A stretch of DNA of 60,615 nucleotides from a bacterium (GTDB lineage Bacteria; Patescibacteriota; Saccharimonadia; Saccharimonadales; Saccharimonadaceae). The notes under the pieces were generated by a model. That model was not told the origin of the DNA. It did no database searches and worked only from the letters and a program-made list of their open reading frames with translations. The DNA is taken from assembly GCA_030530485.1 (NCBI GenBank), contig JAUMUX010000002.1, positions 67,484 through 128,098 of the forward strand, read 5' to 3'. Positions 1 through 60,615 of the stretch are shown here, piece by piece; the stretch's first letter is position 1; every line of letters starts with the position of its first letter. Both the position numbers and the translations under genes were made by a program.

Positions 1-274
1 TGCCAGCCGCAACACCCAGAAAAACAATTGTATTTTGTTTGAGGATTTAGAGGAAGTTTTCCAACCAATGTGGCAACCACGTAGTTTGAAGACTTCGAAG
101 AAAGTTTCTCTTTACGACGCAACCACGGGTGAAGTTGTGGATACGCGGCCAGAAGGATTAGTGGTGAATTTTGTGGACAAAGCGATTTTGAAGAATGGCA
201 AAGAATGTTTGCGTTCTGATGCCAGCCGCAACACCCAGAAAAACAATTGTATTTTGTTTGAGGATTTAGAGGAA
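1..274 (+). repeat. Two copies of a 55-bp identical repeat, period 219 bp
   Basis: Bases 1-55 recur without change at 220-274. The 219-bp period is 73 codons, so the repeat keeps the reading frame and reflects duplicated protein modules. Perfect identity at DNA level suggests recent duplication or ongoing gene conversion. Confidence 0.9.
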
Positions 275-322
275 ATCTCGATTAAATCCGATATTAAATT
301 AGCCCCAGAAACTAATTCTTAG
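2..322 (+). CDS. C-terminal part of a repeat protein, probably cell-wall-binding (5' end outside window)
   Basis: The reading frame is open to the left edge, so this is only the tail of a longer protein. It holds one full module of 73 codons and the end of a preceding one. The segment ASRNTQKNNCILFEDLEE is identical in protein and DNA at 2-55 and 221-274. Each module would run from FQPMWQPRSL through VNFVDKAILKNGKECLRSD to FEDLEE, which resembles SH3-like cell-wall modules of secreted hydrolases; that family link is inference. The end overlaps the convergent pyruvyl transferase gene by 11 bp. The catalytic part, if any, lies outside the window. Confidence 0.6.
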   Translation, partial: ASRNTQKNNCILFEDLEEVFQPMWQPRSLKTSKKVSLYDATTGEVVDTRPEGLVVNFVDKAILKNGKECLRSDASRNTQKNNCILFEDLEEISIKSDIKLAPETNS

Positions 323-337
323 GGGCTGATTTAATTT
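296..337. terminator. Bidirectional terminator between convergent genes
   Basis: An 11-bp stem (296-306 with 322-332, one G-T pair) with A/T tracts on both sides lies across the overlapping ends of the repeat protein and the pyruvyl transferase gene. It can serve both strands. Confidence 0.6.
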
Positions 338-1688
338 TCGAAACCATATCGCCAAGTTTATAGATTTTACTGTCTTTAATCTGTTTTATCGTCTCTTGAT
401 AATAAATATTCTCATCAGACAAAATATCCTTATCTTTCGAAATCTCCTGAATAAACTGATTCTTATTTTCGATAACTTGCATAAATTCCTCTTGGGCATA
501 TTTAATATATTCGAAAAATACACTGGTTTCATCGATTTTCGAATCGCTCTTTGCTTTAATTTTGGCTTTTCGAAAAACCTTTTCGAAATTCTTCATCGCT
601 TTATTTGCCAATTTTTCGCCAATTTTCACTCGCGAATTTAAAGCTTCTGCACAAATATCGCTGCTCAAATCTTCAATTTTAACATCGTAGGGCATTTTTT
701 CATCCCATTTTTGCGCATAATTTGAAACTTTTTTATTCGTCAGGCTGATTCGCGGCACGTCATAAGCGGCTGAAATAATTCGCCCGTGCAGCGATGTGCC
801 AATCCACATCTGCGAGGCAGAAATACAATCAACCAACTCCAAAGGATTTCGATTATTTACTATCGAAATTTTCTGCGTTTGGTTGAGTTTTTCGAATTCC
901 TGGCAAATTTGCTGGTAATCATTCACGTTGTCGTGACTTTCCGCCACGCCCGCTAAAAATAATTTAATGTCGAATTTAGTCACGCTCGAAATTGCGGCCA
1001 ACTTTTCAGCAATCTGCGCATAATTATATTGATTATTTTTTATCAGCTCATTATTAATCTGAAAAACGATGTATTTTTCACTACTTTTTTGCTTTTTTCT
1101 GAATAAATTTATGGCGTGAACTATATCTGGCGAAATTTCTGAATCGATATTATTCGCCTTTAAAAAATCCTGAGATTTATCTTCGCGCACCGAAATTATC
1201 GAATTCGAAAGTATTTTTTTGGTATTTTCGAAAAAATCACCTTTGAGATTAGCGATATTCGAAAGCCCAACCGAATTGAGAATATGCGGCGTGTGCTGAT
1301 TTAGTTCGTATTTTGTTCTATCGATAATGTAGGCATGCTTTTCGCTGTCCTGCAAAATTCCCGTATAAAATTCAACAATCCGATTTAAATCTTGGTTGTT
1401 TTGGATAATTCGCTCGGCTTGATTTTTACTAATATCCATCATCAGCGCGCCAACAATATCCACGCCGCCAACTTCGCCACCAACAGTAATAATTCCATCG
1501 AATTGATATTTTTTCAGCAAAAAATCATACGGCAAAATAACCTCGCTATTAACCGCTCGCATATCGGCAAAAATAATCGAAGAAGGAATAATATTCGCCC
1601 TATCGCCTAAAATTTTTCTCAACATATAGAGAAAAAGCAAATCGCCAAAATTATCCCTTTCATACGCACCGACAGCCAATATATTCAC
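312..1688 (-). CDS. Polysaccharide pyruvyl transferase family protein
   Basis: 458 residues, starting at a GTG behind a strong AAGGAG site. The N-terminus (MNILAVGAYERDNFGDLL) carries the G-x3-N-x-GD pattern of the CsaB/WcaK polysaccharide pyruvyl transferase family; further on are SVREDKS, SPDIVH and the conserved WIGTSLHGRI. The family transfers a pyruvyl group, or acts like a GT-B glycosyltransferase, on surface glycans. After about residue 370 the chain becomes a charged, probably coiled-coil tail. It is the last gene of a leftward operon behind a Wzm/Wzt-type exporter, so it probably modifies the exported surface polymer. The exact substrate cannot be read from sequence. Confidence 0.82.
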   Translation of the reverse strand: MNILAVGAYERDNFGDLLFLYMLRKILGDRANIIPSSIIFADMRAVNSEVILPYDFLLKKYQFDGIITVGGEVGGVDIVGALMMDISKNQAERIIQNNQDLNRIVEFYTGILQDSEKHAYIIDRTKYELNQHTPHILNSVGLSNIANLKGDFFENTKKILSNSIISVREDKSQDFLKANNIDSEISPDIVHAINLFRKKQKSSEKYIVFQINNELIKNNQYNYAQIAEKLAAISSVTKFDIKLFLAGVAESHDNVNDYQQICQEFEKLNQTQKISIVNNRNPLELVDCISASQMWIGTSLHGRIISAAYDVPRISLTNKKVSNYAQKWDEKMPYDVKIEDLSSDICAEALNSRVKIGEKLANKAMKNFEKVFRKAKIKAKSDSKIDETSVFFEYIKYAQEEFMQVIENKNQFIQEISKDKDILSDENIYYQETIKQIKDSKIYKLGDMVSKIKSAPKN

Positions 1689-1697
1689 AAAAACTCC

Positions 1698-2861
1698 TTA
1701 TTTTTTTAGCTTGATAGTTGATTTTGGTTTCCAGAAAACATCGTTGCTGTAAGAACCTTGATTCACCACTTCAAAAACCGAAATATCATCAACAACCGAA
1801 TAAACCTTCGACCTGTCGCGACTTTTTACGCCAACTTGCACCGAAAAATATCCATTCGGAAAAATATTGTCGATTTCGAGACTCAAATTAACTGGCTTTT
1901 CTGAAATCGCAATCTTCTCTTTCATTTTCTCATCGGTAACGTAGCGATAAACAATCTCACCGCTATCGCGAATTATCATAAATGTCAAAACTGCATCATT
2001 GATAATTTTTTTCGCGCTAAAATCAATCGAGAAACTAATTTTGCTATCGGTTTTGTGCGTATCACAAGAAATCGAAACATCACTATTGTTAATCGTTTTC
2101 GAAGATTCAGTTTCACCGATATTTTCGTTGTTTAATTTGCGATAAATTTGCGCAATTTCCGAAGGGCTTCCCACAACTAAATCGCTTTTCTTATCAATCA
2201 AAACGGCTTTATTACAGAATTGCTGAACCGAATCCATCGAGTGCGTCACCAAAATCACCGTTTTCTTTTCTTTTTTTAACTTCGCAAAATAGCTAAAACA
2301 TTTACGCTGAAAAGCTTCGTCGCCGACCGCCAAAACTTCGTCGAGCACCAAAATATCGCCCTGTGCTTTAATCGCAATCGAAAATGCCAAGCGAACCTGC
2401 ATTCCGCTCGAATAATTTTTTAATTTTTGGTCCATAAATTCTTCGAGCTCGGCAAATTCAACAATTTCATCATACATTTCAGAAATTTCTTCGTGCGAAA
2501 AACCAAGCAACGCGCCATTGAGATAGATATTTTCGCGACCCGTAAGCTCAGGATTGAAGCCAACACCAAGTTCGATAAACGGAATTAATTTGCCATTCAC
2601 CTTAACTTCACCCTTTTCAGGCGTGTAAATTTGCGAAATAATTTTGAGCAAAGTTGATTTTCCTGAACCATTTCGTCCAACGATACCGAAAAAATCACCT
2701 TTTTCAACTTTAAACGAAATATCTTTTAAAACTTGATGTTCTTTATAACCTTTAACACCTTTCGTCCAGTTAATAAACGCTTGTTTAATTCCATTCGATT
2801 GCTCCGTCGGCAAACGAAAACTTTTCGAAACATTTTTAATTTCTAACGCATATTTACTCAT
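1698..2861 (-). CDS. ABC transporter ATP-binding protein for polysaccharide export (Wzt/TagH type)
   Basis: 387 residues. Walker A GRNGSGKST is at 62-70, the signature YSSGMQVRLAFS near 150-161, Walker B ILVLDE near 170-175, and a VTHS switch follows. Residues after about 250 form a separate beta-rich domain like the C-terminal glycan-recognition domain of Wzt, which selects finished polymer for export. The start overlaps the permease stop as TAATG, so the two are translationally coupled. With the permease it should form a dimeric exporter of a surface polysaccharide or teichoic-acid-like polymer. Confidence 0.9.
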   Translation of the reverse strand: MSKYALEIKNVSKSFRLPTEQSNGIKQAFINWTKGVKGYKEHQVLKDISFKVEKGDFFGIVGRNGSGKSTLLKIISQIYTPEKGEVKVNGKLIPFIELGVGFNPELTGRENIYLNGALLGFSHEEISEMYDEIVEFAELEEFMDQKLKNYSSGMQVRLAFSIAIKAQGDILVLDEVLAVGDEAFQRKCFSYFAKLKKEKKTVILVTHSMDSVQQFCNKAVLIDKKSDLVVGSPSEIAQIYRKLNNENIGETESSKTINNSDVSISCDTHKTDSKISFSIDFSAKKIINDAVLTFMIIRDSGEIVYRYVTDEKMKEKIAISEKPVNLSLEIDNIFPNGYFSVQVGVKSRDRSKVYSVVDDISVFEVVNQGSYSNDVFWKPKSTIKLKK

Positions 2862-3682
2862 TACAGCATCTCCGCAAATTTCTTCGAATTTTTATTAAAA
2901 TACCACAAACCAAATATCAGCAAGAAAACTGTAATTCCGATTGGGATTATCGCCAGCCAATCTTTTTCGAATAGCATCCAGAAAGTTGGCACTTCATGAG
3001 CGATTAGATTGTGGCGAACGTTTTGAGTCGCGAAGGCAATCGGGCTCAACATCACGATTTTAGCAATCGAAATTTCGAAAATCTTCACGCCCACCAATAA
3101 TGAAATCGGGTAAATAATTGGCGTTGAATACATTAAAATCTGCATAAAAACTTCCCAGATGTGCGAAATATCGCGAAATTTCACATAAAGAGTTGATAGA
3201 ATTAGCGAAACGCCAAAGGCAGTAAGAAAAAGCATTAAAATATCGAAAATGATTAGTAGCGCCGACCAAGAAAAATGAACATTTGAAAACAGCGCAAAGA
3301 TTATTACTACCAGAAGATTGATACCAAGCGAAATCAGTGCTGTCGCCATTGATGAAATAATCACAATGTATTTTGGAAAATTAATTTTTCGCAATAAATC
3401 ACCACGCGCCACAATCGAGCTCATTCCTAAACTGGTGGCTTCCGAGAAAAATCCCCAAAGTGAAAGCCCAAGCAACACCGTGATTGGGTAGTTCGGAATA
3501 GTTGGGTCGGCGATTTTCAAGAATCGCACAAACACAAAATACATCACCGCAAAAAGCATAAGCGGTTTCAAAACCGACCACAAAATTCCCAAAAATGAAC
3601 CTTGATAACGCAATTTAAAATCTGTTTTCACGAGCTCATAAAGCAACACTCGATTTTTTTTACTAAAAATTCCCTCGTTCAT
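2861..3682 (-). CDS. ABC-2 type polysaccharide export permease (Wzm/TagG type)
   Basis: 273 residues with about six membrane segments. The N-terminal pattern RNRVLLYELVKTDFKLRYQ-GSFLG-LWSVLKPL is typical of Wzm/TagG permeases. It opens a leftward three-gene operon (permease, ATPase, pyruvyl transferase). A TATAAT box at 3692-3697 ends 9 bp before the ATG, so the mRNA would have almost no leader. Polymer synthesis genes are not in the window. Confidence 0.9.
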   Translation of the reverse strand: MNEGIFSKKNRVLLYELVKTDFKLRYQGSFLGILWSVLKPLMLFAVMYFVFVRFLKIADPTIPNYPITVLLGLSLWGFFSEATSLGMSSIVARGDLLRKINFPKYIVIISSMATALISLGINLLVVIIFALFSNVHFSWSALLIIFDILMLFLTAFGVSLILSTLYVKFRDISHIWEVFMQILMYSTPIIYPISLLVGVKIFEISIAKIVMLSPIAFATQNVRHNLIAHEVPTFWMLFEKDWLAIIPIGITVFLLIFGLWYFNKNSKKFAEML

Positions 3683-3691
3683 ACTCTTTTT

Positions 3692-3697
3692 ATTATA
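3692..3697 (-). promoter_or_regulatory. -10 box of the polysaccharide export operon
   Basis: TATAAT on the minus strand, 9 bp before the permease ATG. The -35 region is weak. Confidence 0.5.
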
Positions 3698-3726
3698 CCA
3701 TAAATCCGCTCATTCGATAAGCTAAT

Positions 3727-3756
3727 TTGCCTTAAAGTGAGTGAATATGTTAATAT
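3727..3756 (+). promoter_or_regulatory. Promoter of the PRC-barrel gene, leaderless
   Basis: TTGCCT, 18-bp spacer, TAATAT, then 6 bp to the ATG at 3763. Transcription should start on the start codon. Confidence 0.55.
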
Positions 3757-3762
3757 ATACTT

Positions 3763-4323
3763 ATGTTAATTCTTAATTCGAAGATTGAAAAAACGCCAAT
3801 TCTTGGGCTGCAAACGGGTTCGCAGTTAGCTACTACTGGTGCGCCGATTATCAATCCAGCCAATTTGCAGATTATCGCTTATCGGCTCGAAAATAATTCC
3901 TATTCGAACGAAGAAATGTTTATTCGAATTGATGAAATTCGTGAACTTTCGCGACTTGGTTTTATCATCGATTCTGGTGAAGATTTCATTTTAGCGGATG
4001 ACGTGATTCGAATTAAAGAAATTCTCGATTTAAATTTTAATTTAATCGGTATGCCGGTGGTTGATGAAAAAGGTAATAAGCTCGGTAAAATCATCGATTT
4101 CACTATGAGTTTGCTCAATTTTGAAGTGCAGCAACTCATCGTTAAGCGCCCACTACTCAAAAGCTTGAATAACCCTGAATTAACTATTCATCGCAATTTA
4201 ATTACGCAAATCGATGATGAAAAAATCACCATTCATAGCGAAAATGACGAAAATCCACTCAAACGAGTTGAGCAAAACGAAGAAAACTTCGTACCAAATT
4301 ATATTAATCCGTTCCGCGATTAA
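3763..4323 (+). CDS. PRC-barrel domain protein
   Basis: 186 residues without membrane segments. Two PRC-barrel-like repeats can be seen: residues about 1-70 (LQTGSQLATTGAPIINPANL, then a basic/acidic beta segment) and about 95-160 (IGMPVVDEKGNKLGKIIDF). PRC-barrels are small beta domains found in RimM, photosystem proteins and sporulation YlmC proteins, usually as protein- or RNA-binding parts; no enzyme residues are evident. The gene is monocistronic, with a promoter directly at the ATG, and its last 4 bp overlap the convergent recX gene. Function unknown. Confidence 0.75.
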   Translation: MLILNSKIEKTPILGLQTGSQLATTGAPIINPANLQIIAYRLENNSYSNEEMFIRIDEIRELSRLGFIIDSGEDFILADDVIRIKEILDLNFNLIGMPVVDEKGNKLGKIIDFTMSLLNFEVQQLIVKRPLLKSLNNPELTIHRNLITQIDDEKITIHSENDENPLKRVEQNEENFVPNYINPFRD

Positions 4324-5084
4324 AAATCATCTCGACGCAAAGCCTTTTGGATTTCATCAAACGAAAATCCTTGGCGCGCCAAGTAAGCAATCAATTTTTG
4401 CTCATCGCTATATTTTTTGGCTTTTTTAGCGATGATTTTTTGAATTTCTTCCGCATCGTTGCGCGAACTTTCGGCAAAAATCTTCTCTTGAATTTCGCTC
4501 GAAACGCCCTTTTTCGAAAGCTCAGCGCGCAATTTTCGAAGGCTCGAACCTTTGCGCTGATTGCGATTTTCCACCCAAAAACGCGCAAATTTTTCGTCGT
4601 CAATGTAATTCTTTTCTTTCAAGCGCGCCAAAGTTTGCGCCACCGATTCTTCAGAAACACCCCTTTTTTCGTAAAATTCACCCGTTTTTTTATTGCGTAG
4701 TTTTCGCGTTAAAGTTTTTCTCCATAAATAATCGCGAATTTCTTTTTCCGAATGCGGGCGCATCAAACAATAATTCAGCGCCAAAGCATAAAGTTTGCCA
4801 AATTCACTTTGCTGTTCAAGTTGCAAGATTTCATCTTCACTAAAAATTCGACCAATCTTAACCTCTAATTGCGTCAGTTGAAAAACATCCAAACTGAAAC
4901 GATATTTGCCATTAACGAAAATATTCACCCGATTTGGATTTTTGACCGCCTGTTTTATATCAGTTATCGTAAAAGTTCCCGCTTCGAAATGCGGTTTCCT
5001 TTTTCGAACCGTCTTAAAATTATTCGAAAGTTCATTCGAATTTTCCCGTTTTTCGAAATCGTTTTGTTCAAAAATTTCCAGCAT
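4320..5084 (-). CDS. recX: Regulatory protein RecX
   Basis: 254 residues. The first 40 or so are a poorly conserved charged extension. The body shows three-helix repeats with RecX hallmarks: ALNYCLMRPHSEKEIRDYL, a segment around EKNYIDDEKFARFWVENR, and SSLRKLRAELSKKGVS. RecX binds RecA filaments and limits their extension. It lies directly downstream of recA on the same strand, the usual order, with 54 bp between them. The C-terminal end overlaps the PRC-barrel gene by 4 bp. Confidence 0.9.
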   Translation of the reverse strand: MLEIFEQNDFEKRENSNELSNNFKTVRKRKPHFEAGTFTITDIKQAVKNPNRVNIFVNGKYRFSLDVFQLTQLEVKIGRIFSEDEILQLEQQSEFGKLYALALNYCLMRPHSEKEIRDYLWRKTLTRKLRNKKTGEFYEKRGVSEESVAQTLARLKEKNYIDDEKFARFWVENRNQRKGSSLRKLRAELSKKGVSSEIQEKIFAESSRNDAEEIQKIIAKKAKKYSDEQKLIAYLARQGFSFDEIQKALRRDDF

Positions 5085-5138
5085 TTTTCGAAAAAATTAG
5101 CTCCGAAAATCGAAGCCAATTTAGAGTTAAATTTAAAT

Positions 5139-6200
5139 TTATTCTTCAGTTTCTTCCGCTTCAACCGAGGTTGGCACTTCTTCGCCGCCAAAAACTTCCG
5201 CGCGAACTTTCGATTCGATTTCTGCCATCACTTCTGGATTTTCTTTCAAATAGCGCTTGGCATTTTCGCGACCTTGCCCAATATTTTGGTCGTTATATTT
5301 ATAAAATGCGCCAGATTTCGCCAAAACATCGTGTTCAACCGCTAAATCAAGAATATCGCCAGTTTTCGAAATTCCTTCATTATACATAATGTCAAATTCC
5401 GCAACTTTAAATGGCGCCGCAATCTTATTCTTTACAATTTTAATCTTAGTGCGGTTGCCGATGACATTATCACCATCTTTAATCTGACCCGTTCGGCGAA
5501 TATCCGCGCGCACCGAAGCGTAAAATTTAAGCGCGTTTCCACCAGTCGTGGTTTCAGGGTTACCAAACATCACACCGATTTTCATACGAATTTGGTTGAT
5601 GAAAATCACCGTAGCTTTTGATTTGTTGATAATTCCCGTGAGCTTTCGGAGCGCCTGCGACATCAAACGTGCCTGCAATCCCATATGTGCATCGCCCATA
5701 TCGCCGTCAATTTCGGCTTGTGGCACCAAGGCCGCCACCGAGTCAACCACGATTAAATCAACCGCATTTGAACGCACCAAAGTTTCGGTGATTTCAAGCG
5801 CCTGCTCGCCATTATCAGGCTGTGCGACCAACAAATTCTCGGTATCCACGCCCAATCGTTTAGCATAAGCGGGGTCAAGTGCGTGCTCTGCATCAATAAA
5901 CGCCGCTGTTCCGCCTTGCTTTTGGATTTCTGCAATCGCATGAAGCGTCAGTGTGGTTTTTCCTGAGCTTTCTGGGCCGTAAATTTCAATAATTCGCCCC
6001 TTCGGATAACCGCCGCCCAGCGCAATATCAATACTTAAAGAACCACTCGGCAAAAGTTCCACATCAACTTTATGATTTTCGCCAAGTTTCATAATCGAAC
6101 CGTCGCCAAATTGTTTCGAAATTTGTGCAATTGCCAAATCTAAAGCTTGTTTTTTACCGCTTTCGCCCACATCAGTTGTTTTTTTTGCAGCTTTCGCCAT
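5139..6200 (-). CDS. recA: Recombinase RecA
   Basis: 353 residues. Walker A GPESSGKT is at 75-82 and Walker [11 protein letters not shown] near 149-158. The core [30 protein letters not shown] region is intact, as are the DNA-binding loops and an acidic C-terminus ending EAEETEE. It catalyses homologous strand exchange. A strong AGGAGGAG site precedes the ATG. It has its own promoter between ruvC and recA, although it also lies in a lamin-tail/ruvC/recA/recX run. No LexA-type operator was seen. Confidence 0.98.
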
Positions 6201-6224
6201 TTCTCCTCCTTATTTGTTATGTTT

Positions 6225-6253
6225 ATTTTAACATTTTTTTGCAAAATATTCAA
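6225..6253 (-). promoter_or_regulatory. recA promoter
   Basis: TTGAAT, 17 bp, TAAAAT with an extended TGn. It lies in the ruvC-recA gap and is followed by a short leader with a strong AAGGAGGAG site. Confidence 0.65.
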
Positions 6254-6255
6254 GG

Positions 6256-6738
6256 TTAGCGACTCATATAAAAGTGGGTAATTGCGGCAGCTAAAGCATC
6301 CGCGGCGTCATCTGGCTTTGGAATTTCCGCCAAGTTTAAAGTTTGGCGCACCATTTCTTGCATTTGTTTTTTATCCGCTCCACCATAACCTGTGAGCGTT
6401 TGCTTGATTTGATTCGGAGTGTATTCAGAAATCGGAATTTTAGCCAGTTGAGCGGCTAAAATCACCACACCGCGTGCCTGCGCCACCGAAATCGCCGTCG
6501 TGACGTTTTTCGAAAAGAATAATTTTTCAATCGAGATTTCATCGGGTTTAGTTTCTTTAATTATCTGGTTAAGACCGTTAAAAATCTCCTCCAAACGAAC
6601 TTCAATCGGCGTATGTGGCGGCGTAGTAATCACTCCGCCCGTAATCATTTTGAGCGGTTTGCCAATCTGGCAATCAACCACACCGAAACCTAAAATTCCC
6701 GTTCCTGGGTCAACTCCTAAAATTCGCCGCTTATTCAT
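6256..6738 (-). CDS. ruvC: Holliday junction endonuclease RuvC
   Basis: 160 residues, normal length. The RNase H-like fold is shown by ILGVDPGT (catalytic D10), SIEKLFFSKN (E71), QIKQTLTGYGGADK and the terminal PDDAADALA (D144, D147). The enzyme cuts Holliday junctions made by RecA. Its ATG overlaps the stop of the lamin-tail gene as ATGA. ruvA and ruvB are not in the window. Confidence 0.96.
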   Translation of the reverse strand: MNKRRILGVDPGTGILGFGVVDCQIGKPLKMITGGVITTPPHTPIEVRLEEIFNGLNQIIKETKPDEISIEKLFFSKNVTTAISVAQARGVVILAAQLAKIPISEYTPNQIKQTLTGYGGADKKQMQEMVRQTLNLAEIPKPDDAADALAAAITHFYMSR

Positions 6739-8393
6739 TTCTTACCTCTTCGAAAAATTCTTGTTAAAAATATACCGATTTTTTGCCTAAATTCCCAAGC
6801 TAAAACTAGCAAAAATACCGCCGCTACGCCTAAAATCACCCACCAACCATTGAATTTATTAGCGATTTCTTCGGCTGATTTTTCTGCTTCAACCGCAAAA
6901 TCCGCCCCGTTATTTTTGGCTATTTTGCGGCAGCGATTGGTCTCGGGATTGCGCTCGTAGCCATCTTTGCAAGGCACTAATTCGGTTGTTTCCGCGGCAA
7001 TTTTGCGACAACGATTAGTTTCTGGATTACGATAATAACCCGCTTTGCACGGCGTTGGCGCGCTCGTTTGCGCGGCGATTTTATTACAACGGTTAGTTGC
7101 CGGATTACGGTAATAGCCAGCCTTACATTCCGCTATTTTCGATTCGGTTTTGGCTGAAATTTTATTACAACGATTCGTTTCAGGATTTAAATAATAGCCC
7201 GCTTCGCAGGTTTTCGCGGCGGCAGTTTTGGCAGTAGATTTTGTCGATTTTTTCTCACATTTTCCGTTCTGCGCACGAATTTCATTTTCGCCACACGGCG
7301 CAAATTCTTCAAAAACATTCAGTTGATTGGGGGTCGGCGAAAAAGTTTGCTTCCAGCCATTTTCGAAAAGCGCCCAAGAAGTGCCCGCGCCAGTTTTCGA
7401 AACAGCCACTTTTTCGATTTCATTATCTTGCGCGTCAAGCAAATAGATTTCGAAAGCGGTAGTTTTATTTACCTTCAAACCCGTCTCGGCGATTTTTATC
7501 GTGTGAAATTCGCCTGGATTTAAAGTTAAATTCGAAAAGATATGATTTTTCGAACCACTTTTATTGGTTTGAATTTTACAATTTTCGAAATTGCGAACTT
7601 CGTTCGAAAAATTCCGAATTTCAATAAATCGCTCATTTTCTGGCGCATTCACAAAAACCTCAGTTATCCGCAAAAATTCACAAAAATTTGGTGTTTCGGG
7701 CTTTGCGGGCGGAACGATTTCTGGTTTTTCGTCTTCATTTTTCTCGCTCGGATTGGCGGGAGCGGGCGGATTTTGCGGTTCCTCCACAGGCTCTTCTTGC
7801 GCCGAATCATCTTCTTGCGGATTTTTTTCATCTTCCTCTGGAGCTAAATTACGCCCAAAAAAATCCTGCGCATAACGCTCGTTCGATTCAGCCAAAACAA
7901 ACTGATATTTATTGTTTTTGGGTGCTAAATTATCTTTTAAATATTCATTTTTTGCTACAAAAATCTGGTTCGATTTCGTTTCGCTGGCGTTTTTTTCGAA
8001 GCCTTCTTTGGCACAATTCGCCGCGCTATCCGCACAAATAAAATCAATCAAATTCTCGCCATCAAACAGCCCAACCCGCGCCTTGCCATTGATTGCGTCT
8101 TTCGCAAAATAAAGATTGTTTGGCTTAGCTGGATTATTACGAATCACAAAGTAGCTGTTCGCTGGAATTATAATGTTTTCGGCACTCAAAAATTGTTTTG
8201 AAAGCGCGCCACTCGTCAAAATTAAATTTGAAAAGTAAAAATCTTGATTCGAAGCGTTAAAAATTTCGACAAATTCATCGCCGTTAGTTTGAGAAATTCG
8301 CGAAAGGTAAAGATTAGGCTCGGTTGCGCTCGCAAAATTAGAAATTATTAAACTTAAAGAAAAAGCTACCACCAATGCCCAAATCTTTCGCAT
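6735..8393 (-). CDS. Secreted or anchored lamin-tail-domain protein with four Cys-repeat modules
   Basis: 552 residues. A signal peptide (about 1-23) is followed by two lamin-tail-like beta domains: about 25-140 with DEFVEIFNAS, and about 240-350 with NERFIEIRNFS. A Pro/Glu-rich linker separates them. Residues about 385-490 hold four copies of C-x-GYY-RNPETNRC-K-I, each with two cysteines. One membrane helix (WWVILGVAAVFLLVLAW) and a basic tail end the protein, so it is probably displayed outside on a C-terminal anchor. Lamin-tail domains are often found in surface proteins and near nucleases. Overlap with ruvC is probably operon compaction rather than shared function. Function unknown. Confidence 0.8.
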   Translation of the reverse strand: MRKIWALVVAFSLSLIISNFASATEPNLYLSRISQTNGDEFVEIFNASNQDFYFSNLILTSGALSKQFLSAENIIIPANSYFVIRNNPAKPNNLYFAKDAINGKARVGLFDGENLIDFICADSAANCAKEGFEKNASETKSNQIFVAKNEYLKDNLAPKNNKYQFVLAESNERYAQDFFGRNLAPEEDEKNPQEDDSAQEEPVEEPQNPPAPANPSEKNEDEKPEIVPPAKPETPNFCEFLRITEVFVNAPENERFIEIRNFSNEVRNFENCKIQTNKSGSKNHIFSNLTLNPGEFHTIKIAETGLKVNKTTAFEIYLLDAQDNEIEKVAVSKTGAGTSWALFENGWKQTFSPTPNQLNVFEEFAPCGENEIRAQNGKCEKKSTKSTAKTAAAKTCEAGYYLNPETNRCNKISAKTESKIAECKAGYYRNPATNRCNKIAAQTSAPTPCKAGYYRNPETNRCRKIAAETTELVPCKDGYERNPETNRCRKIAKNNGADFAVEAEKSAEEIANKFNGWWVILGVAAVFLLVLAWEFRQKIGIFLTRIFRRGKK

Positions 8394-8455
8394 AAAATCC
8401 TCTCAAATTACCAATTATTGATATAATTATAAGCTTTAGCTTTTTAAAAATCAAG

Positions 8456-9109
8456 TTATTTTCGCGGCGGCGTTGCTTTTACGAAATTAATTTTTAAACC
8501 CTCCGCGGTGAATCTTTTTTCATAAGTAGTCATCACTTTATAATTTTCGTTCAAATCGCTTTCGTGCAAATCAAAACTGAGCCGCTCAATTCTCCAGCCT
8601 TCGTGCACGAGCTGTTCTAAACTCCAGTCGAAAAGCTCTTTCGCATCGGTTTTGAAGTAAAAAGCTCCGTCTTCAGCCAATAATTTTTGGTAAATTCGCA
8701 AAAAAGTTGGGTGCGTTAAGCGGCGACCAGCGTTTCGCGCCTTAGGGTAAGGGTCGGGGAAAGTCACCCACAAATATTTAACCGAATTCGGCGCAAAAGC
8801 TTGATTTAATTGGTCGGCGCGGGCGCGCAAAAAACGAATATTTCTCAAACCTTCCAGCTCGGCTTGCTGAGCGCCTTTCACTAAACGGTCGGCTTTAACA
8901 TCAACCGCGACGAATTTTTTATCGGGATTACGGCTGGCTAAAGATTCCGAAAACAACCCCGTTCCAGCGCCAATTTCCAGATTATGCGTTTTTTCGCCTT
9001 CGTCCCATTCATCAAATTCAAAACAAATCGAAGAATTATTAAACAGCGCGAATTTATATAGTTTTCGCTTGCGTGTAATAATAAAATCTTTTGGGTTCAT
9101 AAAAGCCAT
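8456..9109 (-). CDS. trmB: tRNA (guanine-N7-)-methyltransferase TrmB
   Basis: 217 residues. Class I SAM-binding motif NLEIGAGTGLFSESLA and the family-specific WVTFPDPYPKARNAGRRLTHP motif are present. It makes m7G46 in tRNA variable loops. The GAGGAA site precedes the ATG, and only one base separates it from the upstream membrane-protein gene; it ends a leftward run starting at aspS. Confidence 0.93.
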   Translation of the reverse strand: MAFMNPKDFIITRKRKLYKFALFNNSSICFEFDEWDEGEKTHNLEIGAGTGLFSESLASRNPDKKFVAVDVKADRLVKGAQQAELEGLRNIRFLRARADQLNQAFAPNSVKYLWVTFPDPYPKARNAGRRLTHPTFLRIYQKLLAEDGAFYFKTDAKELFDWSLEQLVHEGWRIERLSFDLHESDLNENYKVMTTYEKRFTAEGLKINFVKATPPRK

Positions 9110-9110
9110 T

Positions 9111-9551
9111 TTATTCCTCCTGATTTTCCTGATTTTGCGGCTTCAAATTTAAAGTTTCGTCACTCAAAGCACCTTCGCCAAAAAAATCGCCTTTGATTTT
9201 TTTCGATTGCGCGTCGTAGAGCTTTTCGAAATCGCGCAAAACTTTCGAATTAATTTCACCTTCTCTCGAAAATCCTTCCGCTTCCGATTCTTGATTTTTA
9301 TTTTCATCGGATTCTTTCTTAGCTTGCTCGCGCGCCGCCTCCAAACTTGGTCGCGAAAGGTCGAGCTGAGCGGTGCCAAATTCGTTATACATCCAAATCG
9401 AAGCGCCCAACATCAAAAAAGTAATTACCAAAGTTCCGCCAATGAAAAATTTGAATTGGCGCTTTTCGATTTTCGCCAAAAGATTCGCCCAAAAGCCTTT
9501 TGGTTTGGTTGGCAAGATTTTCTTCATTTTGGCTTTAAAATTTATTTTCAC
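9111..9551 (-). CDS. Small single-span membrane protein, unknown
   Basis: 146 residues, GTG start overlapping the upstream stop as TAGTG; an ATG eight codons in is an alternative. A basic N-terminus (about 1-34) leads into one membrane helix FFIGGTLVITFLMLGASIWMY. The rest is a charged, Glu/Lys-rich extracytoplasmic tail, probably helical. No family recognised. It is coupled with the neighbouring signal-peptide protein, and both may belong to the envelope. Confidence 0.65.
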   Translation of the reverse strand: MKINFKAKMKKILPTKPKGFWANLLAKIEKRQFKFFIGGTLVITFLMLGASIWMYNEFGTAQLDLSRPSLEAAREQAKKESDENKNQESEAEGFSREGEINSKVLRDFEKLYDAQSKKIKGDFFGEGALSDETLNLKPQNQENQEE

Positions 9552-10099
9552 TATTTCAACCCCTTTTCGAAATCCGTTATTGCCGTTTTGTATTTTTCGG
9601 CAATTCCTTGCAAAACGCTTACATTATAGTTTAATTCGCGGCGCTGGTAGCGAACTTTCTCTAACTGATAATAAAATTCGCGGGCGTTTTCGCTTTTCGA
9701 ACAATCTGTCGATTTAAGTTTTTTCAATTCTTGCTCGTAAATTTTATAGTTTTCGCGGAAATATTGAATATTTTCCGAAAATTCAGCGGCAAATTTCACT
9801 AATTCTGAGCCGTTCAAAGAATTTAAAGCAATTCGCGCATTTAAATTCGCCATCAAATCGTTCGAAATTGTTTCATAACTTTGCCCCAAATTAACCCGCT
9901 TGAGCGCGTCGGTCGAATGGACTTTCGAAAGTTGATTTTGAATATTCGAACAGTTGTAAACCACATTCGAAAGCTGCTCGTCGCTGGGCGAATTAGGCGT
10001 AAAAACCGCATTTTCGGCTAAAACATTTTTCGAAAAGCTCAAAATTATCGCGCCCGCCAGTAATAAAATTCCAGTAATTTTCGAAAGATTATTCTTCAT
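9551..10099 (-). CDS. Predicted secreted helical protein, unknown
   Basis: 182 residues from the ATG inside the aspS stop region (11 bp overlap). A TTG five codons upstream is also in frame. The signal segment ITGILLLAGAIILSFSKNVLA has a probable cleavage after VLA. The mature part is mostly amphipathic helices with two cysteines (YNCSNI and TDCSKS) that could form a disulfide. No family recognised. TTCGAA motifs are dense in this gene. Confidence 0.65.
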   Translation of the reverse strand: MKNNLSKITGILLLAGAIILSFSKNVLAENAVFTPNSPSDEQLSNVVYNCSNIQNQLSKVHSTDALKRVNLGQSYETISNDLMANLNARIALNSLNGSELVKFAAEFSENIQYFRENYKIYEQELKKLKSTDCSKSENAREFYYQLEKVRYQRRELNYNVSVLQGIAEKYKTAITDFEKGLK

Positions 10100-11855
10100 C
10101 TTCAAGGGTTCCAATTTTCAATTCCTTTAGCTGATTTTCATCTACAAAGCTTGGCGAACTCATCATTACGTCAACACCCGAGCCATTCTTTGGAAATGCC
10201 ACAACTTCACGGATATTTTCTTCGTTCATCAAAATCATAAAAATGCGGTCTAAACCAAAAGCACATCCCGCGTGTGGTGGCGCACCAAATTTGAAGGCGT
10301 TGAGCATTGCGCCAAATTTCGCTTCAACATATTTTTTATCATAGCCAAGCAAGCCGAACGCTTCATACATCACCTCTGGATTATGGTTGCGAACCGCGCC
10401 CGAGCAAATTTCGTAGCCGTTCATTACCATATCGTATTGGTCGGCTTTAATCGCCAATTTTTCGGCGTCGGTTTTGGCTTGACGAAGCGCTTCAACGCCA
10501 CCTTTTGGCATCGAAAATGGATTATGACCAAAATCAACTTTCTGATTTTTTTCGTCAAATTCGTAAAACGGAAAATCAACCACCCAAGCGAGCGCCACTT
10601 TATTCTCATCTTTCAGATTGAAGAAATCGGCAAATTCATTACGCAAGCGACCGAGCACTTTATTTACCACTTCGCGCTTATCTGCGCCAAAGAAAATTGC
10701 GTCGCCGTCTTGCGCACCAGTCGCCATTTGAATTTTCGAAAGTTCATCTTCACTCAAAAACTTCACGATTGGGCTTTTTGCTTCGCTATCAGCAAATGTA
10801 ATATAAGCTAAACCACCTGCGCCTTCACTTTTGGCGATTTCAGTGAAATTATCAATCTGTTTACGACTCAAACTTGCGCCATTTTTAACGCAAATCGCCT
10901 TCACGCATTCCGCATTTTTAAACACGCCAAATTCGGTTTCTACCAAAGCTTCGTTCAAATCAATCAATTCCATTCCAAAGCGCAAATCTGGCTTGTCGCT
11001 ACCGTATTTTTCCATCGCCACTTCGTAAGGAATGCGTGGAATTTCCTCATTCAAAAGCTCTTTGCCCGCGAAGTTTTTCACCAAATCCTTGATTAAAACT
11101 TCCATTTCGCTTCGAATTTCTTCGCCATTTTCGACAAAAGCTCGCTCGAGGTCAAGCTGATAAAAATCGCCATAAAGACGGTCGGCGCGTGGGTCTTCAT
11201 CGCGGAAACAAGTCGCAATTTGGTAATATTTATCAATTCCGCCCACCATCAAAAGCTGTTTAAACTGCTGCGGAGCTTGCGGCAAAGCGTAAAATTTACC
11301 CGCGTGAACACGGCTCGGAATTAGAAAATCGCGCGCGCCTTCTGGGCTGGAATTAGCGAGAATCGGCGTGGCAACTTCCACAAAATCGCGGTTTTCCATA
11401 AATTTGCGGATTTCGCGATAAAATTCCGCACGGCGACGCAACATTTTTTGCATTTTTTCGCGGCGCAAATCTAAAAAGCGATATTTCAAACGCAATTCTT
11501 CATTCGATTTTTGACCATTATCTGCAACCGCAATCGGCAAAGGTTCGCTACGGTTTAAAATTTCCAGATTTTCGACCACCAATTCAATCGAACCAGTTGA
11601 AATATGCGGATTTTTTAGATTTTCATCGCGCTCTTTAATTACACCCGTCGCCGAAATTACAAATTCATCGCGGCATTTTTCGGCTAATGCGAAACTTTCC
11701 GCAAAATCTGGCGAAATCACAAGCTGTAAAATTCCCGAATGGTCGCGCAAATCAATAAAAATCAATCCACCGTGGTCGCGCCGAGAATTAACCCAGCCTT
11801 TTACCGTAATTTTTTCACCAATTTTCTGAACAGAATTTTCCGTCAATGTCCGCAT
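10089..11855 (-). CDS. aspS: Aspartyl-tRNA synthetase (bacterial type)
   Basis: 588 residues. Order: N-terminal OB-fold anticodon-binding domain (VKGWVNSRRDHGGLIFIDLRDHSG), class II motif 2 (CFRDEDPRADR), the bacterial-type insertion (about 290-420) and motif 3 (GCAFGLDRI). It charges tRNA-Asp; whether it also charges tRNA-Asn depends on gatCAB and asnS, which are not visible here. An AGGAG site precedes the ATG. It starts the leftward run toward trmB. Confidence 0.96.
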   Translation of the reverse strand: MRTLTENSVQKIGEKITVKGWVNSRRDHGGLIFIDLRDHSGILQLVISPDFAESFALAEKCRDEFVISATGVIKERDENLKNPHISTGSIELVVENLEILNRSEPLPIAVADNGQKSNEELRLKYRFLDLRREKMQKMLRRRAEFYREIRKFMENRDFVEVATPILANSSPEGARDFLIPSRVHAGKFYALPQAPQQFKQLLMVGGIDKYYQIATCFRDEDPRADRLYGDFYQLDLERAFVENGEEIRSEMEVLIKDLVKNFAGKELLNEEIPRIPYEVAMEKYGSDKPDLRFGMELIDLNEALVETEFGVFKNAECVKAICVKNGASLSRKQIDNFTEIAKSEGAGGLAYITFADSEAKSPIVKFLSEDELSKIQMATGAQDGDAIFFGADKREVVNKVLGRLRNEFADFFNLKDENKVALAWVVDFPFYEFDEKNQKVDFGHNPFSMPKGGVEALRQAKTDAEKLAIKADQYDMVMNGYEICSGAVRNHNPEVMYEAFGLLGYDKKYVEAKFGAMLNAFKFGAPPHAGCAFGLDRIFMILMNEENIREVVAFPKNGSGVDVMMSSPSFVDENQLKELKIGTLEDEE

Positions 11856-11908
11856 ATTTCTCCTAAAATTTTATCTTTTCAACTCTTTTCATTTTACCAT
11901 ATTTTTGC

Positions 11909-11940
11909 CAAAAATAAAACCGCCCAAATTTCGGGCAGTT
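11909..11940 (-). terminator. rpmH terminator
   Basis: On the minus strand, a CTGCCC/GGGCGG stem is followed by TTTTATTTTT, right after the rpmH stop. Confidence 0.75.
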
Positions 11941-11943
11941 TCA

Positions 11944-12081
11944 CTAAACAGAAAGCTTTTTTCGACCCTTGATTCGGCGTCGTTTTAGAACCTTAATTCC
12001 CGCTTTCGAAGACATTCGATTTCGAAAACCATGAGTTTTCGCACGATGTCGTTTATGTGGTTGATGTGTTCTCTTTGGCAT
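11944..12081 (-). CDS. rpmH: Ribosomal protein bL34
   Basis: A 45-residue basic protein starting [20 protein letters not shown] and containing the bL34 hallmark [16 protein letters not shown] followed by RRRIKGR. Length is normal for bL34. It is divergent from dnaA, the classic arrangement at bacterial origins. The usual downstream partner rnpA is missing; after a terminator comes aspS. The promoter lies 9 bp before the ATG. Confidence 0.93.
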
Positions 12082-12090
12082 AATGTTCCT

Positions 12091-12119
12091 ATTTTACCTT
12101 TTTTAATCTAAAAAATCAA
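12091..12119 (-). promoter_or_regulatory. rpmH promoter
   Basis: TTGATT, 17 bp, TAAAAT, then 9 bp to the ATG, leaving a leader of only a few bases. Confidence 0.65.
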
Positions 12120-12198
12120 GATTAACAGTTTTCATAAGCTTTTTAATCTGTTTTAAAACCTTGAATTTTCGGCTAATTCATTTTGTAGTATAGCACAG

Positions 12199-12369
12199 TT
12201 TTCCACAATTATCAATATTTTTTCCACAGATTTTACACTAGTATTCTTAAAATGTGGAAAAGTTTTATCTTAGTTTTGAAATTATAACATATTTTATTTT
12301 TGTTTTTAAATCGGCTTGTGGAAAAGTTCAAAAAATAGTACAATAAAACTATGGATGAGTTGTGGAAAA
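12199..12369. promoter_or_regulatory. DnaA box cluster upstream of and into dnaA
   Basis: Five copies of TTTTCCACA or its complement at 12199-12207, 12220-12228, 12253-12261, 12317-12325 and 12361-12369. This differs from the classic TTATCCACA by one base. The fourth copy overlaps the dnaA -35 box and the fifth lies just inside the gene, suggesting autoregulation. AT-rich DNA at about 12270-12310 could be an unwinding element. Confidence 0.75.
12316..12344 (+). promoter_or_regulatory. dnaA promoter, leaderless
   Basis: TTGTGG, 17 bp, TACAAT, then exactly 6 bp to the dnaA ATG. No Shine-Dalgarno site is present. Confidence 0.65.
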
Positions 12370-13733
12370 GCGTTTTAGGAGAGATTGAGCTCGAACAAAG
12401 TATTAGCGAGGCTACCTTCAAAACCTTTTTCGCCGAGACTAAACTACTTAAAATTGACGAAAATATCGCGATTATTGGCTTGAAAAATTCTTTTCTCGTG
12501 CGCAGTTTTCGTAATAAATATTATAACCTAATTGCCGAGACGCTGGCAAAAAATGGTCATAAGCCAAGTCGAATTGATTTCGAAATAATCCGTGAAGATT
12601 CGAAGAAAAAAACGCGCGAATCGCGCAAAATTTCGGCCGATGATTTAATTTCGAAATCACGAAATCGCACTTCGCGCACCGAAGATTTAACTTCTCTGCG
12701 TAGCAACCGCAATTCGGACGGCTTGAATCCGCGTTATACTTTCGAAAATTTCATCGTGGGTGCTTCTAACGATTTGGCTTTTGCCGCCGCGCAAAATGTG
12801 GCGAAAAATCCTGGCGAAAAATACAATCCGCTCTATATTTACGGTGGCGTTGGGCTTGGTAAAACGCACTTAATGCAAGCTATCGGCAACGAAATCAAGA
12901 AAAATCACCCTGATTTGCGAATTCTTTATACCACTATCGAAAATTTCTACAAAGATTATCTCGAAAGCGTGCGTTTTCGCAAGCAAGGCTATGCCGATAA
13001 ATATCGCAATGTTGATGTTTTGATTGTTGACGATATGCAGTTTATTGCGGGTAAAGAAAAGTCGCAGGAGGAATTTTTTCACACTTTTAATGAACTTCAT
13101 CAAGCGAATAAACAGATTATTATTTCTTCCGACCGTGCGCCAAAAAGCATTCCCACTTTGACCGACCGCTTAAGGAGCCGTTTTGAATGGGGGATGCCGA
13201 TTGATATTCAGTTGCCCGATATTGAAACGCGGCAAGCAATTATTGAAGCAAAATCCGAGCAAGGCGGTTATCATCTCGACCCCGAAACGGTGCAATTTTT
13301 AGCTTCAAATATTCGCACTAATATTCGTGAACTGGAAGGTACATTGAATCAGCTGGCGGCGATTGCTGAGCTACGCGGGATTCAGCCTGATGTTGATATG
13401 GCGCGCGGTTTAATCACTTCTGAATCTCGAAATGGTAATTCACGCAAAAGCTTGACTGCTAAAAAGATCATCGATAAAGTCTGTAAATTTTATAACGTTT
13501 CAAGAGAAGATATTTTAAGTAAATCTCGCACTAAAGACATCAATCACGCGCGGCAAGTCGCTTGCTATCTAATGAAATTCGAAATCAAAATGAGTTTCCC
13601 TGCTATCGGCAAAGAATTTTCGCGCGACCACACCACAATTATGAATGGGGTTTCAAAAATCGAAAAAGGCGTTAAATTCGATATCGAAGTGCGCGAGCAA
13701 ATCAATGCTTTAAGCGAATTAATCTACGAATAA
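12351..13733 (+). CDS. dnaA: Chromosomal replication initiator DnaA
   Basis: 460 residues. Domain I is about 1-80, followed by a basic variable linker to about 125. The AAA+ domain has Walker A GGVGLGKT at 165-172 and Walker B VLIVDDMQF near 223-231. Domain IV has the DnaA signature region with SRDHTTIMNGVSKIE. It binds DnaA boxes and opens the origin. Promoter and DnaA box positions suggest self-repression. It ends in an intrinsic terminator rather than reading into dnaN. Confidence 0.98.
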   Translation: MDELWKSVLGEIELEQSISEATFKTFFAETKLLKIDENIAIIGLKNSFLVRSFRNKYYNLIAETLAKNGHKPSRIDFEIIREDSKKKTRESRKISADDLISKSRNRTSRTEDLTSLRSNRNSDGLNPRYTFENFIVGASNDLAFAAAQNVAKNPGEKYNPLYIYGGVGLGKTHLMQAIGNEIKKNHPDLRILYTTIENFYKDYLESVRFRKQGYADKYRNVDVLIVDDMQFIAGKEKSQEEFFHTFNELHQANKQIIISSDRAPKSIPTLTDRLRSRFEWGMPIDIQLPDIETRQAIIEAKSEQGGYHLDPETVQFLASNIRTNIRELEGTLNQLAAIAELRGIQPDVDMARGLITSESRNGNSRKSLTAKKIIDKVCKFYNVSREDILSKSRTKDINHARQVACYLMKFEIKMSFPAIGKEFSRDHTTIMNGVSKIEKGVKFDIEVREQINALSELIYE

Positions 13734-13739
13734 ACTCAA

Positions 13740-13776
13740 AAATCAATCTGTTAATTTGACGGGTTGATTTTTTATT
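13740..13776 (+). terminator. dnaA terminator
   Basis: A nine-pair stem (13740-13748 with 13762-13770) followed by a T-rich run, 7 bp after the dnaA stop. Confidence 0.65.
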
Positions 13777-14100
13777 ATATAAAAAGCGAACATTCTTTAA
13801 CCGCATTCATTTGACTTTATTATTTTATATTTTTAAATATTCTTAGCTTGAAATTCTTTTCGCTTAATAGTTCATTTGCTTTTTTCGAAAAATATTATTG
13901 AAGTAGGTTTGACAAAATATTCATAAAGTTTTGTAAATTTGTGAATAAGCTGTTGAAAACTTTTCGAAAAATGTGTTTAAGGTTGGAAAAACTTTGTGGA
14001 TTTTTGAGCACTTTTCCAAAAAATTTTCGCTCGCTCAAATCAAAATAAAATGGCCTATGGAAAACTGGTTTTTATCCACAAATTTTCTAAACGGTTTTGC

Positions 14101-14130
14101 TTGAATTTTCCACACTAAAAATGGTATAAT
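14101..14130 (+). promoter_or_regulatory. dnaN promoter with a DnaA box in the spacer
   Basis: TTGAAT, 18 bp, TATAAT with extended TGn. A TTTTCCACA box (14106-14114) lies between -35 and -10, so DnaA could repress it. The leader is about 80 bases and ends in AAGGAAAAGGAAATG. Confidence 0.55.
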
Positions 14131-14217
14131 TTTAAGTAGTAAATGTGTGATTTTCCACAATTTCCACAGGACCTATTATTATAACCACCACTTTTAAGGA
14201 AAAGGAAATGATTTATT

Positions 14218-15315
14218 ATGGACTTAACGGTCAAACAAGAAAATTTAGCTAAGGCATTCAATATTATTGGGCGAATTGCAAGTAACCGAACCAGCTTGCC
14301 GATTTTAAGCAATGTGCTTTTGCGCACCAATGGTTCGCGTTTGCTGATTGCCGCCACCGACCTTGAAATTGCGGTTTCGCAAAATATTGGCGCTAAGGTT
14401 GAAAATGTTGGCGAAATTGCAATCCCTGCTAAATTGATGACCGAATTTATCTCGAATTTGCCGCGCGGAAATGTGCACTTAAAGGTGGAAGGTGAGCATT
14501 TATTTATCGAAAGCGACAGCTATAAATCGAAAATCAATGGCGTTATTTCGAACGATTTTCCAGAGTTGCCGGTGGTTGAAAAAACAAACGCCAAGAAATT
14601 TACGCTTTCAGCGGAAGTTTTCAAAACAGCGGTTTCGCAAAATATTTTTACTGCCAGCACCGACACTTCTCGCCCAACTTTAACTGGAGTTTATTGGCAT
14701 ACTTTTGAAGGCTCACTTTATTTGGCGGCGACCGATGGTTATCGCCTTAGCGAGAAAAAGGTTTGCGCTTTAGACGAAGAAATCTCGGCAATTATTACGA
14801 CTAATTCTTTGAACGAGGTCTTACGAGCAATTTCTGATTCGACTGAAGAAATCGAAATCGCTATTGACGAAAATCAGGCGGAATTTCATATCGACGACAT
14901 CGTGATTGTTTCGCGCTTGATTGACGGAAAATTTGTGGATTATCGCCGTCTAATCCCTTCCGAAACGGAAACTAAGGTGAATATTTCGCGAAATGATTTT
15001 TTGCGAATTGTGCGAATTTCGGCGCTTTTTGCCCGCGAATCTGGTGGCAGCGTAACTTTAAATGCCGACGAAGAAAATTCGAAGCTTTCGATTCATTCGA
15101 TTGCAAGTGAATTTGGCGAAAACACTTCTCAAGCCGACGCCGAGATTTTTGGTAGCGGCGAAGTAACGCTTAATCCAAGCTTCTTGATGAAAGGAATTCA
15201 ATCTTTAAATGGCTCAGATATTCAATTTGGATTTTCTGGAAAATTGGCGCCAACTGTGCTGAAAGACACCGCCGACCCAGATTATATCCACATTATTATG
15301 CCACTAAAAAGTTAA
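14218..15315 (+). CDS. dnaN: DNA polymerase III sliding clamp (beta subunit)
   Basis: 365 residues, three repeats of the clamp fold. Recognisable stretches are the N-terminal LAKAFNIIGRIASNRTSLPILSN, the middle RPTLTGVYW and LAATDGYRLS, and the C-terminal end DPDYIHIIMPLKS. The homodimeric ring tethers replicative polymerases. It is followed 8 bp later by recF, probably in one transcript. Confidence 0.97.
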   Translation: MDLTVKQENLAKAFNIIGRIASNRTSLPILSNVLLRTNGSRLLIAATDLEIAVSQNIGAKVENVGEIAIPAKLMTEFISNLPRGNVHLKVEGEHLFIESDSYKSKINGVISNDFPELPVVEKTNAKKFTLSAEVFKTAVSQNIFTASTDTSRPTLTGVYWHTFEGSLYLAATDGYRLSEKKVCALDEEISAIITTNSLNEVLRAISDSTEEIEIAIDENQAEFHIDDIVIVSRLIDGKFVDYRRLIPSETETKVNISRNDFLRIVRISALFARESGGSVTLNADEENSKLSIHSIASEFGENTSQADAEIFGSGEVTLNPSFLMKGIQSLNGSDIQFGFSGKLAPTVLKDTADPDYIHIIMPLKS

Positions 15316-15323
15316 GGCGAAAG

Positions 15324-16361
15324 ATGAAAATTTCGAAACTTCGAGTTCAGAATTTTCGCTCGCACAGTGATTTTTTGCTCGAAATTGGCGAAAAATCCAC
15401 TTTAATTTCGGGCGAAAATGGTAGCGGGAAAACCTCGCTTTTAGAGGCGATTTATTTTGCGCTTCAAGGCACCAGTTTTCGTTCGAGCGATAAAGAAATT
15501 CTCAAAAATGATGGTTCGAAATGGCTTCGAATTGATTTAAAATCGGCCGACGATTCGATTCGAACGGTGAAACTTGAAGAAAAACTAGATAGTAAAATTA
15601 AAAAAACTTTCGAAATTGACGGTAAAAAATCCGCGCGAATGCCCGTAGTTTCAAAAATACCGGTAATTCTTTTCGAACCAGATGATTTACAGCTTTTGAG
15701 TGGCTCGCCGAGCCGCCGCCGCGACTTTTTAGACCGTTTTTTGATGCAAACTTATCCGCATTTCCGAATTGCTCTTTCGCGCTATAATAAAGCCTTAAAA
15801 CAGCGCAACAACCTCTTGAAACGCGAGAATTTAAGCCCTCAGGAGCTTTTTCCGTGGGACGTGATGTTGGCGGAATATGGCGCCGAAATTATTTCGAAAC
15901 GGCTGGAATTTATTCGAAAAGTTAATTCTCAAATTTCGAAAGTTTATAGCCAGATTGCTGGCGTGAGCGACCAAATCGAAGTTGAATATTTAGGGAAAAA
16001 CATTTCGAAAGAAGCGATTTTACGCATGATGAACGCTAATTATCAGCGGGATAGGATTTTGGGTTACACCGATTTTGGCCCGCACAAGCACGATATTCAG
16101 TTTAATTTTAATGGCAAAGACGCGCGAAATGTGGCGAGTCGCGGCGAAAATCGTAGTTTGGTTTTAGCTTTGAAATTCATCGAAACTGACTTTTTGGCCG
16201 AAATGAGTAGTCGACCGCCGATTGTCTTGCTTGACGACGTTTTTTCGGAATTGGATGAAAGCCGCCAAAAAATGCTTACTTCGCATTTTTCGAAATACCA
16301 AACAATAATCACCTCAACTAATGAAATTGAGGTGAATGATTGTTGCCGCGTGAAGATTTAA
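15324..16361 (+). CDS. recF: Recombination mediator RecF
   Basis: 345 residues. Walker A SGENGSGKTS lies near the N-terminus after VQNFRSHSDF. SMC-like signature residues and a Walker B/D-loop VLLDDVFSELDESRQ lie near the C-terminus, and LSGSPSRRRDFLDRFL in the middle is typical of RecF. It helps load RecA at gaps. It overlaps the convergent small gene by 4 bp. Eleven TTCGAA sites fall in this one gene, in all three codon phases. Confidence 0.96.
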   Translation: MKISKLRVQNFRSHSDFLLEIGEKSTLISGENGSGKTSLLEAIYFALQGTSFRSSDKEILKNDGSKWLRIDLKSADDSIRTVKLEEKLDSKIKKTFEIDGKKSARMPVVSKIPVILFEPDDLQLLSGSPSRRRDFLDRFLMQTYPHFRIALSRYNKALKQRNNLLKRENLSPQELFPWDVMLAEYGAEIISKRLEFIRKVNSQISKVYSQIAGVSDQIEVEYLGKNISKEAILRMMNANYQRDRILGYTDFGPHKHDIQFNFNGKDARNVASRGENRSLVLALKFIETDFLAEMSSRPPIVLLDDVFSELDESRQKMLTSHFSKYQTIITSTNEIEVNDCCRVKI

Positions 16362-16939
16362 TTGGCTTCGTTGGTGTTCAATTCTGAATGCGGAGTTGGC
16401 GTGCTGGTTGAGCAAATGTTAATATCGCAATATTTAAATTCGCCAACTTGATTTTCCATTTTTTCGTCTTCGTAAAGATACAATTCATAATTCGAAACGC
16501 CCTTCACGATAACCTTTTCCCATAAATCTTTTTGGTCGGTATTGAGGGCAATTTTAAACTTAAAAGTAGTGGGGTCGGTGCTAATTTTTGAGTAAGAATT
16601 TTTATAATAACTAATCCGCTCAATCTTGATATTATTTTTTTCACCATAATATTTAATCATATCGGTGCTATCTTTTACGGCTTTGCTTTGCATACCGCGT
16701 TTTAATAAATTATCAATTCCAAGTGTGAGAACTTCTTGCTTTTGTCCGCCTACGCCACCGCCAGTGCCAACCGCCAGCGAATCGCCCGAAGCTTGGTCGA
16801 CTTGGGTTTCGGCTGATGTTCTTTGCGACGAAATACGGATATGATTCCAGATGGCCATCATAATCACAATAGCGCTAATCAGGGTGAAAATCGCTACTGA
16901 TAAAGCTATTTTTTTATTTTTTAAAAGCTGTTTTAACAT
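16358..16939 (-). CDS. Single-span membrane protein at the end of the T4SS-like locus, unknown
   Basis: 193 residues. One membrane helix (IALSVAIFTLISAIVIMMAIW) near residues 10-30 is followed by a Gly/Ser/Gln-rich segment and a soluble domain of about 110 residues with two cysteines in YCDINICS. The bitopic layout with a periplasm-facing domain is reminiscent of VirB8-like proteins, but sequence similarity is not evident to me. A strong GGGAGGAAAAATG start lies 10 bp after the three-domain hydrolase, so it is the last gene of the leftward T4SS-like operon. Confidence 0.65.
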   Translation of the reverse strand: MLKQLLKNKKIALSVAIFTLISAIVIMMAIWNHIRISSQRTSAETQVDQASGDSLAVGTGGGVGGQKQEVLTLGIDNLLKRGMQSKAVKDSTDMIKYYGEKNNIKIERISYYKNSYSKISTDPTTFKFKIALNTDQKDLWEKVIVKGVSNYELYLYEDEKMENQVGEFKYCDINICSTSTPTPHSELNTNEAN

Positions 16940-16949
16940 TTTTCCTCCC

Positions 16950-18644
16950 TTACGCTTTTATGCCCGTGGCAGCGAAGACATATTGCATAATCACCGCTGG
17001 GTCCCATTCGGTATCGTCTTGCTCTTGACCATCCGAATTTGGATTCTGAATCAACCATTTTCCGTTGCTGAGCGACTTATAAAGCACCACCGCGTGCGGT
17101 CCGCCACTATAAAATGGTTTAGGCCCAGCATTACCATAAAGCACTATCATTCCGCCGTTTTCAAGCCATTCGTTAAATTTAGCAATCGAAACTTCAAGGT
17201 CTTGATATTGGAAACCATATTCTTTAACGACGTGCGCAGCTTCTGTATTCGCACCAGAAGAAATAGTTAGGTAATTGTCTGACTTGATTTTTTCGCCCAC
17301 TTCATCTGGCGTAACAGGTTTACCCATCGCGGTCATAATCATTGCCAAAGAGGTTGGCACGCAGCCAGTGTTAGTGTAGGTTCCGCCGTTAAATTGCTTA
17401 TTTGCCCAGCTTCCTTCCCATTGAAGATAAACTGGGAAGCCTGAACTTGTGGTTCGGTTTACGTAGCTACTGGTACCGTATTTGCCATTCCAGCCGCTAC
17501 CTGTTTTACATTTCGATTTTGAGCTTGAAGTTAAGCTGTCTTTGAGAAAATTCAAATAAGCCACTTGACCTGCCGTGCTCATATGAACATAATTCATACC
17601 GTCGGAGTTAGTATAATACTGCTCTCGGCTACCGTTTGAATCGACGTAAGATTTCCAATCTAAAACTTTAACATTGTTATACGCGCTGGCGACCGAATTG
17701 ATGTTTGAATTAGTGGTATTGTAATTATCGCCAGAATAGCTGTTTACTAAGAAGACTTTTTTATCTTTGAGTAAATCTAACATCGTTTTAGCTTGCTCTG
17801 TTGGGAAGCTATCATTTGCGCCAATATTTATCACGACGTCATTTTTGATGTTCGAAGCGTTAGCTTGTAAATATTCGATAATCGAAGTATCGCCTTGTCC
17901 TTTCGAATCAATTCCACGGCTCACAAAAGCATTAACAGTCGAACCGCTAAAGGTTTTTTCCAACTCGCTTTTCACACCCACCGTCAAAGAATCGCCCAAG
18001 AAAGTGTAATTTGAAGAGGTGCTCGAAGCGGTTGATTTACCGCCATAAAGCTTCAAAAATCCTTCGGCGTAAGAAATATCTTCGGCGATACGCTTGGCGG
18101 CATAAATCGCATTTGGCCTTTCGAAAAGATTAATCCAAGCTTCGAGAGCTTCTTGCATAGTTTTCGCCGCTTTAATACCATTTAAGGCGTTAATTTCGCT
18201 CGAATTGAGCTCTTGCCACAAGAAATCTAGCTGCATTCCTAAATCGTCGTTGCTTTTGCCTTGCGATTTCGCGTATTCGAAAAGGCGAGCTTTGCGTTCG
18301 AAAGACCACTGCGCGATACCATAACCTTCGCCAGGATTTTCGTTCGAACCTTCCACCGCACCGGGGTCGAAACCAAAAGATTCACCATTCAAACCAGCCA
18401 TCACACCGGCAGTTACTTCATCAGAAAAGCCCTTACCTTTCAAATAATTCCAGACTTTTTCAGCATTATCACTACCAGCGAGCGAGCTTGAACCGTCAGA
18501 AATACATCCCTCATCACCCGCATCATAATAATTAATTCGGTTGAGGTTGAAAAATACCTCATCAAAACCTTCAGCCATACTTAAATTCGCCCCAATCGAG
18601 GAAAAAATAATAGATAGTAAGATGATTGCTTTAGCTTTTTTCAT
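16950..18644 (-). CDS. Secreted three-domain cell-wall protein: lysozyme-like, SGNH hydrolase and C39-like peptidase
   Basis: 564 residues with a signal peptide (1-24). Residues about 60-200 match phage tail lysozyme-like domains (AEKVWNYLKGKG, VMAGLNGES with E88, GYGIAQWS). Residues about 212-372 are an SGNH/GDSL hydrolase (GDS 217-219, GAND 275-278, D349 and H354), likely removing acyl groups from glycan or peptidoglycan. Residues about 400-564 resemble a C39-type cysteine peptidase (C428 in NTGCVPTSLAM, H517 in GGPHAVVLY, N534 in IQNPNS). Coupled by TAATG to the M23 protein. It fills the VirB1-like wall-opening role of the locus, or attacks a neighbour wall. Confidence 0.82.
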   Translation of the reverse strand: MKKAKAIILLSIIFSSIGANLSMAEGFDEVFFNLNRINYYDAGDEGCISDGSSSLAGSDNAEKVWNYLKGKGFSDEVTAGVMAGLNGESFGFDPGAVEGSNENPGEGYGIAQWSFERKARLFEYAKSQGKSNDDLGMQLDFLWQELNSSEINALNGIKAAKTMQEALEAWINLFERPNAIYAAKRIAEDISYAEGFLKLYGGKSTASSTSSNYTFLGDSLTVGVKSELEKTFSGSTVNAFVSRGIDSKGQGDTSIIEYLQANASNIKNDVVINIGANDSFPTEQAKTMLDLLKDKKVFLVNSYSGDNYNTTNSNINSVASAYNNVKVLDWKSYVDSNGSREQYYTNSDGMNYVHMSTAGQVAYLNFLKDSLTSSSKSKCKTGSGWNGKYGTSSYVNRTTSSGFPVYLQWEGSWANKQFNGGTYTNTGCVPTSLAMIMTAMGKPVTPDEVGEKIKSDNYLTISSGANTEAAHVVKEYGFQYQDLEVSIAKFNEWLENGGMIVLYGNAGPKPFYSGGPHAVVLYKSLSNGKWLIQNPNSDGQEQDDTEWDPAVIMQYVFAATGIKA

Positions 18645-21600
18645 TATTTCAATCCTAAGTTATTTAGCAATAATGGGTCGAAATGGTTGCCGATAGTTCC
18701 CTGGTGAGTTTCCATATGGAGGTGGGCGTTGGATTCTGGGCCAGAAGTATTGAATCCGCCACCACAGCCTTGCCCTTCACAGCCAACGGTTCCTATTTGG
18801 GTTTTCGCGGTTACTTTATCGCCAACTTTTACATTCGATGATTTCATATGGCAATAATATGAATAAACGGTTTGACCTTGGTATTTTTCTTCATGTTCAA
18901 TCGTTACGGTGTAATTTCCGCAATAGCCATAAGGGTCGGCCTCGGCTTTTTTAACTGTTCCATTACCAATAGAATATACTGGAGTATTTGGGTAGGCGTT
19001 CATTAAAATACCAAAATCCAAACCAGTGTGGAAGCCGAAAGATTGGCGCATGTCAGCATAAAGCTGATTGCTTGCGAAATTTTTTGAAGTAGCGCCGTCG
19101 ATTGGTGAATGCCAATCTCCGCTTGAAACTTCGCGAGTTGTGCCAGAAGAACGATTATTTGAACTGCTTCCCGAAACTGGCTTAAAGTCGGTTTCCATAC
19201 CTTCTTGCACACGAATGTCGGTCATATACGCCGCAAAATACGCCGCCGCCTGACCATAAGAGCCTGCGGTTGAGCAATTTCCTCCCATTTCTTCAGGGTC
19301 ATCACCAATACCGATTGGCGATTCGCGCTCCATACATTTTTTGACATAATCTTTGAATTGATTAGATTTAATTGCCGAAGTCGGATTTTCTTCTTCTGGG
19401 TCGATATGACCATTATCAACCAGCCATTGAATCACATCTTCAGGGTTTTTATCGAGCGTGGTGTTTGAGATTCCAGTATAAGGATTACAGAAAGCGTCGG
19501 TCGCGATGCCGAGACTTTTAATATCGCTATCTTGGCAAAGATTCATATTGGCTTTGAAATTAGCCGAATCGGCAGCACTTGCGCCAGGTAGAACACTCGA
19601 AATCGATTTCGAAACAATCGAAGACATTGCAGGTAAGAAACCGCTAATCGAAGATAATTGAGTGGTATATGGCAAAGCTGAACTGACGATTGAGCCTAAG
19701 AAAGTGTGGCGAGTAGTTGCGTCGAATGGGCTGCGTGTTGCACGCTCGAACGCGCCATTTTCGGCGATACGCACTTCATTACGCTGATAAAAGGCTACGG
19801 CTTCATCGGTGGTTAAGGTGCCTCCCCCGCCCGAGACGGTATTTTTGCTCATCAAAGAACCTGCGCCCGACATCACCGCATTTCCATAGTCTTCACCTTT
19901 CGTGAAGCTGGAAACTACTTCACCTGCCAGCAGTTCGGGTAATGGTGAAAGCGCCCGACCAATAACTTCGCCAATTACGATGTCGCCAATCAAATCGAAA
20001 GCAAATCCAGTGAGAGTAGCGGCACTCACTACCATCAGTAGCTTATCGACAGCATCAGAGGTGAGGACTTTGCAGAATTTGGTAATCGCTGATAATGATG
20101 AACTGCCAATTACCGAAGAAATCGCCCCACGTAAACCAGTCCAAAATTGCGCAAATACCCCAACCGCACCAGTTGAATATTGTGCTGCGGAATCATTTAA
20201 TTTGCCGATATTATCGTTATAAGCCATCGCGCGCCAACCTTGAGAATCGGTGAAAGATTTAACTTTCGAGGTTTGAGATGTCGTTTCGGCAAAATAAGCC
20301 AGCGCACTTTGTAATTTAGATTGATTTTCATTCGAATTATCATTTGAGCTGCCGCTCCACTCTGAAGAAATACCTGTTAATTTATTACCAATCATCGCCG
20401 CTTCTTCTGGGGTTGCTTGCCCCGCCTTGATTTTATCGGCAAAAGATAAGAAAGTTAAAGCAAACTGCGCCAGTTTAACCGCGCGAATTGCTTTAACGCC
20501 GATGTTAATCATATTACCAACGCCCCAAAGGGTGCATGGAATTTGCAAAATGTTAGCTTTTTTAACGGCGTTATCGATGGCGCTGGCTTTGGCGCTTGGA
20601 CCGCCCTTCACCGCATCGCTGGCGCCACTTCGAACATCTCTAATAAACTCGTCAGTTGTGTCGAGATCGGCGTTATTTTTAGTTTTCGATTGCTTCGTGT
20701 TGGCGTCGTCCGCGTCGGCAACTTCTTCACGCGAGTTGGTTTCGAGGTCGGCGTCGCTACCGGTTTTGTTGGTTTTTTCGTTTACTTCAGTTTCAATTTC
20801 GGCCTCGGTTTTACCGCGATTATCTGGCGGCGCTTTCCCTAAGCCAATTTTGCCCATAAATTTGGCAGCCATATCGTCGAGAAAGCTCGCGAAAGTTCCC
20901 TTATAAGCCTTATCCATCGAAGTTCGAAATTCGACATCGGTTTTGAGTGCATTTTTTAAGTTCGATTCGGTGATTGCCTCGCCGATTTTATTGCCATTGG
21001 CGTCAATTTTGGTTAAACTCTTGATTTTTTTACCGCCACCATCCAGCTCCACGTCGAAACCAGCTTTTTTTAATTTCGAAAGCTGCTTTTCAGAAATATT
21101 GGTGAATTTACAAGCCGTTTTAATTAAATTACACTTCGTGCCAGAAGAAGCACGCAGTTTCGTCGCCATTATTCCACTGCCGCGAATATCCAAAATTGAG
21201 GCAGTTGAATTGAGTTTCTCGGTAATCATCTCAGTAATATGAAATGGCGCCATTCCCACAATAAAGGTGCTAAAAAAACCAACACCTAAAACCGAGCCGC
21301 CACCAAAAAGCGCCGCCGCAATTTTGGCGCGCCGCGAGAAAAACTTTGACTTTCCGCCAAGTTTGGCATTACGCGATTTGTGAGTGCCGCCGTCATTTTT
21401 CTGGCCGCTAACTTGGTTTTCCCAAGGCGATTTTTCGTTCGAAGTTATATCTTCATCTTGAGCACGTTGGCTGGTAGCAGAAGAATTTTCAGTATCCGCT
21501 AAAGCAGACGGATTGTAGCCGTCGTTCCCGCGAATAACCTCAGCGCTTCCCCATCTGCTTTTGGCTTTTTCCAACGCAGATTGGTTTAAATCACTCAAGT

Positions 21601-21649
21601 CGCTAAAATCGAGATTGTCATCATCCCTATAGTCTCTTGCTGGTTCCAT
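18644..21649 (-). CDS. Large membrane protein with C-terminal M23 peptidase domain
   Basis: 1001 residues. A polar, disordered N-terminus (1-105) precedes a membrane helix at about 109-133. Residues about 340-640 contain further hydrophobic segments (for example LLMVVSAATLTGFAFDLIG). Residues about 880-995 form a LytM/M23 zinc endopeptidase: HTGLDFG supplies H and D, and AHLHMETH supplies the HxH pair; both are intact, so activity is likely. M23 enzymes cut peptide cross-bridges. Placed between VirB4 and the lysozyme protein, it looks like a channel or assembly protein fused to a wall-opening domain. Confidence 0.8.
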   Translation of the reverse strand: MEPARDYRDDDNLDFSDLSDLNQSALEKAKSRWGSAEVIRGNDGYNPSALADTENSSATSQRAQDEDITSNEKSPWENQVSGQKNDGGTHKSRNAKLGGKSKFFSRRAKIAAALFGGGSVLGVGFFSTFIVGMAPFHITEMITEKLNSTASILDIRGSGIMATKLRASSGTKCNLIKTACKFTNISEKQLSKLKKAGFDVELDGGGKKIKSLTKIDANGNKIGEAITESNLKNALKTDVEFRTSMDKAYKGTFASFLDDMAAKFMGKIGLGKAPPDNRGKTEAEIETEVNEKTNKTGSDADLETNSREEVADADDANTKQSKTKNNADLDTTDEFIRDVRSGASDAVKGGPSAKASAIDNAVKKANILQIPCTLWGVGNMINIGVKAIRAVKLAQFALTFLSFADKIKAGQATPEEAAMIGNKLTGISSEWSGSSNDNSNENQSKLQSALAYFAETTSQTSKVKSFTDSQGWRAMAYNDNIGKLNDSAAQYSTGAVGVFAQFWTGLRGAISSVIGSSSLSAITKFCKVLTSDAVDKLLMVVSAATLTGFAFDLIGDIVIGEVIGRALSPLPELLAGEVVSSFTKGEDYGNAVMSGAGSLMSKNTVSGGGGTLTTDEAVAFYQRNEVRIAENGAFERATRSPFDATTRHTFLGSIVSSALPYTTQLSSISGFLPAMSSIVSKSISSVLPGASAADSANFKANMNLCQDSDIKSLGIATDAFCNPYTGISNTTLDKNPEDVIQWLVDNGHIDPEEENPTSAIKSNQFKDYVKKCMERESPIGIGDDPEEMGGNCSTAGSYGQAAAYFAAYMTDIRVQEGMETDFKPVSGSSSNNRSSGTTREVSSGDWHSPIDGATSKNFASNQLYADMRQSFGFHTGLDFGILMNAYPNTPVYSIGNGTVKKAEADPYGYCGNYTVTIEHEEKYQGQTVYSYYCHMKSSNVKVGDKVTAKTQIGTVGCEGQGCGGGFNTSGPESNAHLHMETHQGTIGNHFDPLLLNNLGLK

Positions 21650-21712
21650 CTTCCTTTACAAACCTCAAAATTATAAGTCTATTTTAACATATTTACGCTT
21701 GTGCTTCAAGCA

Positions 21713-23575
21713 TTAGAATAATTCTTGCGCGTCGGTGTATCCGTTGGTGTAGCCGTTATCGTTGCGGCGCACTGATTTTTCATTTGGATTAGTGGTGATT
21801 AGGCGATGTTCGGTATCGCTGGCGATAACTTGAATATGCACGTGGTTGGAGCCTGCAAAGAATAATCCCTGACCAACTGGGAAATTTGCCAAACGTTTGC
21901 GCTCTTCTTCGGTAAGTTTGAAGACATCGCTCAAAACGTCCACCGCGCTGGCCGATTGTTTAAGCAATAATTGCATCGAACTGTTCGAAACAATCGCGCG
22001 CCCCATTTTCGAACCCATAAAGTCTTCGACATCTTGCGAAATGGTGGTTAAACCGAGATTGTATTTTCGGGCACGCTTAGCTAAGCTAAAGAGGAAATTA
22101 GCTGAATCATCGTATTGCATCAGTTGCCAAGCTTCATCCACGATTAGCATACGCTTGCGTTGCTCGGTGCGCACAATATTCCAAACGTGTGAAAGCACGA
22201 TATACATTGCCACTGGGCGTAAATCATCTTCAAGGTCGCGAATATTGAAAACAACCATCGGATTATTGATGTTAATATTCGATTGTTGCGAGAAAATTCC
22301 CGCGAAAGTCCCCGTGGTGTATTTTCGAAGCCGTTGCGCAAGTTGTGGGCCAGTTCCGCCCATATGTACTAATGTATCATAAAGATTCGAAATAGTTGGT
22401 GGAGTTGAGTTGTGGGTTAATGGGTCGGAAGTGATTCCTGCGCGGGCGTAGGTATCGATAATCGCTTGGTCTAGGTCGGCTTCTTCGGCTGGGCTCAAAC
22501 CAATTTGCTGACCGCGCGAAGTTCCACCAAGCATTAAGCGAAGCAAACCGTGAAGCGTGATGATATTTGCACGCAAAGCGTTGTCGGCTTCGTCGCTATC
22601 GATAACGCGCGGCAAATCGAAAGGATTGATTCGTGTGTCCGAATTTAAACTGAGGCGAATATAACTGCCGCCCACCGCGTCGCTCAATTTTTGATATTCA
22701 TTCTCAGGGTCAACAATGATAATATCTGAGCCCATCATCATCGTTCGAAGCGCTTCAAGCTTCACCGTGAAAGATTTACCCGCACCAGATTTGGCGAAAA
22801 CCACCATATTGGCGTTTTCAAGCGTAAATCGGTCGAAAATCACCAAGCCATTATTGTGCATATTCACGCCATAAAGCACGCCGTTTTCTTGAGTTAAATC
22901 AGCAGAAGTAAATGGAAACGAAGTTGAAATTGCGCCCGTATTCATATTGCGGCGAATCTGGAGCTGGTCGGACATTTGCGGCACGGTAGCATTTAAACCT
23001 TGCTCTTGTTGCGCTGAAGCCACTTTCGAAAAAATCAACTGCTGGCCAAGCATTGTTTCGACTTTATTTCGAACGAAATTTAATTCATCGAGAGAGTCGG
23101 CGTAAAGCGTGATATAAAATCCAAATCGGAAGAATTTTTCGGCACCAAGCTGTAATTGGTCGCGCAATTCCTCGGCGTCGTGGTAAGCACTTTCGAGCGC
23201 TGGGTCACGGGTTCGCCCGCGTTCGGAATTGATATTCATCGAAGCTTCCAGCTGAGTCACTTTGCGGCGCAAGTTTTTCATAATAACTTCAGTTTCGACT
23301 GGATAAATATACATTGAAATGTCCAAAATTTCATCGGCGTTAATCAGCCCCGAAAGCCAGCCAGTGTAAAGCTGACGAGGATAACCATAAATATAAATAG
23401 TTTGCCCATATTTAGTGCCGAGCCGAAAGTAGCTGGAATGCAGTTCAAGGCTGGACGGCGCGATTAAATCACGGAGCGTATTAATACCAGTGAGAAAAGC
23501 TTGTTCAACTTCAGCTTGCTCTTGCGCTCGCTGTTCGGCAGCAATATCTACAGCGCTTTGTTTTTTTCGAGCCAT
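21713..23575 (-). CDS. VirB4-like T4SS ATPase
   Basis: 620 residues. An N-terminal domain (1-240) is followed by the FtsK/HerA-type ATPase with Walker A AKSGAGKS at 261-268 and Walker B MLIVDEAW at 476-483. After it come TTISQDVEDF and NSSMQLLLKQS, typical of VirB4/TraC/TrbE. It powers assembly or transport. The gene overlaps the stop of the TraC-like gene as TAATG with a GGAG site. No VirD4-type coupling ATPase is in the window. Confidence 0.92.
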   Translation of the reverse strand: MARKKQSAVDIAAEQRAQEQAEVEQAFLTGINTLRDLIAPSSLELHSSYFRLGTKYGQTIYIYGYPRQLYTGWLSGLINADEILDISMYIYPVETEVIMKNLRRKVTQLEASMNINSERGRTRDPALESAYHDAEELRDQLQLGAEKFFRFGFYITLYADSLDELNFVRNKVETMLGQQLIFSKVASAQQEQGLNATVPQMSDQLQIRRNMNTGAISTSFPFTSADLTQENGVLYGVNMHNNGLVIFDRFTLENANMVVFAKSGAGKSFTVKLEALRTMMMGSDIIIVDPENEYQKLSDAVGGSYIRLSLNSDTRINPFDLPRVIDSDEADNALRANIITLHGLLRLMLGGTSRGQQIGLSPAEEADLDQAIIDTYARAGITSDPLTHNSTPPTISNLYDTLVHMGGTGPQLAQRLRKYTTGTFAGIFSQQSNININNPMVVFNIRDLEDDLRPVAMYIVLSHVWNIVRTEQRKRMLIVDEAWQLMQYDDSANFLFSLAKRARKYNLGLTTISQDVEDFMGSKMGRAIVSNSSMQLLLKQSASAVDVLSDVFKLTEEERKRLANFPVGQGLFFAGSNHVHIQVIASDTEHRLITTNPNEKSVRRNDNGYTNGYTDAQELF

Positions 23576-24357
23576 TATAATTCTCCTTTCGAGGATTCAC
23601 CTTTTTTTGTATAAAGCGTTGCCACACTGTTAAAATCGCCAAGCGGTTCGTAAACTGCTGTATCGGGATTGTAGAAATTGTAATAAAGTTCGCCAAGTTC
23701 TTTGGTGTTTAGCTGCACGCTTTTGATTCCGATTTGATAAAGCCCGCCCGTGATTGAATCGACTCGCTTTTTTAATTCGTCAGTGGCGGTATCCCAAGTG
23801 GCGCGGTCGATTTTAGTGATATTTGCGCTGGATTTCGAAAATAATTTGCCGAAAAAGCCCTTGGCTTGCTCTTGCAATCGAGTAGCATCGCCTTCAGGAA
23901 AATACGGCACAATTACAAAGAAAGATTTATCCATAATATTGGCGCTTTGAGAAAGATTATCGATGAAATTGATGTAATCTTCCATTAAATCGCTAAGCAG
24001 CATATTGTCTTGATTGCGGTTGATTTCGGCTAATTTATTGAGGTAAGGTTCAATGTCGACGCGCTGAGAACGCACCAAAATTTGAATCGGAAAAGTGAGC
24101 GCATTCAAAAAACTCTGGTAAGAATATTCCACGCCCTCTTGCTCACGCGAGCTCATCAGGTCGTAGTTGATTGATTTGCAGGCAATCACCGCCCGAAAAC
24201 TACCGTCTCGCATCACCACCACGCCTTCGCGAATTTCGGCAATTTCGAGCGAATTTTGGGTTGAATTAGGATTGGCGGGCGCGTTCGGATTCGCCGTGCT
24301 GTTTTGCTCGGCTGGATTTGGCATATTTGGCTGGTTGGGATTTGGATTATTATTCAT
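23575..24357 (-). CDS. TraC-like domain protein of the T4SS-like locus
   Basis: 260 residues. A Pro/Asn-rich disordered start (1-35) precedes a soluble domain with EIREGVVVMRDGSFRAVIACKSINYDLMSS and later LVRSQRVDIEPYL, which resembles the N-terminal TraC/VirB4 domain. No ATPase motifs are present. Lying between the PrgI-like gene and VirB4 with a 1-bp overlap to VirB4, it looks like a detached VirB4 N-terminal module. Such separate proteins are common in CPR genomes; the role is probably docking VirB4 to the inner membrane. Confidence 0.8.
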   Translation of the reverse strand: MNNNPNPNQPNMPNPAEQNSTANPNAPANPNSTQNSLEIAEIREGVVVMRDGSFRAVIACKSINYDLMSSREQEGVEYSYQSFLNALTFPIQILVRSQRVDIEPYLNKLAEINRNQDNMLLSDLMEDYINFIDNLSQSANIMDKSFFVIVPYFPEGDATRLQEQAKGFFGKLFSKSSANITKIDRATWDTATDELKKRVDSITGGLYQIGIKSVQLNTKELGELYYNFYNPDTAVYEPLGDFNSVATLYTKKGESSKGEL

Positions 24358-24359
24358 AA

Positions 24360-25526
24360 TTACCTCAATGAAATTACTACTTCTTCTTCGTTATTTAAAT
24401 CAACATTATCTTGGCGCTGACGAATTTTATTAGCTTGGCGGGCAATCGTTTCCACCGAAAGGTCTTTACCTTCGCTCACCAGCCGCATAATTTCGGGCGA
24501 AATATTTTCACTGTGCGCCGCTGGAGCGGGCGGATTTGATGCAGGTTTTTGGCTGTTCGGCAAGATAACGGTTTGGCGAATCGAATCAGGATATGGGTTG
24601 AATTCGAGGCGGACGTTTTCGAATTCGCTACTGTTATTTTCGAATTTTTCTTCAGGGTTTCGAAAATGTGAAATTGTGTGCGGCGGAGTTGGCGTAGCTT
24701 GATTAGCTGGCGGTTGGCTGATATTTTGCACTTGATTTTGTGGAGTATTTGGGTTTTGCGGAGCGGCTGGCTGAGCTGGATTTGTGCTTTGAGCTTCGCG
24801 AGAATTGTTCCAACTAAGGAAATTACTTTGGTTGATTTGCGAGCGTTGCTGCGCGTCGCTATAGAGGTCGATTGGCTTCGGTGCGGCAAAAGTTTGTGAT
24901 TGAATTTGCTCGGCGTTCGAATTAGTGTAATCAGCTAAATTGCGCGCGGTATTGATATTGCGCATAATTTCTTGTTTTCGAAATTCCTTGTGGCTGCTGA
25001 GCATCGAATCAATTCGGTCGGCACCGCGATTTTCGAAAATATCATCCACCTGGTTACTTTCCGAAACAATATCTTCGTGCAGATTGGTATCTTGCGCAAC
25101 CGCATTGCGAATCGCCCAACCCTCAGTATCAACAATATCCGCCAAATAGCTCAAACGGCGTGAAGCTTCATCACGCGAAATATCTTTGGTGAGAATATTT
25201 TCTTCGCGCACTGGCGCCGAAATTTCAATCAAATGTTCAATTCCATCAGCCTGCCAAATTCGCTTGGGCGGCTTAATATAAAAACTCAAAACAGCCGCCA
25301 GATAAAGTTCCATCGGCTGGTCTTTTTTAATCGGTAGTGCCAAAACCACCAAGAAAATAATAAACGGCGCGGGAATGATAATCAGCGCAGGGAAAATTTG
25401 CCAGAAAAAGAAACCAACTAAACCAAGTCCAGCTGCAATCATCAAATATATGAATTGCCGAAAATTAAACGGCCCAAGCAATTTGTCATCTGCCTCAACG
25501 TCTTGAGGAACTTTATAAACGCTCAC
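24360..25526 (-). CDS. PrgI/VirB3-like inner-membrane protein with long cytoplasmic tail
   Basis: 388 residues from a GTG at 25524-25526. The open frame continues upstream to a TTG inside the preceding terminator, so I chose the GTG, which gives the expected PrgI-type start VSVYKVPQDVEADDKLLGPFN and has an AGGAG site 13 bp before. Two membrane helices at about 25-70 match PrgI/VirB3 proteins. The tail from about 120 contains a possible helical region and a long Gln/Asn/Pro-rich disordered segment. It opens the leftward operon PrgI-TraC-VirB4-M23-lysozyme-unknown. Confidence 0.8.
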   Translation of the reverse strand: MSVYKVPQDVEADDKLLGPFNFRQFIYLMIAAGLGLVGFFFWQIFPALIIIPAPFIIFLVVLALPIKKDQPMELYLAAVLSFYIKPPKRIWQADGIEHLIEISAPVREENILTKDISRDEASRRLSYLADIVDTEGWAIRNAVAQDTNLHEDIVSESNQVDDIFENRGADRIDSMLSSHKEFRKQEIMRNINTARNLADYTNSNAEQIQSQTFAAPKPIDLYSDAQQRSQINQSNFLSWNNSREAQSTNPAQPAAPQNPNTPQNQVQNISQPPANQATPTPPHTISHFRNPEEKFENNSSEFENVRLEFNPYPDSIRQTVILPNSQKPASNPPAPAAHSENISPEIMRLVSEGKDLSVETIARQANKIRQRQDNVDLNNEEEVVISLR

Positions 25527-25557
25527 TTCTCGCCCACTTCTCCTTTTTATAAGTTTA

Positions 25558-25566
25558 ATTATATCA
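25558..25566 (-). promoter_or_regulatory. Extended -10 promoter of the T4SS-like operon
   Basis: TGATATAAT on the minus strand, 32 bp before the GTG start. The -35 is poor because it falls in the preceding terminator's A/T tract. Confidence 0.5.
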
Positions 25567-25575
25567 CTTTTTAGC

Positions 25576-25600
25576 AAAAAGAAAAAGCCCTTTCGGGCTT
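25576..25600 (-). terminator. Terminator of the VirB6-like gene
   Basis: AAGCCC/GGGCTT stem with GAAA loop followed by a T-rich run on the minus strand, just after the 25614 stop. Confidence 0.8.
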
Positions 25601-25613
25601 GGAGTTAGGATGT

Positions 25614-28238
25614 TTATTTTTTAGGTTTCATATTTTTGATATTATCAGGCTTCCAGTTTGCGCCCAAGATTGAATCATAAATTGCGCTATGTGATTTTTT
25701 CAAATCGTTAAGTGCCTTGTGGATTTCATGACCTTGCGCAGCGGTAATTCTACCGTATTTTTGCGGCTCGGAGTTGATACTTTGAATACTCTTAAGCGTT
25801 GCGCGAATCGTTTCTTGCGACATATTAGCGATATTTTCTTTAGTCCAAATCAATCCGAGTGATTCATCAGAAGCCTTCATAATGCGCTCATCCGAAACGT
25901 TTTTAGCGTATTGCTGAAGAACATTGCCGATAGTATCGTCAGTTTTTGCACCTTTAATCGAAACATCGCCAAGGAATCCGCCACCGATAAATTGCAAGTC
26001 GTCTTTTTTGGCTTTACTAAACGCTTCGACCAAATCGGCGCGGTTCGAATGAAGTTTCATACCTTCGCCAGTTAAATCGATGGCTTGAATAGCTTGCGGC
26101 ATTGAAGCTTTATTCATAAAGTTTTCGGCAGTCGCCGCACGCAAGGCACGGTTGATTTCGAATTTCATATTGTCTTTTTCGATATGAGTTTTATCGCTAA
26201 GGAAAATATCATCGTAATCATCTTTATCGAAGTTGGCATTTTTCACCAAAGAAGCAAGCGCTGCAATTTCTTCTTTCGATTGTTTCGAAGCTTGTTCGAA
26301 AGCCCGCGAAACCGCGAAAATCTTGCCACTTTCACCACGCTGACCAGAGGCGATATTTTGCAAATCGTCGCTTTTCTTCATTGTTTCGGCGAGTGAATTT
26401 GCAATCATCGATTCGTTGTTTTGCGCCGCTAATTGGTTGGCTTGAATCGAATTCATCACGTCGTAAAGTTTAGATGAAACATTACCCAAATTGCGCGCTT
26501 TAGTTGAATCTAAACCGATAATATCTCCTTCGGCGTTGAATTTGAAGGTTTCTTTAAGTAGCTCAGCTTTCAAGCCAGAAACCGCCGCTTTGGTTGATTG
26601 CTCGGTGTTTTTCGCAGCAAGGTCGGCCATTTCTTGGCGGAAAGTAATATTGTTGGCCAAAATTCGGTCGCGCACAGCGGCGTCTTCGCTCGCCATCGCT
26701 TTTCGAATTTGCTTTTCATCTTCGAATTTAGCCATATTTTCTTGATATTTCTCGGCGATAGGTTTAGCCGCATTTACGCGACGTTTGCGGTTGTAAGATA
26801 ACTGATTGGCTCGGGCGACCAAGCTCTTTGGGTCTTTTTCGATTTTTTTGTATTTTTCGATTTCGCGTTGGTCGCGCAAGAAATTCTTTGCCGAGTCGAT
26901 TGGCCCTTTATCGGGATTATTAATCATGCCAGCGAATTTACCGAGCAAGTTTCCGCTGAGGCGCATAATTGTTGGCGTAATCGCCAGCGGCACCACTTGC
27001 ACCACCATTCCCAAAATTAACGTCACGATATTGCCGTTGGCATTAACAATAATAGTAATTCCAGCCAACTGTGAGCCGCCAAAAAGCAGCGCGATAATCG
27101 GATACATCACCAGCATTGTAGTGAATAAATCTCGCCAGCGGTCAAACCATTTTTCGGTATTCGGCCAAATATTCGCCACAAAAGCGAGCGGCGCCAAGAA
27201 AACCAAAACGGTAATAATGGCTTGTCGAGCCGCCAAAATCACCACCGCCACAAAAACCGAATAAAGCACAATCAATAAAACGATTGCAATAGTTAAGCCA
27301 AGCGTTTGCGTTCCTCCAGATAGAAAGAAAACATAGCCGCCCATCGCCAAAGAACCACCACCGCTCAAAATACCAGCGGTCAAACTTCCCCAGTTTAGAG
27401 CTTCAACCTGAATGCCCGAGCCGTTTTCGAAAATCTCTTTTCGAATGTTAATCAATAAATCTTGCAGTTGTGAACCGATAATATTCGAAAGGTCAACCGC
27501 AATCGAACAGATGAAATACGAAATATTGATTAAAATCGCCGCCACAATTAGTTTAGGTAGCATTTTTTTAATGCCGTAATTTGAAATTCCAACATTAGTA
27601 ATTTGCGAATAAATCACCAAGATAAAAATAATCACGAAGAAAATATTCGCTATATTTCGCATATAATCCCAAACTCGATAAATTCCCGATTCGCTGGTGG
27701 TTTGCAGCGGTTGAACAACCAAAAAGCCTTTAAAAACATCGTAAAGTCCGTCCATCGCGCCAGCTAAAGTGTTCGAAATCATACAAATCATCCAGCCACC
27801 GCCGCCAGAAATATCACAAGAAGTTGAACTTTGGTTCTCTTCGGAAATTCCTTCAACGGTAATTGGCTCAGAATTGCCATTTTGGCGATAAATCCCAAGC
27901 GCCGAAACATTAAAACGATAAAATTTACCTTCGACAGAATCTTTTTCGGTTGAATCGACCGAAATCAATTCCGTGATTTGCTCGGTATTCACCCCGCTTT
28001 GGTTATAAACAAAAGCCGTGCCATCTTGAGCTTCACGCGGAAAATTCGATTTATTTTCAGTTTTGACGTAAGTTTTATTTTCGTAAACAATCGTGTTTTT
28101 TTCGGCACTGCCCCATTTTGCGCCACTTAAAGCATAAGCTTGAAAAATATTTGGCGTAAAAATAAAAATTCCCAAGATAATTGAGATAATCGAAGTAAGA
28201 AATAAAGATTTTTTCCGAGGGAATTTATTAAAGCTCAT
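25614..28238 (-). CDS. VirB6/TrbL-like polytopic membrane protein
   Basis: 874 residues. A signal-like N-terminal helix (about 12-36) leads into an extracytoplasmic region (about 40-150) with a CDISGGGGWMICMIS segment. Six or so membrane helices follow at about 190-440 (for example IFFVIIFILVIYSQI, VFVAVVILAARQAIITVLVFLAPLAF). A long charged helical cytoplasmic tail completes the protein. The topology and context fit the VirB6/TrbL channel protein. It has its own promoter and terminator, separating it from the PrgI operon, and is divergent from the pilin operon. Confidence 0.8.
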   Translation of the reverse strand: MSFNKFPRKKSLFLTSIISIILGIFIFTPNIFQAYALSGAKWGSAEKNTIVYENKTYVKTENKSNFPREAQDGTAFVYNQSGVNTEQITELISVDSTEKDSVEGKFYRFNVSALGIYRQNGNSEPITVEGISEENQSSTSCDISGGGGWMICMISNTLAGAMDGLYDVFKGFLVVQPLQTTSESGIYRVWDYMRNIANIFFVIIFILVIYSQITNVGISNYGIKKMLPKLIVAAILINISYFICSIAVDLSNIIGSQLQDLLINIRKEIFENGSGIQVEALNWGSLTAGILSGGGSLAMGGYVFFLSGGTQTLGLTIAIVLLIVLYSVFVAVVILAARQAIITVLVFLAPLAFVANIWPNTEKWFDRWRDLFTTMLVMYPIIALLFGGSQLAGITIIVNANGNIVTLILGMVVQVVPLAITPTIMRLSGNLLGKFAGMINNPDKGPIDSAKNFLRDQREIEKYKKIEKDPKSLVARANQLSYNRKRRVNAAKPIAEKYQENMAKFEDEKQIRKAMASEDAAVRDRILANNITFRQEMADLAAKNTEQSTKAAVSGLKAELLKETFKFNAEGDIIGLDSTKARNLGNVSSKLYDVMNSIQANQLAAQNNESMIANSLAETMKKSDDLQNIASGQRGESGKIFAVSRAFEQASKQSKEEIAALASLVKNANFDKDDYDDIFLSDKTHIEKDNMKFEINRALRAATAENFMNKASMPQAIQAIDLTGEGMKLHSNRADLVEAFSKAKKDDLQFIGGGFLGDVSIKGAKTDDTIGNVLQQYAKNVSDERIMKASDESLGLIWTKENIANMSQETIRATLKSIQSINSEPQKYGRITAAQGHEIHKALNDLKKSHSAIYDSILGANWKPDNIKNMKPKK

Positions 28239-28250
28239 AATATGGTAATG

Positions 28251-28279
28251 ATTTTATCATAAATTAGGGATTTTGTCAA
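28251..28279 (-). promoter_or_regulatory. Promoter of the VirB6-like gene
   Basis: TTGACA, 17 bp, TAAAAT with extended TGn; the ATG follows 12 bp after the -10. Confidence 0.75.
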
Positions 28280-28310
28280 CTGTTTATTAGTATAAAAAAC
28301 TGAAAAATGC

Positions 28311-28339
28311 TTGCGTTTTTGCCGAAAATGATGTATTGT
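28311..28339 (+). promoter_or_regulatory. Candidate promoter of the pilin operon
   Basis: TTGCGT, 17 bp, TATTGT, 9 bp before the ATG at 28349. Confidence 0.4.
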
Positions 28340-28348
28340 ATAGTTAAT

Positions 28349-28699
28349 ATGACAAAAATACAAAAAACAGCAATATATTTTTCATCGGTGGTTATCTTGA
28401 CGTTGCTCAGTTTTCATAACTTAGCATTTGCGGAAGCTGCGTCAGAAAATACAGCAATTCTGAAAGGAATGGATATTAATTCTATTCTTAATTTGATTTT
28501 ATTAACACTAAACGCTGGTGCAGTAGTTTTGGCAACTGGCTCAATTGCAGTAGCTGGTTTTCTCTATTTAACTGCGGCAAATAACGCCAGCCAAGTTCAG
28601 CGCGCTAAAACAATGATTTTCAATACTGTTATTGGTATTATTGCTTATGTCTTTATGTGGACAATTCTTGAATGGCTAATTCCAGGAGGAGTTTTCTAA
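28349..28699 (+). CDS. VirB2/TrbC-type pilin-like protein 1 (divergent member)
   Basis: 116 residues from MTKIQKT; an in-frame ATG lies 14 codons upstream but overlaps the promoter. Signal peptide ends near AFAEA. Two membrane helices (ILNLILLTLNAGAVVLATGSIAVAGFLYL and the C-terminal VIGIIAYVFMWTILEWLI) are separated by a short polar AANNASQVQRAKT turn, the TrbC/VirB2 layout. The C-terminus differs from its neighbours (EWLIPGGVF versus NFVI). It overlaps the next gene as TAATG. Confidence 0.75.
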   Translation: MTKIQKTAIYFSSVVILTLLSFHNLAFAEAASENTAILKGMDINSILNLILLTLNAGAVVLATGSIAVAGFLYLTAANNASQVQRAKTMIFNTVIGIIAYVFMWTILEWLIPGGVF

Positions 28700-29136
28700 T
28701 GAAAAAAATAATTTTGGCAACCTTAGCGATGGTTTTAGTGGGAAGTTTCTCATTGGCGGTTCTCCAAACTCAAAATGCGATGGCAGCTTGTGAGCAAAAT
28801 GGGTCAAGTCTTTTAGGTTTGCCAGCTTGGTATCGGGGTTTGGTGAATGATTCGGATTGTAGCATCAAGAAAATCTCGCAAGACGGAAAAGATGGCGGCG
28901 TTTCAATCCAGCAATTCGTTTGGACGGTTGTTGGAAATATTTTCGATGCGATTTTTCGAGTAATTGGCGTTGTAGCGGTAGGGTACATTATTTGGGCTGG
29001 TTTTCAGTATATGCTTTCGGCGGGTAATTCAAGTAAGATGTCAGCGGCTAAAACCACTCTAACCAACGCAATTATTGGTTTGATAGTAGCACTGGTTGCT
29101 TCGGCAGTTGTTCAATTAGTGATGGGAGTATTCTAA
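28699..29136 (+). CDS. VirB2/TrbC-type pilin-like protein 2
   Basis: 145 residues from the ATG in TAATG, behind an AGGAGGAG site. The signal peptide ends near AMAAC. An extended mature N-terminus with two cysteines (AACEQN, DSDCSIK) could form a disulfide. The two-helix core contains FQYMLSAGNSSKMSAAKTTLTNAIIGLIVALVASAVVQLVM. It is one of six tandem paralogues. Confidence 0.8.
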   Translation: MKKIILATLAMVLVGSFSLAVLQTQNAMAACEQNGSSLLGLPAWYRGLVNDSDCSIKKISQDGKDGGVSIQQFVWTVVGNIFDAIFRVIGVVAVGYIIWAGFQYMLSAGNSSKMSAAKTTLTNAIIGLIVALVASAVVQLVMGVF

Positions 29137-29409
29137 ATGGAAACAATCAATAGAGATAAAATTTTTGAAGGCATTAGCCACGAAGCTAAAACTCTAAGCA
29201 CTACTGATGTTTTAAATGAAGTATTTATTTGGGCGGGGATAATTTGTGTGCTGATTATCGTGGTTGCTGGTTTAACTTACGTGATTTCGGCAGGCAATTC
29301 ATCGATGGTGGCGCGAGCTAAAAACACGATGATTTACGCGCTTGTTGGTTTGGTGATTATCATTCTGGCTTTTGGAATTGTGAACTTTATAATTGGAGCA
29401 CTAGGATGA
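29137..29409 (+). CDS. VirB2/TrbC-type pilin-like protein 3, lacking a signal peptide
   Basis: 90 residues, starting right after the previous stop. The two-helix core (YVISAGNSSMVARAKNTMIYALVGLVI) matches its neighbours, but the N-terminus is short, polar and has no signal peptide. It may be an unprocessed, cytoplasm-facing variant. It overlaps the next gene as ATGA. Confidence 0.75.
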   Translation: METINRDKIFEGISHEAKTLSTTDVLNEVFIWAGIICVLIIVVAGLTYVISAGNSSMVARAKNTMIYALVGLVIIILAFGIVNFIIGALG

Positions 29410-29771
29410 AAAAAATCATAGCAATTTTATTTACGGTTATCGCTCTAACTTTTTCATTTTCGAATTTTACCCTCGCGGCCGATGACGCCTGTAGTAATAT
29501 GCTTGGCGGTTCGGGCAGTAGCGTTTGTGGAGGTTCTTCGACAAACTTGCGAGAAACTGTGCGCAACGTGATTAACACCCTTTTTTGGGTGATTGGCGTG
29601 ACTTCAGTGATTGTAATTATTTATGCGGGTATTTTGTATGTTATTTCGGCTGGTAATTCAAATACGGTTCAAAAGGCTAAATCAGCGATCACTTATGCGG
29701 TAGTTGGCTTAATTGTGGCGATTTTGGCTTACGCGATTGTGAATTTCGTAATAGATAATATAACAAATTAA
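29406..29771 (+). CDS. VirB2/TrbC-type pilin-like protein 4
   Basis: 121 residues. The signal peptide ends near TLAADD. Two cysteines in DACSNMLGG and SSVCGGSS precede the core LYVISAGNSNTVQKAKSAITYAVVGL. Coupled to protein 3 by ATGA; 11 bp separate its stop from the next ATG. Confidence 0.8.
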   Translation: MKKIIAILFTVIALTFSFSNFTLAADDACSNMLGGSGSSVCGGSSTNLRETVRNVINTLFWVIGVTSVIVIIYAGILYVISAGNSNTVQKAKSAITYAVVGLIVAILAYAIVNFVIDNITN

Positions 29772-29782
29772 GAAAGGTGAAT

Positions 29783-30166
29783 ATGAAAAATAAACTATTG
29801 ATTTTTGGTGCAGTTTTAAGTTTAGCGGCGGTTCCAGTTGCAGCTTTTACGAGTTCTCCAGCGCTTCAAAAAACAGCTTACGCCGACTCTATCGACCAAG
29901 TTAGGCAAGGATTGAACGAAGCTGGTGGCGATAATAATACCATCGAAGTGCGCGATGTCGTGCGTAATGTGGTAAATACGTTGCTCTTCATCGTTGGCGC
30001 TTTATCGGTAATGATGATTATTTACTCGGGTGTTCTTTATGTGCTTTCTTCTGGCGATTCTGGCCGAGTTTCAAAAGCCAAATCAACCCTTACTTATTCA
30101 GTAGTCGGCTTGATTGTAGCAATTCTATCTTACGCGATTGTAAATTTCGTTATCAACGTATTCTAA
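29783..30166 (+). CDS. VirB2/TrbC-type pilin-like protein 5
   Basis: 127 residues from MKNKLLIF, with an AAAGGTG site; a GTG two codons upstream lies in that site. The signal peptide ends near AYADS. Core: LYVLSSGDSGRVSKAKSTLTY, then VGLIVAILSYAIVNFVINVF. It has no cysteines, unlike proteins 2 and 4. Confidence 0.8.
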   Translation: MKNKLLIFGAVLSLAAVPVAAFTSSPALQKTAYADSIDQVRQGLNEAGGDNNTIEVRDVVRNVVNTLLFIVGALSVMMIIYSGVLYVLSSGDSGRVSKAKSTLTYSVVGLIVAILSYAIVNFVINVF

Positions 30167-30170
30167 AATA

Positions 30171-30198
30171 TTGACTTCAAAAGTATTTGTGATATAAT
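30171..30198 (+). promoter_or_regulatory. Promoter of pilin 6
   Basis: TTGACT, 16 bp, TATAAT with extended TGn. It starts just after the stop of pilin 5, so pilin 6 can be made separately. Confidence 0.75.
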
Positions 30199-30235
30199 TT
30201 AAGTAATTAAAATATAAAGAAAGGTATTTTATAAA

Positions 30236-30637
30236 ATGAAGAAAATCCTAAAAAATCTAACAATTGCTGCGTTCTCGGTCGCTCTATCGATTGCCGGTGT
30301 TTCAGCAGTTGTTCCAGCGGTTGCGAGCAACCAAGTAATGGCTGCAAGCCTTAAAGATGGTATCGACGCTGCAAAAACTGAAGACCAGCAAGAATCACTA
30401 TTTGGCGATAGCGGAATTTTCACAACTATCGTTAATGTAATGCTCTTCTTGATTGGTGTGCTCAGCGTTGTAATGCTTATCTACGGAGGTATTCAATACG
30501 TTATCTCAACTGGTGATTCTGGTAAAGTTAATAACGCCAAAAACACCATTCTTTACGCAATTGTCGGCTTGATTGTAGCAATTCTATCTTACGCAATCAT
30601 CAACTTCGTGCTTACATCATTCAATATTGGTGGATAA
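30236..30637 (+). CDS. VirB2/TrbC-type pilin 6, likely major pilin
   Basis: 133 residues, signal peptide ending near VMAAS. Core: YVISTGDSGKVNNAKNTILYAIVGLIVAILSYAIINFVL. A near-consensus promoter of its own, an AAAGG site and a strong terminator suggest high independent expression. The closest relative in the window is the protein at 52408-52857, which shares most of the core. Confidence 0.85.
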   Translation: MKKILKNLTIAAFSVALSIAGVSAVVPAVASNQVMAASLKDGIDAAKTEDQQESLFGDSGIFTTIVNVMLFLIGVLSVVMLIYGGIQYVISTGDSGKVNNAKNTILYAIVGLIVAILSYAIINFVLTSFNIGG

Positions 30638-30651
30638 TCGAATTAAAAAAT

Positions 30652-30685
30652 AAAATAGCGATTCTCAAAAGTCGCTATTTTAATT
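30652..30685 (+). terminator. Pilin operon terminator
   Basis: Ten-bp stem (30652-30661 with 30672-30681) around AAAATAGCGA followed by T-rich DNA. Confidence 0.8.
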
Positions 30686-30694
30686 TGGCGCTAA

Positions 30695-30728
30695 AAAATA
30701 CTCACCGTTGCCAGTGAGTATTTTGTTT
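30695..30728. terminator. Bidirectional terminator between pilin 6 and hsp20
   Basis: Perfect 11-bp stem (30695-30705 with 30714-30724) with T runs on both strands; serves hsp20 on the minus strand. Confidence 0.8.
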
Positions 30729-31196
30729 TTATAGAATTTGAATTTTCTTTGATTCTGGTTTGATTTTTACAAAGCTAATAGTTAGGATTCCGTCTTTAAG
30801 CATCGCTTCTACGCCATCTTCTTTGATTTCGACTGGGATGTTGTAAGTTCGGCTAAATTCGCCCCAATAGCATTCTTGCGAGTGCCATTTCACGATTCCC
30901 TCTTGTTCGCCTGCGTTGAGTGTGCCGCTGATTGTTAGAATGCGGTCGCTAAGCGAAACGTCAAGGTCGTGCTTGTTTACGCCAGCTGTGCGCGCTTTGA
31001 TATAAAATTTATCTTCAGTCTCGTAAGCATCGATTGCGAGCTGTCCTGGAAGTTCATCTTCCTGATTTTCTTCAACTTCTACAGCTTCATGCGCAACTTC
31101 TTCTACAGGTTCCTCAAAAAGCTCTGAATCGTCGAAATTGAAAGCAGCTTCTAATTCTTCCTTTAGAAAACTGTCATCATTTTGTCTTCTAGCCAT
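30729..31196 (-). CDS. Small heat shock protein, Hsp20 family
   Basis: 155 residues. An acidic N-terminus (1-50) precedes the alpha-crystallin domain at about 52-150 with DAYETEDKFYIKARTAGVNKHDLDV, FSRTYNIP and the closing GILTISFVK. It is an ATP-independent holdase. A GGAGG site lies before the ATG. No CIRCE or other heat-shock operator was seen in the short upstream region. Confidence 0.92.
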   Translation of the reverse strand: MARRQNDDSFLKEELEAAFNFDDSELFEEPVEEVAHEAVEVEENQEDELPGQLAIDAYETEDKFYIKARTAGVNKHDLDVSLSDRILTISGTLNAGEQEGIVKWHSQECYWGEFSRTYNIPVEIKEDGVEAMLKDGILTISFVKIKPESKKIQIL

Positions 31197-31238
31197 TTTT
31201 CCTCCACATTTATCCTAAATAGGCTTAAACTTTACTTT

Positions 31239-31267
31239 ATTATAGCGTATTTTTATTGTATAATCAA
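31239..31267 (-). promoter_or_regulatory. hsp20 promoter overlapping the comF promoter
   Basis: TTGATT, 17 bp, TATAAT on the minus strand. Its -35 covers the TATAAT (31259-31264) that serves comF on the plus strand, so the two divergent promoters compete for the same DNA. Confidence 0.65.
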
Positions 31268-31276
31268 GAGGTTGGA

Positions 31277-31945
31277 ATGATTTTTATGAAGAAAAAATTA
31301 ATCATAAACCTTTTAGATTTATTTGCGCCCAATTCTTGCTATTTTTGCGGAAAATTGGGTGACTTAATTTGCGAAAATTGTTTCGAAAAGCAGGATTTCG
31401 AAATTCGAATGGTTTCGAAAAATGGTAAAAATCAGCCAGACCGCGAATTTTACATCAGCGAGCGCTCGGGGATTTTAAAAAGAATGGTGGATGATTTGAA
31501 ATTCAAAAATAAAAAGGAAAACGCGCTTTTTCTGGCGCAGATTTTGGCGCAAGCTTTGGCGAAAAATCCAATTTTTTTACAGGCGCAAAAAGAAATAATT
31601 TTACTGCCCGTTCCTACTTCGTCGCGCCATATTCGCCAGCGCGGATTCGACCACACCGAGCTGATTTCGAAAAATTTAGCAAAAATTCTGGAAATTCGAA
31701 AACAAAAAACGATTATTCGAAAAGCTGATTTCGTTCAGCGTGGCGCTTCGAAAACGGTGCGTTTCGAACAAGCTGCCCAGAGTTATGATTTAGCGGCGAA
31801 AATCGAAAAACAGGCGATTTATTGTGTGCTGGACGACATTCGTACTACTGGCGCGACCTTAAATTCAATTTCACAAACTCTTAAACGAAACGGTGCGCGT
31901 GAAGTCTGGGCGATTTATTTAATGCAGCAAAAACAGCAAAAATAA
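31277..31945 (+). CDS. ComF family phosphoribosyltransferase-like protein
   Basis: 222 residues from an ATG with AGAGG 5 bp before; another ATG three codons in is possible. A Zn-ribbon-like start (CYFC and CENC) is followed by a PRT fold: LLPVPTSSRHIRQRGFDHTELI and YCVLDDIRTTGATLNS (PRPP loop). ComF proteins support DNA uptake; other competence genes are not in this window. The last bases lead into tRNA-Ser(TGA). Confidence 0.88.
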   Translation: MIFMKKKLIINLLDLFAPNSCYFCGKLGDLICENCFEKQDFEIRMVSKNGKNQPDREFYISERSGILKRMVDDLKFKNKKENALFLAQILAQALAKNPIFLQAQKEIILLPVPTSSRHIRQRGFDHTELISKNLAKILEIRKQKTIIRKADFVQRGASKTVRFEQAAQSYDLAAKIEKQAIYCVLDDIRTTGATLNSISQTLKRNGAREVWAIYLMQQKQQK

Positions 31946-31946
31946 T

Positions 31947-31975
31947 TTGGAATTTAGCGCGGAATATGTTAAAAT
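31947..31975 (+). promoter_or_regulatory. tRNA-Ser(TGA) promoter
   Basis: TTGGAA, 17 bp, TAAAAT with extended TGn, 9 bp before the tRNA. Confidence 0.65.
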
Positions 31976-31984
31976 AGTCATATT

Positions 31985-32074
31985 GGAGAGGTGGCCGAGT
32001 GGTTGAAGGCACCGGTCTTGAAAACCGGCATGCGGTAAAACGTATCGAGGGTTCGAATCCCTCCTTCTCCGCCA
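31985..32074 (+). tRNA. tRNA-Ser (anticodon TGA)
   Basis: GGAGAGG acceptor stem pairs with the 3' CTTCTCC; the anticodon stem ends in loop CTTGAAA with TGA; long variable arm typical of tRNA-Ser; TTCGAAT T-loop; CCA is encoded. Confidence 0.97.
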
Positions 32075-32080
32075 AGAAAA

Positions 32081-32109
32081 GCAGCTCGTGTGAAAGCGGG
32101 CTTTTTTTC
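32081..32109 (+). terminator. Possible terminator after tRNA-Ser(TGA)
   Basis: An imperfect stem with a bulge is followed by seven T residues. Confidence 0.45.
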
Positions 32110-32112
32110 TAT

Positions 32113-32141
32113 ATGAAAAACCCGAGCAAAAGCTACTCGGG
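32113..32141 (-). terminator. Terminator of the 92-residue ORFan
   Basis: CCCGAG/CTCGGG stem with a T run on the minus strand. Confidence 0.75.
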
Positions 32142-32156
32142 CGAAGAATTAGGAGC

Positions 32157-32435
32157 TTAAAAATCGTCTCGAAAAGTTATTTTCACTGGAACCACTTTTC
32201 CGGTTATCTTATGAAAGGCGGTTTCGTCTATTAAAACCCAATCAGATAATTCCAATATTTTTTCCAGTCTGATGGAAGTAATATTTTTTTCGGACGGATT
32301 TACATTGACTACCTCAAAGCTCGAAACTTCATTGTTTGTTTTTTGCCAAACAATCAATGTTTGTCCTCCTTCAAGGCTAAATATAATCCTTTCCCTAATA
32401 GAATTTATAGGAATTTCTGTACAAATAACTTTCAT
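32157..32435 (-). CDS. Small unknown protein (ORFan unit 1)
   Basis: 92 residues, probably soluble with alternating beta strands and a short helix; no membrane segment and no known motif. It is a complete transcription unit: consensus-like promoter, AGGAG site, own terminator. It lacks TTCGAA, unlike its neighbours, which could mean recent acquisition or different selection. Confidence 0.6.
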   Translation of the reverse strand: MKVICTEIPINSIRERIIFSLEGGQTLIVWQKTNNEVSSFEVVNVNPSEKNITSIRLEKILELSDWVLIDETAFHKITGKVVPVKITFRDDF

Positions 32436-32481
32436 TTGCGTTTCTCCTTAAACAAAGTACTAAGTCAAAGCTTGTGAAAAT

Positions 32482-32510
32482 ATTATACAATATTTCATAA
32501 ATAAAGTCAA
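32482..32510 (-). promoter_or_regulatory. Promoter of ORFan unit 1
   Basis: TTGACT, 17 bp, TATAAT; leader of about 40 bases. Confidence 0.7.
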
Positions 32511-32537
32511 TAAAAAGCTCTCTGGTTAAGAGAGCTT
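32510..32537 (-). terminator. Terminator of the 272-residue membrane protein gene
   Basis: AAGCTCTCT/AGAGAGCTT stem followed by T-rich DNA on the minus strand. Confidence 0.8.
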
Positions 32538-32561
32538 TTCGAAATTCAAAGCTTTAACGAA

Positions 32562-33380
32562 TTAGAATTTTTTATTCAAAATTGTTTGCAAATCGTGAAT
32601 TTTTTCTTGGAAATCTGAACCATCGCCGATTTTTTCGAGTTCATCACGCAAATCGTAGAAATCTGGTTGTTCTGGCTCATCTGGCAGGCTGGCTGAATAA
32701 TTGCGGTCGGCAAGTAATTGTGCGATTTGAGCAAGATAATCACCGATTTCATTGACGTATTTTTTGAGTCGCTTGCCCATTTCGGCGATTGGTTTAATGC
32801 TGGATTTTTCCACCTTTTCAAGATGAGTTAAGCAGTCGCCGAGTTGTTGATTGTAAGCTTTTCGAAAATCTCCAGCGCTCGCTGAACCAGTAATCATATC
32901 TTGTAATTTGGTGTAATCAGCCTCTTGACATTTATCGCGCACATCTTGGAGTGATACGAGGTCGTCAGCCGCCGCTGCCCAAGTTGGCGAAATTTTATCC
33001 CATTCGTCTTCTGCTTTTTTATAGGCAGCTTCTACTTCTTTATCTTTTAGCGCTTTCGAATTTTTGGCTTCTGCCATAATTTTGTCGATTTTAACTTGCG
33101 CGTCGCCAATTTGCTCAGCCATTGTATTGAGATTGGTGGTATTCAAGCTGGTATTGAGCGAAGAATTGATGTCGTCAACTTTTTGCGAAAGTTCAAGATA
33201 ATCTTGCTTCGAAACTGAATTGAACAAGAGAATAACAGCGATAATTCCTGCGATTAAAATAAATCCAAATAAACAGCCCAAAACGATAAATAATGTTTTA
33301 TTACTGCTGGATTTTTCTTTGATAATTGGCTTGCCAGGATTTGGCACCTCAATTTTTTGGTTTGATTGATTGTTCTCCAT
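32562..33380 (-). CDS. Single-span membrane protein with helical outer domain, unknown
   Basis: 272 residues. A polar start precedes a membrane helix at about 28-52 (LFIVLGCLFGFILIAGIIAVILLF). The outside part is helical with coiled-coil-like spacing (about 60-250) and two cysteines. No family recognised; the layout resembles envelope spacer proteins. It has an own terminator and an AGGAG site. Confidence 0.65.
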   Translation of the reverse strand: MENNQSNQKIEVPNPGKPIIKEKSSSNKTLFIVLGCLFGFILIAGIIAVILLFNSVSKQDYLELSQKVDDINSSLNTSLNTTNLNTMAEQIGDAQVKIDKIMAEAKNSKALKDKEVEAAYKKAEDEWDKISPTWAAAADDLVSLQDVRDKCQEADYTKLQDMITGSASAGDFRKAYNQQLGDCLTHLEKVEKSSIKPIAEMGKRLKKYVNEIGDYLAQIAQLLADRNYSASLPDEPEQPDFYDLRDELEKIGDGSDFQEKIHDLQTILNKKF

Positions 33381-33421
33381 ATTTCTCCTTTATATCTTAA
33401 ATTATATCAAAAAATCGCCGT

Positions 33422-33463
33422 AAAATCAAAAAGACTTTCGAAAAATGAAAGCCTTTTGATTTC
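33422..33463 (-). terminator. pnp terminator
   Basis: Long, slightly imperfect hairpin (33423-33439 with 33447-33462) with TTTTTGATTTT on the minus strand. Confidence 0.65.
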
Positions 33464-33473
33464 GAAAATCGAA

Positions 33474-35597
33474 TTATTGTTTGATGCCCTTCATCGTGAG
33501 ATTGAGGCGACCTTTTTCATCGATTTTATCAAGTTTAATGGTGATAATTTGCCCTTCTTTAAGCACGTCGCTCACTTTTTCGGTGCGCTTTTCAGAGATT
33601 TGTGAAATGTGCAACATGCCGTCGATACCAGGCAAAATATTCACGAATGCGCCAAAATCTTTAATCGAAACCACCGTTCCTTGGTAAATTTTGCCAACTT
33701 CTGGCTCTTCGGTGAGCGATTTAATCCAGTTTAGCGCTTTTTCGATTTTGGCTGTATCGGCCGCCGCGATGGTAATCAAACCGTCTTCTTTAATATCAAC
33801 TTCAGCGCCAGTTTCAGAGGTGATTTTATTGATAGTTTCGCCACCTTTGCCAATCACCGCTCCGATTTTTTCTGGGTTAATCTTGATTTTTTCAATTCGT
33901 GGCGCGTAAGGTGAAATTTCGGCGCGCGGTTCAGAAATTACGCTCAACATATGGCGCAAAATATGCTCGCGACCTTTACGTGAAGTTAAAATTGCTTGCT
34001 CGAGCACCGAAACCGGCAAACCGTGCACTTTCATATCCATTTGCAAGGCAGTAATACCGTTTTTCGAACCGGTGCATTTGAAGTCCATATCGCCCGCGAA
34101 ATCTTCAGCGTCGGCGATATCGCTCAAAACGTAAGGTGTTTCGCCGTCCATCATCAAGCCCATCGCAATGCCCGAAACCGCATTTTTAAGTGGTACGCCC
34201 GCGCTCATCAAAGCCATACAGCTTGAGCAAGTTGCCGCCATTGAAGTTGAACCGTTTTGGCTCATAATTTCAGTCACGCTGCGAATCGCGTAAGGGAAAT
34301 CTTCTACATCTGGCAAAACCGCCTCCAGCGCGCGTTGAGCTAAATATCCGTGGCCGATTTCGCGCCGACCAGGATTGCCCAATCGGCGAGGTTCGCCAAC
34401 GGTATAGCCAGGGGCGTTGTAGTGGTGCATATAACGGCGTTCGACTTCGTTAAATTCCATCGTGTCGACTAATTGAGAATAAGAAAGTGGCGCTAAAGTG
34501 ACGATATTCATCGCTTGAGTTACGCCGCGCGTGAATAAGCTCGAACCGTGCGCGCGTGGCAAAAAATCGATTTCGCTGGAAAGCGGACGGATTTCGTCCA
34601 GCGCGCGACCATCTGGGCGTTCGCCGTCTTCCACGATTCCACGCCGCACTTCTTTATGCACCGCCAAAGTAAAGGCTTCGTCGTAATCTTTGCGAATTTC
34701 TTCATAAGCTTCTTCGCCGAATTTTTCCGCCATTTCTGCGTGGAATTTTTCGCGAATTTCGGCGATATTTTGGTTGTATTTTGGATAAGCCTCGCGCACA
34801 TTTTCGAATTTTCCTGCGCACCAATTCTCAACTTCTTTCGAAATTTCTTCATCTGGCAAAATCAATTCGAAAGCGCGTTCTTCGAAATATCCCGACTCGA
34901 TATATTTTGCGCGTAGTTCATTTTGCAATTTAATGGCTGGCTGGAAATTTTCGAAAGCCCAAGCCAATCCCGCGATAATTTCTTCTTCGGGAACTTCATT
35001 CGCGCCCGCTTCCACCATCGTGATGCCACTTTCAATTCCCGCAACCACCAAATCAAGCGGAGAATTTTCGCGTTCTTCAGGGTTTAAGAAAGCTTTAAAT
35101 TCGCCATTCACTTTGCCGATTCTTAGCCCAGCCACTGGTCCATCAAATGGCACGCCAGCCAAATGAAGCGCACTGGAAGCCGCAATCATCGCCACCATAT
35201 CGGGTCGAAATTCTGGGTCGGCCGAGAGCACGGTTGCTACCACTTGAACCTCTTCGCGATAACCTTTTGGAAAGAGCGGTCGAATCGGACGGTCGATGAG
35301 TCGCCCAATCAAAACAGCGTCGTCGCTTGGTCGCCCTTCACGCTTGATAAATCGCGAACCAGAAATTCGCCCGCTGGCATACCATTTTTCTTCGTAGTCA
35401 ATCGAAAGCGGGAAATAATCCAGCGCCACAGGTTTTGAACCGAGTTGAACTGTGCCCAAAACTACTGTTTCGCCATATTTCACAATCACGCTTGAGGTTG
35501 AGCGAAAGCCAACTTTGCCGACTTCCAGCGTTAGTTTTCGCCCCAAAAAATCAGTGCTGACCGAAATCACACTTTTCCCGGTTGGGTTTATAATCAT
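33474..35597 (-). CDS. pnp: Polyribonucleotide nucleotidyltransferase (PNPase)
   Basis: 707 residues from the ATG with AAGGAG 5 bp before; 26 upstream codons are open but lack a good start. Two RNase PH domains (about 1-200 and 300-530, the second with the catalytic DIADAEDFAGDMDFK region), a KH domain (about 545-605 with VIGKGGETI) and an S1 domain (about 610-690). It degrades RNA 3' to 5' with phosphate. Confidence 0.96.
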   Translation of the reverse strand: MIINPTGKSVISVSTDFLGRKLTLEVGKVGFRSTSSVIVKYGETVVLGTVQLGSKPVALDYFPLSIDYEEKWYASGRISGSRFIKREGRPSDDAVLIGRLIDRPIRPLFPKGYREEVQVVATVLSADPEFRPDMVAMIAASSALHLAGVPFDGPVAGLRIGKVNGEFKAFLNPEERENSPLDLVVAGIESGITMVEAGANEVPEEEIIAGLAWAFENFQPAIKLQNELRAKYIESGYFEERAFELILPDEEISKEVENWCAGKFENVREAYPKYNQNIAEIREKFHAEMAEKFGEEAYEEIRKDYDEAFTLAVHKEVRRGIVEDGERPDGRALDEIRPLSSEIDFLPRAHGSSLFTRGVTQAMNIVTLAPLSYSQLVDTMEFNEVERRYMHHYNAPGYTVGEPRRLGNPGRREIGHGYLAQRALEAVLPDVEDFPYAIRSVTEIMSQNGSTSMAATCSSCMALMSAGVPLKNAVSGIAMGLMMDGETPYVLSDIADAEDFAGDMDFKCTGSKNGITALQMDMKVHGLPVSVLEQAILTSRKGREHILRHMLSVISEPRAEISPYAPRIEKIKINPEKIGAVIGKGGETINKITSETGAEVDIKEDGLITIAAADTAKIEKALNWIKSLTEEPEVGKIYQGTVVSIKDFGAFVNILPGIDGMLHISQISEKRTEKVSDVLKEGQIITIKLDKIDEKGRLNLTMKGIKQ

Positions 35598-35764
35598 ATT
35601 TTCTCCTTCTGCCAAATGAGTTGCAGGAATTATCTTCGAAAACCGCCCAGTTCTTTCGAAAATCATTTCTACCACGCATTCGGCGTTAAATTTACTCTTT
35701 TATTATAGCATTTTTCGCTCTAAAAGTGAAATTTAAGCTGACGATTTTATTTTTAACGCAAAAA

Positions 35765-35773
35765 TGATAAAAT
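35765..35773 (+). promoter_or_regulatory. tsaD extended -10 promoter, leaderless
   Basis: TGATAAAAT, then 6 bp to the ATG. The -35 is weak. Confidence 0.55.
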
Positions 35774-35779
35774 AGAAGA

Positions 35780-36880
35780 ATGAAAATCTTGGGAATTGAA
35801 AGCACGTGTGATGAAACTGCCGCTGCGGTGGTGAGTTTTGAGCCGAGCCAAATTTCGCAATATTCCAGCCCGCAAATCGATTTGCTTTCGAGTGTAGTGC
35901 ATTCACAGATTGATATTCACGCGCAATTTGGTGGCGTGATTCCAGAGGTGGCGGCGCGTTCGCACATCGAATATATCAATCCTGTGATTCGAAAAGCCCT
36001 CGCGCAAGCTGGCGAAACTTTCGAAAGCATCGATGGCATCGCGGTGAGTTTTGCGCCAGGTTTGAACGGTTCGCTTTTGGTGGGAAATTTAGCCGCTCGC
36101 ACGTATGCGCAAATTTTCAAGAAAAAATTCTTTCCCGTTCATCATGTGGAGGCGCACGTTTATGCCAATTTTTTGAATCAAAATCCGCCGCAATTTCCTT
36201 TTTTGGCGCTGGTGGTAAGTGGTGGGCATTCGCAAATTGTGCTTTTTCGAGGGCATTCAGATTTTGAAATTCTTGGCGAAACTCAAGATGACGCGGTGGG
36301 CGAAGCTTTCGATAAGGTGGCAAAAATCCTCGGCTTGCCGTATCCTGGCGGCCCAGCGATTTCGAAAGCGGCGCAAAATGGCGACCCTTCGAAATATCAT
36401 TTTCCGAAAGCGCGACTAGCGGGCGAATTTGATTTTAGCTTTTCGGGCGTTAAAACGGCGGTGCTCAGAGCGGTTCAAAAAGAAGTTGGCGTGGATTTTA
36501 ATTTTCCGTCTTTTGAGCTTGCGGCAAAATTAAACGAACAGCAAAAATGTGATTTTGCGGCGAGTTTTCAGCAAACAGCGGTGGAAACTTTGGTGGATAA
36601 GCTCGAAAAAGCCGTGCAGAAATTTCAGCCAAAAACCGTAGTGATTGCGGGTGGCGTGGCAGCAAATTTAGCTTTGCGCGAGGAACTTTTGCATCGAATT
36701 TCACGCCAAGTTCCTGACGAAATTATTTTCACTGAGCCGCAATTTTGCACCGATAACGCAGCGATGGTGGCGGCGCTTGGGGCATTTCACTTTGCGCTTG
36801 GCGAGCCGCAAAATCCGCTGGACGCCGAGGTGAAACCGAGCCTTTCGATGGAAAACGCAAAATGGTTGCATAAAAAATAA
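35780..36880 (+). CDS. tsaD: tRNA N6-threonylcarbamoyladenosine transferase TsaD
   Basis: 366 residues. MKILGIESTCDETAAAVV start, metal-binding HHVEAHVYANF, VSGGHSQ and the C-terminal CTDNAAMVAALG are all present. It transfers the threonylcarbamoyl group to A37 of ANN-decoding tRNAs. tsaB, tsaC and tsaE are not in the window. The stop lies inside a terminator. Confidence 0.96.
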   Translation: MKILGIESTCDETAAAVVSFEPSQISQYSSPQIDLLSSVVHSQIDIHAQFGGVIPEVAARSHIEYINPVIRKALAQAGETFESIDGIAVSFAPGLNGSLLVGNLAARTYAQIFKKKFFPVHHVEAHVYANFLNQNPPQFPFLALVVSGGHSQIVLFRGHSDFEILGETQDDAVGEAFDKVAKILGLPYPGGPAISKAAQNGDPSKYHFPKARLAGEFDFSFSGVKTAVLRAVQKEVGVDFNFPSFELAAKLNEQQKCDFAASFQQTAVETLVDKLEKAVQKFQPKTVVIAGGVAANLALREELLHRISRQVPDEIIFTEPQFCTDNAAMVAALGAFHFALGEPQNPLDAEVKPSLSMENAKWLHKK

Positions 36881-36918
36881 GCCTTCGAATTGATTTTCGA
36901 AAGCTTATTTTGGTTTTT
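36876..36918 (+). terminator. tsaD terminator
   Basis: 14-bp stem with one mismatch (36876-36889 with 36896-36909) that includes TTCGAA in both arms, then T-rich DNA. Confidence 0.7.
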
Positions 36919-36922
36919 CGAA

Positions 36923-38224
36923 TTATTTTTTGAACATTTCTTGGGCGATTTCGCGGGCAACTTCTGAATCGTTCCACGGCACTTTTTCGCCATCGATAAT
37001 CCGATAAACTTCGTGCCCCAAACCTGTAATCAAGATTGTGTCGCCCTTGCTGGCAATCTGGAACGCCTTTTTGATTGCTACGCGGCGGTCGGCGATTTCT
37101 TGCACGTGAGCTGGCAGTTTTTCGCCCATTCCTGCCTTGATTTCGGCGCGAATTTGCTCGGAGTCTTCGGTGTAATTTTCTTCATCGGTTAAAATGATGC
37201 GGTCGGCTAAATCTTTGGCGATTTTGCCCATCAGCGGACGTTTTGCGCGGTCGCGGTCGCCACAAGCGCCAAAAACTAAAATCGTGCGCCCTTTGGTGAT
37301 ATTTTTTGCCGCTTCAAGCAATTTTTCCAAGCCATCTGGCGTGTGAGCGTAATCAACAATCACTTCAAACGGAAGATTTTCGACCGCCCGTTCGAAACGC
37401 CCCGCGATATTTTCGAGATTCGCCACGCCATTTTGAATATCTTCGAGCGAAATTCCCAAGAGATAAGCGGCCGAAATCGCAGCGGTCATATTGAAAATAT
37501 TGAATTTTCCCGGCAAATTGGTGGCGGCTTCAAGCTCGACGTTGTTGTCGATGATGATTTTTGCCTCACTACCCTTTTTATAAAGAGTGGCGCTGGTAAT
37601 TCGCACGTCAGCATTTTCCTTTGTGCCGTAGGTGATTTTTTGGTCGCCAGCGTTAAATTTGTTGTAGTAATCAAACCATTCGTCGTCAGCATTCAGCACG
37701 ATAAACTTCGGCTCAGTTGCAAAAAGTCGCGCTTTGGCTCGGGCGTAATTTTCCATCGTTTTGTGATAATCGAGATGGTCTTGGGTGAGGTTGGTCATAA
37801 TCGCCATTTCGAAATCAATTCCCGCGAATTTATACTGTTCGAGCGCGTGCGAAGTTGCCTCAACCAGCGCAAATTCTACATCATTTTTGACCGCTTGGCG
37901 GAAGAATTTTTGCAAACGCGCTACCGTAGCAGTGGTCGAATTGGTATCGTTGACCATTTTTTCGCCCGCGATTTCGATATTTGCCGTCGAAAACATCGCT
38001 GTTTTGTAGCCTGCTTCCTTCAAGATTTCATTCAAAAAGTTAATCGTGGTGGTTTTACCATTAGTGCCAGTAGCGGCAATAACGCGCAGTTTTTTAGCAG
38101 GATTACCAAATTGCGCCGAAACCAATTTCGCGCGCGATTTACGGTAGTTGTTTTCTAAAAGTTTCACCGCGCCGTTCGGTAGCATTTGACGCGCAGTTTT
38201 GGCTAAATCATTCTTTATGCTCAT
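36923..38224 (-). CDS. MurE-like Mur ligase (UDP-MurNAc-tripeptide synthetase family), short form
   Basis: 433 residues. The central domain has the P-loop AATGTNGKTTT, and TNLTQDHLDYHKTMENYA and FGACGDRDRAKRPLMG follow. The usual MurE N-terminal UMT-binding domain is shortened to about 45 residues. The usual DNPR/DDPN substrate motif is replaced by TDEENYTED. It should add the third residue of the stem peptide, but which amino acid is uncertain. Promoter is leaderless. No other mur genes are in the window. Confidence 0.85.
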   Translation of the reverse strand: MSIKNDLAKTARQMLPNGAVKLLENNYRKSRAKLVSAQFGNPAKKLRVIAATGTNGKTTTINFLNEILKEAGYKTAMFSTANIEIAGEKMVNDTNSTTATVARLQKFFRQAVKNDVEFALVEATSHALEQYKFAGIDFEMAIMTNLTQDHLDYHKTMENYARAKARLFATEPKFIVLNADDEWFDYYNKFNAGDQKITYGTKENADVRITSATLYKKGSEAKIIIDNNVELEAATNLPGKFNIFNMTAAISAAYLLGISLEDIQNGVANLENIAGRFERAVENLPFEVIVDYAHTPDGLEKLLEAAKNITKGRTILVFGACGDRDRAKRPLMGKIAKDLADRIILTDEENYTEDSEQIRAEIKAGMGEKLPAHVQEIADRRVAIKKAFQIASKGDTILITGLGHEVYRIIDGEKVPWNDSEVAREIAQEMFKK

Positions 38225-38230
38225 AATTAA

Positions 38231-38259
38231 AGTATAGCATTTTTCGCGAAATCTGCCAA
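38231..38259 (-). promoter_or_regulatory. murE-like gene promoter, leaderless
   Basis: TTGGCA, 17 bp, TATACT, then 6 bp to the ATG. Confidence 0.7.
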
Positions 38260-38267
38260 AATAAAAA

Positions 38268-38732
38268 TTAAGCGTGCAAAATCAAGAAGATAATTTGGAT
38301 GAAAAAGTCCGAAACCAGCCCGACGAGATAAAATCCGCCAATCAAAGCGCATGCTAAACCCAGCCAATACGCGCGTTTATCAGCGGGCGCGATTTTGCGA
38401 ATTTCTTGATGTTTGCGCATTGCTTTAAACCCAAAAAAGAGCGCGCCAATATTCCAGATGAGCTTTAAAGAACCGATTATCCGAGTGGGAATTCCGACCA
38501 CGGGCACGAAATCCAAAATCGGCAAAATATCACCAAGGAAAATCAGCAGCGCCGCCCAAAGTGCGAGGCTGAAATCGTCACCCATAATGCCCTTTTTGCG
38601 ATTTTCTAAAAGCGATTTTCGCTGTTCTTCGCGTCGCAGACTCGCCAAATTATCGCTTTTTTCCTCCCTTTTCACTACTTCAGGATAAATTTCCGCCGCA
38701 ATTTCAGCGTTCGTTTTTTGCTCGTTTTCCAT
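38268..38732 (-). CDS. Small membrane protein, unknown
   Basis: 154 residues. The first 45 are charged; then two or three membrane helices (SLALWAALLIFLGDILPIL, SLKLIWNIGALFFGF, WLGLACALIGGFYLVGLVSDFFIQIIFLIL). A GAGG site lies 4 bp before the ATG. No family recognised. Confidence 0.65.
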   Translation of the reverse strand: MENEQKTNAEIAAEIYPEVVKREEKSDNLASLRREEQRKSLLENRKKGIMGDDFSLALWAALLIFLGDILPILDFVPVVGIPTRIIGSLKLIWNIGALFFGFKAMRKHQEIRKIAPADKRAYWLGLACALIGGFYLVGLVSDFFIQIIFLILHA

Positions 38733-38783
38733 ATTACCTCAATTTTTATCAATATAGCATAACCGCTTTGCAATGGCAAGAGT

Positions 38784-38812
38784 TTGATGAAAAATTCGAA
38801 AAAAGGTATAAT
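38784..38812 (+). promoter_or_regulatory. HIT gene promoter, leaderless
   Basis: TTGATG, 17 bp, TATAAT, then exactly 6 bp to the ATG at 38819. Confidence 0.75.
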
Positions 38813-38818
38813 TTAATT

Positions 38819-39277
38819 ATGGAAGATTCAATTTTTACACGAATTATCAACGGCGAAATTCCTTGCCACAAGATTTATGAAGACGAAAAAGTGTTTGCAA
38901 TGCTCGACATCGAGCCGCTGGCGAACGGGCACGTTTTGCTTTTTCCAAAACAGCAAGTTGATTTGCTCTGGGATTTGGATAGCGAAACTTACGCTTATCT
39001 TTTCGAAAAGGCAAAAATGATTTCGAAAAAAATTCAGCAAGAAATGAATCCGATTCGCGTGGGAATGGTGGTGGAAGGTTTTGGCGTGCCGCACGCGCAT
39101 TTGCACCTTGTGCCGCTTTATGATAAAGAAGTTTTGCGGCTGCACCACGGTTATCCTGTGCAAAAATCGCCCGAAGATTTAGCCAAAATCGCTCAAAAAA
39201 TCGCTTTCGAAAAAATAATTTCGAAAAGCTGGCGAAAAATTCCGAAAAAGAAAAACCCCACCAATTGGGTGAGGTAA
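38819..39277 (+). CDS. HIT family hydrolase
   Basis: 152 residues from the ATG at 38819; an in-frame ATG 17 codons upstream lies before the promoter and is unlikely. SIFTRIINGEIPCHKIYEDE start and the histidine triad VPHAHLHLVP are intact. HIT proteins hydrolyse nucleotide conjugates. The end overlaps the terminator of the convergent small gene. Confidence 0.92.
   Translation: MEDSIFTRIINGEIPCHKIYEDEKVFAMLDIEPLANGHVLLFPKQQVDLLWDLDSETYAYLFEKAKMISKKIQQEMNPIRVGMVVEGFGVPHAHLHLVPLYDKEVLRLHHGYPVQKSPEDLAKIAQKIAFEKIISKSWRKIPKKKNPTNWVR
39253..39277 (-). terminator. Terminator of ORFan unit 2
   Basis: CCTCACC/GGTGGGG stem with one mismatch and a T run on the minus strand, located inside the 3' end of the HIT gene. 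Confidence 0.65.
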
Positions 39278-39282
39278 GAGGT

Positions 39283-39561
39283 TTAGATTATTTTTATACC
39301 GTGTTCGGCATAAAGCTGAATCTCTTCCTGAATTTCCTTCGCATAATTGGGGCTTTTTCTATCCCCAAGCATTACATAGTAGCTTTCGCCGCTGTGATGA
39401 AGGTAATAATCTGGAAGTCTTTTTTCCTCTCTGCCGAGAAAGAAATGCAGATTTTCTTCTTTATCCGAAGACACTCCCTTAGCCAGTATAGCGCCATCGA
39501 AACCATTTCTAATTTCGATGCCAAATTCTTTGCCATTCTTCACGATTTTTGACACTATCAT
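39283..39561 (-). CDS. Small unknown protein (ORFan unit 2)
   Basis: 92 residues, soluble, no known motif (MIVSKIVKNGKEFGIEIRN start; aromatic LPDYYLHHSGESYYVML segment). A GAGG site lies before the ATG, after a leader of about 55 bases with two small hairpins. It has its own promoter and terminator and no TTCGAA. Confidence 0.6.
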   Translation of the reverse strand: MIVSKIVKNGKEFGIEIRNGFDGAILAKGVSSDKEENLHFFLGREEKRLPDYYLHHSGESYYVMLGDRKSPNYAKEIQEEIQLYAEHGIKII

Positions 39562-39622
39562 TTTTAAACCTCTACGCTTAAAGCCCGTTCGGCTATAGAT
39601 TTACTCCACCTGGAGCTTAAAT

Positions 39623-39651
39623 ATAATATAACATAATTTGAAAAAAGTCAA
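39623..39651 (-). promoter_or_regulatory. Promoter of ORFan unit 2
   Basis: TTGACT, 17 bp, TATTAT on the minus strand. It interleaves with the rlmH promoter on the other strand. Confidence 0.6.
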
Positions 39652-39666
39652 GAGCTATGCTAAAAT
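39638..39666 (+). promoter_or_regulatory. rlmH promoter, leaderless
   Basis: TTGAAA, 17 bp, TAAAAT with extended TGn, then 6 bp to the ATG at 39673. Confidence 0.7.
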
Positions 39667-39672
39667 TTTACT

Positions 39673-40125
39673 ATGAAAATTATCGCGATTGGTAAAAAGC
39701 ACGAAAAATGGATTTTGGGCGGCGTGGAAACTTTCGAAAAACGCTTGAAAAAGCCGTTCGATTTGCGCTGGGAGATTTTGGCGCATTCGAATTTTGCCGA
39801 AGAAAAGGCGCGTGCGGAAGAATCGGCGCGGATTTTGAAGAAAATTTCGCCTGCGGATTTTGTAATTTTGCTGGATGAGCGCGGCAAGAATATTTCCAGT
39901 CCCGAGTTGGCGAATTTGCTTTCGAAAAATTTTGTCAGCGGCCAAAATGTGGTGCTGGTGATTGGCGGCGCGTTTGGCGTTTCGAACGAGCTTCGAAATC
40001 GGGCGAATTTCATCTGGAGTCTTTCGAAATTGGTTTTTCCACATCAATTGGTGCGCCTGATTTTGGTGGAACAAATTTATCGCGCGCAAGAAATTTCGGC
40101 GGGCGGAAAATACCATCACGAATAG
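39673..40125 (+). CDS. rlmH: 23S rRNA pseudouridine-1915 N3-methyltransferase RlmH
   Basis: 150 residues. SPOUT-family motifs are clear: LLDERGKNISSPELANLL, VLVIGGAFGV and LVRLILVEQIYRAQEI, ending in GGKYHHE as RlmH does. It methylates the pseudouridine in helix 69 of 23S rRNA. Single gene. Confidence 0.95.
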   Translation: MKIIAIGKKHEKWILGGVETFEKRLKKPFDLRWEILAHSNFAEEKARAEESARILKKISPADFVILLDERGKNISSPELANLLSKNFVSGQNVVLVIGGAFGVSNELRNRANFIWSLSKLVFPHQLVRLILVEQIYRAQEISAGGKYHHE

Positions 40126-40157
40126 TTCAAAAAGCGAAAAATACAACACGCTTTTGG

Positions 40158-40186
40158 TTGATAAATAACCGCTAAAAAGTTATAAT
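40158..40186 (+). promoter_or_regulatory. MacB-type ABC operon promoter, leaderless
   Basis: TTGATA, 17 bp, TATAAT, then 6 bp to the ATG. Confidence 0.75.
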
Positions 40187-40192
40187 TAAATT

Positions 40193-40996
40193 ATGGTAAA
40201 GACGGAAAAAGAAATCTTGAAACTGCGCAATTTGAAGAAACGTTTTGGCGTGGGCGATGCAGAAAATTACGCTTTAAACGGCGTGGATTTGAGCATTAAA
40301 AAAGGCGAATTTATCATCATTATGGGTCCGAGCGGCTGCGGCAAAACCACTTTGCTGAACATTATTGGCTTGCTCGACCGCGCAACCAACGGTGATTATA
40401 TTTTGAATGGTCGAAATGTGGCGCGAATGTCGCGGCGCAAGCACGCTAAAATCCGCAGTGAAAAAATCGGTTTTATTTTCCAGAATTTTAACTTAATCCC
40501 GCGCTTGACGGTTATCGAAAATGTGGCGTTGCCGCTGGTGTATAAAGCGGTTGGCAAAACTAAACGACTCGAAAAAGCTAGCCAGATTTTGAAGCAATTT
40601 CATCTTGGCGAGCGGGAATATTATATGCCGTGGCAGCTTTCGGGCGGGCAAACTCAACGGGTAGCGATTGCGCGCGCTTTAGTGAACGAGCCTTCGATTA
40701 TCTTGGCGGACGAGCCAACGGGTAATCTCGATTCGAAAAGTTCGCATATTATTATGGAAGAACTCGCCGATATTCACAAGCAAGGCAACACCATCATTAT
40801 GGTGACCCACAACCCCGAATTGATGGCTTATGCAACCCGAATTATCACGATGTTCGACGGAAAAATCGATACGGACGAAAAAATCACCAAGTCGAAGCGG
40901 GAAAAATCGAAAGCTGAGCCCGAGCAAAATACGCTTGATAAAATCGAGGCAGTGACGGAAAAATTAGACGAAATTAAAGAGGAATTGGGGGTTTAA
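40193..40996 (+). CDS. ABC transporter ATPase, MacB/LolD type
   Basis: 267 residues. Walker A GPSGCGKTT, signature LSGGQTQRVAIARAL, Walker B ILADEPTGNLD and the His-switch VTHNPE are intact. After about residue 225 comes a charged, probably coiled-coil tail ending EEELGV. The permease follows 1 bp later. Such pairs export peptides or lipids or sense envelope stress; no MacA-like adaptor follows. Confidence 0.92.
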   Translation: MVKTEKEILKLRNLKKRFGVGDAENYALNGVDLSIKKGEFIIIMGPSGCGKTTLLNIIGLLDRATNGDYILNGRNVARMSRRKHAKIRSEKIGFIFQNFNLIPRLTVIENVALPLVYKAVGKTKRLEKASQILKQFHLGEREYYMPWQLSGGQTQRVAIARALVNEPSIILADEPTGNLDSKSSHIIMEELADIHKQGNTIIMVTHNPELMAYATRIITMFDGKIDTDEKITKSKREKSKAEPEQNTLDKIEAVTEKLDEIKEELGV

Positions 40997-40997
40997 G

Positions 40998-42224
40998 GTG
41001 TTTCGAATTTTTAAAACGCATATCGAAAACGCATTGGAATCACTTGGCGCTAATAAAATGCGAACTTTTTTGACAATGCTGGGCGTGATTATTGGCATTT
41101 CGAGCATTACCGCGATTTTTGCCCTTTCTGGCGGCGTAGGCGCTTTGATTTCGAAGCAAGTTTCGCACGAAGGCGCAATGGTGGTGGTGCGACCAAAAGA
41201 AGTTGGCAGTAGTGAAAAAACTTTAATTTCGAGCCTGACTTCTTCGCAAAATTTCGTCAAAAGTTCGCTAACCGACAAAGACATCGATTCGATTTCAAAA
41301 AATAAAAAAATCATTGCTACGGCGCCGCTCGCCACTTTTTCAGCCACGATTAACGCCGAAAATAAAGACCGTTCTTCGCAAATTTTGGCAACCACTTCGG
41401 AGCTCGATAAAGTCATCAATCTTAAAATGCGCGACGGCGATTTTTTGGCAAATTCTTCAACCAGCAAAAATGTGGTGGTGGGTTATCAGTTGGCGGTGAA
41501 TCTATTTGGCACGCCGGATATTTTGGGGCGCAATATTAAAATCAAGAATGAAACCTTCACGATTATTGGCGTTTTGGCGGAGCGCGACACGACAATTAAC
41601 TTTAGCAATGTCGATTTCAACAACTCGGCGATTATTGATTATTCGGTGGCGAAAGAATTTGCTGAAGGCACTTTGCAGATTCAGCAAATCAATGCGCGGG
41701 CAGATAGCGTGAATAATTTGCGTGCGGTGGATGAAGAAATTACCAAAAATATTGGGCAAAATCATGCGGGCGAAGCTGATTTTGAAGTTCTCTCGGGTGA
41801 AGAAATCGCCCAAACTTCAAGCGCTTTAATTCAAGCTGCGGGCGTGGTTTTGGCGCTGGTGGCGGGAATTTCACTACTGGTCGGCGGAATCGGTATTATG
41901 AATATTATGTTGGTCAACGTGAGCGAACGCACCCGCGAAATTGGTATTCGAAAAGCCTTGGGCGCCAATAATTTGCACATTTTGCTACAATTTTTGACTG
42001 AATCGATGATTATCTCGCTCGGCGGCGGCTTGTTCGGCTTTATCCTCGGTTTTGCGTTCTCATTTGGTGTGAGCTTAATTCTGCCCTTTCAGCCAGTGAT
42101 TTCGTGGCAAGTTTGCGCTTTGATTGGCTTGATTTCGGTATTTGTGGGCGCGATTTTTGGCGCGTATCCAGCGCTAAGAGCTTCGAGAAAAGACCCAATC
42201 GAGAGCCTTCGTCAATACAATTAA
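40998..42224 (+). CDS. ABC transporter permease, MacB/FtsX type
   Basis: 408 residues, GTG start behind a GGGGG run. The N-terminal membrane helix KMRTFLTMLGVIIGISSI is followed by a large outer MacB-like domain (about 45-270) and three C-terminal helices with the usual VNVSERTREIGIRKALGA loop. It partners the preceding ATPase; substrate unknown. Confidence 0.92.
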   Translation: MFRIFKTHIENALESLGANKMRTFLTMLGVIIGISSITAIFALSGGVGALISKQVSHEGAMVVVRPKEVGSSEKTLISSLTSSQNFVKSSLTDKDIDSISKNKKIIATAPLATFSATINAENKDRSSQILATTSELDKVINLKMRDGDFLANSSTSKNVVVGYQLAVNLFGTPDILGRNIKIKNETFTIIGVLAERDTTINFSNVDFNNSAIIDYSVAKEFAEGTLQIQQINARADSVNNLRAVDEEITKNIGQNHAGEADFEVLSGEEIAQTSSALIQAAGVVLALVAGISLLVGGIGIMNIMLVNVSERTREIGIRKALGANNLHILLQFLTESMIISLGGGLFGFILGFAFSFGVSLILPFQPVISWQVCALIGLISVFVGAIFGAYPALRASRKDPIESLRQYN

Positions 42225-42228
42225 AATT

Positions 42229-42263
42229 TAAAATCCCAACCTCGAAAGACTGGGATTTTTTTA
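42229..42263 (+). terminator. ABC operon terminator
   Basis: AAATCCCA/TGGGATTT stem followed by seven T residues. Confidence 0.8.
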
Positions 42264-43304
42264 TTTAACCAGCTCAACTTTTAGCTTTTCGATGAGCTCA
42301 ACGGGCGTGGGATTTTCATTATTTAAAATCGCAAGATAAATGCTGGCAAAATCTGCCAAAATCGAGCCCCAAAGCATTTGTTCGAGCGGAGTGGCACCTT
42401 GCAGTTCGATTTCGCGCGCGGTTGGGCGCTTGCCCTCAAGTAAAGCGTCGGAAATTCGAAAACGTTTCGCGATTTGTGGATTTTCGAAGGAGCTTCGAAG
42501 ATTAAAAATCGCAAAAAGTTTCTCGACGGGTTGCGCGCTCCAGCCAAGAAATTCGTTGTGGTTAAATTCAGGATATTCATTCCAGAACGAAACATTTTTG
42601 GCGTTCTCGTTCCAGCTGATTTTCCACTTGTAAGCGACGGGCGAAAATTCACTTGCACTCAAGAAAACCGCACTGCGCCCTGCTGAATAAAGCGCAATTT
42701 GTTTAGCTAAATTCTGCTCAGCGGGCACACTTGGCAGCCATTGCTCGGTTTCATGCCGCAAAAAATCGGCCGAACGCGCAATTTCTTGGTATTTTTCTTC
42801 ACTCACAAGATTGAAATTTACCAGAATTTTAACCAAAGCTCGCAAATTATAAAATACCGCCATTCGTGGCTGTAAACCTTCGGGGAGTTTGACGTGGGCA
42901 ATTTGGTGGCTTTTAGCGATATTTTCGAGCTTGCCGTGCGAAGAAATTGTGGCAATTTGCGCACCAATATTTTGCGCTTGTTCCAGAGCCGCCAAAGTTT
43001 CTTCGGTATTTCCGGAATAAGAGCTGGCGATAACCAAAGTGTTTTGCGAAATATAATTTGGCAAATGATAATCGCGGATAATTTCGAAAGGTTGCGAAAT
43101 CTCGTTTTCGAGCCATTTTTTGGCAATCAAAGCCGCCAGCGCCGAGCCGCCCATTCCAGCAATCACAATATTGTGAATTTCGCGCCCGTCGTGCTCGCTA
43201 TCGAGAACTTCCGCCTCGAATTTTAGTTGTTTCCATTCGTCGCCCGCCACGCCCAGAGCATTTTGCGGGTCGCGCTGCACCAATAAATTAAAATTATCTA
43301 ACAT
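42261..43304 (-). CDS. SIS-domain phosphoglucose/phosphomannose isomerase family
   Basis: 347 residues. NIVIAGMGGSALAALI and VIASSYSGNTEETLAAL mark the first SIS domain. A second SIS-like domain with the family-specific WNEYPEFNHNEFLGW follows. The family isomerises glucose- or mannose-6-phosphate to fructose-6-phosphate. A GAGGTGGG site is directly before the ATG. Confidence 0.88.
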   Translation of the reverse strand: MLDNFNLLVQRDPQNALGVAGDEWKQLKFEAEVLDSEHDGREIHNIVIAGMGGSALAALIAKKWLENEISQPFEIIRDYHLPNYISQNTLVIASSYSGNTEETLAALEQAQNIGAQIATISSHGKLENIAKSHQIAHVKLPEGLQPRMAVFYNLRALVKILVNFNLVSEEKYQEIARSADFLRHETEQWLPSVPAEQNLAKQIALYSAGRSAVFLSASEFSPVAYKWKISWNENAKNVSFWNEYPEFNHNEFLGWSAQPVEKLFAIFNLRSSFENPQIAKRFRISDALLEGKRPTAREIELQGATPLEQMLWGSILADFASIYLAILNNENPTPVELIEKLKVELVK

Positions 43305-43325
43305 CCCACCTCTTTTAAAATTATC

Positions 43326-43354
43326 TTGATTATGCTTTATTAATATGATACAAT
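43326..43354 (+). promoter_or_regulatory. Promoter of the acidic unknown gene
   Basis: TTGATT, 17 bp, TACAAT with extended TGn; leader of about 35 bases with AAGGTGGG. Confidence 0.65.
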
Positions 43355-43395
43355 AGGTTCAAGAAAAAGTAAAGCAACTAATAATAAGGTGGGAT

Positions 43396-43884
43396 ATGGA
43401 AGTTGATGCAAATCCAATGAACAAACAAACTGTGAGCGACGACCCAGAGCTCGCAAAAGTTTTGGCTGGAATTAACCCAGCCGCTCAAACTGCAAAAAGC
43501 GATGACGAAGAGACAACGCTTCAATACGAAGGTCTTGAGCAACAAATTAACGATATGGAAGCTCCAGTTGAAGAATTGGCAGAAGAGGCTGAAGCGCCTG
43601 AGCCAGAGCTAACTGCTGCGCCAATGCCAAGTTTTGGCGGATTGAATCTTGACGACATCAAAGTGAGCGCCTTGCAAGATTTGCGCCCGCTTGTCGAAAA
43701 GCTAAACGTTACGAACGAAGAAAAATTCGATATTTACCTCTTGCTTCTCCGTTCGAGCGACGACAACACTTTGATTCAGCCAGCGTATGAAGCCGCACGC
43801 CAGATTCAAGATGAAGCTAAGCGCGCTAATGCTCTGCTCGACGTGATTAAAGAAATCGATTACTTCAATTCGAAAAATGCCTAA
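43396..43884 (+). CDS. Acidic soluble protein, unknown
   Basis: 162 residues. The first 85 are acidic and Pro/Ala-rich, probably disordered. The rest is a compact helical domain (DIKVSALQDLRPLVEKLNVTNEEKFDIYLLLLRSSDD and on). Codon use is well biased and the leader is classic Shine-Dalgarno type, so it may be highly expressed. No family recognised. Confidence 0.7.
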   Translation: MEVDANPMNKQTVSDDPELAKVLAGINPAAQTAKSDDEETTLQYEGLEQQINDMEAPVEELAEEAEAPEPELTAAPMPSFGGLNLDDIKVSALQDLRPLVEKLNVTNEEKFDIYLLLLRSSDDNTLIQPAYEAARQIQDEAKRANALLDVIKEIDYFNSKNA

Positions 43885-43888
43885 AATT

Positions 43889-43927
43889 AAAACCAGCTTT
43901 CGAAATTTGAGAGCTGGTTTTTTGGTT
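43889..43927 (+). terminator. Terminator of the acidic unknown gene
   Basis: AAACCAGCT/AGCTGGTTT stem with TTCGAA in the loop, then a T run. Confidence 0.8.
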
Positions 43928-43935
43928 TTTCGAAT

Positions 43936-45006
43936 TTAATACCAATTGCGCTGGAAGATTTTGCGGTTGATTTTGAGTAGGAGTTTTTCGCCAAAGTTTC
44001 GCCAAAGTTGGTATTTTTTTGGCGAAATCACTAAATCGAAAGCGCCCACGTAATCGGTGATTTCTTTCGAAAAGCTGGTTTTGAATTGCCCTACGCCGTG
44101 CAAAAAATGATTTTTATCGTGAATTTGGTCGCTTGGTGGCGTGCCGCAAAGGTCGTGGATTTTGGCGCCATTTTCGCGCGCCCAGCGGATGACTTCCCAC
44201 TGCAACAGATGTGAAGCGCCATAAGCTTTTCGCGCGCGCACCGAAGCGCCGTCTTTGTAGGTGGATTTTTCGCCAAAGACAAAAGCAAATGCCGCCGCGA
44301 CGACTTCACCTTCAAATTTCGCAAAAAATAGTTGCCCGATTTGTGCTTTCGAAAAGCTCTGCCAAAATTCGAAATGATATTCGAACGAGCGAATGTTGAA
44401 GCCAGAATCGCGCGCTGTTTCCGCGAGCAAATCATAAAAAATCTGGGCATTCGCGCGAGTCAAATCAACGCGTTCCACCTCAACACCGTCGCGTTTAGCA
44501 CGATTGATTGAATATTTGGCGCCTTTGCGCGGCATTTTCGCCAGAATTTCTTCTTCGCTTAAACTTGGTGAAATATCGAGCAGAATGGTTGAAAAATTCG
44601 GCTGAATTGGCCGCACAATTTCGAAGTTTTCACTTTTAAGAAAACTAAGATTTTCGGCATTTTTCAAAAGTTCGCTTTCCATTTTGATGGCAAAAACGCC
44701 ATTTTTGCGCCCAAAATTGCGCAAGATTTCTTTAATTTTTTGCAATTCCGCGCGGTTGGAAATGCCCGCGCCTTTACTCAAATACCACAATTTCCCCAAT
44801 CCTAAAACCAGCTTTTCTTGAGCTGAAATCGCTAAAACTCGCTCGCTATCGAAATTTTCAATTAAAAAATAGCGTGGCTGCCAGCCTGATTTTCGCTTAA
44901 ATTCGGTCATTTCAAAAGATTGAAAAACATTGCCGCCGTCGGGGTTTTTCAAGATTAAATTATCCCAATTTCGAATTTCTTCATCGTTCGCAAATCGTAT
45001 TTCCAT
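43936..45006 (-). CDS. FemAB-like peptidoglycan bridge aminoacyltransferase 1
   Basis: 356 residues. FemABX family pattern: VFQSFEMTEFKRKSGWQPRYF near the start, two GNAT-like halves, and LLQWEVIRWARENGAKIHDLCG near the end. Such enzymes add amino acids from aminoacyl-tRNA to the stem peptide of lipid II. A second copy is at 55973-57055. The serine tRNAs in the window could be donors, but that is speculation. Promoter is leaderless. Confidence 0.87.
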   Translation of the reverse strand: MEIRFANDEEIRNWDNLILKNPDGGNVFQSFEMTEFKRKSGWQPRYFLIENFDSERVLAISAQEKLVLGLGKLWYLSKGAGISNRAELQKIKEILRNFGRKNGVFAIKMESELLKNAENLSFLKSENFEIVRPIQPNFSTILLDISPSLSEEEILAKMPRKGAKYSINRAKRDGVEVERVDLTRANAQIFYDLLAETARDSGFNIRSFEYHFEFWQSFSKAQIGQLFFAKFEGEVVAAAFAFVFGEKSTYKDGASVRARKAYGASHLLQWEVIRWARENGAKIHDLCGTPPSDQIHDKNHFLHGVGQFKTSFSKEITDYVGAFDLVISPKKYQLWRNFGEKLLLKINRKIFQRNWY

Positions 45007-45012
45007 AACTCC

Positions 45013-45021
45013 ATTATATCA
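45013..45021 (-). promoter_or_regulatory. FemAB-like 1 extended -10 promoter, leaderless
   Basis: TGATATAAT on the minus strand, then 6 bp to the ATG. Its -35 position falls on the same six bases as the -35 of the divergent gene. Confidence 0.65.
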
Positions 45022-45035
45022 GGAAAATCGAGATT

Positions 45036-45064
45036 TTGAAAAATTAAAGCGGTTGTGCTATAAT
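45036..45064 (+). promoter_or_regulatory. Promoter of the two-helix membrane protein, leaderless
   Basis: TTGAAA, 17 bp, TATAAT with extended TGn, then 6 bp to the ATG at 45071. Confidence 0.75.
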
Positions 45065-45070
45065 AAAATT

Positions 45071-45751
45071 ATGAATTTTAGGCAAGAGGAAAATCGAAAT
45101 CCGCAGCTTTCTGAGCCAGATTTTAATGTTCCGCAAAATACTTTTTATGCGCCCGAAAACCAAACTGCACCAAATCAAACCGCTCAGGTGGAAGAAGTCC
45201 AGCCTTTTCAAGCGCCAGAATATCGCAAAAATCTAAGTGAAGATTCGAACCAAAATCCGGAATTCGAAAGTGCCGAGCGCCAATTCGAAGAGCGCGAAAT
45301 CGCCAATTGGCAAGCGCAAGAAATGTTTATTGGCGAAAAAAGCAAGCGCTGGTTTTTGGCGTTTTATATTGTGGTGGCGATTTTGGTGGCTTTGGCTATC
45401 TGGATGCAACTTTGGACTTTTGCCGCTTTGATTATCGTTTCGGCGGTGGCAATTATGGTAACGCGGCGCGAAAATCAAGCCAATATGGTTGCTTATGCTC
45501 TGAGCACGCGCGGAGTTTATATCGGTAATAATTTTTATCCATATAGCGATTTTCGCACTTTTGGGATTGTCCGCGAAGCTCAAGTTTATTCGATTGTGTT
45601 GATTCCAAAAAAACGCTTCTCGCCTGCCACTTCGATTTATTTTCCAGCGAGCGAAGGCGAAAAAATCACCGATATTATCGGTCAGCGCCTACCGATGGAA
45701 GAAGTTAAACTGGATATTATCGACCGAATTATTCGCAAAATTAAACTTTAG
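45071..45751 (+). CDS. Two-helix membrane protein with PH-like tail, unknown
   Basis: 226 residues from the ATG placed 6 bp after the -10; a longer frame upstream is ruled out by promoter position. A disordered Gln/Asn-rich start (1-70) precedes two close membrane helices (about 93-135, WFLAFYIVVAILVALAIWMQLWTFAALIIVSAVAIMV). A C-terminal beta-rich domain (about 140-226) follows, like bacterial PH domains of small membrane proteins. Confidence 0.72.
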   Translation: MNFRQEENRNPQLSEPDFNVPQNTFYAPENQTAPNQTAQVEEVQPFQAPEYRKNLSEDSNQNPEFESAERQFEEREIANWQAQEMFIGEKSKRWFLAFYIVVAILVALAIWMQLWTFAALIIVSAVAIMVTRRENQANMVAYALSTRGVYIGNNFYPYSDFRTFGIVREAQVYSIVLIPKKRFSPATSIYFPASEGEKITDIIGQRLPMEEVKLDIIDRIIRKIKL

Positions 45752-45754
45752 TAT

Positions 45755-45783
45755 TTGATTTTTTGAATTTTATCTGATATAAT
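45755..45783 (+). promoter_or_regulatory. tRNA-Arg promoter
   Basis: TTGATT, 17 bp, TATAAT with extended TGn. About 50 bases of leader follow, with small hairpins (TTCACGTGAGTGAA and GCTAC-GAAA-GTAGC at 45822-45835), before the tRNA. Confidence 0.65.
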
Positions 45784-45839
45784 GAAATTATTCACGTGAG
45801 TGAAAGAACTTCATAATTTATGCTACGAAAGTAGCGTTT

Positions 45840-45916
45840 GCACCTGTAGCTCAGCTGGATAGAGCGTTGGCTTGCGGAGCCAAAGGTCGTAAGTTCGAAT
45901 CTTGCCAGGTGTACCA
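45840..45916 (+). tRNA. tRNA-Arg (anticodon GCG)
   Basis: 77 bases with encoded CCA. Stem TTGGC/GCCAA closes loop TTGCGGA, so the anticodon is GCG (45874-45876). The first acceptor pair is G-T. GCG reads CGC and CGT directly; most bacteria use ACG with deamination by TadA. Confidence 0.93.
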
Positions 45917-45924
45917 GAGAAAAG

Positions 45925-45949
45925 ACATCAGTTTACGCTGGTGTTTTTT
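45925..45949 (+). terminator. tRNA-Arg terminator
   Basis: ACATCAG/CTGGTGT stem followed by six T residues. Confidence 0.8.
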
Positions 45950-45978
45950 CTTATCTACTTTATTTTCTGATTAAAATG

Positions 45979-45987
45979 TGTTAAAAT
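45979..45987 (+). promoter_or_regulatory. tRNA-Ser(CGA) extended -10
   Basis: TGTTAAAAT, 7 bp before the tRNA. Confidence 0.5.
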
Positions 45988-45994
45988 AAAAAGC

Positions 45995-46085
45995 GGAGAG
46001 GTGGCCGAGTGGTTGAAGGCGCACGACTCGAAATCGTGTATGCGGTTATCCCGTATCGAGGGTTCGAATCCCTTCTTCTCCGCCA
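45995..46085 (+). tRNA. tRNA-Ser (anticodon CGA)
   Basis: Loop CTCGAAA gives anticodon CGA, reading TCG, the serine codon generated by in-phase TTCGAAA. Long variable arm, encoded CCA. The 5' and 3' parts are nearly identical to tRNA-Ser(TGA). Confidence 0.97.
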
Positions 46086-46088
46086 GAG

Positions 46089-46119
46089 AAAGCCCCGAGT
46101 TTGAATACTCGGGTTTTTC
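46089..46119 (+). terminator. tRNA-Ser(CGA) terminator
   Basis: CCCGAGT/ACTCGGG stem followed by TTTTT; ends close to the convergent polA stop. Confidence 0.8.
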
Positions 46120-46120
46120 T

Positions 46121-48706
46121 TTATATCAATTCCCAATTTCGGCCAATTTTAACGTCAACTTTGAGCGGAATGACTAATTCTGGGCAAATATTTTCCATCG
46201 TTTCACGCAAAATCTTGGCAACTTCCTCGGCTTTTTCTTCGGGCGTTTCGATTAAAATTGAGTCGTGAATTTGCAAAATCTGCTCGCCAAGCCCAGCCTG
46301 CGTGATTTTTTCGTCGACAATCAACATCGCACGCTTCATCAAATCCGCCTCTGTTCCCTGAATCGGCATATTAGCGGCGGCACGCTTGGCAGCTTCACGC
46401 ACCATAAAATTCGCCGATTTAACATCTGGCGTCGGCCGCCTGCGACCATAGAGAGTTTCCACAAAGCCTTCATTTTCGGCCTGCGAAATCGTTTTCGAAA
46501 TGAAATTCTGGATTGGTTTTCGAATTTCGAAATAATTTTCGATAAAATTCTGCGCTTCGAAAAAGCTCGTGCCGAGCTCGCTTGCCAAACGGTGCGCGCT
46601 CATCCCATAAAGCACGCCAAAATTGATAACTTTTGCCGCGCGGCGCTGGCTGGGCGAAATTTCTTCAAGCGGAAGATTAAACATCGAAGCGGCGGTTTTT
46701 AGGTGAATATCGGCGCCAGATTTAAAATCTTCAATCAGATTTTGGTCGCCACTCAGAACCGCAGCCAGGCGCAACTCGAACTGCGAATAATCCGCCGCCA
46801 CCAAAATATGCCCTTTTCGTGCCACAAAACCTTCGCGAATTTTGCGCCCAAGCTCCGAACGAATCGGGATATTTTGCAGATTTGGGTTGGTTGAAGAAAG
46901 CCGGCCAGTGGTCGTAACGTCTTGGTTGAAAGTGGAATGAATCCGATTTTGCGCGTCCGCCAGCTTCGGCAGTGCGTCGATGTAAGTATTTTTGAGTTTC
47001 GAAAACTCGCGGAATTCTTCGATTTTGGCAATAATCGGGTGCAACTCGCGCAATTTATCCAGCTCTTTTTGCCCCGTCGAAAAACCATTTTTCGATTTTT
47101 TAATCCCTTTAGTGGGCAAATTCAAATCTTCGAAAAGAATTTTCGAAAGCTGCAACGGGCTCGCCACGTTAAATTCGCGCCCCGCCAACTCGAAAATTTC
47201 AGCTTCCAGCTGGGCGATTTTTTCACCAAAAATTTGGCTTTGTTCGGCGAAAAACTCAGGCTTGATTTGCACGCCCGCCCGCTCCATTTTGAACAAAACC
47301 TTGCTCAACGGAAAATCGAGTTTCTCTGCCACCGCGCGGATTTTGGGCAAATTTCGCAGTTCTTTTTGCTGTTTTTCGAAAACCAAAATCATCGCTTTGA
47401 GGCGTTCGAGCGGCTTTTCTTCATCGATGGCGGTTGCGGAAATCCCACGCAAAGTTTTGTCGCGAATCAGCGCGTTGAGCAAAAATGCCATCTGGCGCAG
47501 GTCGTAAATTTCGCCAAAAATCGGCGCGATTTGATTTTGCGCCATCGCGTGAAAAGTGCTTTTCGAATCGTAAAAAATGGTTTTCGAATTTCGCCAAAAA
47601 TCGGCGTAATCGCTAAATTCGCTCGCCGCGAGTTCGGCGGATTTTTCGCCATCAGAAATCGTGAAAATTGAATTTTCGAAATCGACGAAAATTGGTTTTT
47701 CGAATTTTTCAAGGTTTTTCGAATTAAGAATTTCTGGCGCAGTAGCTTTTGTTAGTTCTGGTAATTCGGCATTATTTTCGGCAAAATCACCACTAAAAAG
47801 GCTGGCTTGATTTTGGTTTTGGGCTTTTGCTGCATTGCGCATTTCAGCAGGGATTTTTCGCACCAGCGAATTAAATTCGAGCTTTTTCATCGCCGCCAAA
47901 ACCGCCGAATAATCAAAATTATGAATATCAGCCGCCGCTAAATCAAGCGTCACGGGCGCATCCGTCCAGATTTCCGCCAGTTTTTTGCTCATAAACGCCG
48001 ATTCTCGCCCTTCCTCGAGCTTTTTGCGCCAAGCAGGCTTAATCTTCTCGAGATTCTCATAAATGCCCTCAAGCGTGAAAAATTCTTGAAGTAGCGCGGT
48101 GGCAGTTTTTGGGCCAATGCCAGGCACGCCGGGGATATTGTCGCTCGAATCGCCTTGTAGCGCCTTTAAATCAAGAAATTGCGCCTGTTTCAAGCCGTAT
48201 TTTTCTTCGAAATAAGCCAAATCGAACTCTTCGATATTCGAAAATCCACGTTTCATCGCAAAAACTTTGGTATCTTGGTCGATGAGCTGGAGCATATCGA
48301 GGTCGCTGGTGATGAGATAACTTTCGATACCCTGTGCGTTGGCTTGCTCGCTGAGCGTGCCGAGGATGTCGTCGGCTTCGTAACCATCGCATTCAAAAAG
48401 TGGCCAGCCGAGCGCCTGCAAAAAATCGTGCAAAATTGGAATTTGGGCTTGAAAATCCTCTGGCGGCGTTTTGCGCCCCGCTTTGTAGCCGTCGAAAATC
48501 TCTAAGCGCCGCGAAATTGAAGTTCCCTTTTTATCCCAAGCCACCACCACATAATCGGGGTTTAATTTGCGGATTATTTCAAACGCCAAGCTCGCAAAGC
48601 CAAAAACTCCGCCCGTCGGAGTGCCGTCGGCGGTGGTCAAACCCGCCATCGCATAATAGCCTCGGTAAAAAACACTTTTTCCATCTATGATTACTATCTT
48701 CTTCAT
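46121..48706 (-). CDS. polA: DNA polymerase I
   Basis: 861 residues from the ATG 7 bp after TATAAT; eight codons upstream to a TTG overlap the promoter. Residues 1-280 are the 5' nuclease domain with intact aspartates (TSDLDMLQL, GDSSDNIPGVPGIG). The 3'-5' exonuclease-like region (about 330-440) keeps VDFEN and a few aspartates but is weakly conserved. Polymerase motifs: A AADYSQFELRL, B RRAAKVINFGVLYG, and C QIHDSILIE. Motif C has HDS where HDE is usual. Confidence 0.95.
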   Translation of the reverse strand: MKKIVIIDGKSVFYRGYYAMAGLTTADGTPTGGVFGFASLAFEIIRKLNPDYVVVAWDKKGTSISRRLEIFDGYKAGRKTPPEDFQAQIPILHDFLQALGWPLFECDGYEADDILGTLSEQANAQGIESYLITSDLDMLQLIDQDTKVFAMKRGFSNIEEFDLAYFEEKYGLKQAQFLDLKALQGDSSDNIPGVPGIGPKTATALLQEFFTLEGIYENLEKIKPAWRKKLEEGRESAFMSKKLAEIWTDAPVTLDLAAADIHNFDYSAVLAAMKKLEFNSLVRKIPAEMRNAAKAQNQNQASLFSGDFAENNAELPELTKATAPEILNSKNLEKFEKPIFVDFENSIFTISDGEKSAELAASEFSDYADFWRNSKTIFYDSKSTFHAMAQNQIAPIFGEIYDLRQMAFLLNALIRDKTLRGISATAIDEEKPLERLKAMILVFEKQQKELRNLPKIRAVAEKLDFPLSKVLFKMERAGVQIKPEFFAEQSQIFGEKIAQLEAEIFELAGREFNVASPLQLSKILFEDLNLPTKGIKKSKNGFSTGQKELDKLRELHPIIAKIEEFREFSKLKNTYIDALPKLADAQNRIHSTFNQDVTTTGRLSSTNPNLQNIPIRSELGRKIREGFVARKGHILVAADYSQFELRLAAVLSGDQNLIEDFKSGADIHLKTAASMFNLPLEEISPSQRRAAKVINFGVLYGMSAHRLASELGTSFFEAQNFIENYFEIRKPIQNFISKTISQAENEGFVETLYGRRRPTPDVKSANFMVREAAKRAAANMPIQGTEADLMKRAMLIVDEKITQAGLGEQILQIHDSILIETPEEKAEEVAKILRETMENICPELVIPLKVDVKIGRNWELI

Positions 48707-48713
48707 TATCTCA

Positions 48714-48719
48714 ATTATA
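48714..48719 (-). promoter_or_regulatory. polA -10 box
   Basis: TATAAT on the minus strand, 7 bp before the chosen polA ATG. Confidence 0.55.
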
Positions 48720-48730
48720 ACATATCGCAA

Positions 48731-48757
48731 AGAAAAAGCCCTGTTCTACACAGGGCT
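48731..48757 (-). terminator. Hairpin between divergent polA and kinase promoters
   Basis: AGCCCTG/CAGGGCT perfect 7-bp stem at 48737-48743 and 48751-48757, with five T residues on the minus strand. It has terminator form but no upstream gene to end; it covers the -35 regions of both promoters, so it may be an operator. Confidence 0.55.
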
Positions 48758-48763
48758 AAAATA

Positions 48764-48772
48764 TGATATAAT
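48764..48772 (+). promoter_or_regulatory. Kinase gene extended -10 promoter, leaderless
   Basis: TGATATAAT, then 6 bp to the ATG at 48779. Confidence 0.6.
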
Positions 48773-48778
48773 CATTTT

Positions 48779-49378
48779 ATGAACAAACAAATCTTGCGCG
48801 CAAAAAATCGAAATCAAAAATCATCGGTCAAAATTTTGGCTTTTGTAGGAATGGCGGGCGCGGGTAAAAGCGAGGCGACGGAATATTTAAAAAGTAAGGG
48901 TTATCCGCAGGTTTATTTTGGTGGCGTGGTAATGCAAGCACTGGAGCAGGCGGGGCTGGAAGCCAATGCCGCGAACGAAAAAAGAATGCGAATGGAATTG
49001 CGCGAAAAGTTTGGCGAAGAGATTATTGCGCAGAAAATCATCGAGCAAATCAACGGTCTAATTTCGGCGGGTCAAAAGCGCATCGTTGCCGACGGTTTAT
49101 ATACTTGGACGGAATATAAGGTTTTAAAAAAGGCTTTTCCGCAAGAATTGAAGGTTGTGGCTTTGGTGCCGCCGAAATCTTTGCGCTACAAACGGCTTGC
49201 CGACCTTCCCGAGCGCAGTTTAACTTTAGCCGAAGCGACCGACCGCGATTATCACGAAATTGAGGCTCTCGAAAAAGGCGGCCCGATTGCGATGGCAGAT
49301 TATTTCATTGTGAATAAAAATTCGAATTTGCGCACGCGAATGAAAATCGACCAAATCTTGCGCGAAATCGATTTTTAG
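48779..49378 (+). CDS. P-loop kinase-like protein, UPF0200/adenylate-kinase-like
   Basis: 199 residues. P-loop VGMAGAGKSEATEYL, then VYFGGVVMQALEQAGLE, MRMELREKFGEEIIAQKI, IVADGLY, and MADYFIVNK at the end. This order matches the archaeal UPF0200 family of AdK-like P-loop proteins better than bacterial CoaE. Substrate unknown; dephospho-CoA kinase is the main alternative. Single leaderless gene, divergent from polA. Confidence 0.72.
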   Translation: MNKQILRAKNRNQKSSVKILAFVGMAGAGKSEATEYLKSKGYPQVYFGGVVMQALEQAGLEANAANEKRMRMELREKFGEEIIAQKIIEQINGLISAGQKRIVADGLYTWTEYKVLKKAFPQELKVVALVPPKSLRYKRLADLPERSLTLAEATDRDYHEIEALEKGGPIAMADYFIVNKNSNLRTRMKIDQILREIDF

Positions 49379-49439
49379 CTTTTTCGAAAAGTTGAATTAG
49401 CCCGCGAAGGCTGTTTTCGAAAAATATCGCCATTTTCGA

Positions 49440-49464
49440 AAATAAAAAAGCCCAATTTGGGCTT
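49440..49464 (-). terminator. Terminator of the winged-helix-like gene
   Basis: AAGCCCAA/TTGGGCTT stem followed by six T residues on the minus strand. Confidence 0.8.
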
Positions 49465-49470
49465 GAGAAA

Positions 49471-49779
49471 TTAATCGGCGATTGTCTCGCCTTTCAATGA
49501 GTTTACGTACCGCTCTCCGAGAGCGGTAATTTTTAGCTCCGCATTTTCGAGCACAAGATACTTGTGCTCGACTAAGTTTTCGATTTCTTTTTCGAAATCC
49601 GCCAAACTTAGTTCGGCACTTTCGCTCCAGATAATCAAGAGAAAAGGTCCGAGTTGAGAATAGATTTTCTCCATCGAACCACGGAGTTTTTTGCCAAGAA
49701 TTTGTTTGTTATAGATTCTTGACATAATCCGATAGCGGAATTCTTTTCTCACAGTCTGGGTATAGATTCTTATGTTCAT
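49471..49779 (-). CDS. Small winged-helix-like protein, probable autoregulator (ORFan unit 3)
   Basis: 102 residues. The C-terminal half, ADFEKEIENLVEHKYLVL-EN-AELKITALGERYV, has the recognition-helix, hydrophobic turn and wing pattern of winged-helix DNA-binding proteins. The basic N-terminus may mediate dimerisation. GAGGTGAT site before the ATG. A 21-bp palindrome overlaps its own -10, suggesting self-repression. The fold call is pattern-based and not certain. Confidence 0.62.
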   Translation of the reverse strand: MNIRIYTQTVRKEFRYRIMSRIYNKQILGKKLRGSMEKIYSQLGPFLLIIWSESAELSLADFEKEIENLVEHKYLVLENAELKITALGERYVNSLKGETIAD

Positions 49780-49833
49780 TTATAATCACCTCTTGCAAAA
49801 AACTAACGTTTTGATTTTACACAAAATAAAAAC

Positions 49834-49854
49834 GTCGCATAATTATTATACGAC
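49834..49854. promoter_or_regulatory. Palindromic operator over the ORFan 3 promoter
   Basis: Arms of 10 bp, GTCGYATAAT and its complement, with one mismatch around a central A/T. It covers the -10 box (49845-49850). Confidence 0.6.
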
Positions 49855-49873
49855 ATTTCTATTTTATTGTCAA
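49845..49873 (-). promoter_or_regulatory. Promoter of ORFan unit 3
   Basis: Perfect TTGACA, 17 bp, TATAAT. Leader of about 60 bases. Such a strong promoter under an operator is typical of repressor genes. Confidence 0.8.
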
Positions 49874-49874
49874 A

Positions 49875-51551
49875 TTACATTCTTTCGGGCGCTTCAATTC
49901 CGAGCAATTTTAGCCCTTCTGCCAAAGTGTCACGATAACGCGCAACCAAAGCCAAACGCAGAGCTTCGCGCTCGTCGCCGATGACGCGGTTTTGTTCGTA
50001 AAAGCGGTTAAATTCCTGCGCCAGCTCGTAAAGATAGCGACAAATGCCGTGAACCATATATTCGTTGGCGGCTTTGGTGATAACACCTGGGAATTCGCTC
50101 AATTTTTGGAGTAATTTTCGCTCAGATTCGGTCGTTTTTAGGCTTGTTGCTGGCAATTGATTACTTTTAGCTAAAATGCTGCAAGCGCGCGCGTGAGCGT
50201 ATTGAATGTAAGTGCCTGAATTTCCTTGAAGAGTTACAGTGTCTTCGATGTCGAAAGCGATGTCGCCACCCAAGCGGTATTTTACGAAAGCGTATTTAAT
50301 AGCGCCAAGAGCAATTTGGTTGGTGAGCTTTTGGTCGTCTTGGGCGAGTTCGCTGGCGCGATTTTTGATTTCGTCCAAAACATCTACCGCGCGTGAAACA
50401 TTTCCCAAGCGCGAGCTCATCTTTTTGCCGTCAGAAAAGCGCACTGTACCGTTGGTTAAATGGGTCATTTTGGCGCCAATGCCAGGCAAGAAAGTATCCG
50501 CCGCCGCATAAACCACGCGCATATATTCTTTTTGGTCGTTGCCAGTCATCAAAATTCGATGGTCGAAATGATAATCCGCGATTTCTTTCCAGATTACGCC
50601 AATATCTTTGGTTTCGTAAGTTGGCAAGCCGTTTGAAGTGATGAAAACGCGCGTGTGCAGGTTTTGTTTTTCGTCACCCTTGAAGACAATTGCGCCTTCG
50701 CTGCGCTCTAATTTGCCCGCCGCCAATTGTTCAGAAACCACTTGCATACCAGTTGGCGCAGTGGAGCTTTCAGGGTAATAATGCATGCGGTCAACTTCGA
50801 TTAAATCGTAAAAAGCGTCGAAGTAATCGAAACTCCACTGGCGAGTTTCCCAATAAATTTGTGCCATTGGTGAAGTTGTATCATTCTGCTCGTGAAAACC
50901 GTAAATCGCTTTGTTGAGCTCGATAATTTCAGCCTGAGCGGTTTCGTCTTCTTCGTAAGCCCGAGCGCCAATCACGTAAGTTTTGCCAATCCATTTAGCA
51001 CGTTCGAAAGCGTTATTTTCGATTTCTTGGAGCTTTTCTGGATTTTCGCCGCCGAGCTCTTTACGCATGCCCCACAAACATTTAGCCACGTGCAACCCAA
51101 CGTCGCCGCCAAAGCTGGTTCGATTCACTTTTGCGCCCGCCGCCTCTAAAACGCGCGCCAAAACGTCGCCGTAGATTGTTTGATAAAGGTGCCCAGTGTG
51201 CAGGTCTTTGAAGGCATTTGGGCAAGAATATTCGAGCACATAAACTTGATTTTCGAAAATTTGCTCGGCGCGTGCGTTCGCCAAATTCCAAAGCGATTCG
51301 TCGCTAATTTTAAGATTGATAAAACCTGGCCCCGCGATTTCGACATTTTCGAAAAGTTCATTTTTCGAAAGTTCATTCGCCAAGACTTCGGCAATTTCGC
51401 GTGGATTTTTCGAAAGCTTTCCCGCGAGTTGCATTGCGATATTGGTTGCAAAATCACCAAATTCAGGCCGTGGCCGTGTGAGCGCGACCTCTGCCGTGAT
51501 ATTAAATTTTTCCTCGATAGTCTTTTTGATAATTTCTGCAACTTTTTCCAT
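49875..51551 (-). CDS. argS: Arginyl-tRNA synthetase
   Basis: 558 residues from the ATG 6 bp after TATAAT; an upstream in-frame ATG lies in the promoter. Class I HIGH-like motif DLHTGHLYQ, KMSSRLGN, and the C-terminal DALR anticodon domain (ARACSILAKSNQL and on to PERM). It charges tRNA-Arg, including the GCG isoacceptor in this window. Confidence 0.96.
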   Translation of the reverse strand: MEKVAEIIKKTIEEKFNITAEVALTRPRPEFGDFATNIAMQLAGKLSKNPREIAEVLANELSKNELFENVEIAGPGFINLKISDESLWNLANARAEQIFENQVYVLEYSCPNAFKDLHTGHLYQTIYGDVLARVLEAAGAKVNRTSFGGDVGLHVAKCLWGMRKELGGENPEKLQEIENNAFERAKWIGKTYVIGARAYEEDETAQAEIIELNKAIYGFHEQNDTTSPMAQIYWETRQWSFDYFDAFYDLIEVDRMHYYPESSTAPTGMQVVSEQLAAGKLERSEGAIVFKGDEKQNLHTRVFITSNGLPTYETKDIGVIWKEIADYHFDHRILMTGNDQKEYMRVVYAAADTFLPGIGAKMTHLTNGTVRFSDGKKMSSRLGNVSRAVDVLDEIKNRASELAQDDQKLTNQIALGAIKYAFVKYRLGGDIAFDIEDTVTLQGNSGTYIQYAHARACSILAKSNQLPATSLKTTESERKLLQKLSEFPGVITKAANEYMVHGICRYLYELAQEFNRFYEQNRVIGDEREALRLALVARYRDTLAEGLKLLGIEAPERM

Positions 51552-51557
51552 GGGAAG

Positions 51558-51587
51558 ATTATACCACACTTCAGTTATTTAGTCCAA
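51558..51587 (-). promoter_or_regulatory. argS promoter, leaderless
   Basis: TTGGAC, 18 bp, TATAAT with extended TGn, then 6 bp to the ATG. Confidence 0.7.
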
Positions 51588-51640
51588 TACGAACCCCTTA
51601 AACCAGCGCTTAGGCTTGCGGATTCGGCGCAAATTGCCAA

Positions 51641-51664
51641 GAAAAAAGCCCCACATTGTGGAGC
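51641..51664 (-). terminator. Terminator of ORFan unit 4
   Basis: GCTCCAC/GTGGGGC stem with one mismatch followed by six T residues; a second small stem covers the end of the gene. Confidence 0.65.
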
Positions 51665-51672
51665 AAAGCCTA

Positions 51673-51939
51673 TTATGGGCTTGGAGTGTAAAAACCGAGG
51701 AGCAGTTGCGTGTTATAGCGCGCTTTAAATTTCTCTCCTGATTTAATCGAAGTTAATCCGATTTCGACTTCGTTTAAAGATGAAGCCCGCTTAAAGCTCG
51801 TCACTCTAAAATCCTCGGATTTACCGTTTTCTAACAGTAGGGTAATTTTATTCTTTTTTGAGAAAAAATTACTCAGAGCGTTGACGATTTCGCCGATTTC
51901 GCCGATTTCTGGACCTCGAATAATCACTGTTTTCGCCAT
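51673..51939 (-). CDS. Small unknown protein (ORFan unit 4)
   Basis: 88 residues, soluble, with a beta-alpha-beta look (MAKTVIIRGPEIGEIGEIVNAL, KITLLLENGKSEDFRVTSFKR). No family recognised. GGAGG site, own promoter and terminator, no TTCGAA. Confidence 0.6.
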   Translation of the reverse strand: MAKTVIIRGPEIGEIGEIVNALSNFFSKKNKITLLLENGKSEDFRVTSFKRASSLNEVEIGLTSIKSGEKFKARYNTQLLLGFYTPSP

Positions 51940-51973
51940 TTTTTCTAACCTCCAAAAGTGCTAAGATAACCAT

Positions 51974-52002
51974 ATTATAACATTTTTTACCTAAAAAAGC
52001 AA
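51974..52002 (-). promoter_or_regulatory. Promoter of ORFan unit 4
   Basis: TTGCTT, 17 bp, TATAAT; leader of about 28 bases containing the GGAGG site. Confidence 0.6.
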
Positions 52003-52008
52003 GCAAAA

Positions 52009-52034
52009 TAAAAAACCACCCTTCGTCGGGGTGA
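52009..52034 (-). terminator. rpsO terminator
   Basis: CACCCC/GGGTGG stem followed by TTTTTTATTTT on the minus strand. Confidence 0.75.
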
Positions 52035-52054
52035 TTTTTGCGGTTTTGAAGTGA

Positions 52055-52312
52055 TTATTTTCGCAAACCTAATTTAGCAATAGTATCTTTGTAGGCTTCG
52101 AAATCTTTTCGTTCAAGATATTTTAGAAGTTTTTTACGGCGTCCAACCATCTGAGTCAAACCGCGACGAGCCATAAAGTCGTGCTTGTTTTCCTTGAGGT
52201 GCGCTGTCACTTCTTTGATACGAGCAGTCAAAATCGACACTTGCGCCTGTGGCGAACCAACGTCTTTTTTGGAAACCTGAGTCAAAGCGATTGCCTTCTC
52301 TTTAGTAATCAT
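52055..52312 (-). CDS. rpsO: Ribosomal protein uS15
   Basis: 85 residues from MITKEKAIA; twelve upstream open codons overlap the promoter. Contains VGSPQAQVSILTARI and the LTQMVGRRKKLLKYL region. It binds 16S rRNA three-way junction. No leader is left for the usual rpsO mRNA autoregulation, since the -10 box ends 7 bp before the ATG. Confidence 0.95.
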   Translation of the reverse strand: MITKEKAIALTQVSKKDVGSPQAQVSILTARIKEVTAHLKENKHDFMARRGLTQMVGRRKKLLKYLERKDFEAYKDTIAKLGLRK

Positions 52313-52319
52313 CTTTAGA

Positions 52320-52348
52320 ATTTTAGCATTTTTAGCTAAAAAAGTCAA
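52320..52348 (-). promoter_or_regulatory. rpsO promoter, leaderless
   Basis: TTGACT, 17 bp, TAAAAT with extended TGn, then 7 bp to the ATG. Confidence 0.75.
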
Positions 52349-52361
52349 GAGTTAAGAAAGC

Positions 52362-52395
52362 GCCAAAAATAAAACCTCGTTTTGCGCGAGGTTTT
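52362..52395 (-). terminator. Terminator of pilin 7
   Basis: AAAACCTCG/CGAGGTTTT stem followed by TATTTTT on the minus strand. Confidence 0.75.
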
Positions 52396-52407
52396 CGAAT
52401 TTCGAAG

Positions 52408-52857
52408 TTAGACGTTGGTTGGCGAAACGCCGTTGCCACCCCCGCCGTTGAGGCTGGAATTGACGCCACCATTTGTGCCTGTGAAAGTAACCAGCACGAA
52501 GTTGATGATTGCGTAAGATAGAATTGCTACAATCAAACCAACAATGGCGTAAAGAATGGTGTTTTTGGCGCCTTCAACCTTTTTCGAATCGCCGTTCGAA
52601 ACGATATAGCGCAAGCCGCCGAAAATGAGCATAATAATGCTCAAAACGCCAACGAAAAATAGCATAATGCTGACAATTTGGGTGAAAATTCCTGCGTTGC
52701 CGAAAAGGGTAGTCGGCATTTCAGAAGTGCGAGCTTGGTTGAGCCCCCCTTCCACACCGCCTTCAAACGCCGCCAAAGCCACGGGTGCATTTGCAAAAAT
52801 CACCAATCCAGCGGTCGAGATTAAACTTAGAATTGAATAAAACGTCAACTTCTTCAT
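52408..52857 (-). CDS. VirB2/TrbC-type pilin-like protein 7 (dispersed copy)
   Basis: 149 residues, signal peptide ending near ALAAF. The core GLRYIVSNGDSKKVEGAKNTILYAIVGL is closest to pilin 6 at 30236-30637. It has a unique Gly/Asn-rich C-terminus (GTNGGVNSSLNGGGGNG). It stands alone 22 kb from the T4SS-like locus and has a perfect consensus promoter, so expression is probably high. Confidence 0.85.
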   Translation of the reverse strand: MKKLTFYSILSLISTAGLVIFANAPVALAAFEGGVEGGLNQARTSEMPTTLFGNAGIFTQIVSIMLFFVGVLSIIMLIFGGLRYIVSNGDSKKVEGAKNTILYAIVGLIVAILSYAIINFVLVTFTGTNGGVNSSLNGGGGNGVSPTNV

Positions 52858-52866
52858 AATGGTTTT

Positions 52867-52895
52867 ATTATACCAAAAAAAGCCTTTTTTGTCAA
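52867..52895 (-). promoter_or_regulatory. Pilin 7 promoter
   Basis: Perfect TTGACA, 17 bp, TATAAT; the ATG follows 9 bp after the -10. Confidence 0.85.
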
Positions 52896-52909
52896 TACGA
52901 CTTCAAGTC

Positions 52910-52938
52910 TTGCGTTTTCGAAAGCGTTTTGATAAAAT
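52910..52938 (+). promoter_or_regulatory. tRNA-Ser(GCT) promoter
   Basis: TTGCGT, 17 bp, TAAAAT with extended TGn, 9 bp before the tRNA. Confidence 0.65.
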
Positions 52939-52947
52939 AGGAACATT

Positions 52948-53040
52948 GGAGGATTACCCAAGTGGCTGAAGGGGACGGTTTGCTAAATCGTTAGTACGGG
53001 GAGACCTGTAGCGGGAGTTCGAATCTCCCATCCTCCGCCA
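52948..53040 (+). tRNA. tRNA-Ser (anticodon GCT)
   Basis: GGAGGAT/ATCCTCC acceptor stem; loop TTGCTAA gives GCT; long variable arm; encoded CCA. Confidence 0.97.
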
Positions 53041-53048
53041 AGAAAATT

Positions 53049-53072
53049 ATCTCACTGCGGTGGGATTTTTTT
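53049..53072 (+). terminator. tRNA-Ser(GCT) terminator
   Basis: ATCTCAC/GTGGGAT stem, then seven T residues. Confidence 0.8.
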
Positions 53073-53097
53073 GTGCCCTTTTTTCGAAATTCGAAAA

Positions 53098-53775
53098 CTA
53101 ATCTTCGATGCCTAAATCACGCAATTTAACAGATTGAGCAATGTCGAATTCGGCAATTCGTGTGCGGCGCAATTGAGCGCAATACGCTCCGCAGCCGAGG
53201 ATTTTGCCAAAATCTTCCGCCAGTGTGCGAATATAAGTGCCACTCGAAACGTGCGCGCGAATTTGAACGCGCGGAAAATCGTAAGCGAGAATTTCGAAAC
53301 TAAAAATTTCAACTTTTCGTGGGGAAATTTCGACATTTTTGCCCTTTCGCGCAAGATGATAAGCGCGCTGCCCGTCAATTTTAATCGCCGAAAAAGCAGG
53401 CGGAATTTGTTCGATTTTGCCCGTGAGTTTTTTCGAAGTCGCCAAAAGTTCTTCGAAAGCGGGCTCTTTTTCGAAATCGATTTTCGAAATTTCGCCTTCT
53501 GGGTCGCCAGTGCTCGAAATTTGCCCCAAGATAAATTCGGCTTCATAAACTTTGTCTAATTTGGTGAGCTCCATCGCGTTTTTGGTTTCTTTGCCGTAAA
53601 GCAAAACTAAAAGCCCCGTGGCAAAAGGGTCGAGCGTGCCAGTGTGGCCGACTTTGATTTTTTTGCCGAATTGCTCACGCAGAACTCTTCGCACTCGAGC
53701 GACCACGCCAAAGCTGGTGATTCCAGCGGGCTTATCGATGAGGATTCGCCCGCTTTCGTTTTCGAATTTTAGCAT
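53098..53775 (-). CDS. truB: tRNA pseudouridine-55 synthase TruB
   Basis: 225 residues. KPAGITSFGVVARVR start, catalytic KVGHTGTLDPFATGLLVL and HVSSGTYIRTLAEDFG are intact. It lacks a long C-terminal PUA extension, so it is a short form. It lies 2 bp after the DHH-like gene, probably in one transcript. Confidence 0.95.
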   Translation of the reverse strand: MLKFENESGRILIDKPAGITSFGVVARVRRVLREQFGKKIKVGHTGTLDPFATGLLVLLYGKETKNAMELTKLDKVYEAEFILGQISSTGDPEGEISKIDFEKEPAFEELLATSKKLTGKIEQIPPAFSAIKIDGQRAYHLARKGKNVEISPRKVEIFSFEILAYDFPRVQIRAHVSSGTYIRTLAEDFGKILGCGAYCAQLRRTRIAEFDIAQSVKLRDLGIED

Positions 53776-53777
53776 TT

Positions 53778-55439
53778 TTACATCCCTGGAATCTGGAATT
53801 GTGAAGGGTCTTGATAAATTTGGTCGGTCATAATGTTGTTGGTGCTGGCATTGGTGCCCTGAGCGACCTCTGGAACGGGCGGCTCAGCTGGCTGAGGAAT
53901 TTCAGGCAACGGCGCTGGCAATGGAATTTCGCCCGCATTGAGATTGTTAAAATCTGGCACTGGCGGCAATTCTGGCGGCAAAGGCATATTGTTGAAATCT
54001 GGCACTGCTGGCAATTCGGCAGTTGATTGCGGCTCGTGTGAGAGAATTTCGCCATTTTGTGCAAGCGCTTCAGCTAAGTTTTGGTTCGATTCTGGGTGAT
54101 AGTAATCGTCATCGTTCGAAGCATAATCGCGCGCGCCAAAAGTTGGCTGTTCCGCTGTCAAGATTTTCGATTTAGTTTGTTTAATCGCGCTGGCTGGAGC
54201 GGGTTCCTCGGCTGGAGTTTGTTCTGCTGGCGTGAAAGTTTCGCTGGCGATTGGCTGCTCGGCGACAAACGCTGTATTTTGCTCGAAATTGGCTTCGGGC
54301 GCTGGAATTTCATTTTGAATATTCTCAACTGGCGCTACTACTTGAGGCAACTCAGCAGGCTCAACCGCTGGCGCTTGAGGCTCAGTTGGCACTTCAGCGA
54401 TTGGTGTTTCTTCAAAATCAATCGGCGCAGTTTCAGGCTGAATTTCTTGAGTTGCAGGAAAATCTGCCGCGAGCTCCTTGATTTTTTCAAGCTCTTCGTT
54501 GATTTGGTTGGTTTGTTCTGAAGTTTCAACTGGCGCATTTTCAGCTTCGTCATCTGGCGTTTCTTCACGCTCGATGGTCAAAAGGCTGGCATCTTTCGGC
54601 GCTTCTGTCGCTTCTTCAACCTGCTCTTCGCTTTCTTTTTCAACCTTTAAAGAAGTGTTTTCGGGCTGAATTGCTTTTTCTTCGCTTTCGCGGATTTTCG
54701 AAATCACCAGTTGTTGGTCGGCGCCCGCCATAATCAATTTCGAAGCAATATTCATCACTTTGGCATTTGTTTTTTCGTTCGAAAAACGTTCGGTTTCAGA
54801 GATAATTCCCGTGAGAATCGCTGTAGCAACCGCTTTATTAAGAGATTTTTTACCAATAGAATCAGATTCGATAAGTTCAAGCGCCATTTCCGAAAGGCTT
54901 GAAGCGAGCTCTTCGTGCCAATTCATTTCGCTTAAATTGCTTGGATTTTCGCCAACGCTCAAAACGCCAACTGCCGCGTCGTGGAAAATTCGCCCGTGAG
55001 CGGCAAGCGCTCCGTCGAGATTTTCTTGATTATCCACGCCCAGCGCCAAGACAAAATCAACATTGAAATCGCCCTGCTCAAATTCAAGGTCGCTTTTGGT
55101 AATTGTAGTTTTATATGGCGTGATGAAAATTTTGACGTGGTCGCCAACTAATTTATAGCGAAGATGGTCGGCTTTTTCTTTATTTAAAGCGATAATAAAA
55201 TCGCGCAAAGAATTAACCGAGGTTTGAAAAGTTTTGGCTGGGTTGAGAAATTCCAGCACATCAGGCATTTTGCCACTGGCGACCGCCGTAGCGTGTTTGC
55301 CGGTTTTATTGATTGCGAGCGTTAAAGCCAGCGCCGAAGCTAATTCATCGACACTCGGATTATTACTCAAAGCAATCAGAATATTTTCTGACTCCTTCAA
55401 TTGCGAAATAATCTGCTCGCGGGCGTTGTTTTTTGGCAT
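53778..55439 (-). CDS. DHH-family-like protein with long Pro/Glu-rich tail
   Basis: 553 residues. Residues 1-265 have the NrnA-type layout (SENILIALSNNPSVDELASALAL, then VDFVLALGVDNQENLD), but the DHxDxDG and DHH metal motifs are missing or altered, so catalysis is doubtful. Residues about 270-553 are disordered, acidic and rich in Pro, Glu, Ala, with repeated PPVPDFNN-like segments. NrnA and TruB are often neighbours near rbfA in other bacteria, which supports the family call. Confidence 0.72.
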   Translation of the reverse strand: MPKNNAREQIISQLKESENILIALSNNPSVDELASALALTLAINKTGKHATAVASGKMPDVLEFLNPAKTFQTSVNSLRDFIIALNKEKADHLRYKLVGDHVKIFITPYKTTITKSDLEFEQGDFNVDFVLALGVDNQENLDGALAAHGRIFHDAAVGVLSVGENPSNLSEMNWHEELASSLSEMALELIESDSIGKKSLNKAVATAILTGIISETERFSNEKTNAKVMNIASKLIMAGADQQLVISKIRESEEKAIQPENTSLKVEKESEEQVEEATEAPKDASLLTIEREETPDDEAENAPVETSEQTNQINEELEKIKELAADFPATQEIQPETAPIDFEETPIAEVPTEPQAPAVEPAELPQVVAPVENIQNEIPAPEANFEQNTAFVAEQPIASETFTPAEQTPAEEPAPASAIKQTKSKILTAEQPTFGARDYASNDDDYYHPESNQNLAEALAQNGEILSHEPQSTAELPAVPDFNNMPLPPELPPVPDFNNLNAGEIPLPAPLPEIPQPAEPPVPEVAQGTNASTNNIMTDQIYQDPSQFQIPGM

Positions 55440-55530
55440 TTTTATTTGGTCCTATTGTTTATTTTGCTAATTTCTATCATGATTTTAGCATAATCGGCTT
55501 GAAATGTCAAGAGTTAATTCGTAAAAGGTT

Positions 55531-55559
55531 TTGACTTTTTGGAAGAAATGCTGTATAAT
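55531..55559 (+). promoter_or_regulatory. rpsT promoter
   Basis: TTGACT, 17 bp, TATAAT; leader of about 35 bases ending in GAGGAAA. Confidence 0.8.
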
Positions 55560-55601
55560 CGATTCTGAATTGTAAATATTAAACCTAAATGAGGAAATTA
55601 A

Positions 55602-55913
55602 ATGCCAATTATTAAATCTGCTGTAAAGCGAATGCGACAAACTGCGAAGCGACGCGAACGCAATGTCGGCATCAAAAAAGACATTAAAGGTGCTGTGAAA
55701 GCGTTTACCGCTGAGCCAAGCGCAACAACTCTTGCGAAAGCTCAGAGTGAACTCGACAAAGCGGTGAAAAAAGGCTTGATTAAGAAAAACACCGCTGCTC
55801 GCCGTAAATCAGCTTTGGCTGCCGCTGCTAAAAAAGCTGGCGTAAAACTTGAAGCAAAAAAAGCTGCCAAAAAAGCTCCAACCAAGAAAACTACTAAAAA
55901 AGCTGAGAAGTAA
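55602..55913 (+). CDS. rpsT: Ribosomal protein bS20
   Basis: 103 residues. MPIIKSAVKRMRQTAKRRERN start and the NTAARRKSALA stretch are typical of bS20; the Lys/Ala-rich tail after residue 85 is longer than usual. Single gene with its own promoter and terminator. Confidence 0.94.
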   Translation: MPIIKSAVKRMRQTAKRRERNVGIKKDIKGAVKAFTAEPSATTLAKAQSELDKAVKKGLIKKNTAARRKSALAAAAKKAGVKLEAKKAAKKAPTKKTTKKAEK

Positions 55914-55916
55914 TCA

Positions 55917-55949
55917 AAAAGCTCGTCCGATTGTGGCGAGCTTTTAGTT
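55917..55949 (+). terminator. rpsT terminator
   Basis: AAAAGCTCG/CGAGCTTTT stem. Confidence 0.75.
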
Positions 55950-55972
55950 TGGTCTAATTATATATTTAGCGA

Positions 55973-57055
55973 TTATCTTTTAAAAAGGCGAAAAATCTTT
56001 TTGCCAGCAGGCAGCATTGAATTCCAGATTGGGTAGAAAATCGAAGTTGGAAAATCGAAAGTTCCCACCAGTTGATTGCGATGATTCGAAAATCCAGCTT
56101 TGAATTTCGAAATGCCGTCGTTTAGCAAACCGTTGAAATCGTAGCGTTCGATGCCGCGATTTTTCATTTCGATAATCGTGAGCCACTTCAAGATATAATT
56201 TGCGCGGACTTTTTGCCCTAAATCGCTCACGCCGCCATAAAGTTCGAAAGCGGTTTTGTCGCTGGCAGCCAGCCAAAGAAAAGCCACCATTTCTTCGGTG
56301 ATATTTTCGACTTCTTCGCCCTCTTTGTTTTTCGAAATTGTTCTGTGGCGCACGAAAGCGGCAAAAATCGGCGAATTTTTACGCATTTGGCGTTTTAAAT
56401 CTTGATAATATTGGGCTTTGTGAATCGCAAATCCAGCTCGCTTGGCGGTTTGTTGATAGATTGAAAGCGCCTGATTGATTTCTTGCTCAGTGTAAATTTC
56501 GCGCACTCTGACCTCTGTTGAACTCTTGCGAATATACTGGCGTGTTTTTTTGCTCATTTCAGCGAGCAAAGTATTTTCATCTTTGGTTAAATCCAAAATC
56601 AACGTTTCGGGGATTAAAATGGTATTTTTTGCCCTTCTCCAGCCGTTTGTTGGCTCAAAACTGCCCTCTTCCCAATCGGGTTCCATTGAAATGCAAACTG
56701 GTCGCGGTTTGAGGTTATTTTTTGCCCAAAGTGCAATTTCGCGCGTCAGTTTTGCCCTTTCGATGGGCTTTTTCGAAAGCACCAATGAACCACGCGGAAT
56801 ATAAGCGAAATTTCGAAGCGGAAAAGGTAATTTTCGAACCAAAATTTGCGCCGCCGCCACAATATCGGAGTGGTCTTTTTTCTTTTCGTCGATAGTTTTT
56901 TCTTCACTATTTTTCAAAAAGACTCGCCTCACCTGCCAACTTGGCGATTGCGCCTTTAACTCGCCCCAGCCCCAAAGTTGCAGCGGATGCCCGCCGCGCT
57001 CGTTAATAAAATCATTCCATTCATCTTTATCAGTTATTTCGATAATCTTTAGCAT
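55973..57055 (-). CDS. FemAB-like peptidoglycan bridge aminoacyltransferase 2
   Basis: 360 residues from MLKIIEI, 6 bp after TATAAT; a longer frame upstream lies in the promoter. Family marks: HPLQLWGWGELKAQSPSWQVRRVF, ELYGGVSDLGQKVRANYILKW and YDFNGLLNDGISKFKAGF. It is a distant paralogue of the protein at 43936-45006; having both suggests a two-residue bridge or different acceptor steps. Confidence 0.87.
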   Translation of the reverse strand: MLKIIEITDKDEWNDFINERGGHPLQLWGWGELKAQSPSWQVRRVFLKNSEEKTIDEKKKDHSDIVAAAQILVRKLPFPLRNFAYIPRGSLVLSKKPIERAKLTREIALWAKNNLKPRPVCISMEPDWEEGSFEPTNGWRRAKNTILIPETLILDLTKDENTLLAEMSKKTRQYIRKSSTEVRVREIYTEQEINQALSIYQQTAKRAGFAIHKAQYYQDLKRQMRKNSPIFAAFVRHRTISKNKEGEEVENITEEMVAFLWLAASDKTAFELYGGVSDLGQKVRANYILKWLTIIEMKNRGIERYDFNGLLNDGISKFKAGFSNHRNQLVGTFDFPTSIFYPIWNSMLPAGKKIFRLFKR

Positions 57056-57061
57056 AAGTCT

Positions 57062-57067
57062 ATTATA
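57062..57067 (-). promoter_or_regulatory. FemAB-like 2 -10 box, leaderless
   Basis: TATAAT on the minus strand, then 6 bp to the ATG. Confidence 0.6.
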
Positions 57068-57146
57068 CACCAAAAAAGTGTGATATAATAGTAAGGAAAA
57101 TAAAAACGAGAAAAAACAGTTTGGTGAGGTATTAATTTCCGTGAGG

Positions 57147-57193
57147 TTTCGCGTGAAATAGTATTTCATTTTTGTTAAAATTTCTCGTGAAAT
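57147..57193 (+). promoter_or_regulatory. valS promoter with paired operator-like repeats
   Basis: An extended -10 TGTTAAAAT is at 57173-57181 with GTGAAA 17 bp before. Two 13-bp repeats TTTCKCGTGAAAT (57147-57159 and 57181-57193), each a small palindrome, flank the -10. TGAAATAGTATTTCA (57154-57168) forms a third palindrome. No T-box antiterminator motif is present. Confidence 0.5.
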
Positions 57194-57228
57194 GTGAATA
57201 AATTTCGAAAGCTAATAGGGAAGAATTA

Positions 57229-59793
57229 ATGAAAATCACGAAAACTTATGAACCAAATAATTATGAACCAGATATTTATGCTTTATGGGAGGCATCTGGC
57301 GCTTTTGAGAGTAGTGGAGTTGGGCCAAAATATTCGATTGTTATGCCACCACCCAATGCGAACGGCAATTTGCATATTGGCCACGGATTGATGGCAGCGG
57401 TTGAAGATATTTTAGTGCGCTACCACAAAATGAAGGGCTACGACGCGGTTTATTTGCCGGGCGCCGACCACGCTGGTTTTGAGACGTGGGTGGTTTATGA
57501 GCGACTTTTGAACGCTGAAGGGAAGAGTCGTTTTGATTATTCTCGTGATGAGCTTTACCAGCAAGTTTGGGATTTTGTGGCTAAGCAGCGGGGTGGAATG
57601 GAGTTGCAACTTCGGGCTCTTGGTGTGGGCGCTGATTGGAAAAATTCCACTTTCACCTTAGACCAAAAAGTGGTTTCGCGCGTGTATAAAACTTTCGAAA
57701 AACTTTGGAACGAGGATTTGATTTATCGAGGTGAGCGAATCGTGAATTATTCGACCAAATATCAAACTTCTTACGCCGATATTGAGGTGGATTATAAAGA
57801 AGAAAAGGGTAAACTTTGGACGATTTCTTACCCTGTGATTGGTGAATTTGGCGAAGCCGAGCAATACATGTTGGTTTCAACCACTCGCCCAGAAACAATG
57901 CTTGGCGACACGGCTTTGGCGGTGAATCCAACTGATGAGCGATACGAAAAATTAATCGGTCGCAAGGTGCGCGTGCCGCTGATAAATCGCGAAATTACAA
58001 TTATTGCAGACGAATACGCTGACCCAAACTACGGCACTGGTGTTGTAAAAATTACACCATTCCACGACCCGAATGATTTCGAAGTAGGTAATCGCCACAA
58101 TTTGCCAAAAATCCAGGTGATTGGTTTTGATGGAAAAATGAATGAAAATGCGGGTGCCTACCAAGGTTTAGAAGTGATGGAAGCGCGCAAAAAAATCATC
58201 GAAGATTTGCGCAAAAACAATGCGCTCTTTGGTGAAGAAAATATCACACACGTGGTTGGCTATGATTATAAATCGGGCGAGCCAATTCAGCCGCTGGTAA
58301 AAGAGCAGTGGTTTATTTCGACCAAACCTTTGGCGGCGAAAGCTCTCGAGGCGCTGCGCAACGACGAAATTAAATTTACGCCAGAAAATAAAAAGAACGT
58401 GTTGATGAATTATCTTGAAAATATCCGCGATTGGAACGTTTCACGCCAAATTCCTTGGGGAATTCCAATTCCGGCTTTCCAGAATGTTGACGACGAGAAC
58501 GACTGGATTTTTAACGAAAATGTGCACGAAAAAGAAATCGAGGTGGATGGCAAGATTTATCGCCGCGACGAAGACACGCTCGACACTTGGTTTTCAAGTG
58601 GTCAATGGCCATTTATCACAACCGATTTTCTCGAAAATGGCGAACTTTCGAAATTCTATCCAAACAGCGTAATGGAAACGGGGCACGACCTGATTTTCCC
58701 TTGGATTTCGCGAATGATTATGTTGGGAATTTACTGCACGGGTCAAGTGCCGTTCCGCGAAGTTTATTTGCACGGTATGGTGCTTGATGAGCACGGCCAA
58801 AAAATGAGCAAATCGAAGGGCAATGTGATTAATCCGATGGACGTCATCGCCGAATTTGGCTCCGACGCTTTCCGCCTCGGGATTATCGCGGCACGTTCGG
58901 CGGGTCAAAATCAAGCCTTTTCGAAAAATAAAGTAGTGGCTGGGCGCAATTTCTGTAATAAATTGTGGAATATTTCGCGCTTTATCTCTGAAAAAGTTGG
59001 CGAAATCAAGAGCGAAAAACTCCCTGAAGCGTATTCACCAGCCGACCATTGGATTGTGCGCGAACTCGACCGCGCTACTGCGGAGCTCGACAACCACATG
59101 ACGAATTACCGCTTTGCCGAGGCTTCGGAAACGGTTTATCATACGATTTGGAGCACGGTTGCCGATTGGTATATTGAAGCTTCAAAAACCCAAGAAAACC
59201 CTGAGCTTCTGGCGTGGGTGCTTGAATCTTGCTTGAAGCTTGCGCATCCTTTTGCGCCATTCGTGACCGAAACAATTTGGCAAACTTTGCCTTGGACGGA
59301 AGGTGTTTTGGCGAACGAAAAATTGGCAAAATCGCTTGAATTTAATGAACTCGAAGCCACCAATTTTGAGCGAATCCAAGATTTGGTGAATGAAATTCGC
59401 TTCATCACGGCGGAATTGCCGGGTAATCAGCGCTATAATTTGCTTTTCGAAAACGATTTGTTAATTCGAAACAACGCCGAAACCATTCGTCACTTGGCTC
59501 GCGTGCCGCAAATTCTCGAAACCGACGCGCCGCAAGGCTTCAGCTTGGCAGTTAGCGGTTTGGGCGCATATCTTGATGTGCCAGCCAAAGTTTTGGCGGA
59601 ATATAAAACCGAGCTCGAAAAAATGCTCACGGCGGTACAAGCGCAAATCGAAAATCTCGAACGTCGCCTTTCGAATGAAAATTACATTTCGAAAGCTCCC
59701 GCAGAATTGGTCAAAGAAACGCGCCAAGATTTGAGTGAAAAGCGCGCACAGCTCGCCAAAATCGAACGCGGAATTGCAAATTTAAATAATTAA
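57229..59793 (+). CDS. valS: Valyl-tRNA synthetase
   Basis: 854 residues. PPPNANGNLHIGHGLMAAVED, an editing (CP1) domain (about 190-380, with TTRPETMLGDTALAV), KMSKSKGNV and a C-terminal coiled-coil arm (about 790-854) are present. It is about 100 residues shorter than the E. coli enzyme. It is followed by the B3/4 gene 13 bp on. Confidence 0.96.
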   Translation: MKITKTYEPNNYEPDIYALWEASGAFESSGVGPKYSIVMPPPNANGNLHIGHGLMAAVEDILVRYHKMKGYDAVYLPGADHAGFETWVVYERLLNAEGKSRFDYSRDELYQQVWDFVAKQRGGMELQLRALGVGADWKNSTFTLDQKVVSRVYKTFEKLWNEDLIYRGERIVNYSTKYQTSYADIEVDYKEEKGKLWTISYPVIGEFGEAEQYMLVSTTRPETMLGDTALAVNPTDERYEKLIGRKVRVPLINREITIIADEYADPNYGTGVVKITPFHDPNDFEVGNRHNLPKIQVIGFDGKMNENAGAYQGLEVMEARKKIIEDLRKNNALFGEENITHVVGYDYKSGEPIQPLVKEQWFISTKPLAAKALEALRNDEIKFTPENKKNVLMNYLENIRDWNVSRQIPWGIPIPAFQNVDDENDWIFNENVHEKEIEVDGKIYRRDEDTLDTWFSSGQWPFITTDFLENGELSKFYPNSVMETGHDLIFPWISRMIMLGIYCTGQVPFREVYLHGMVLDEHGQKMSKSKGNVINPMDVIAEFGSDAFRLGIIAARSAGQNQAFSKNKVVAGRNFCNKLWNISRFISEKVGEIKSEKLPEAYSPADHWIVRELDRATAELDNHMTNYRFAEASETVYHTIWSTVADWYIEASKTQENPELLAWVLESCLKLAHPFAPFVTETIWQTLPWTEGVLANEKLAKSLEFNELEATNFERIQDLVNEIRFITAELPGNQRYNLLFENDLLIRNNAETIRHLARVPQILETDAPQGFSLAVSGLGAYLDVPAKVLAEYKTELEKMLTAVQAQIENLERRLSNENYISKAPAELVKETRQDLSEKRAQLAKIERGIANLNN

Positions 59794-59806
59794 TAGAGGT
59801 AGATTT

Positions 59807-60520
59807 ATGAAAAAAGTTGTAATTGACCAAAATTTCTTTGAAGTTTTTCCAGAAAGCAAGATTTATTTGTTGCATTTGAAGGGTATCAATAATCAGATTA
59901 ACGAAGCCGACGACCCGTTTTTTGCCAAAATGTTGGCTGAAGCGAGCCAGAGCGCGCAGAAGTTTTTCGTCGAAGAAACTTTTAGCGAAAACTCGGTGGT
60001 GAAGGTTTGGCGCGAGGCATTTTCGAAATTTAAAACCAAAAAAGGCGCGCGTTCTTCGATTGAAAACTTGCTTAAACGGGCAGCGCAAGGGCGAACTTTC
60101 AGCCCAATCAACCCTTTGGTAGATATTTATAACAGCGTTTCGCTCGAATTCGCCTTGCCGTGCGGCGGCGAAGATTTGGCCAAGATCGACGGCGATTTGC
60201 ATCTCGGAAAAGCGCAGGGCGGTGAAAGCTTTTTGCCTTTGGGCGAGACTGAAGATTCACCAGCTTTGCCCGAGGAAATCATTTATTACGATAATTCAGG
60301 CGCGATTTGCCGCTGTTTAAACTGGCGCGAAGCTCAACGCACAATGCTAACGCCCGAAACTCAAAATGCGATTTTGGTGATTGAAACTATCAATTCTGAG
60401 CAGCAAGCGCGCGCCGAGCAAGCTATCGAAAAGCTTCGAATGCGCGCAAAAGATTTCTTTGGCGTTGATGGAGAAAAATTCGAACTTTCGAAAGAAAACC
60501 CAAGCGTCGAAATCGCATAA
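59807..60520 (+). CDS. B3/4-domain protein, possible trans-editing factor
   Basis: 237 residues. The central part resembles the B3/B4 editing domain of PheRS beta (INPLVDIYNSVSLEFALPCGGEDL). The rest is not similar to synthetases. B3/4 domains hydrolyse mischarged tRNA. GAGGT site; co-transcribed with valS. The role in proofreading is inference. Confidence 0.8.
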   Translation: MKKVVIDQNFFEVFPESKIYLLHLKGINNQINEADDPFFAKMLAEASQSAQKFFVEETFSENSVVKVWREAFSKFKTKKGARSSIENLLKRAAQGRTFSPINPLVDIYNSVSLEFALPCGGEDLAKIDGDLHLGKAQGGESFLPLGETEDSPALPEEIIYYDNSGAICRCLNWREAQRTMLTPETQNAILVIETINSEQQARAEQAIEKLRMRAKDFFGVDGEKFELSKENPSVEIA

Positions 60521-60524
60521 TTTA

Positions 60525-60553
60525 TTGCACGAAAAGCCAATTTTTGCTAAAAT
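60525..60553 (+). promoter_or_regulatory. tRNA-Ser(GGA) promoter
   Basis: TTGCAC, 17 bp, TAAAAT with extended TGn, 8 bp before the tRNA. Confidence 0.65.
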
Positions 60554-60561
60554 GTAGAGGT

Positions 60562-60615
60562 GGAGAGATGGCCGAGTGGTTTAAGGCGCACGCCTGGAAC
60601 GCGTGTTGGGCGCAA
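60562..60615 (+). tRNA. tRNA-Ser (anticodon GGA), 3' end outside window
   Basis: GGAGAGA acceptor strand; stem CACGC/GCGTG with loop CTGGAAC gives GGA. The T arm and 3' acceptor strand are cut off by the window edge. Confidence 0.92.

Follow-up and report, generated by a model that had tools for sequence, protein, structure and literature searches.

Copies of the palindrome TTCGAA occupy one face of the DNA helix, recurring about every 10.35 bp, in the bacterial assembly (G000; 656,503 bases, 10 contigs, 93% complete) that contains the window, i.e., the whole stretch of DNA analysed (60,615 bp, positions 1 to 60615). An earlier note had described the palindrome as strongly over-represented. 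The feature is real and stronger than first noted, being both phased and restricted to one clade, and the helical phase, which that note overlooked, is its main feature. We put the probability that TTCGAA is the contact site of a nucleoid or other architectural DNA-binding partner at roughly 0.5.

Helical phasing of TTCGAA

Over 636 kb, the distances between pairs of TTCGAA sites peak at 20–21, 30–32, 42, 51–54 and 62–63 bp. There are 66 pairs at 20 bp and 101 at 21 bp versus 14 at 26 bp and 10 at 27 bp, and the alternation continues with 50 at 30, 57 at 31, 7 at 37, 48 at 42, 5 at 47 and 42 at 51 bp; about 10 pairs are expected at each distance. The best period is 10.345 bp (SD 0.03, 95% interval 10.28–10.41, block bootstrap). 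As a measure of phasing we used R2/N, the squared resultant divided by the number of pairs, which is about 1 for unphased sites. For pair distances of 15–210 bp over the 636 kb it is 149 at 10.35 bp, a value that translates into no strict probability because pairs share sites. Phasing was present in 32 of 32 stretches examined, and the window is phased by itself (R2/N 27.5, r 0.42 at 10.345 bp). Only nine sites lie within repeated 46-bp contexts.

The phase is kept by pairs that span different reading frames, at distances not divisible by three (R2/N 50.6, r 0.24), and by pairs with both sites intergenic (R2/N 41.7, r 0.38), and therefore neither codon structure nor α-helices in the encoded proteins are the cause. 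Codon shuffles yielded a mean R2/N of 5.0 and a maximum of 10.8, compared with 110.8 observed. Other six-base palindromes tested at 10–90 bp were unphased, with R2/N at about 3 or less, and the comparison word CGCC reached 7.3, whereas TTCGA and TCGAAA, words inside the motif, are strongly phased. Dinucleotide amplitudes in G000 are small, and the hexamer dominates the signal.

The excess of TTCGAA pairs is concentrated at short range (1,266 vs 429 at 10–50 bp and 575 vs 419 at 51–90 bp), with none beyond 90 bp in the 636 kb; weaker phase coherence continues to about 200 bp. Sites are clustered and uneven (gap CV 1.42), gaps longer than 800 bp are in excess, and clusters of at least three sites are several times commoner than under a Poisson model. 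They are rarest at gene starts and otherwise occur everywhere. The first-turn peak is split: distances of 7–8 and 12–14 bp are favoured (strong peaks at 7 and 13), whereas spacings of 9–10 bp show depletion or at least no enrichment, with 3 pairs at 10 bp. Hairpin avoidance was considered for this notch and rejected, as 6-bp inverted repeats in general lack it. In-phase arrays in the window are given in Table 1.

Variants with one mismatch phase with TTCGAA in proportion to their similarity to it (r 0.33 for TTCGAA, 0.15–0.17 for NTCGAA, 0.13 for TGCGAA and 0.09 for TTTGAA/TTCAAA), as expected under graded recognition or decaying sites. Masking all TTCGAA-like words left a wave of low amplitude in which A/T steps keep the phase and GC, AC/GT and AG/CT steps run opposite to it, much like a signature of bending or wrapping. 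The word AGCT likewise lies in antiphase to TTCGAA.

Table 1 Features located in the window (plain positions) and in other stretches of DNA (L numbers)
Feature	Location	Strand	Details
recF	15324..16361	+	11 TTCGAA; codon phases 0:2, 1:3, 2:6
FemAB-like gene	43936..45006	-	6 TTCGAA
In-phase array	4983..5028		gaps 20, 20
In-phase array	7531..7608		gaps 53, 19
In-phase array	9924..9971		gaps 21, 21
In-phase array, dnaA	12579..12655		gaps 20, 51
In-phase array, recF	15526..15614		sites 15526, 15559, 15609; gaps 33, 50
In-phase array, recF	15893..15940		sites 15893, 15913, 15935; gaps 20, 22
In-phase array	24618..24664		gaps 21, 20
In-phase array	31666..31752		sites 31666, 31695, 31716, 31747
In-phase array	45244..45289		gaps 19, 21
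In-phase array	46494..46561		gaps 32, 30
In-phase array	49383..49440		gaps 33, 19
In-phase array	53432..53488		gaps 20, 31
In-phase array	56772..56838		gaps 40, 21
GATC-rich, TTCGAA-poor island	L027:5000-16500
GATC-rich, TTCGAA-poor island	L048:1-8000
GATC-rich, TTCGAA-poor island	L050:9500-13500
GATC-rich, TTCGAA-poor island	L051:17500-20000
GATC-rich, TTCGAA-poor island	L052:1-3200
GATC-rich, TTCGAA-poor island	L057:3000-7600
GATC-rich, TTCGAA-poor island	L058:14500-18000
EcoRI-type adenine methyltransferase	L056:14850-17002		paired with GmrSD/HNH-like gene (partner by similarity only)
EcoRI-type adenine methyltransferase	L058:16196-18708		paired with GmrSD/HNH-like gene
LexA-domain-only protein	L024:2359-2706	-	115 residues
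HU-like gene (G004)	L041:1471-1860
HU-like gene (G004)	L042:1468-1986
Repeated translated unit	L054:9767-9997		SFRVVLNKRVLK
Apparent duplicated block	L024:8470-9974 and 17793-19297		two genes (198, 291 aa)
Small secreted/membrane proteins	28307-30637		includes type IV secretion pilin (PF18895)

Excess beyond composition and codon choice

The window holds 243 TTCGAA palindromes (4.0/kb) and the whole assembly 2,667 (4.06/kb), against 489 for the reversed-word control AAGCTT, and over-representation is thus genome-wide. Exact counting reproduced the numbers given earlier for recF (11) and the FemAB-like gene (6), as well as the spread of the recF sites over all three codon phases. The accompanying estimate that chance would give about one site per 3 kb holds for single-base composition, which predicts about 19 sites in the window, but not for dinucleotide content, since dinucleotide shuffles give 66 ± 8. 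An order-2 model predicts 114 and a 4th-order Markov model 219. The latter takes up the excess, since the words TTCGA, TCGAA and TTTCGA are enriched as well, and a count near this Markov expectation is therefore not decisive against an excess of TTCGAA.

Synonymous-codon shuffling, which keeps the proteins and the codon usage, is the cleaner test. Genes in the window contain 215 sites versus 66 after shuffling, with ratios of 2.3, 4.0 and 4.2 by codon phase. Over 636 kb, genes contain 2,191 sites versus 680, a 3.3-fold excess (764/394/1,033 observed and 298/112/270 shuffled by codon phase). Intergenic DNA holds 312 sites versus 51 by an order-1 model. The excess does not depend on codon choice, as the earlier note had argued, nor is it confined to one codon phase, the outcome named there as counting against it. 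The longer form TTTCGAAA, also said to be frequent, occurs 101 times in the window versus 12.5 by the order-1 model. Among all 64 six-base palindromes TTCGAA ranks first for enrichment (3.28-fold), followed by AAGCTT (1.98).

The proteins bear a visible cost of the accumulation of TTCGAA. In G000 the dipeptides FE and SK, both of which TTCGAA encodes, stand at 1.57 (EF, 1.00) and 1.39 (KS, 0.94), and both enrichments are smaller in relatives. In codon blocks at TTCGAA sites the amino acid differs from that of the orthologue in the relative G003 in 65% of cases, compared with 51% in control blocks of the same genes.

Relatives and foreign-looking DNA

Among 121 family genomes the only standouts are G000 at 4.06/kb, its congener G004 at about 1.4/kb (1.45) and G003 at 0.9/kb; the others have about 0.5/kb or less. 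The motif is thus some 10-fold denser in G000 than in most family members, and only a single small clade has it in excess. In G000 two sites separated by two helical turns (TTCGAA-N13–16-TTCGAA) occur 276 times, where site density predicts ~43; G004 has 35 where ~6 are predicted, six times expectation. In 378 other genomes of the phylum sample, whose genomes are roughly 0.4–2 Mb, the count is at most 7 each; it is 2 in G003, 1 in G001 and 1 in G002. G004 is phased like G000, with a period of 10.30 bp and r of 0.35; phasing is absent in G003 and in the samples of G001 and G002. Of the genomes searched, only G000 and G004 are phased.

G000 has the gene content of a very small bacterium and is probably a saccharibacterial genome within the Patescibacteria. 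At the protein level its median identity is 75% with G003, 70% with G004 and 67% with G001. Because the closest relative by protein, G003, is unphased but G004 is phased, the history is not simple, and phasing was either lost in G003 or arose twice. A scan for triple arrays in GTDB r220 contigs and IMG/VR revealed no second genome-wide case among the matches listed; the high-density matches examined were local tandem repeats or unphased.

The G000 core nearly lacks GATC (0.19/kb), which is at a normal 2.25/kb in foreign-looking islands (Table 1), where TTCGAA falls to 1.85/kb versus 4.19/kb in the core, a contrast somewhat inflated because the islands were picked partly by these counts. One of them carries phage structural genes (tail tube). 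These GATC-rich, TTCGAA-poor islands suggest recent acquisitions. TTCGAA can serve as a marker of native versus recently acquired DNA in this lineage. Genes in the window contain 4 GATC versus ~191 after synonymous shuffling. CCGG, GTAC, CATG, GGCC and CTAG are also strongly avoided in the window and the G000 core, and this avoidance is much weaker in relatives. Other local features (Table 1) are a repeated translated unit that looks like a CRISPR-type repeat array, an apparent duplicated block in the assembly, and a row of small secreted or membrane proteins.

Search for a reader of the motif

Profiles for HU (PF00216) and archaeal-type histones (PF00808) found no match in G000, an assembly that is 93% complete and in which divergent histones could escape them. 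YbaB/EbfC is encoded in G000 but was rejected as a lineage-specific binder, being conserved also in unphased relatives. A 115-residue protein consists of a LexA DNA-binding domain and a C-terminal tail, without the peptidase domain; its gene is conserved in the genus and lies directly downstream of another conserved reading frame. This protein was a lead because Gram-positive LexA operators contain CGAAC, and was set aside because its recognition segment does not vary across four congeners, unphased ones among them. Operators of a LexA regulon would lie close to the promoters of a few genes, whereas TTCGAA is everywhere and rarest at gene starts.

Among genes common to G000 and G004 and missing from G003 (nearly complete sequences) there was no clear DNA-binding candidate, the set being mostly housekeeping genes and assembly gaps. 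No lineage-specific TTCGAA binder emerged from the DNA-binding proteins of G000 that were checked. Within the genus only G004 carries two HU-like genes, one of which adjoins ribosomal L3/L4 genes.

Interpretation

Of the causes proposed in the earlier note, the best fit is a site for a nucleoid or other DNA-binding protein, given the helical phasing. An abundant partner, most likely a nucleoid (architectural) protein, would prefer TTCGAA as its contact point; it may bend, wrap or coat the DNA, and would touch one helix face every one or more turns over ~90 bp. Under such a partner, by selection or drive, the chromosome would have acquired in-register sites by the thousand, genic as well as intergenic. 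We infer that the reader is a protein, that it is architectural, and that the sites are kept up by selection rather than drive. The data suggest that a putative reader of one side of the chromosome has reshaped both DNA and proteins. The most far-reaching version, somewhat less likely than not, would be a single-face chromatin code written in the sequence, in which a palindrome in register genome-wide, with an undescribed nucleoid protein as putative reader, is strong enough to alter protein sequences. Against the architectural reading, the searches above yielded no binder and neither HU nor an archaeal-type histone in G000, and phasing does not follow protein similarity in G003 and G004. The depletion at 9–10 bp between the peaks at 7 and 13 is odd for histone-like wrapping, and a host-dependent bacterium with a small population would have difficulty in maintaining so many sites under weak selection, which number in the thousands.

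DNA uptake, also proposed earlier, is the main rival, possible but rather unlikely. A competence receptor (e.g., a minor pilin) would prefer TTCGAA, uptake and recombination would spread the motif, and the phase would arise if the receptor surface contacted one DNA face at several points. Natural transformation has been shown in Saccharibacteria (PMC10633639), and the one named contig in the close comparison that resembles G000 is from Candidatus Saccharibacteria (L100), with some shared proteins at 53–74% identity; several pilin-like genes are among the open reading frames, and TTCGAA is clade-limited, leaves a footprint in the proteome and is scarce in foreign-looking islands, as expected of an uptake motif. 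This reading is weakened because the sites are clustered instead of even, with the excess of gaps longer than 800 bp noted above, yet one good site per fragment would suffice. A 6-bp palindrome at 4/kb is also short and dense compared with that of Haemophilus, which recurs about every 1,000 bp (PMC7811141), and phase coherence over 90–200 bp exceeds the footprint of a single receptor. It is quite improbable that TTCGAA is just the most visible word of ordinary 10–11 bp periodicity, arising from mechanics, supercoiling or amphipathic helices with no dedicated partner. Dinucleotide periodicity of unknown function is indeed widespread (PMC7537859), and a weak A/T versus GC wave survives masking, but the signal is specific to one hexamer: neither the other six-base palindromes nor a small set of comparison words in G000 have the same phase amplitude. 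Nor does this account fit the unphased relatives G003, G001 and G002, or the phase in frame-mismatched and non-genic pairs, which does not come from α-helix coding.

It is very unlikely that TTCGAA, like HIP1, owes its iteration to a DNA methyltransferase by way of mismatch repair or biased mutation. TTCGAA is palindromic, highly iterated and lineage-specific, as HIP sequences are (PMC4390886), and G000 encodes two EcoRI-type methyltransferases. However, no helical phase would be expected from methylation or from mutation bias, HIP1 itself has no two-turn preference in 79 cyanobacterial genomes, and the core-genome EcoRI-type enzyme, 82% identical in unphased G003, was set aside as not lineage-specific. 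No matching lineage-specific methyltransferase was found, and the earlier suggestion of methylation-linked mutation bias is not supported. Base composition, codon usage or chance has a negligible probability: the 4th-order Markov model does predict 219 of the 243 sites in the window, but codon shuffles, the intergenic excess, the phasing and the relatives refute this account.

TTCGAA in G000 shows that pressure on the DNA itself can be enough to shift dipeptide usage proteome-wide. A small genus whose close relatives lack TTCGAA phasing makes selection for helical periodicity in genomes directly testable.

Comparison with known systems

No description of TTCGAA in such a role was found in the literature searched, most subscription journals lying outside the search. 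Among iterated palindromes HIP1 (GCGATCGC) comes closest. The HIPs follow methyltransferases and have a density of 1–2 per kb (PMC4390886). TTCGAA shares with them thousands of genic and intergenic copies, lineage specificity, an excess beyond codon use and the many-fold genome-wide excess of a palindrome that defines the class. It differs in its AT-rich sequence, its density of ~4 per kb and its helical phase, and no lineage-specific methyltransferase could be tied to it. In 79 cyanobacterial genomes, 742 HIP1 pairs lie 19–22 bp apart versus 906 at 24–27 bp (ratio 0.8), and cyanobacterial HIP1 therefore has no two-turn helical preference; the corresponding numbers for TTCGAA in G000 are 268 and 77 (ratio 3.5).

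DNA uptake sequences (DUS in Neisseria, USS in Haemophilus) are likewise self-motifs with thousands of copies, clade-specific dialects and low counts in foreign DNA. TTCGAA is also clade-specific and rarer in foreign DNA, a comparison biased by islands picked partly for low TTCGAA. The known uptake sequences are longer and less dense, with USS spaced ~1,000 bp apart, about one per kb (PMC7811141), whereas TTCGAA is 6 bp, palindromic and in register over ~90 bp, and in place of even spacing at ~1/kb it has 4.06/kb, a CV of 1.42 and more clusters than Poisson.

Wrapping by histones or HU offers a likeness in the phased A/T-rich steps, the antiphase of GC and a reach of tens of bp (PMC12701072); Leptospira HLp, a tetramer, wraps about 60 bp with binding reported as nonspecific (PMC12701072). 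The differences are that no archaeal-type histone or HU was detected in the G000 assembly and that 10-bp spacing is depleted. Prokaryotic 10–11 bp periodicity, which is widespread, unexplained and phylogenetically variable (PMC7537859), similarly follows the helical repeat throughout coding and non-coding DNA. Known cases are carried by dinucleotides (AA/TT), whereas here a hexamer carries the signal, with a several-fold in-phase excess and in only two related genomes. Chromosome-wide, helically phased dinucleotide rules are known, and in G000 a rule of this kind is borne at high amplitude by a single exact word.
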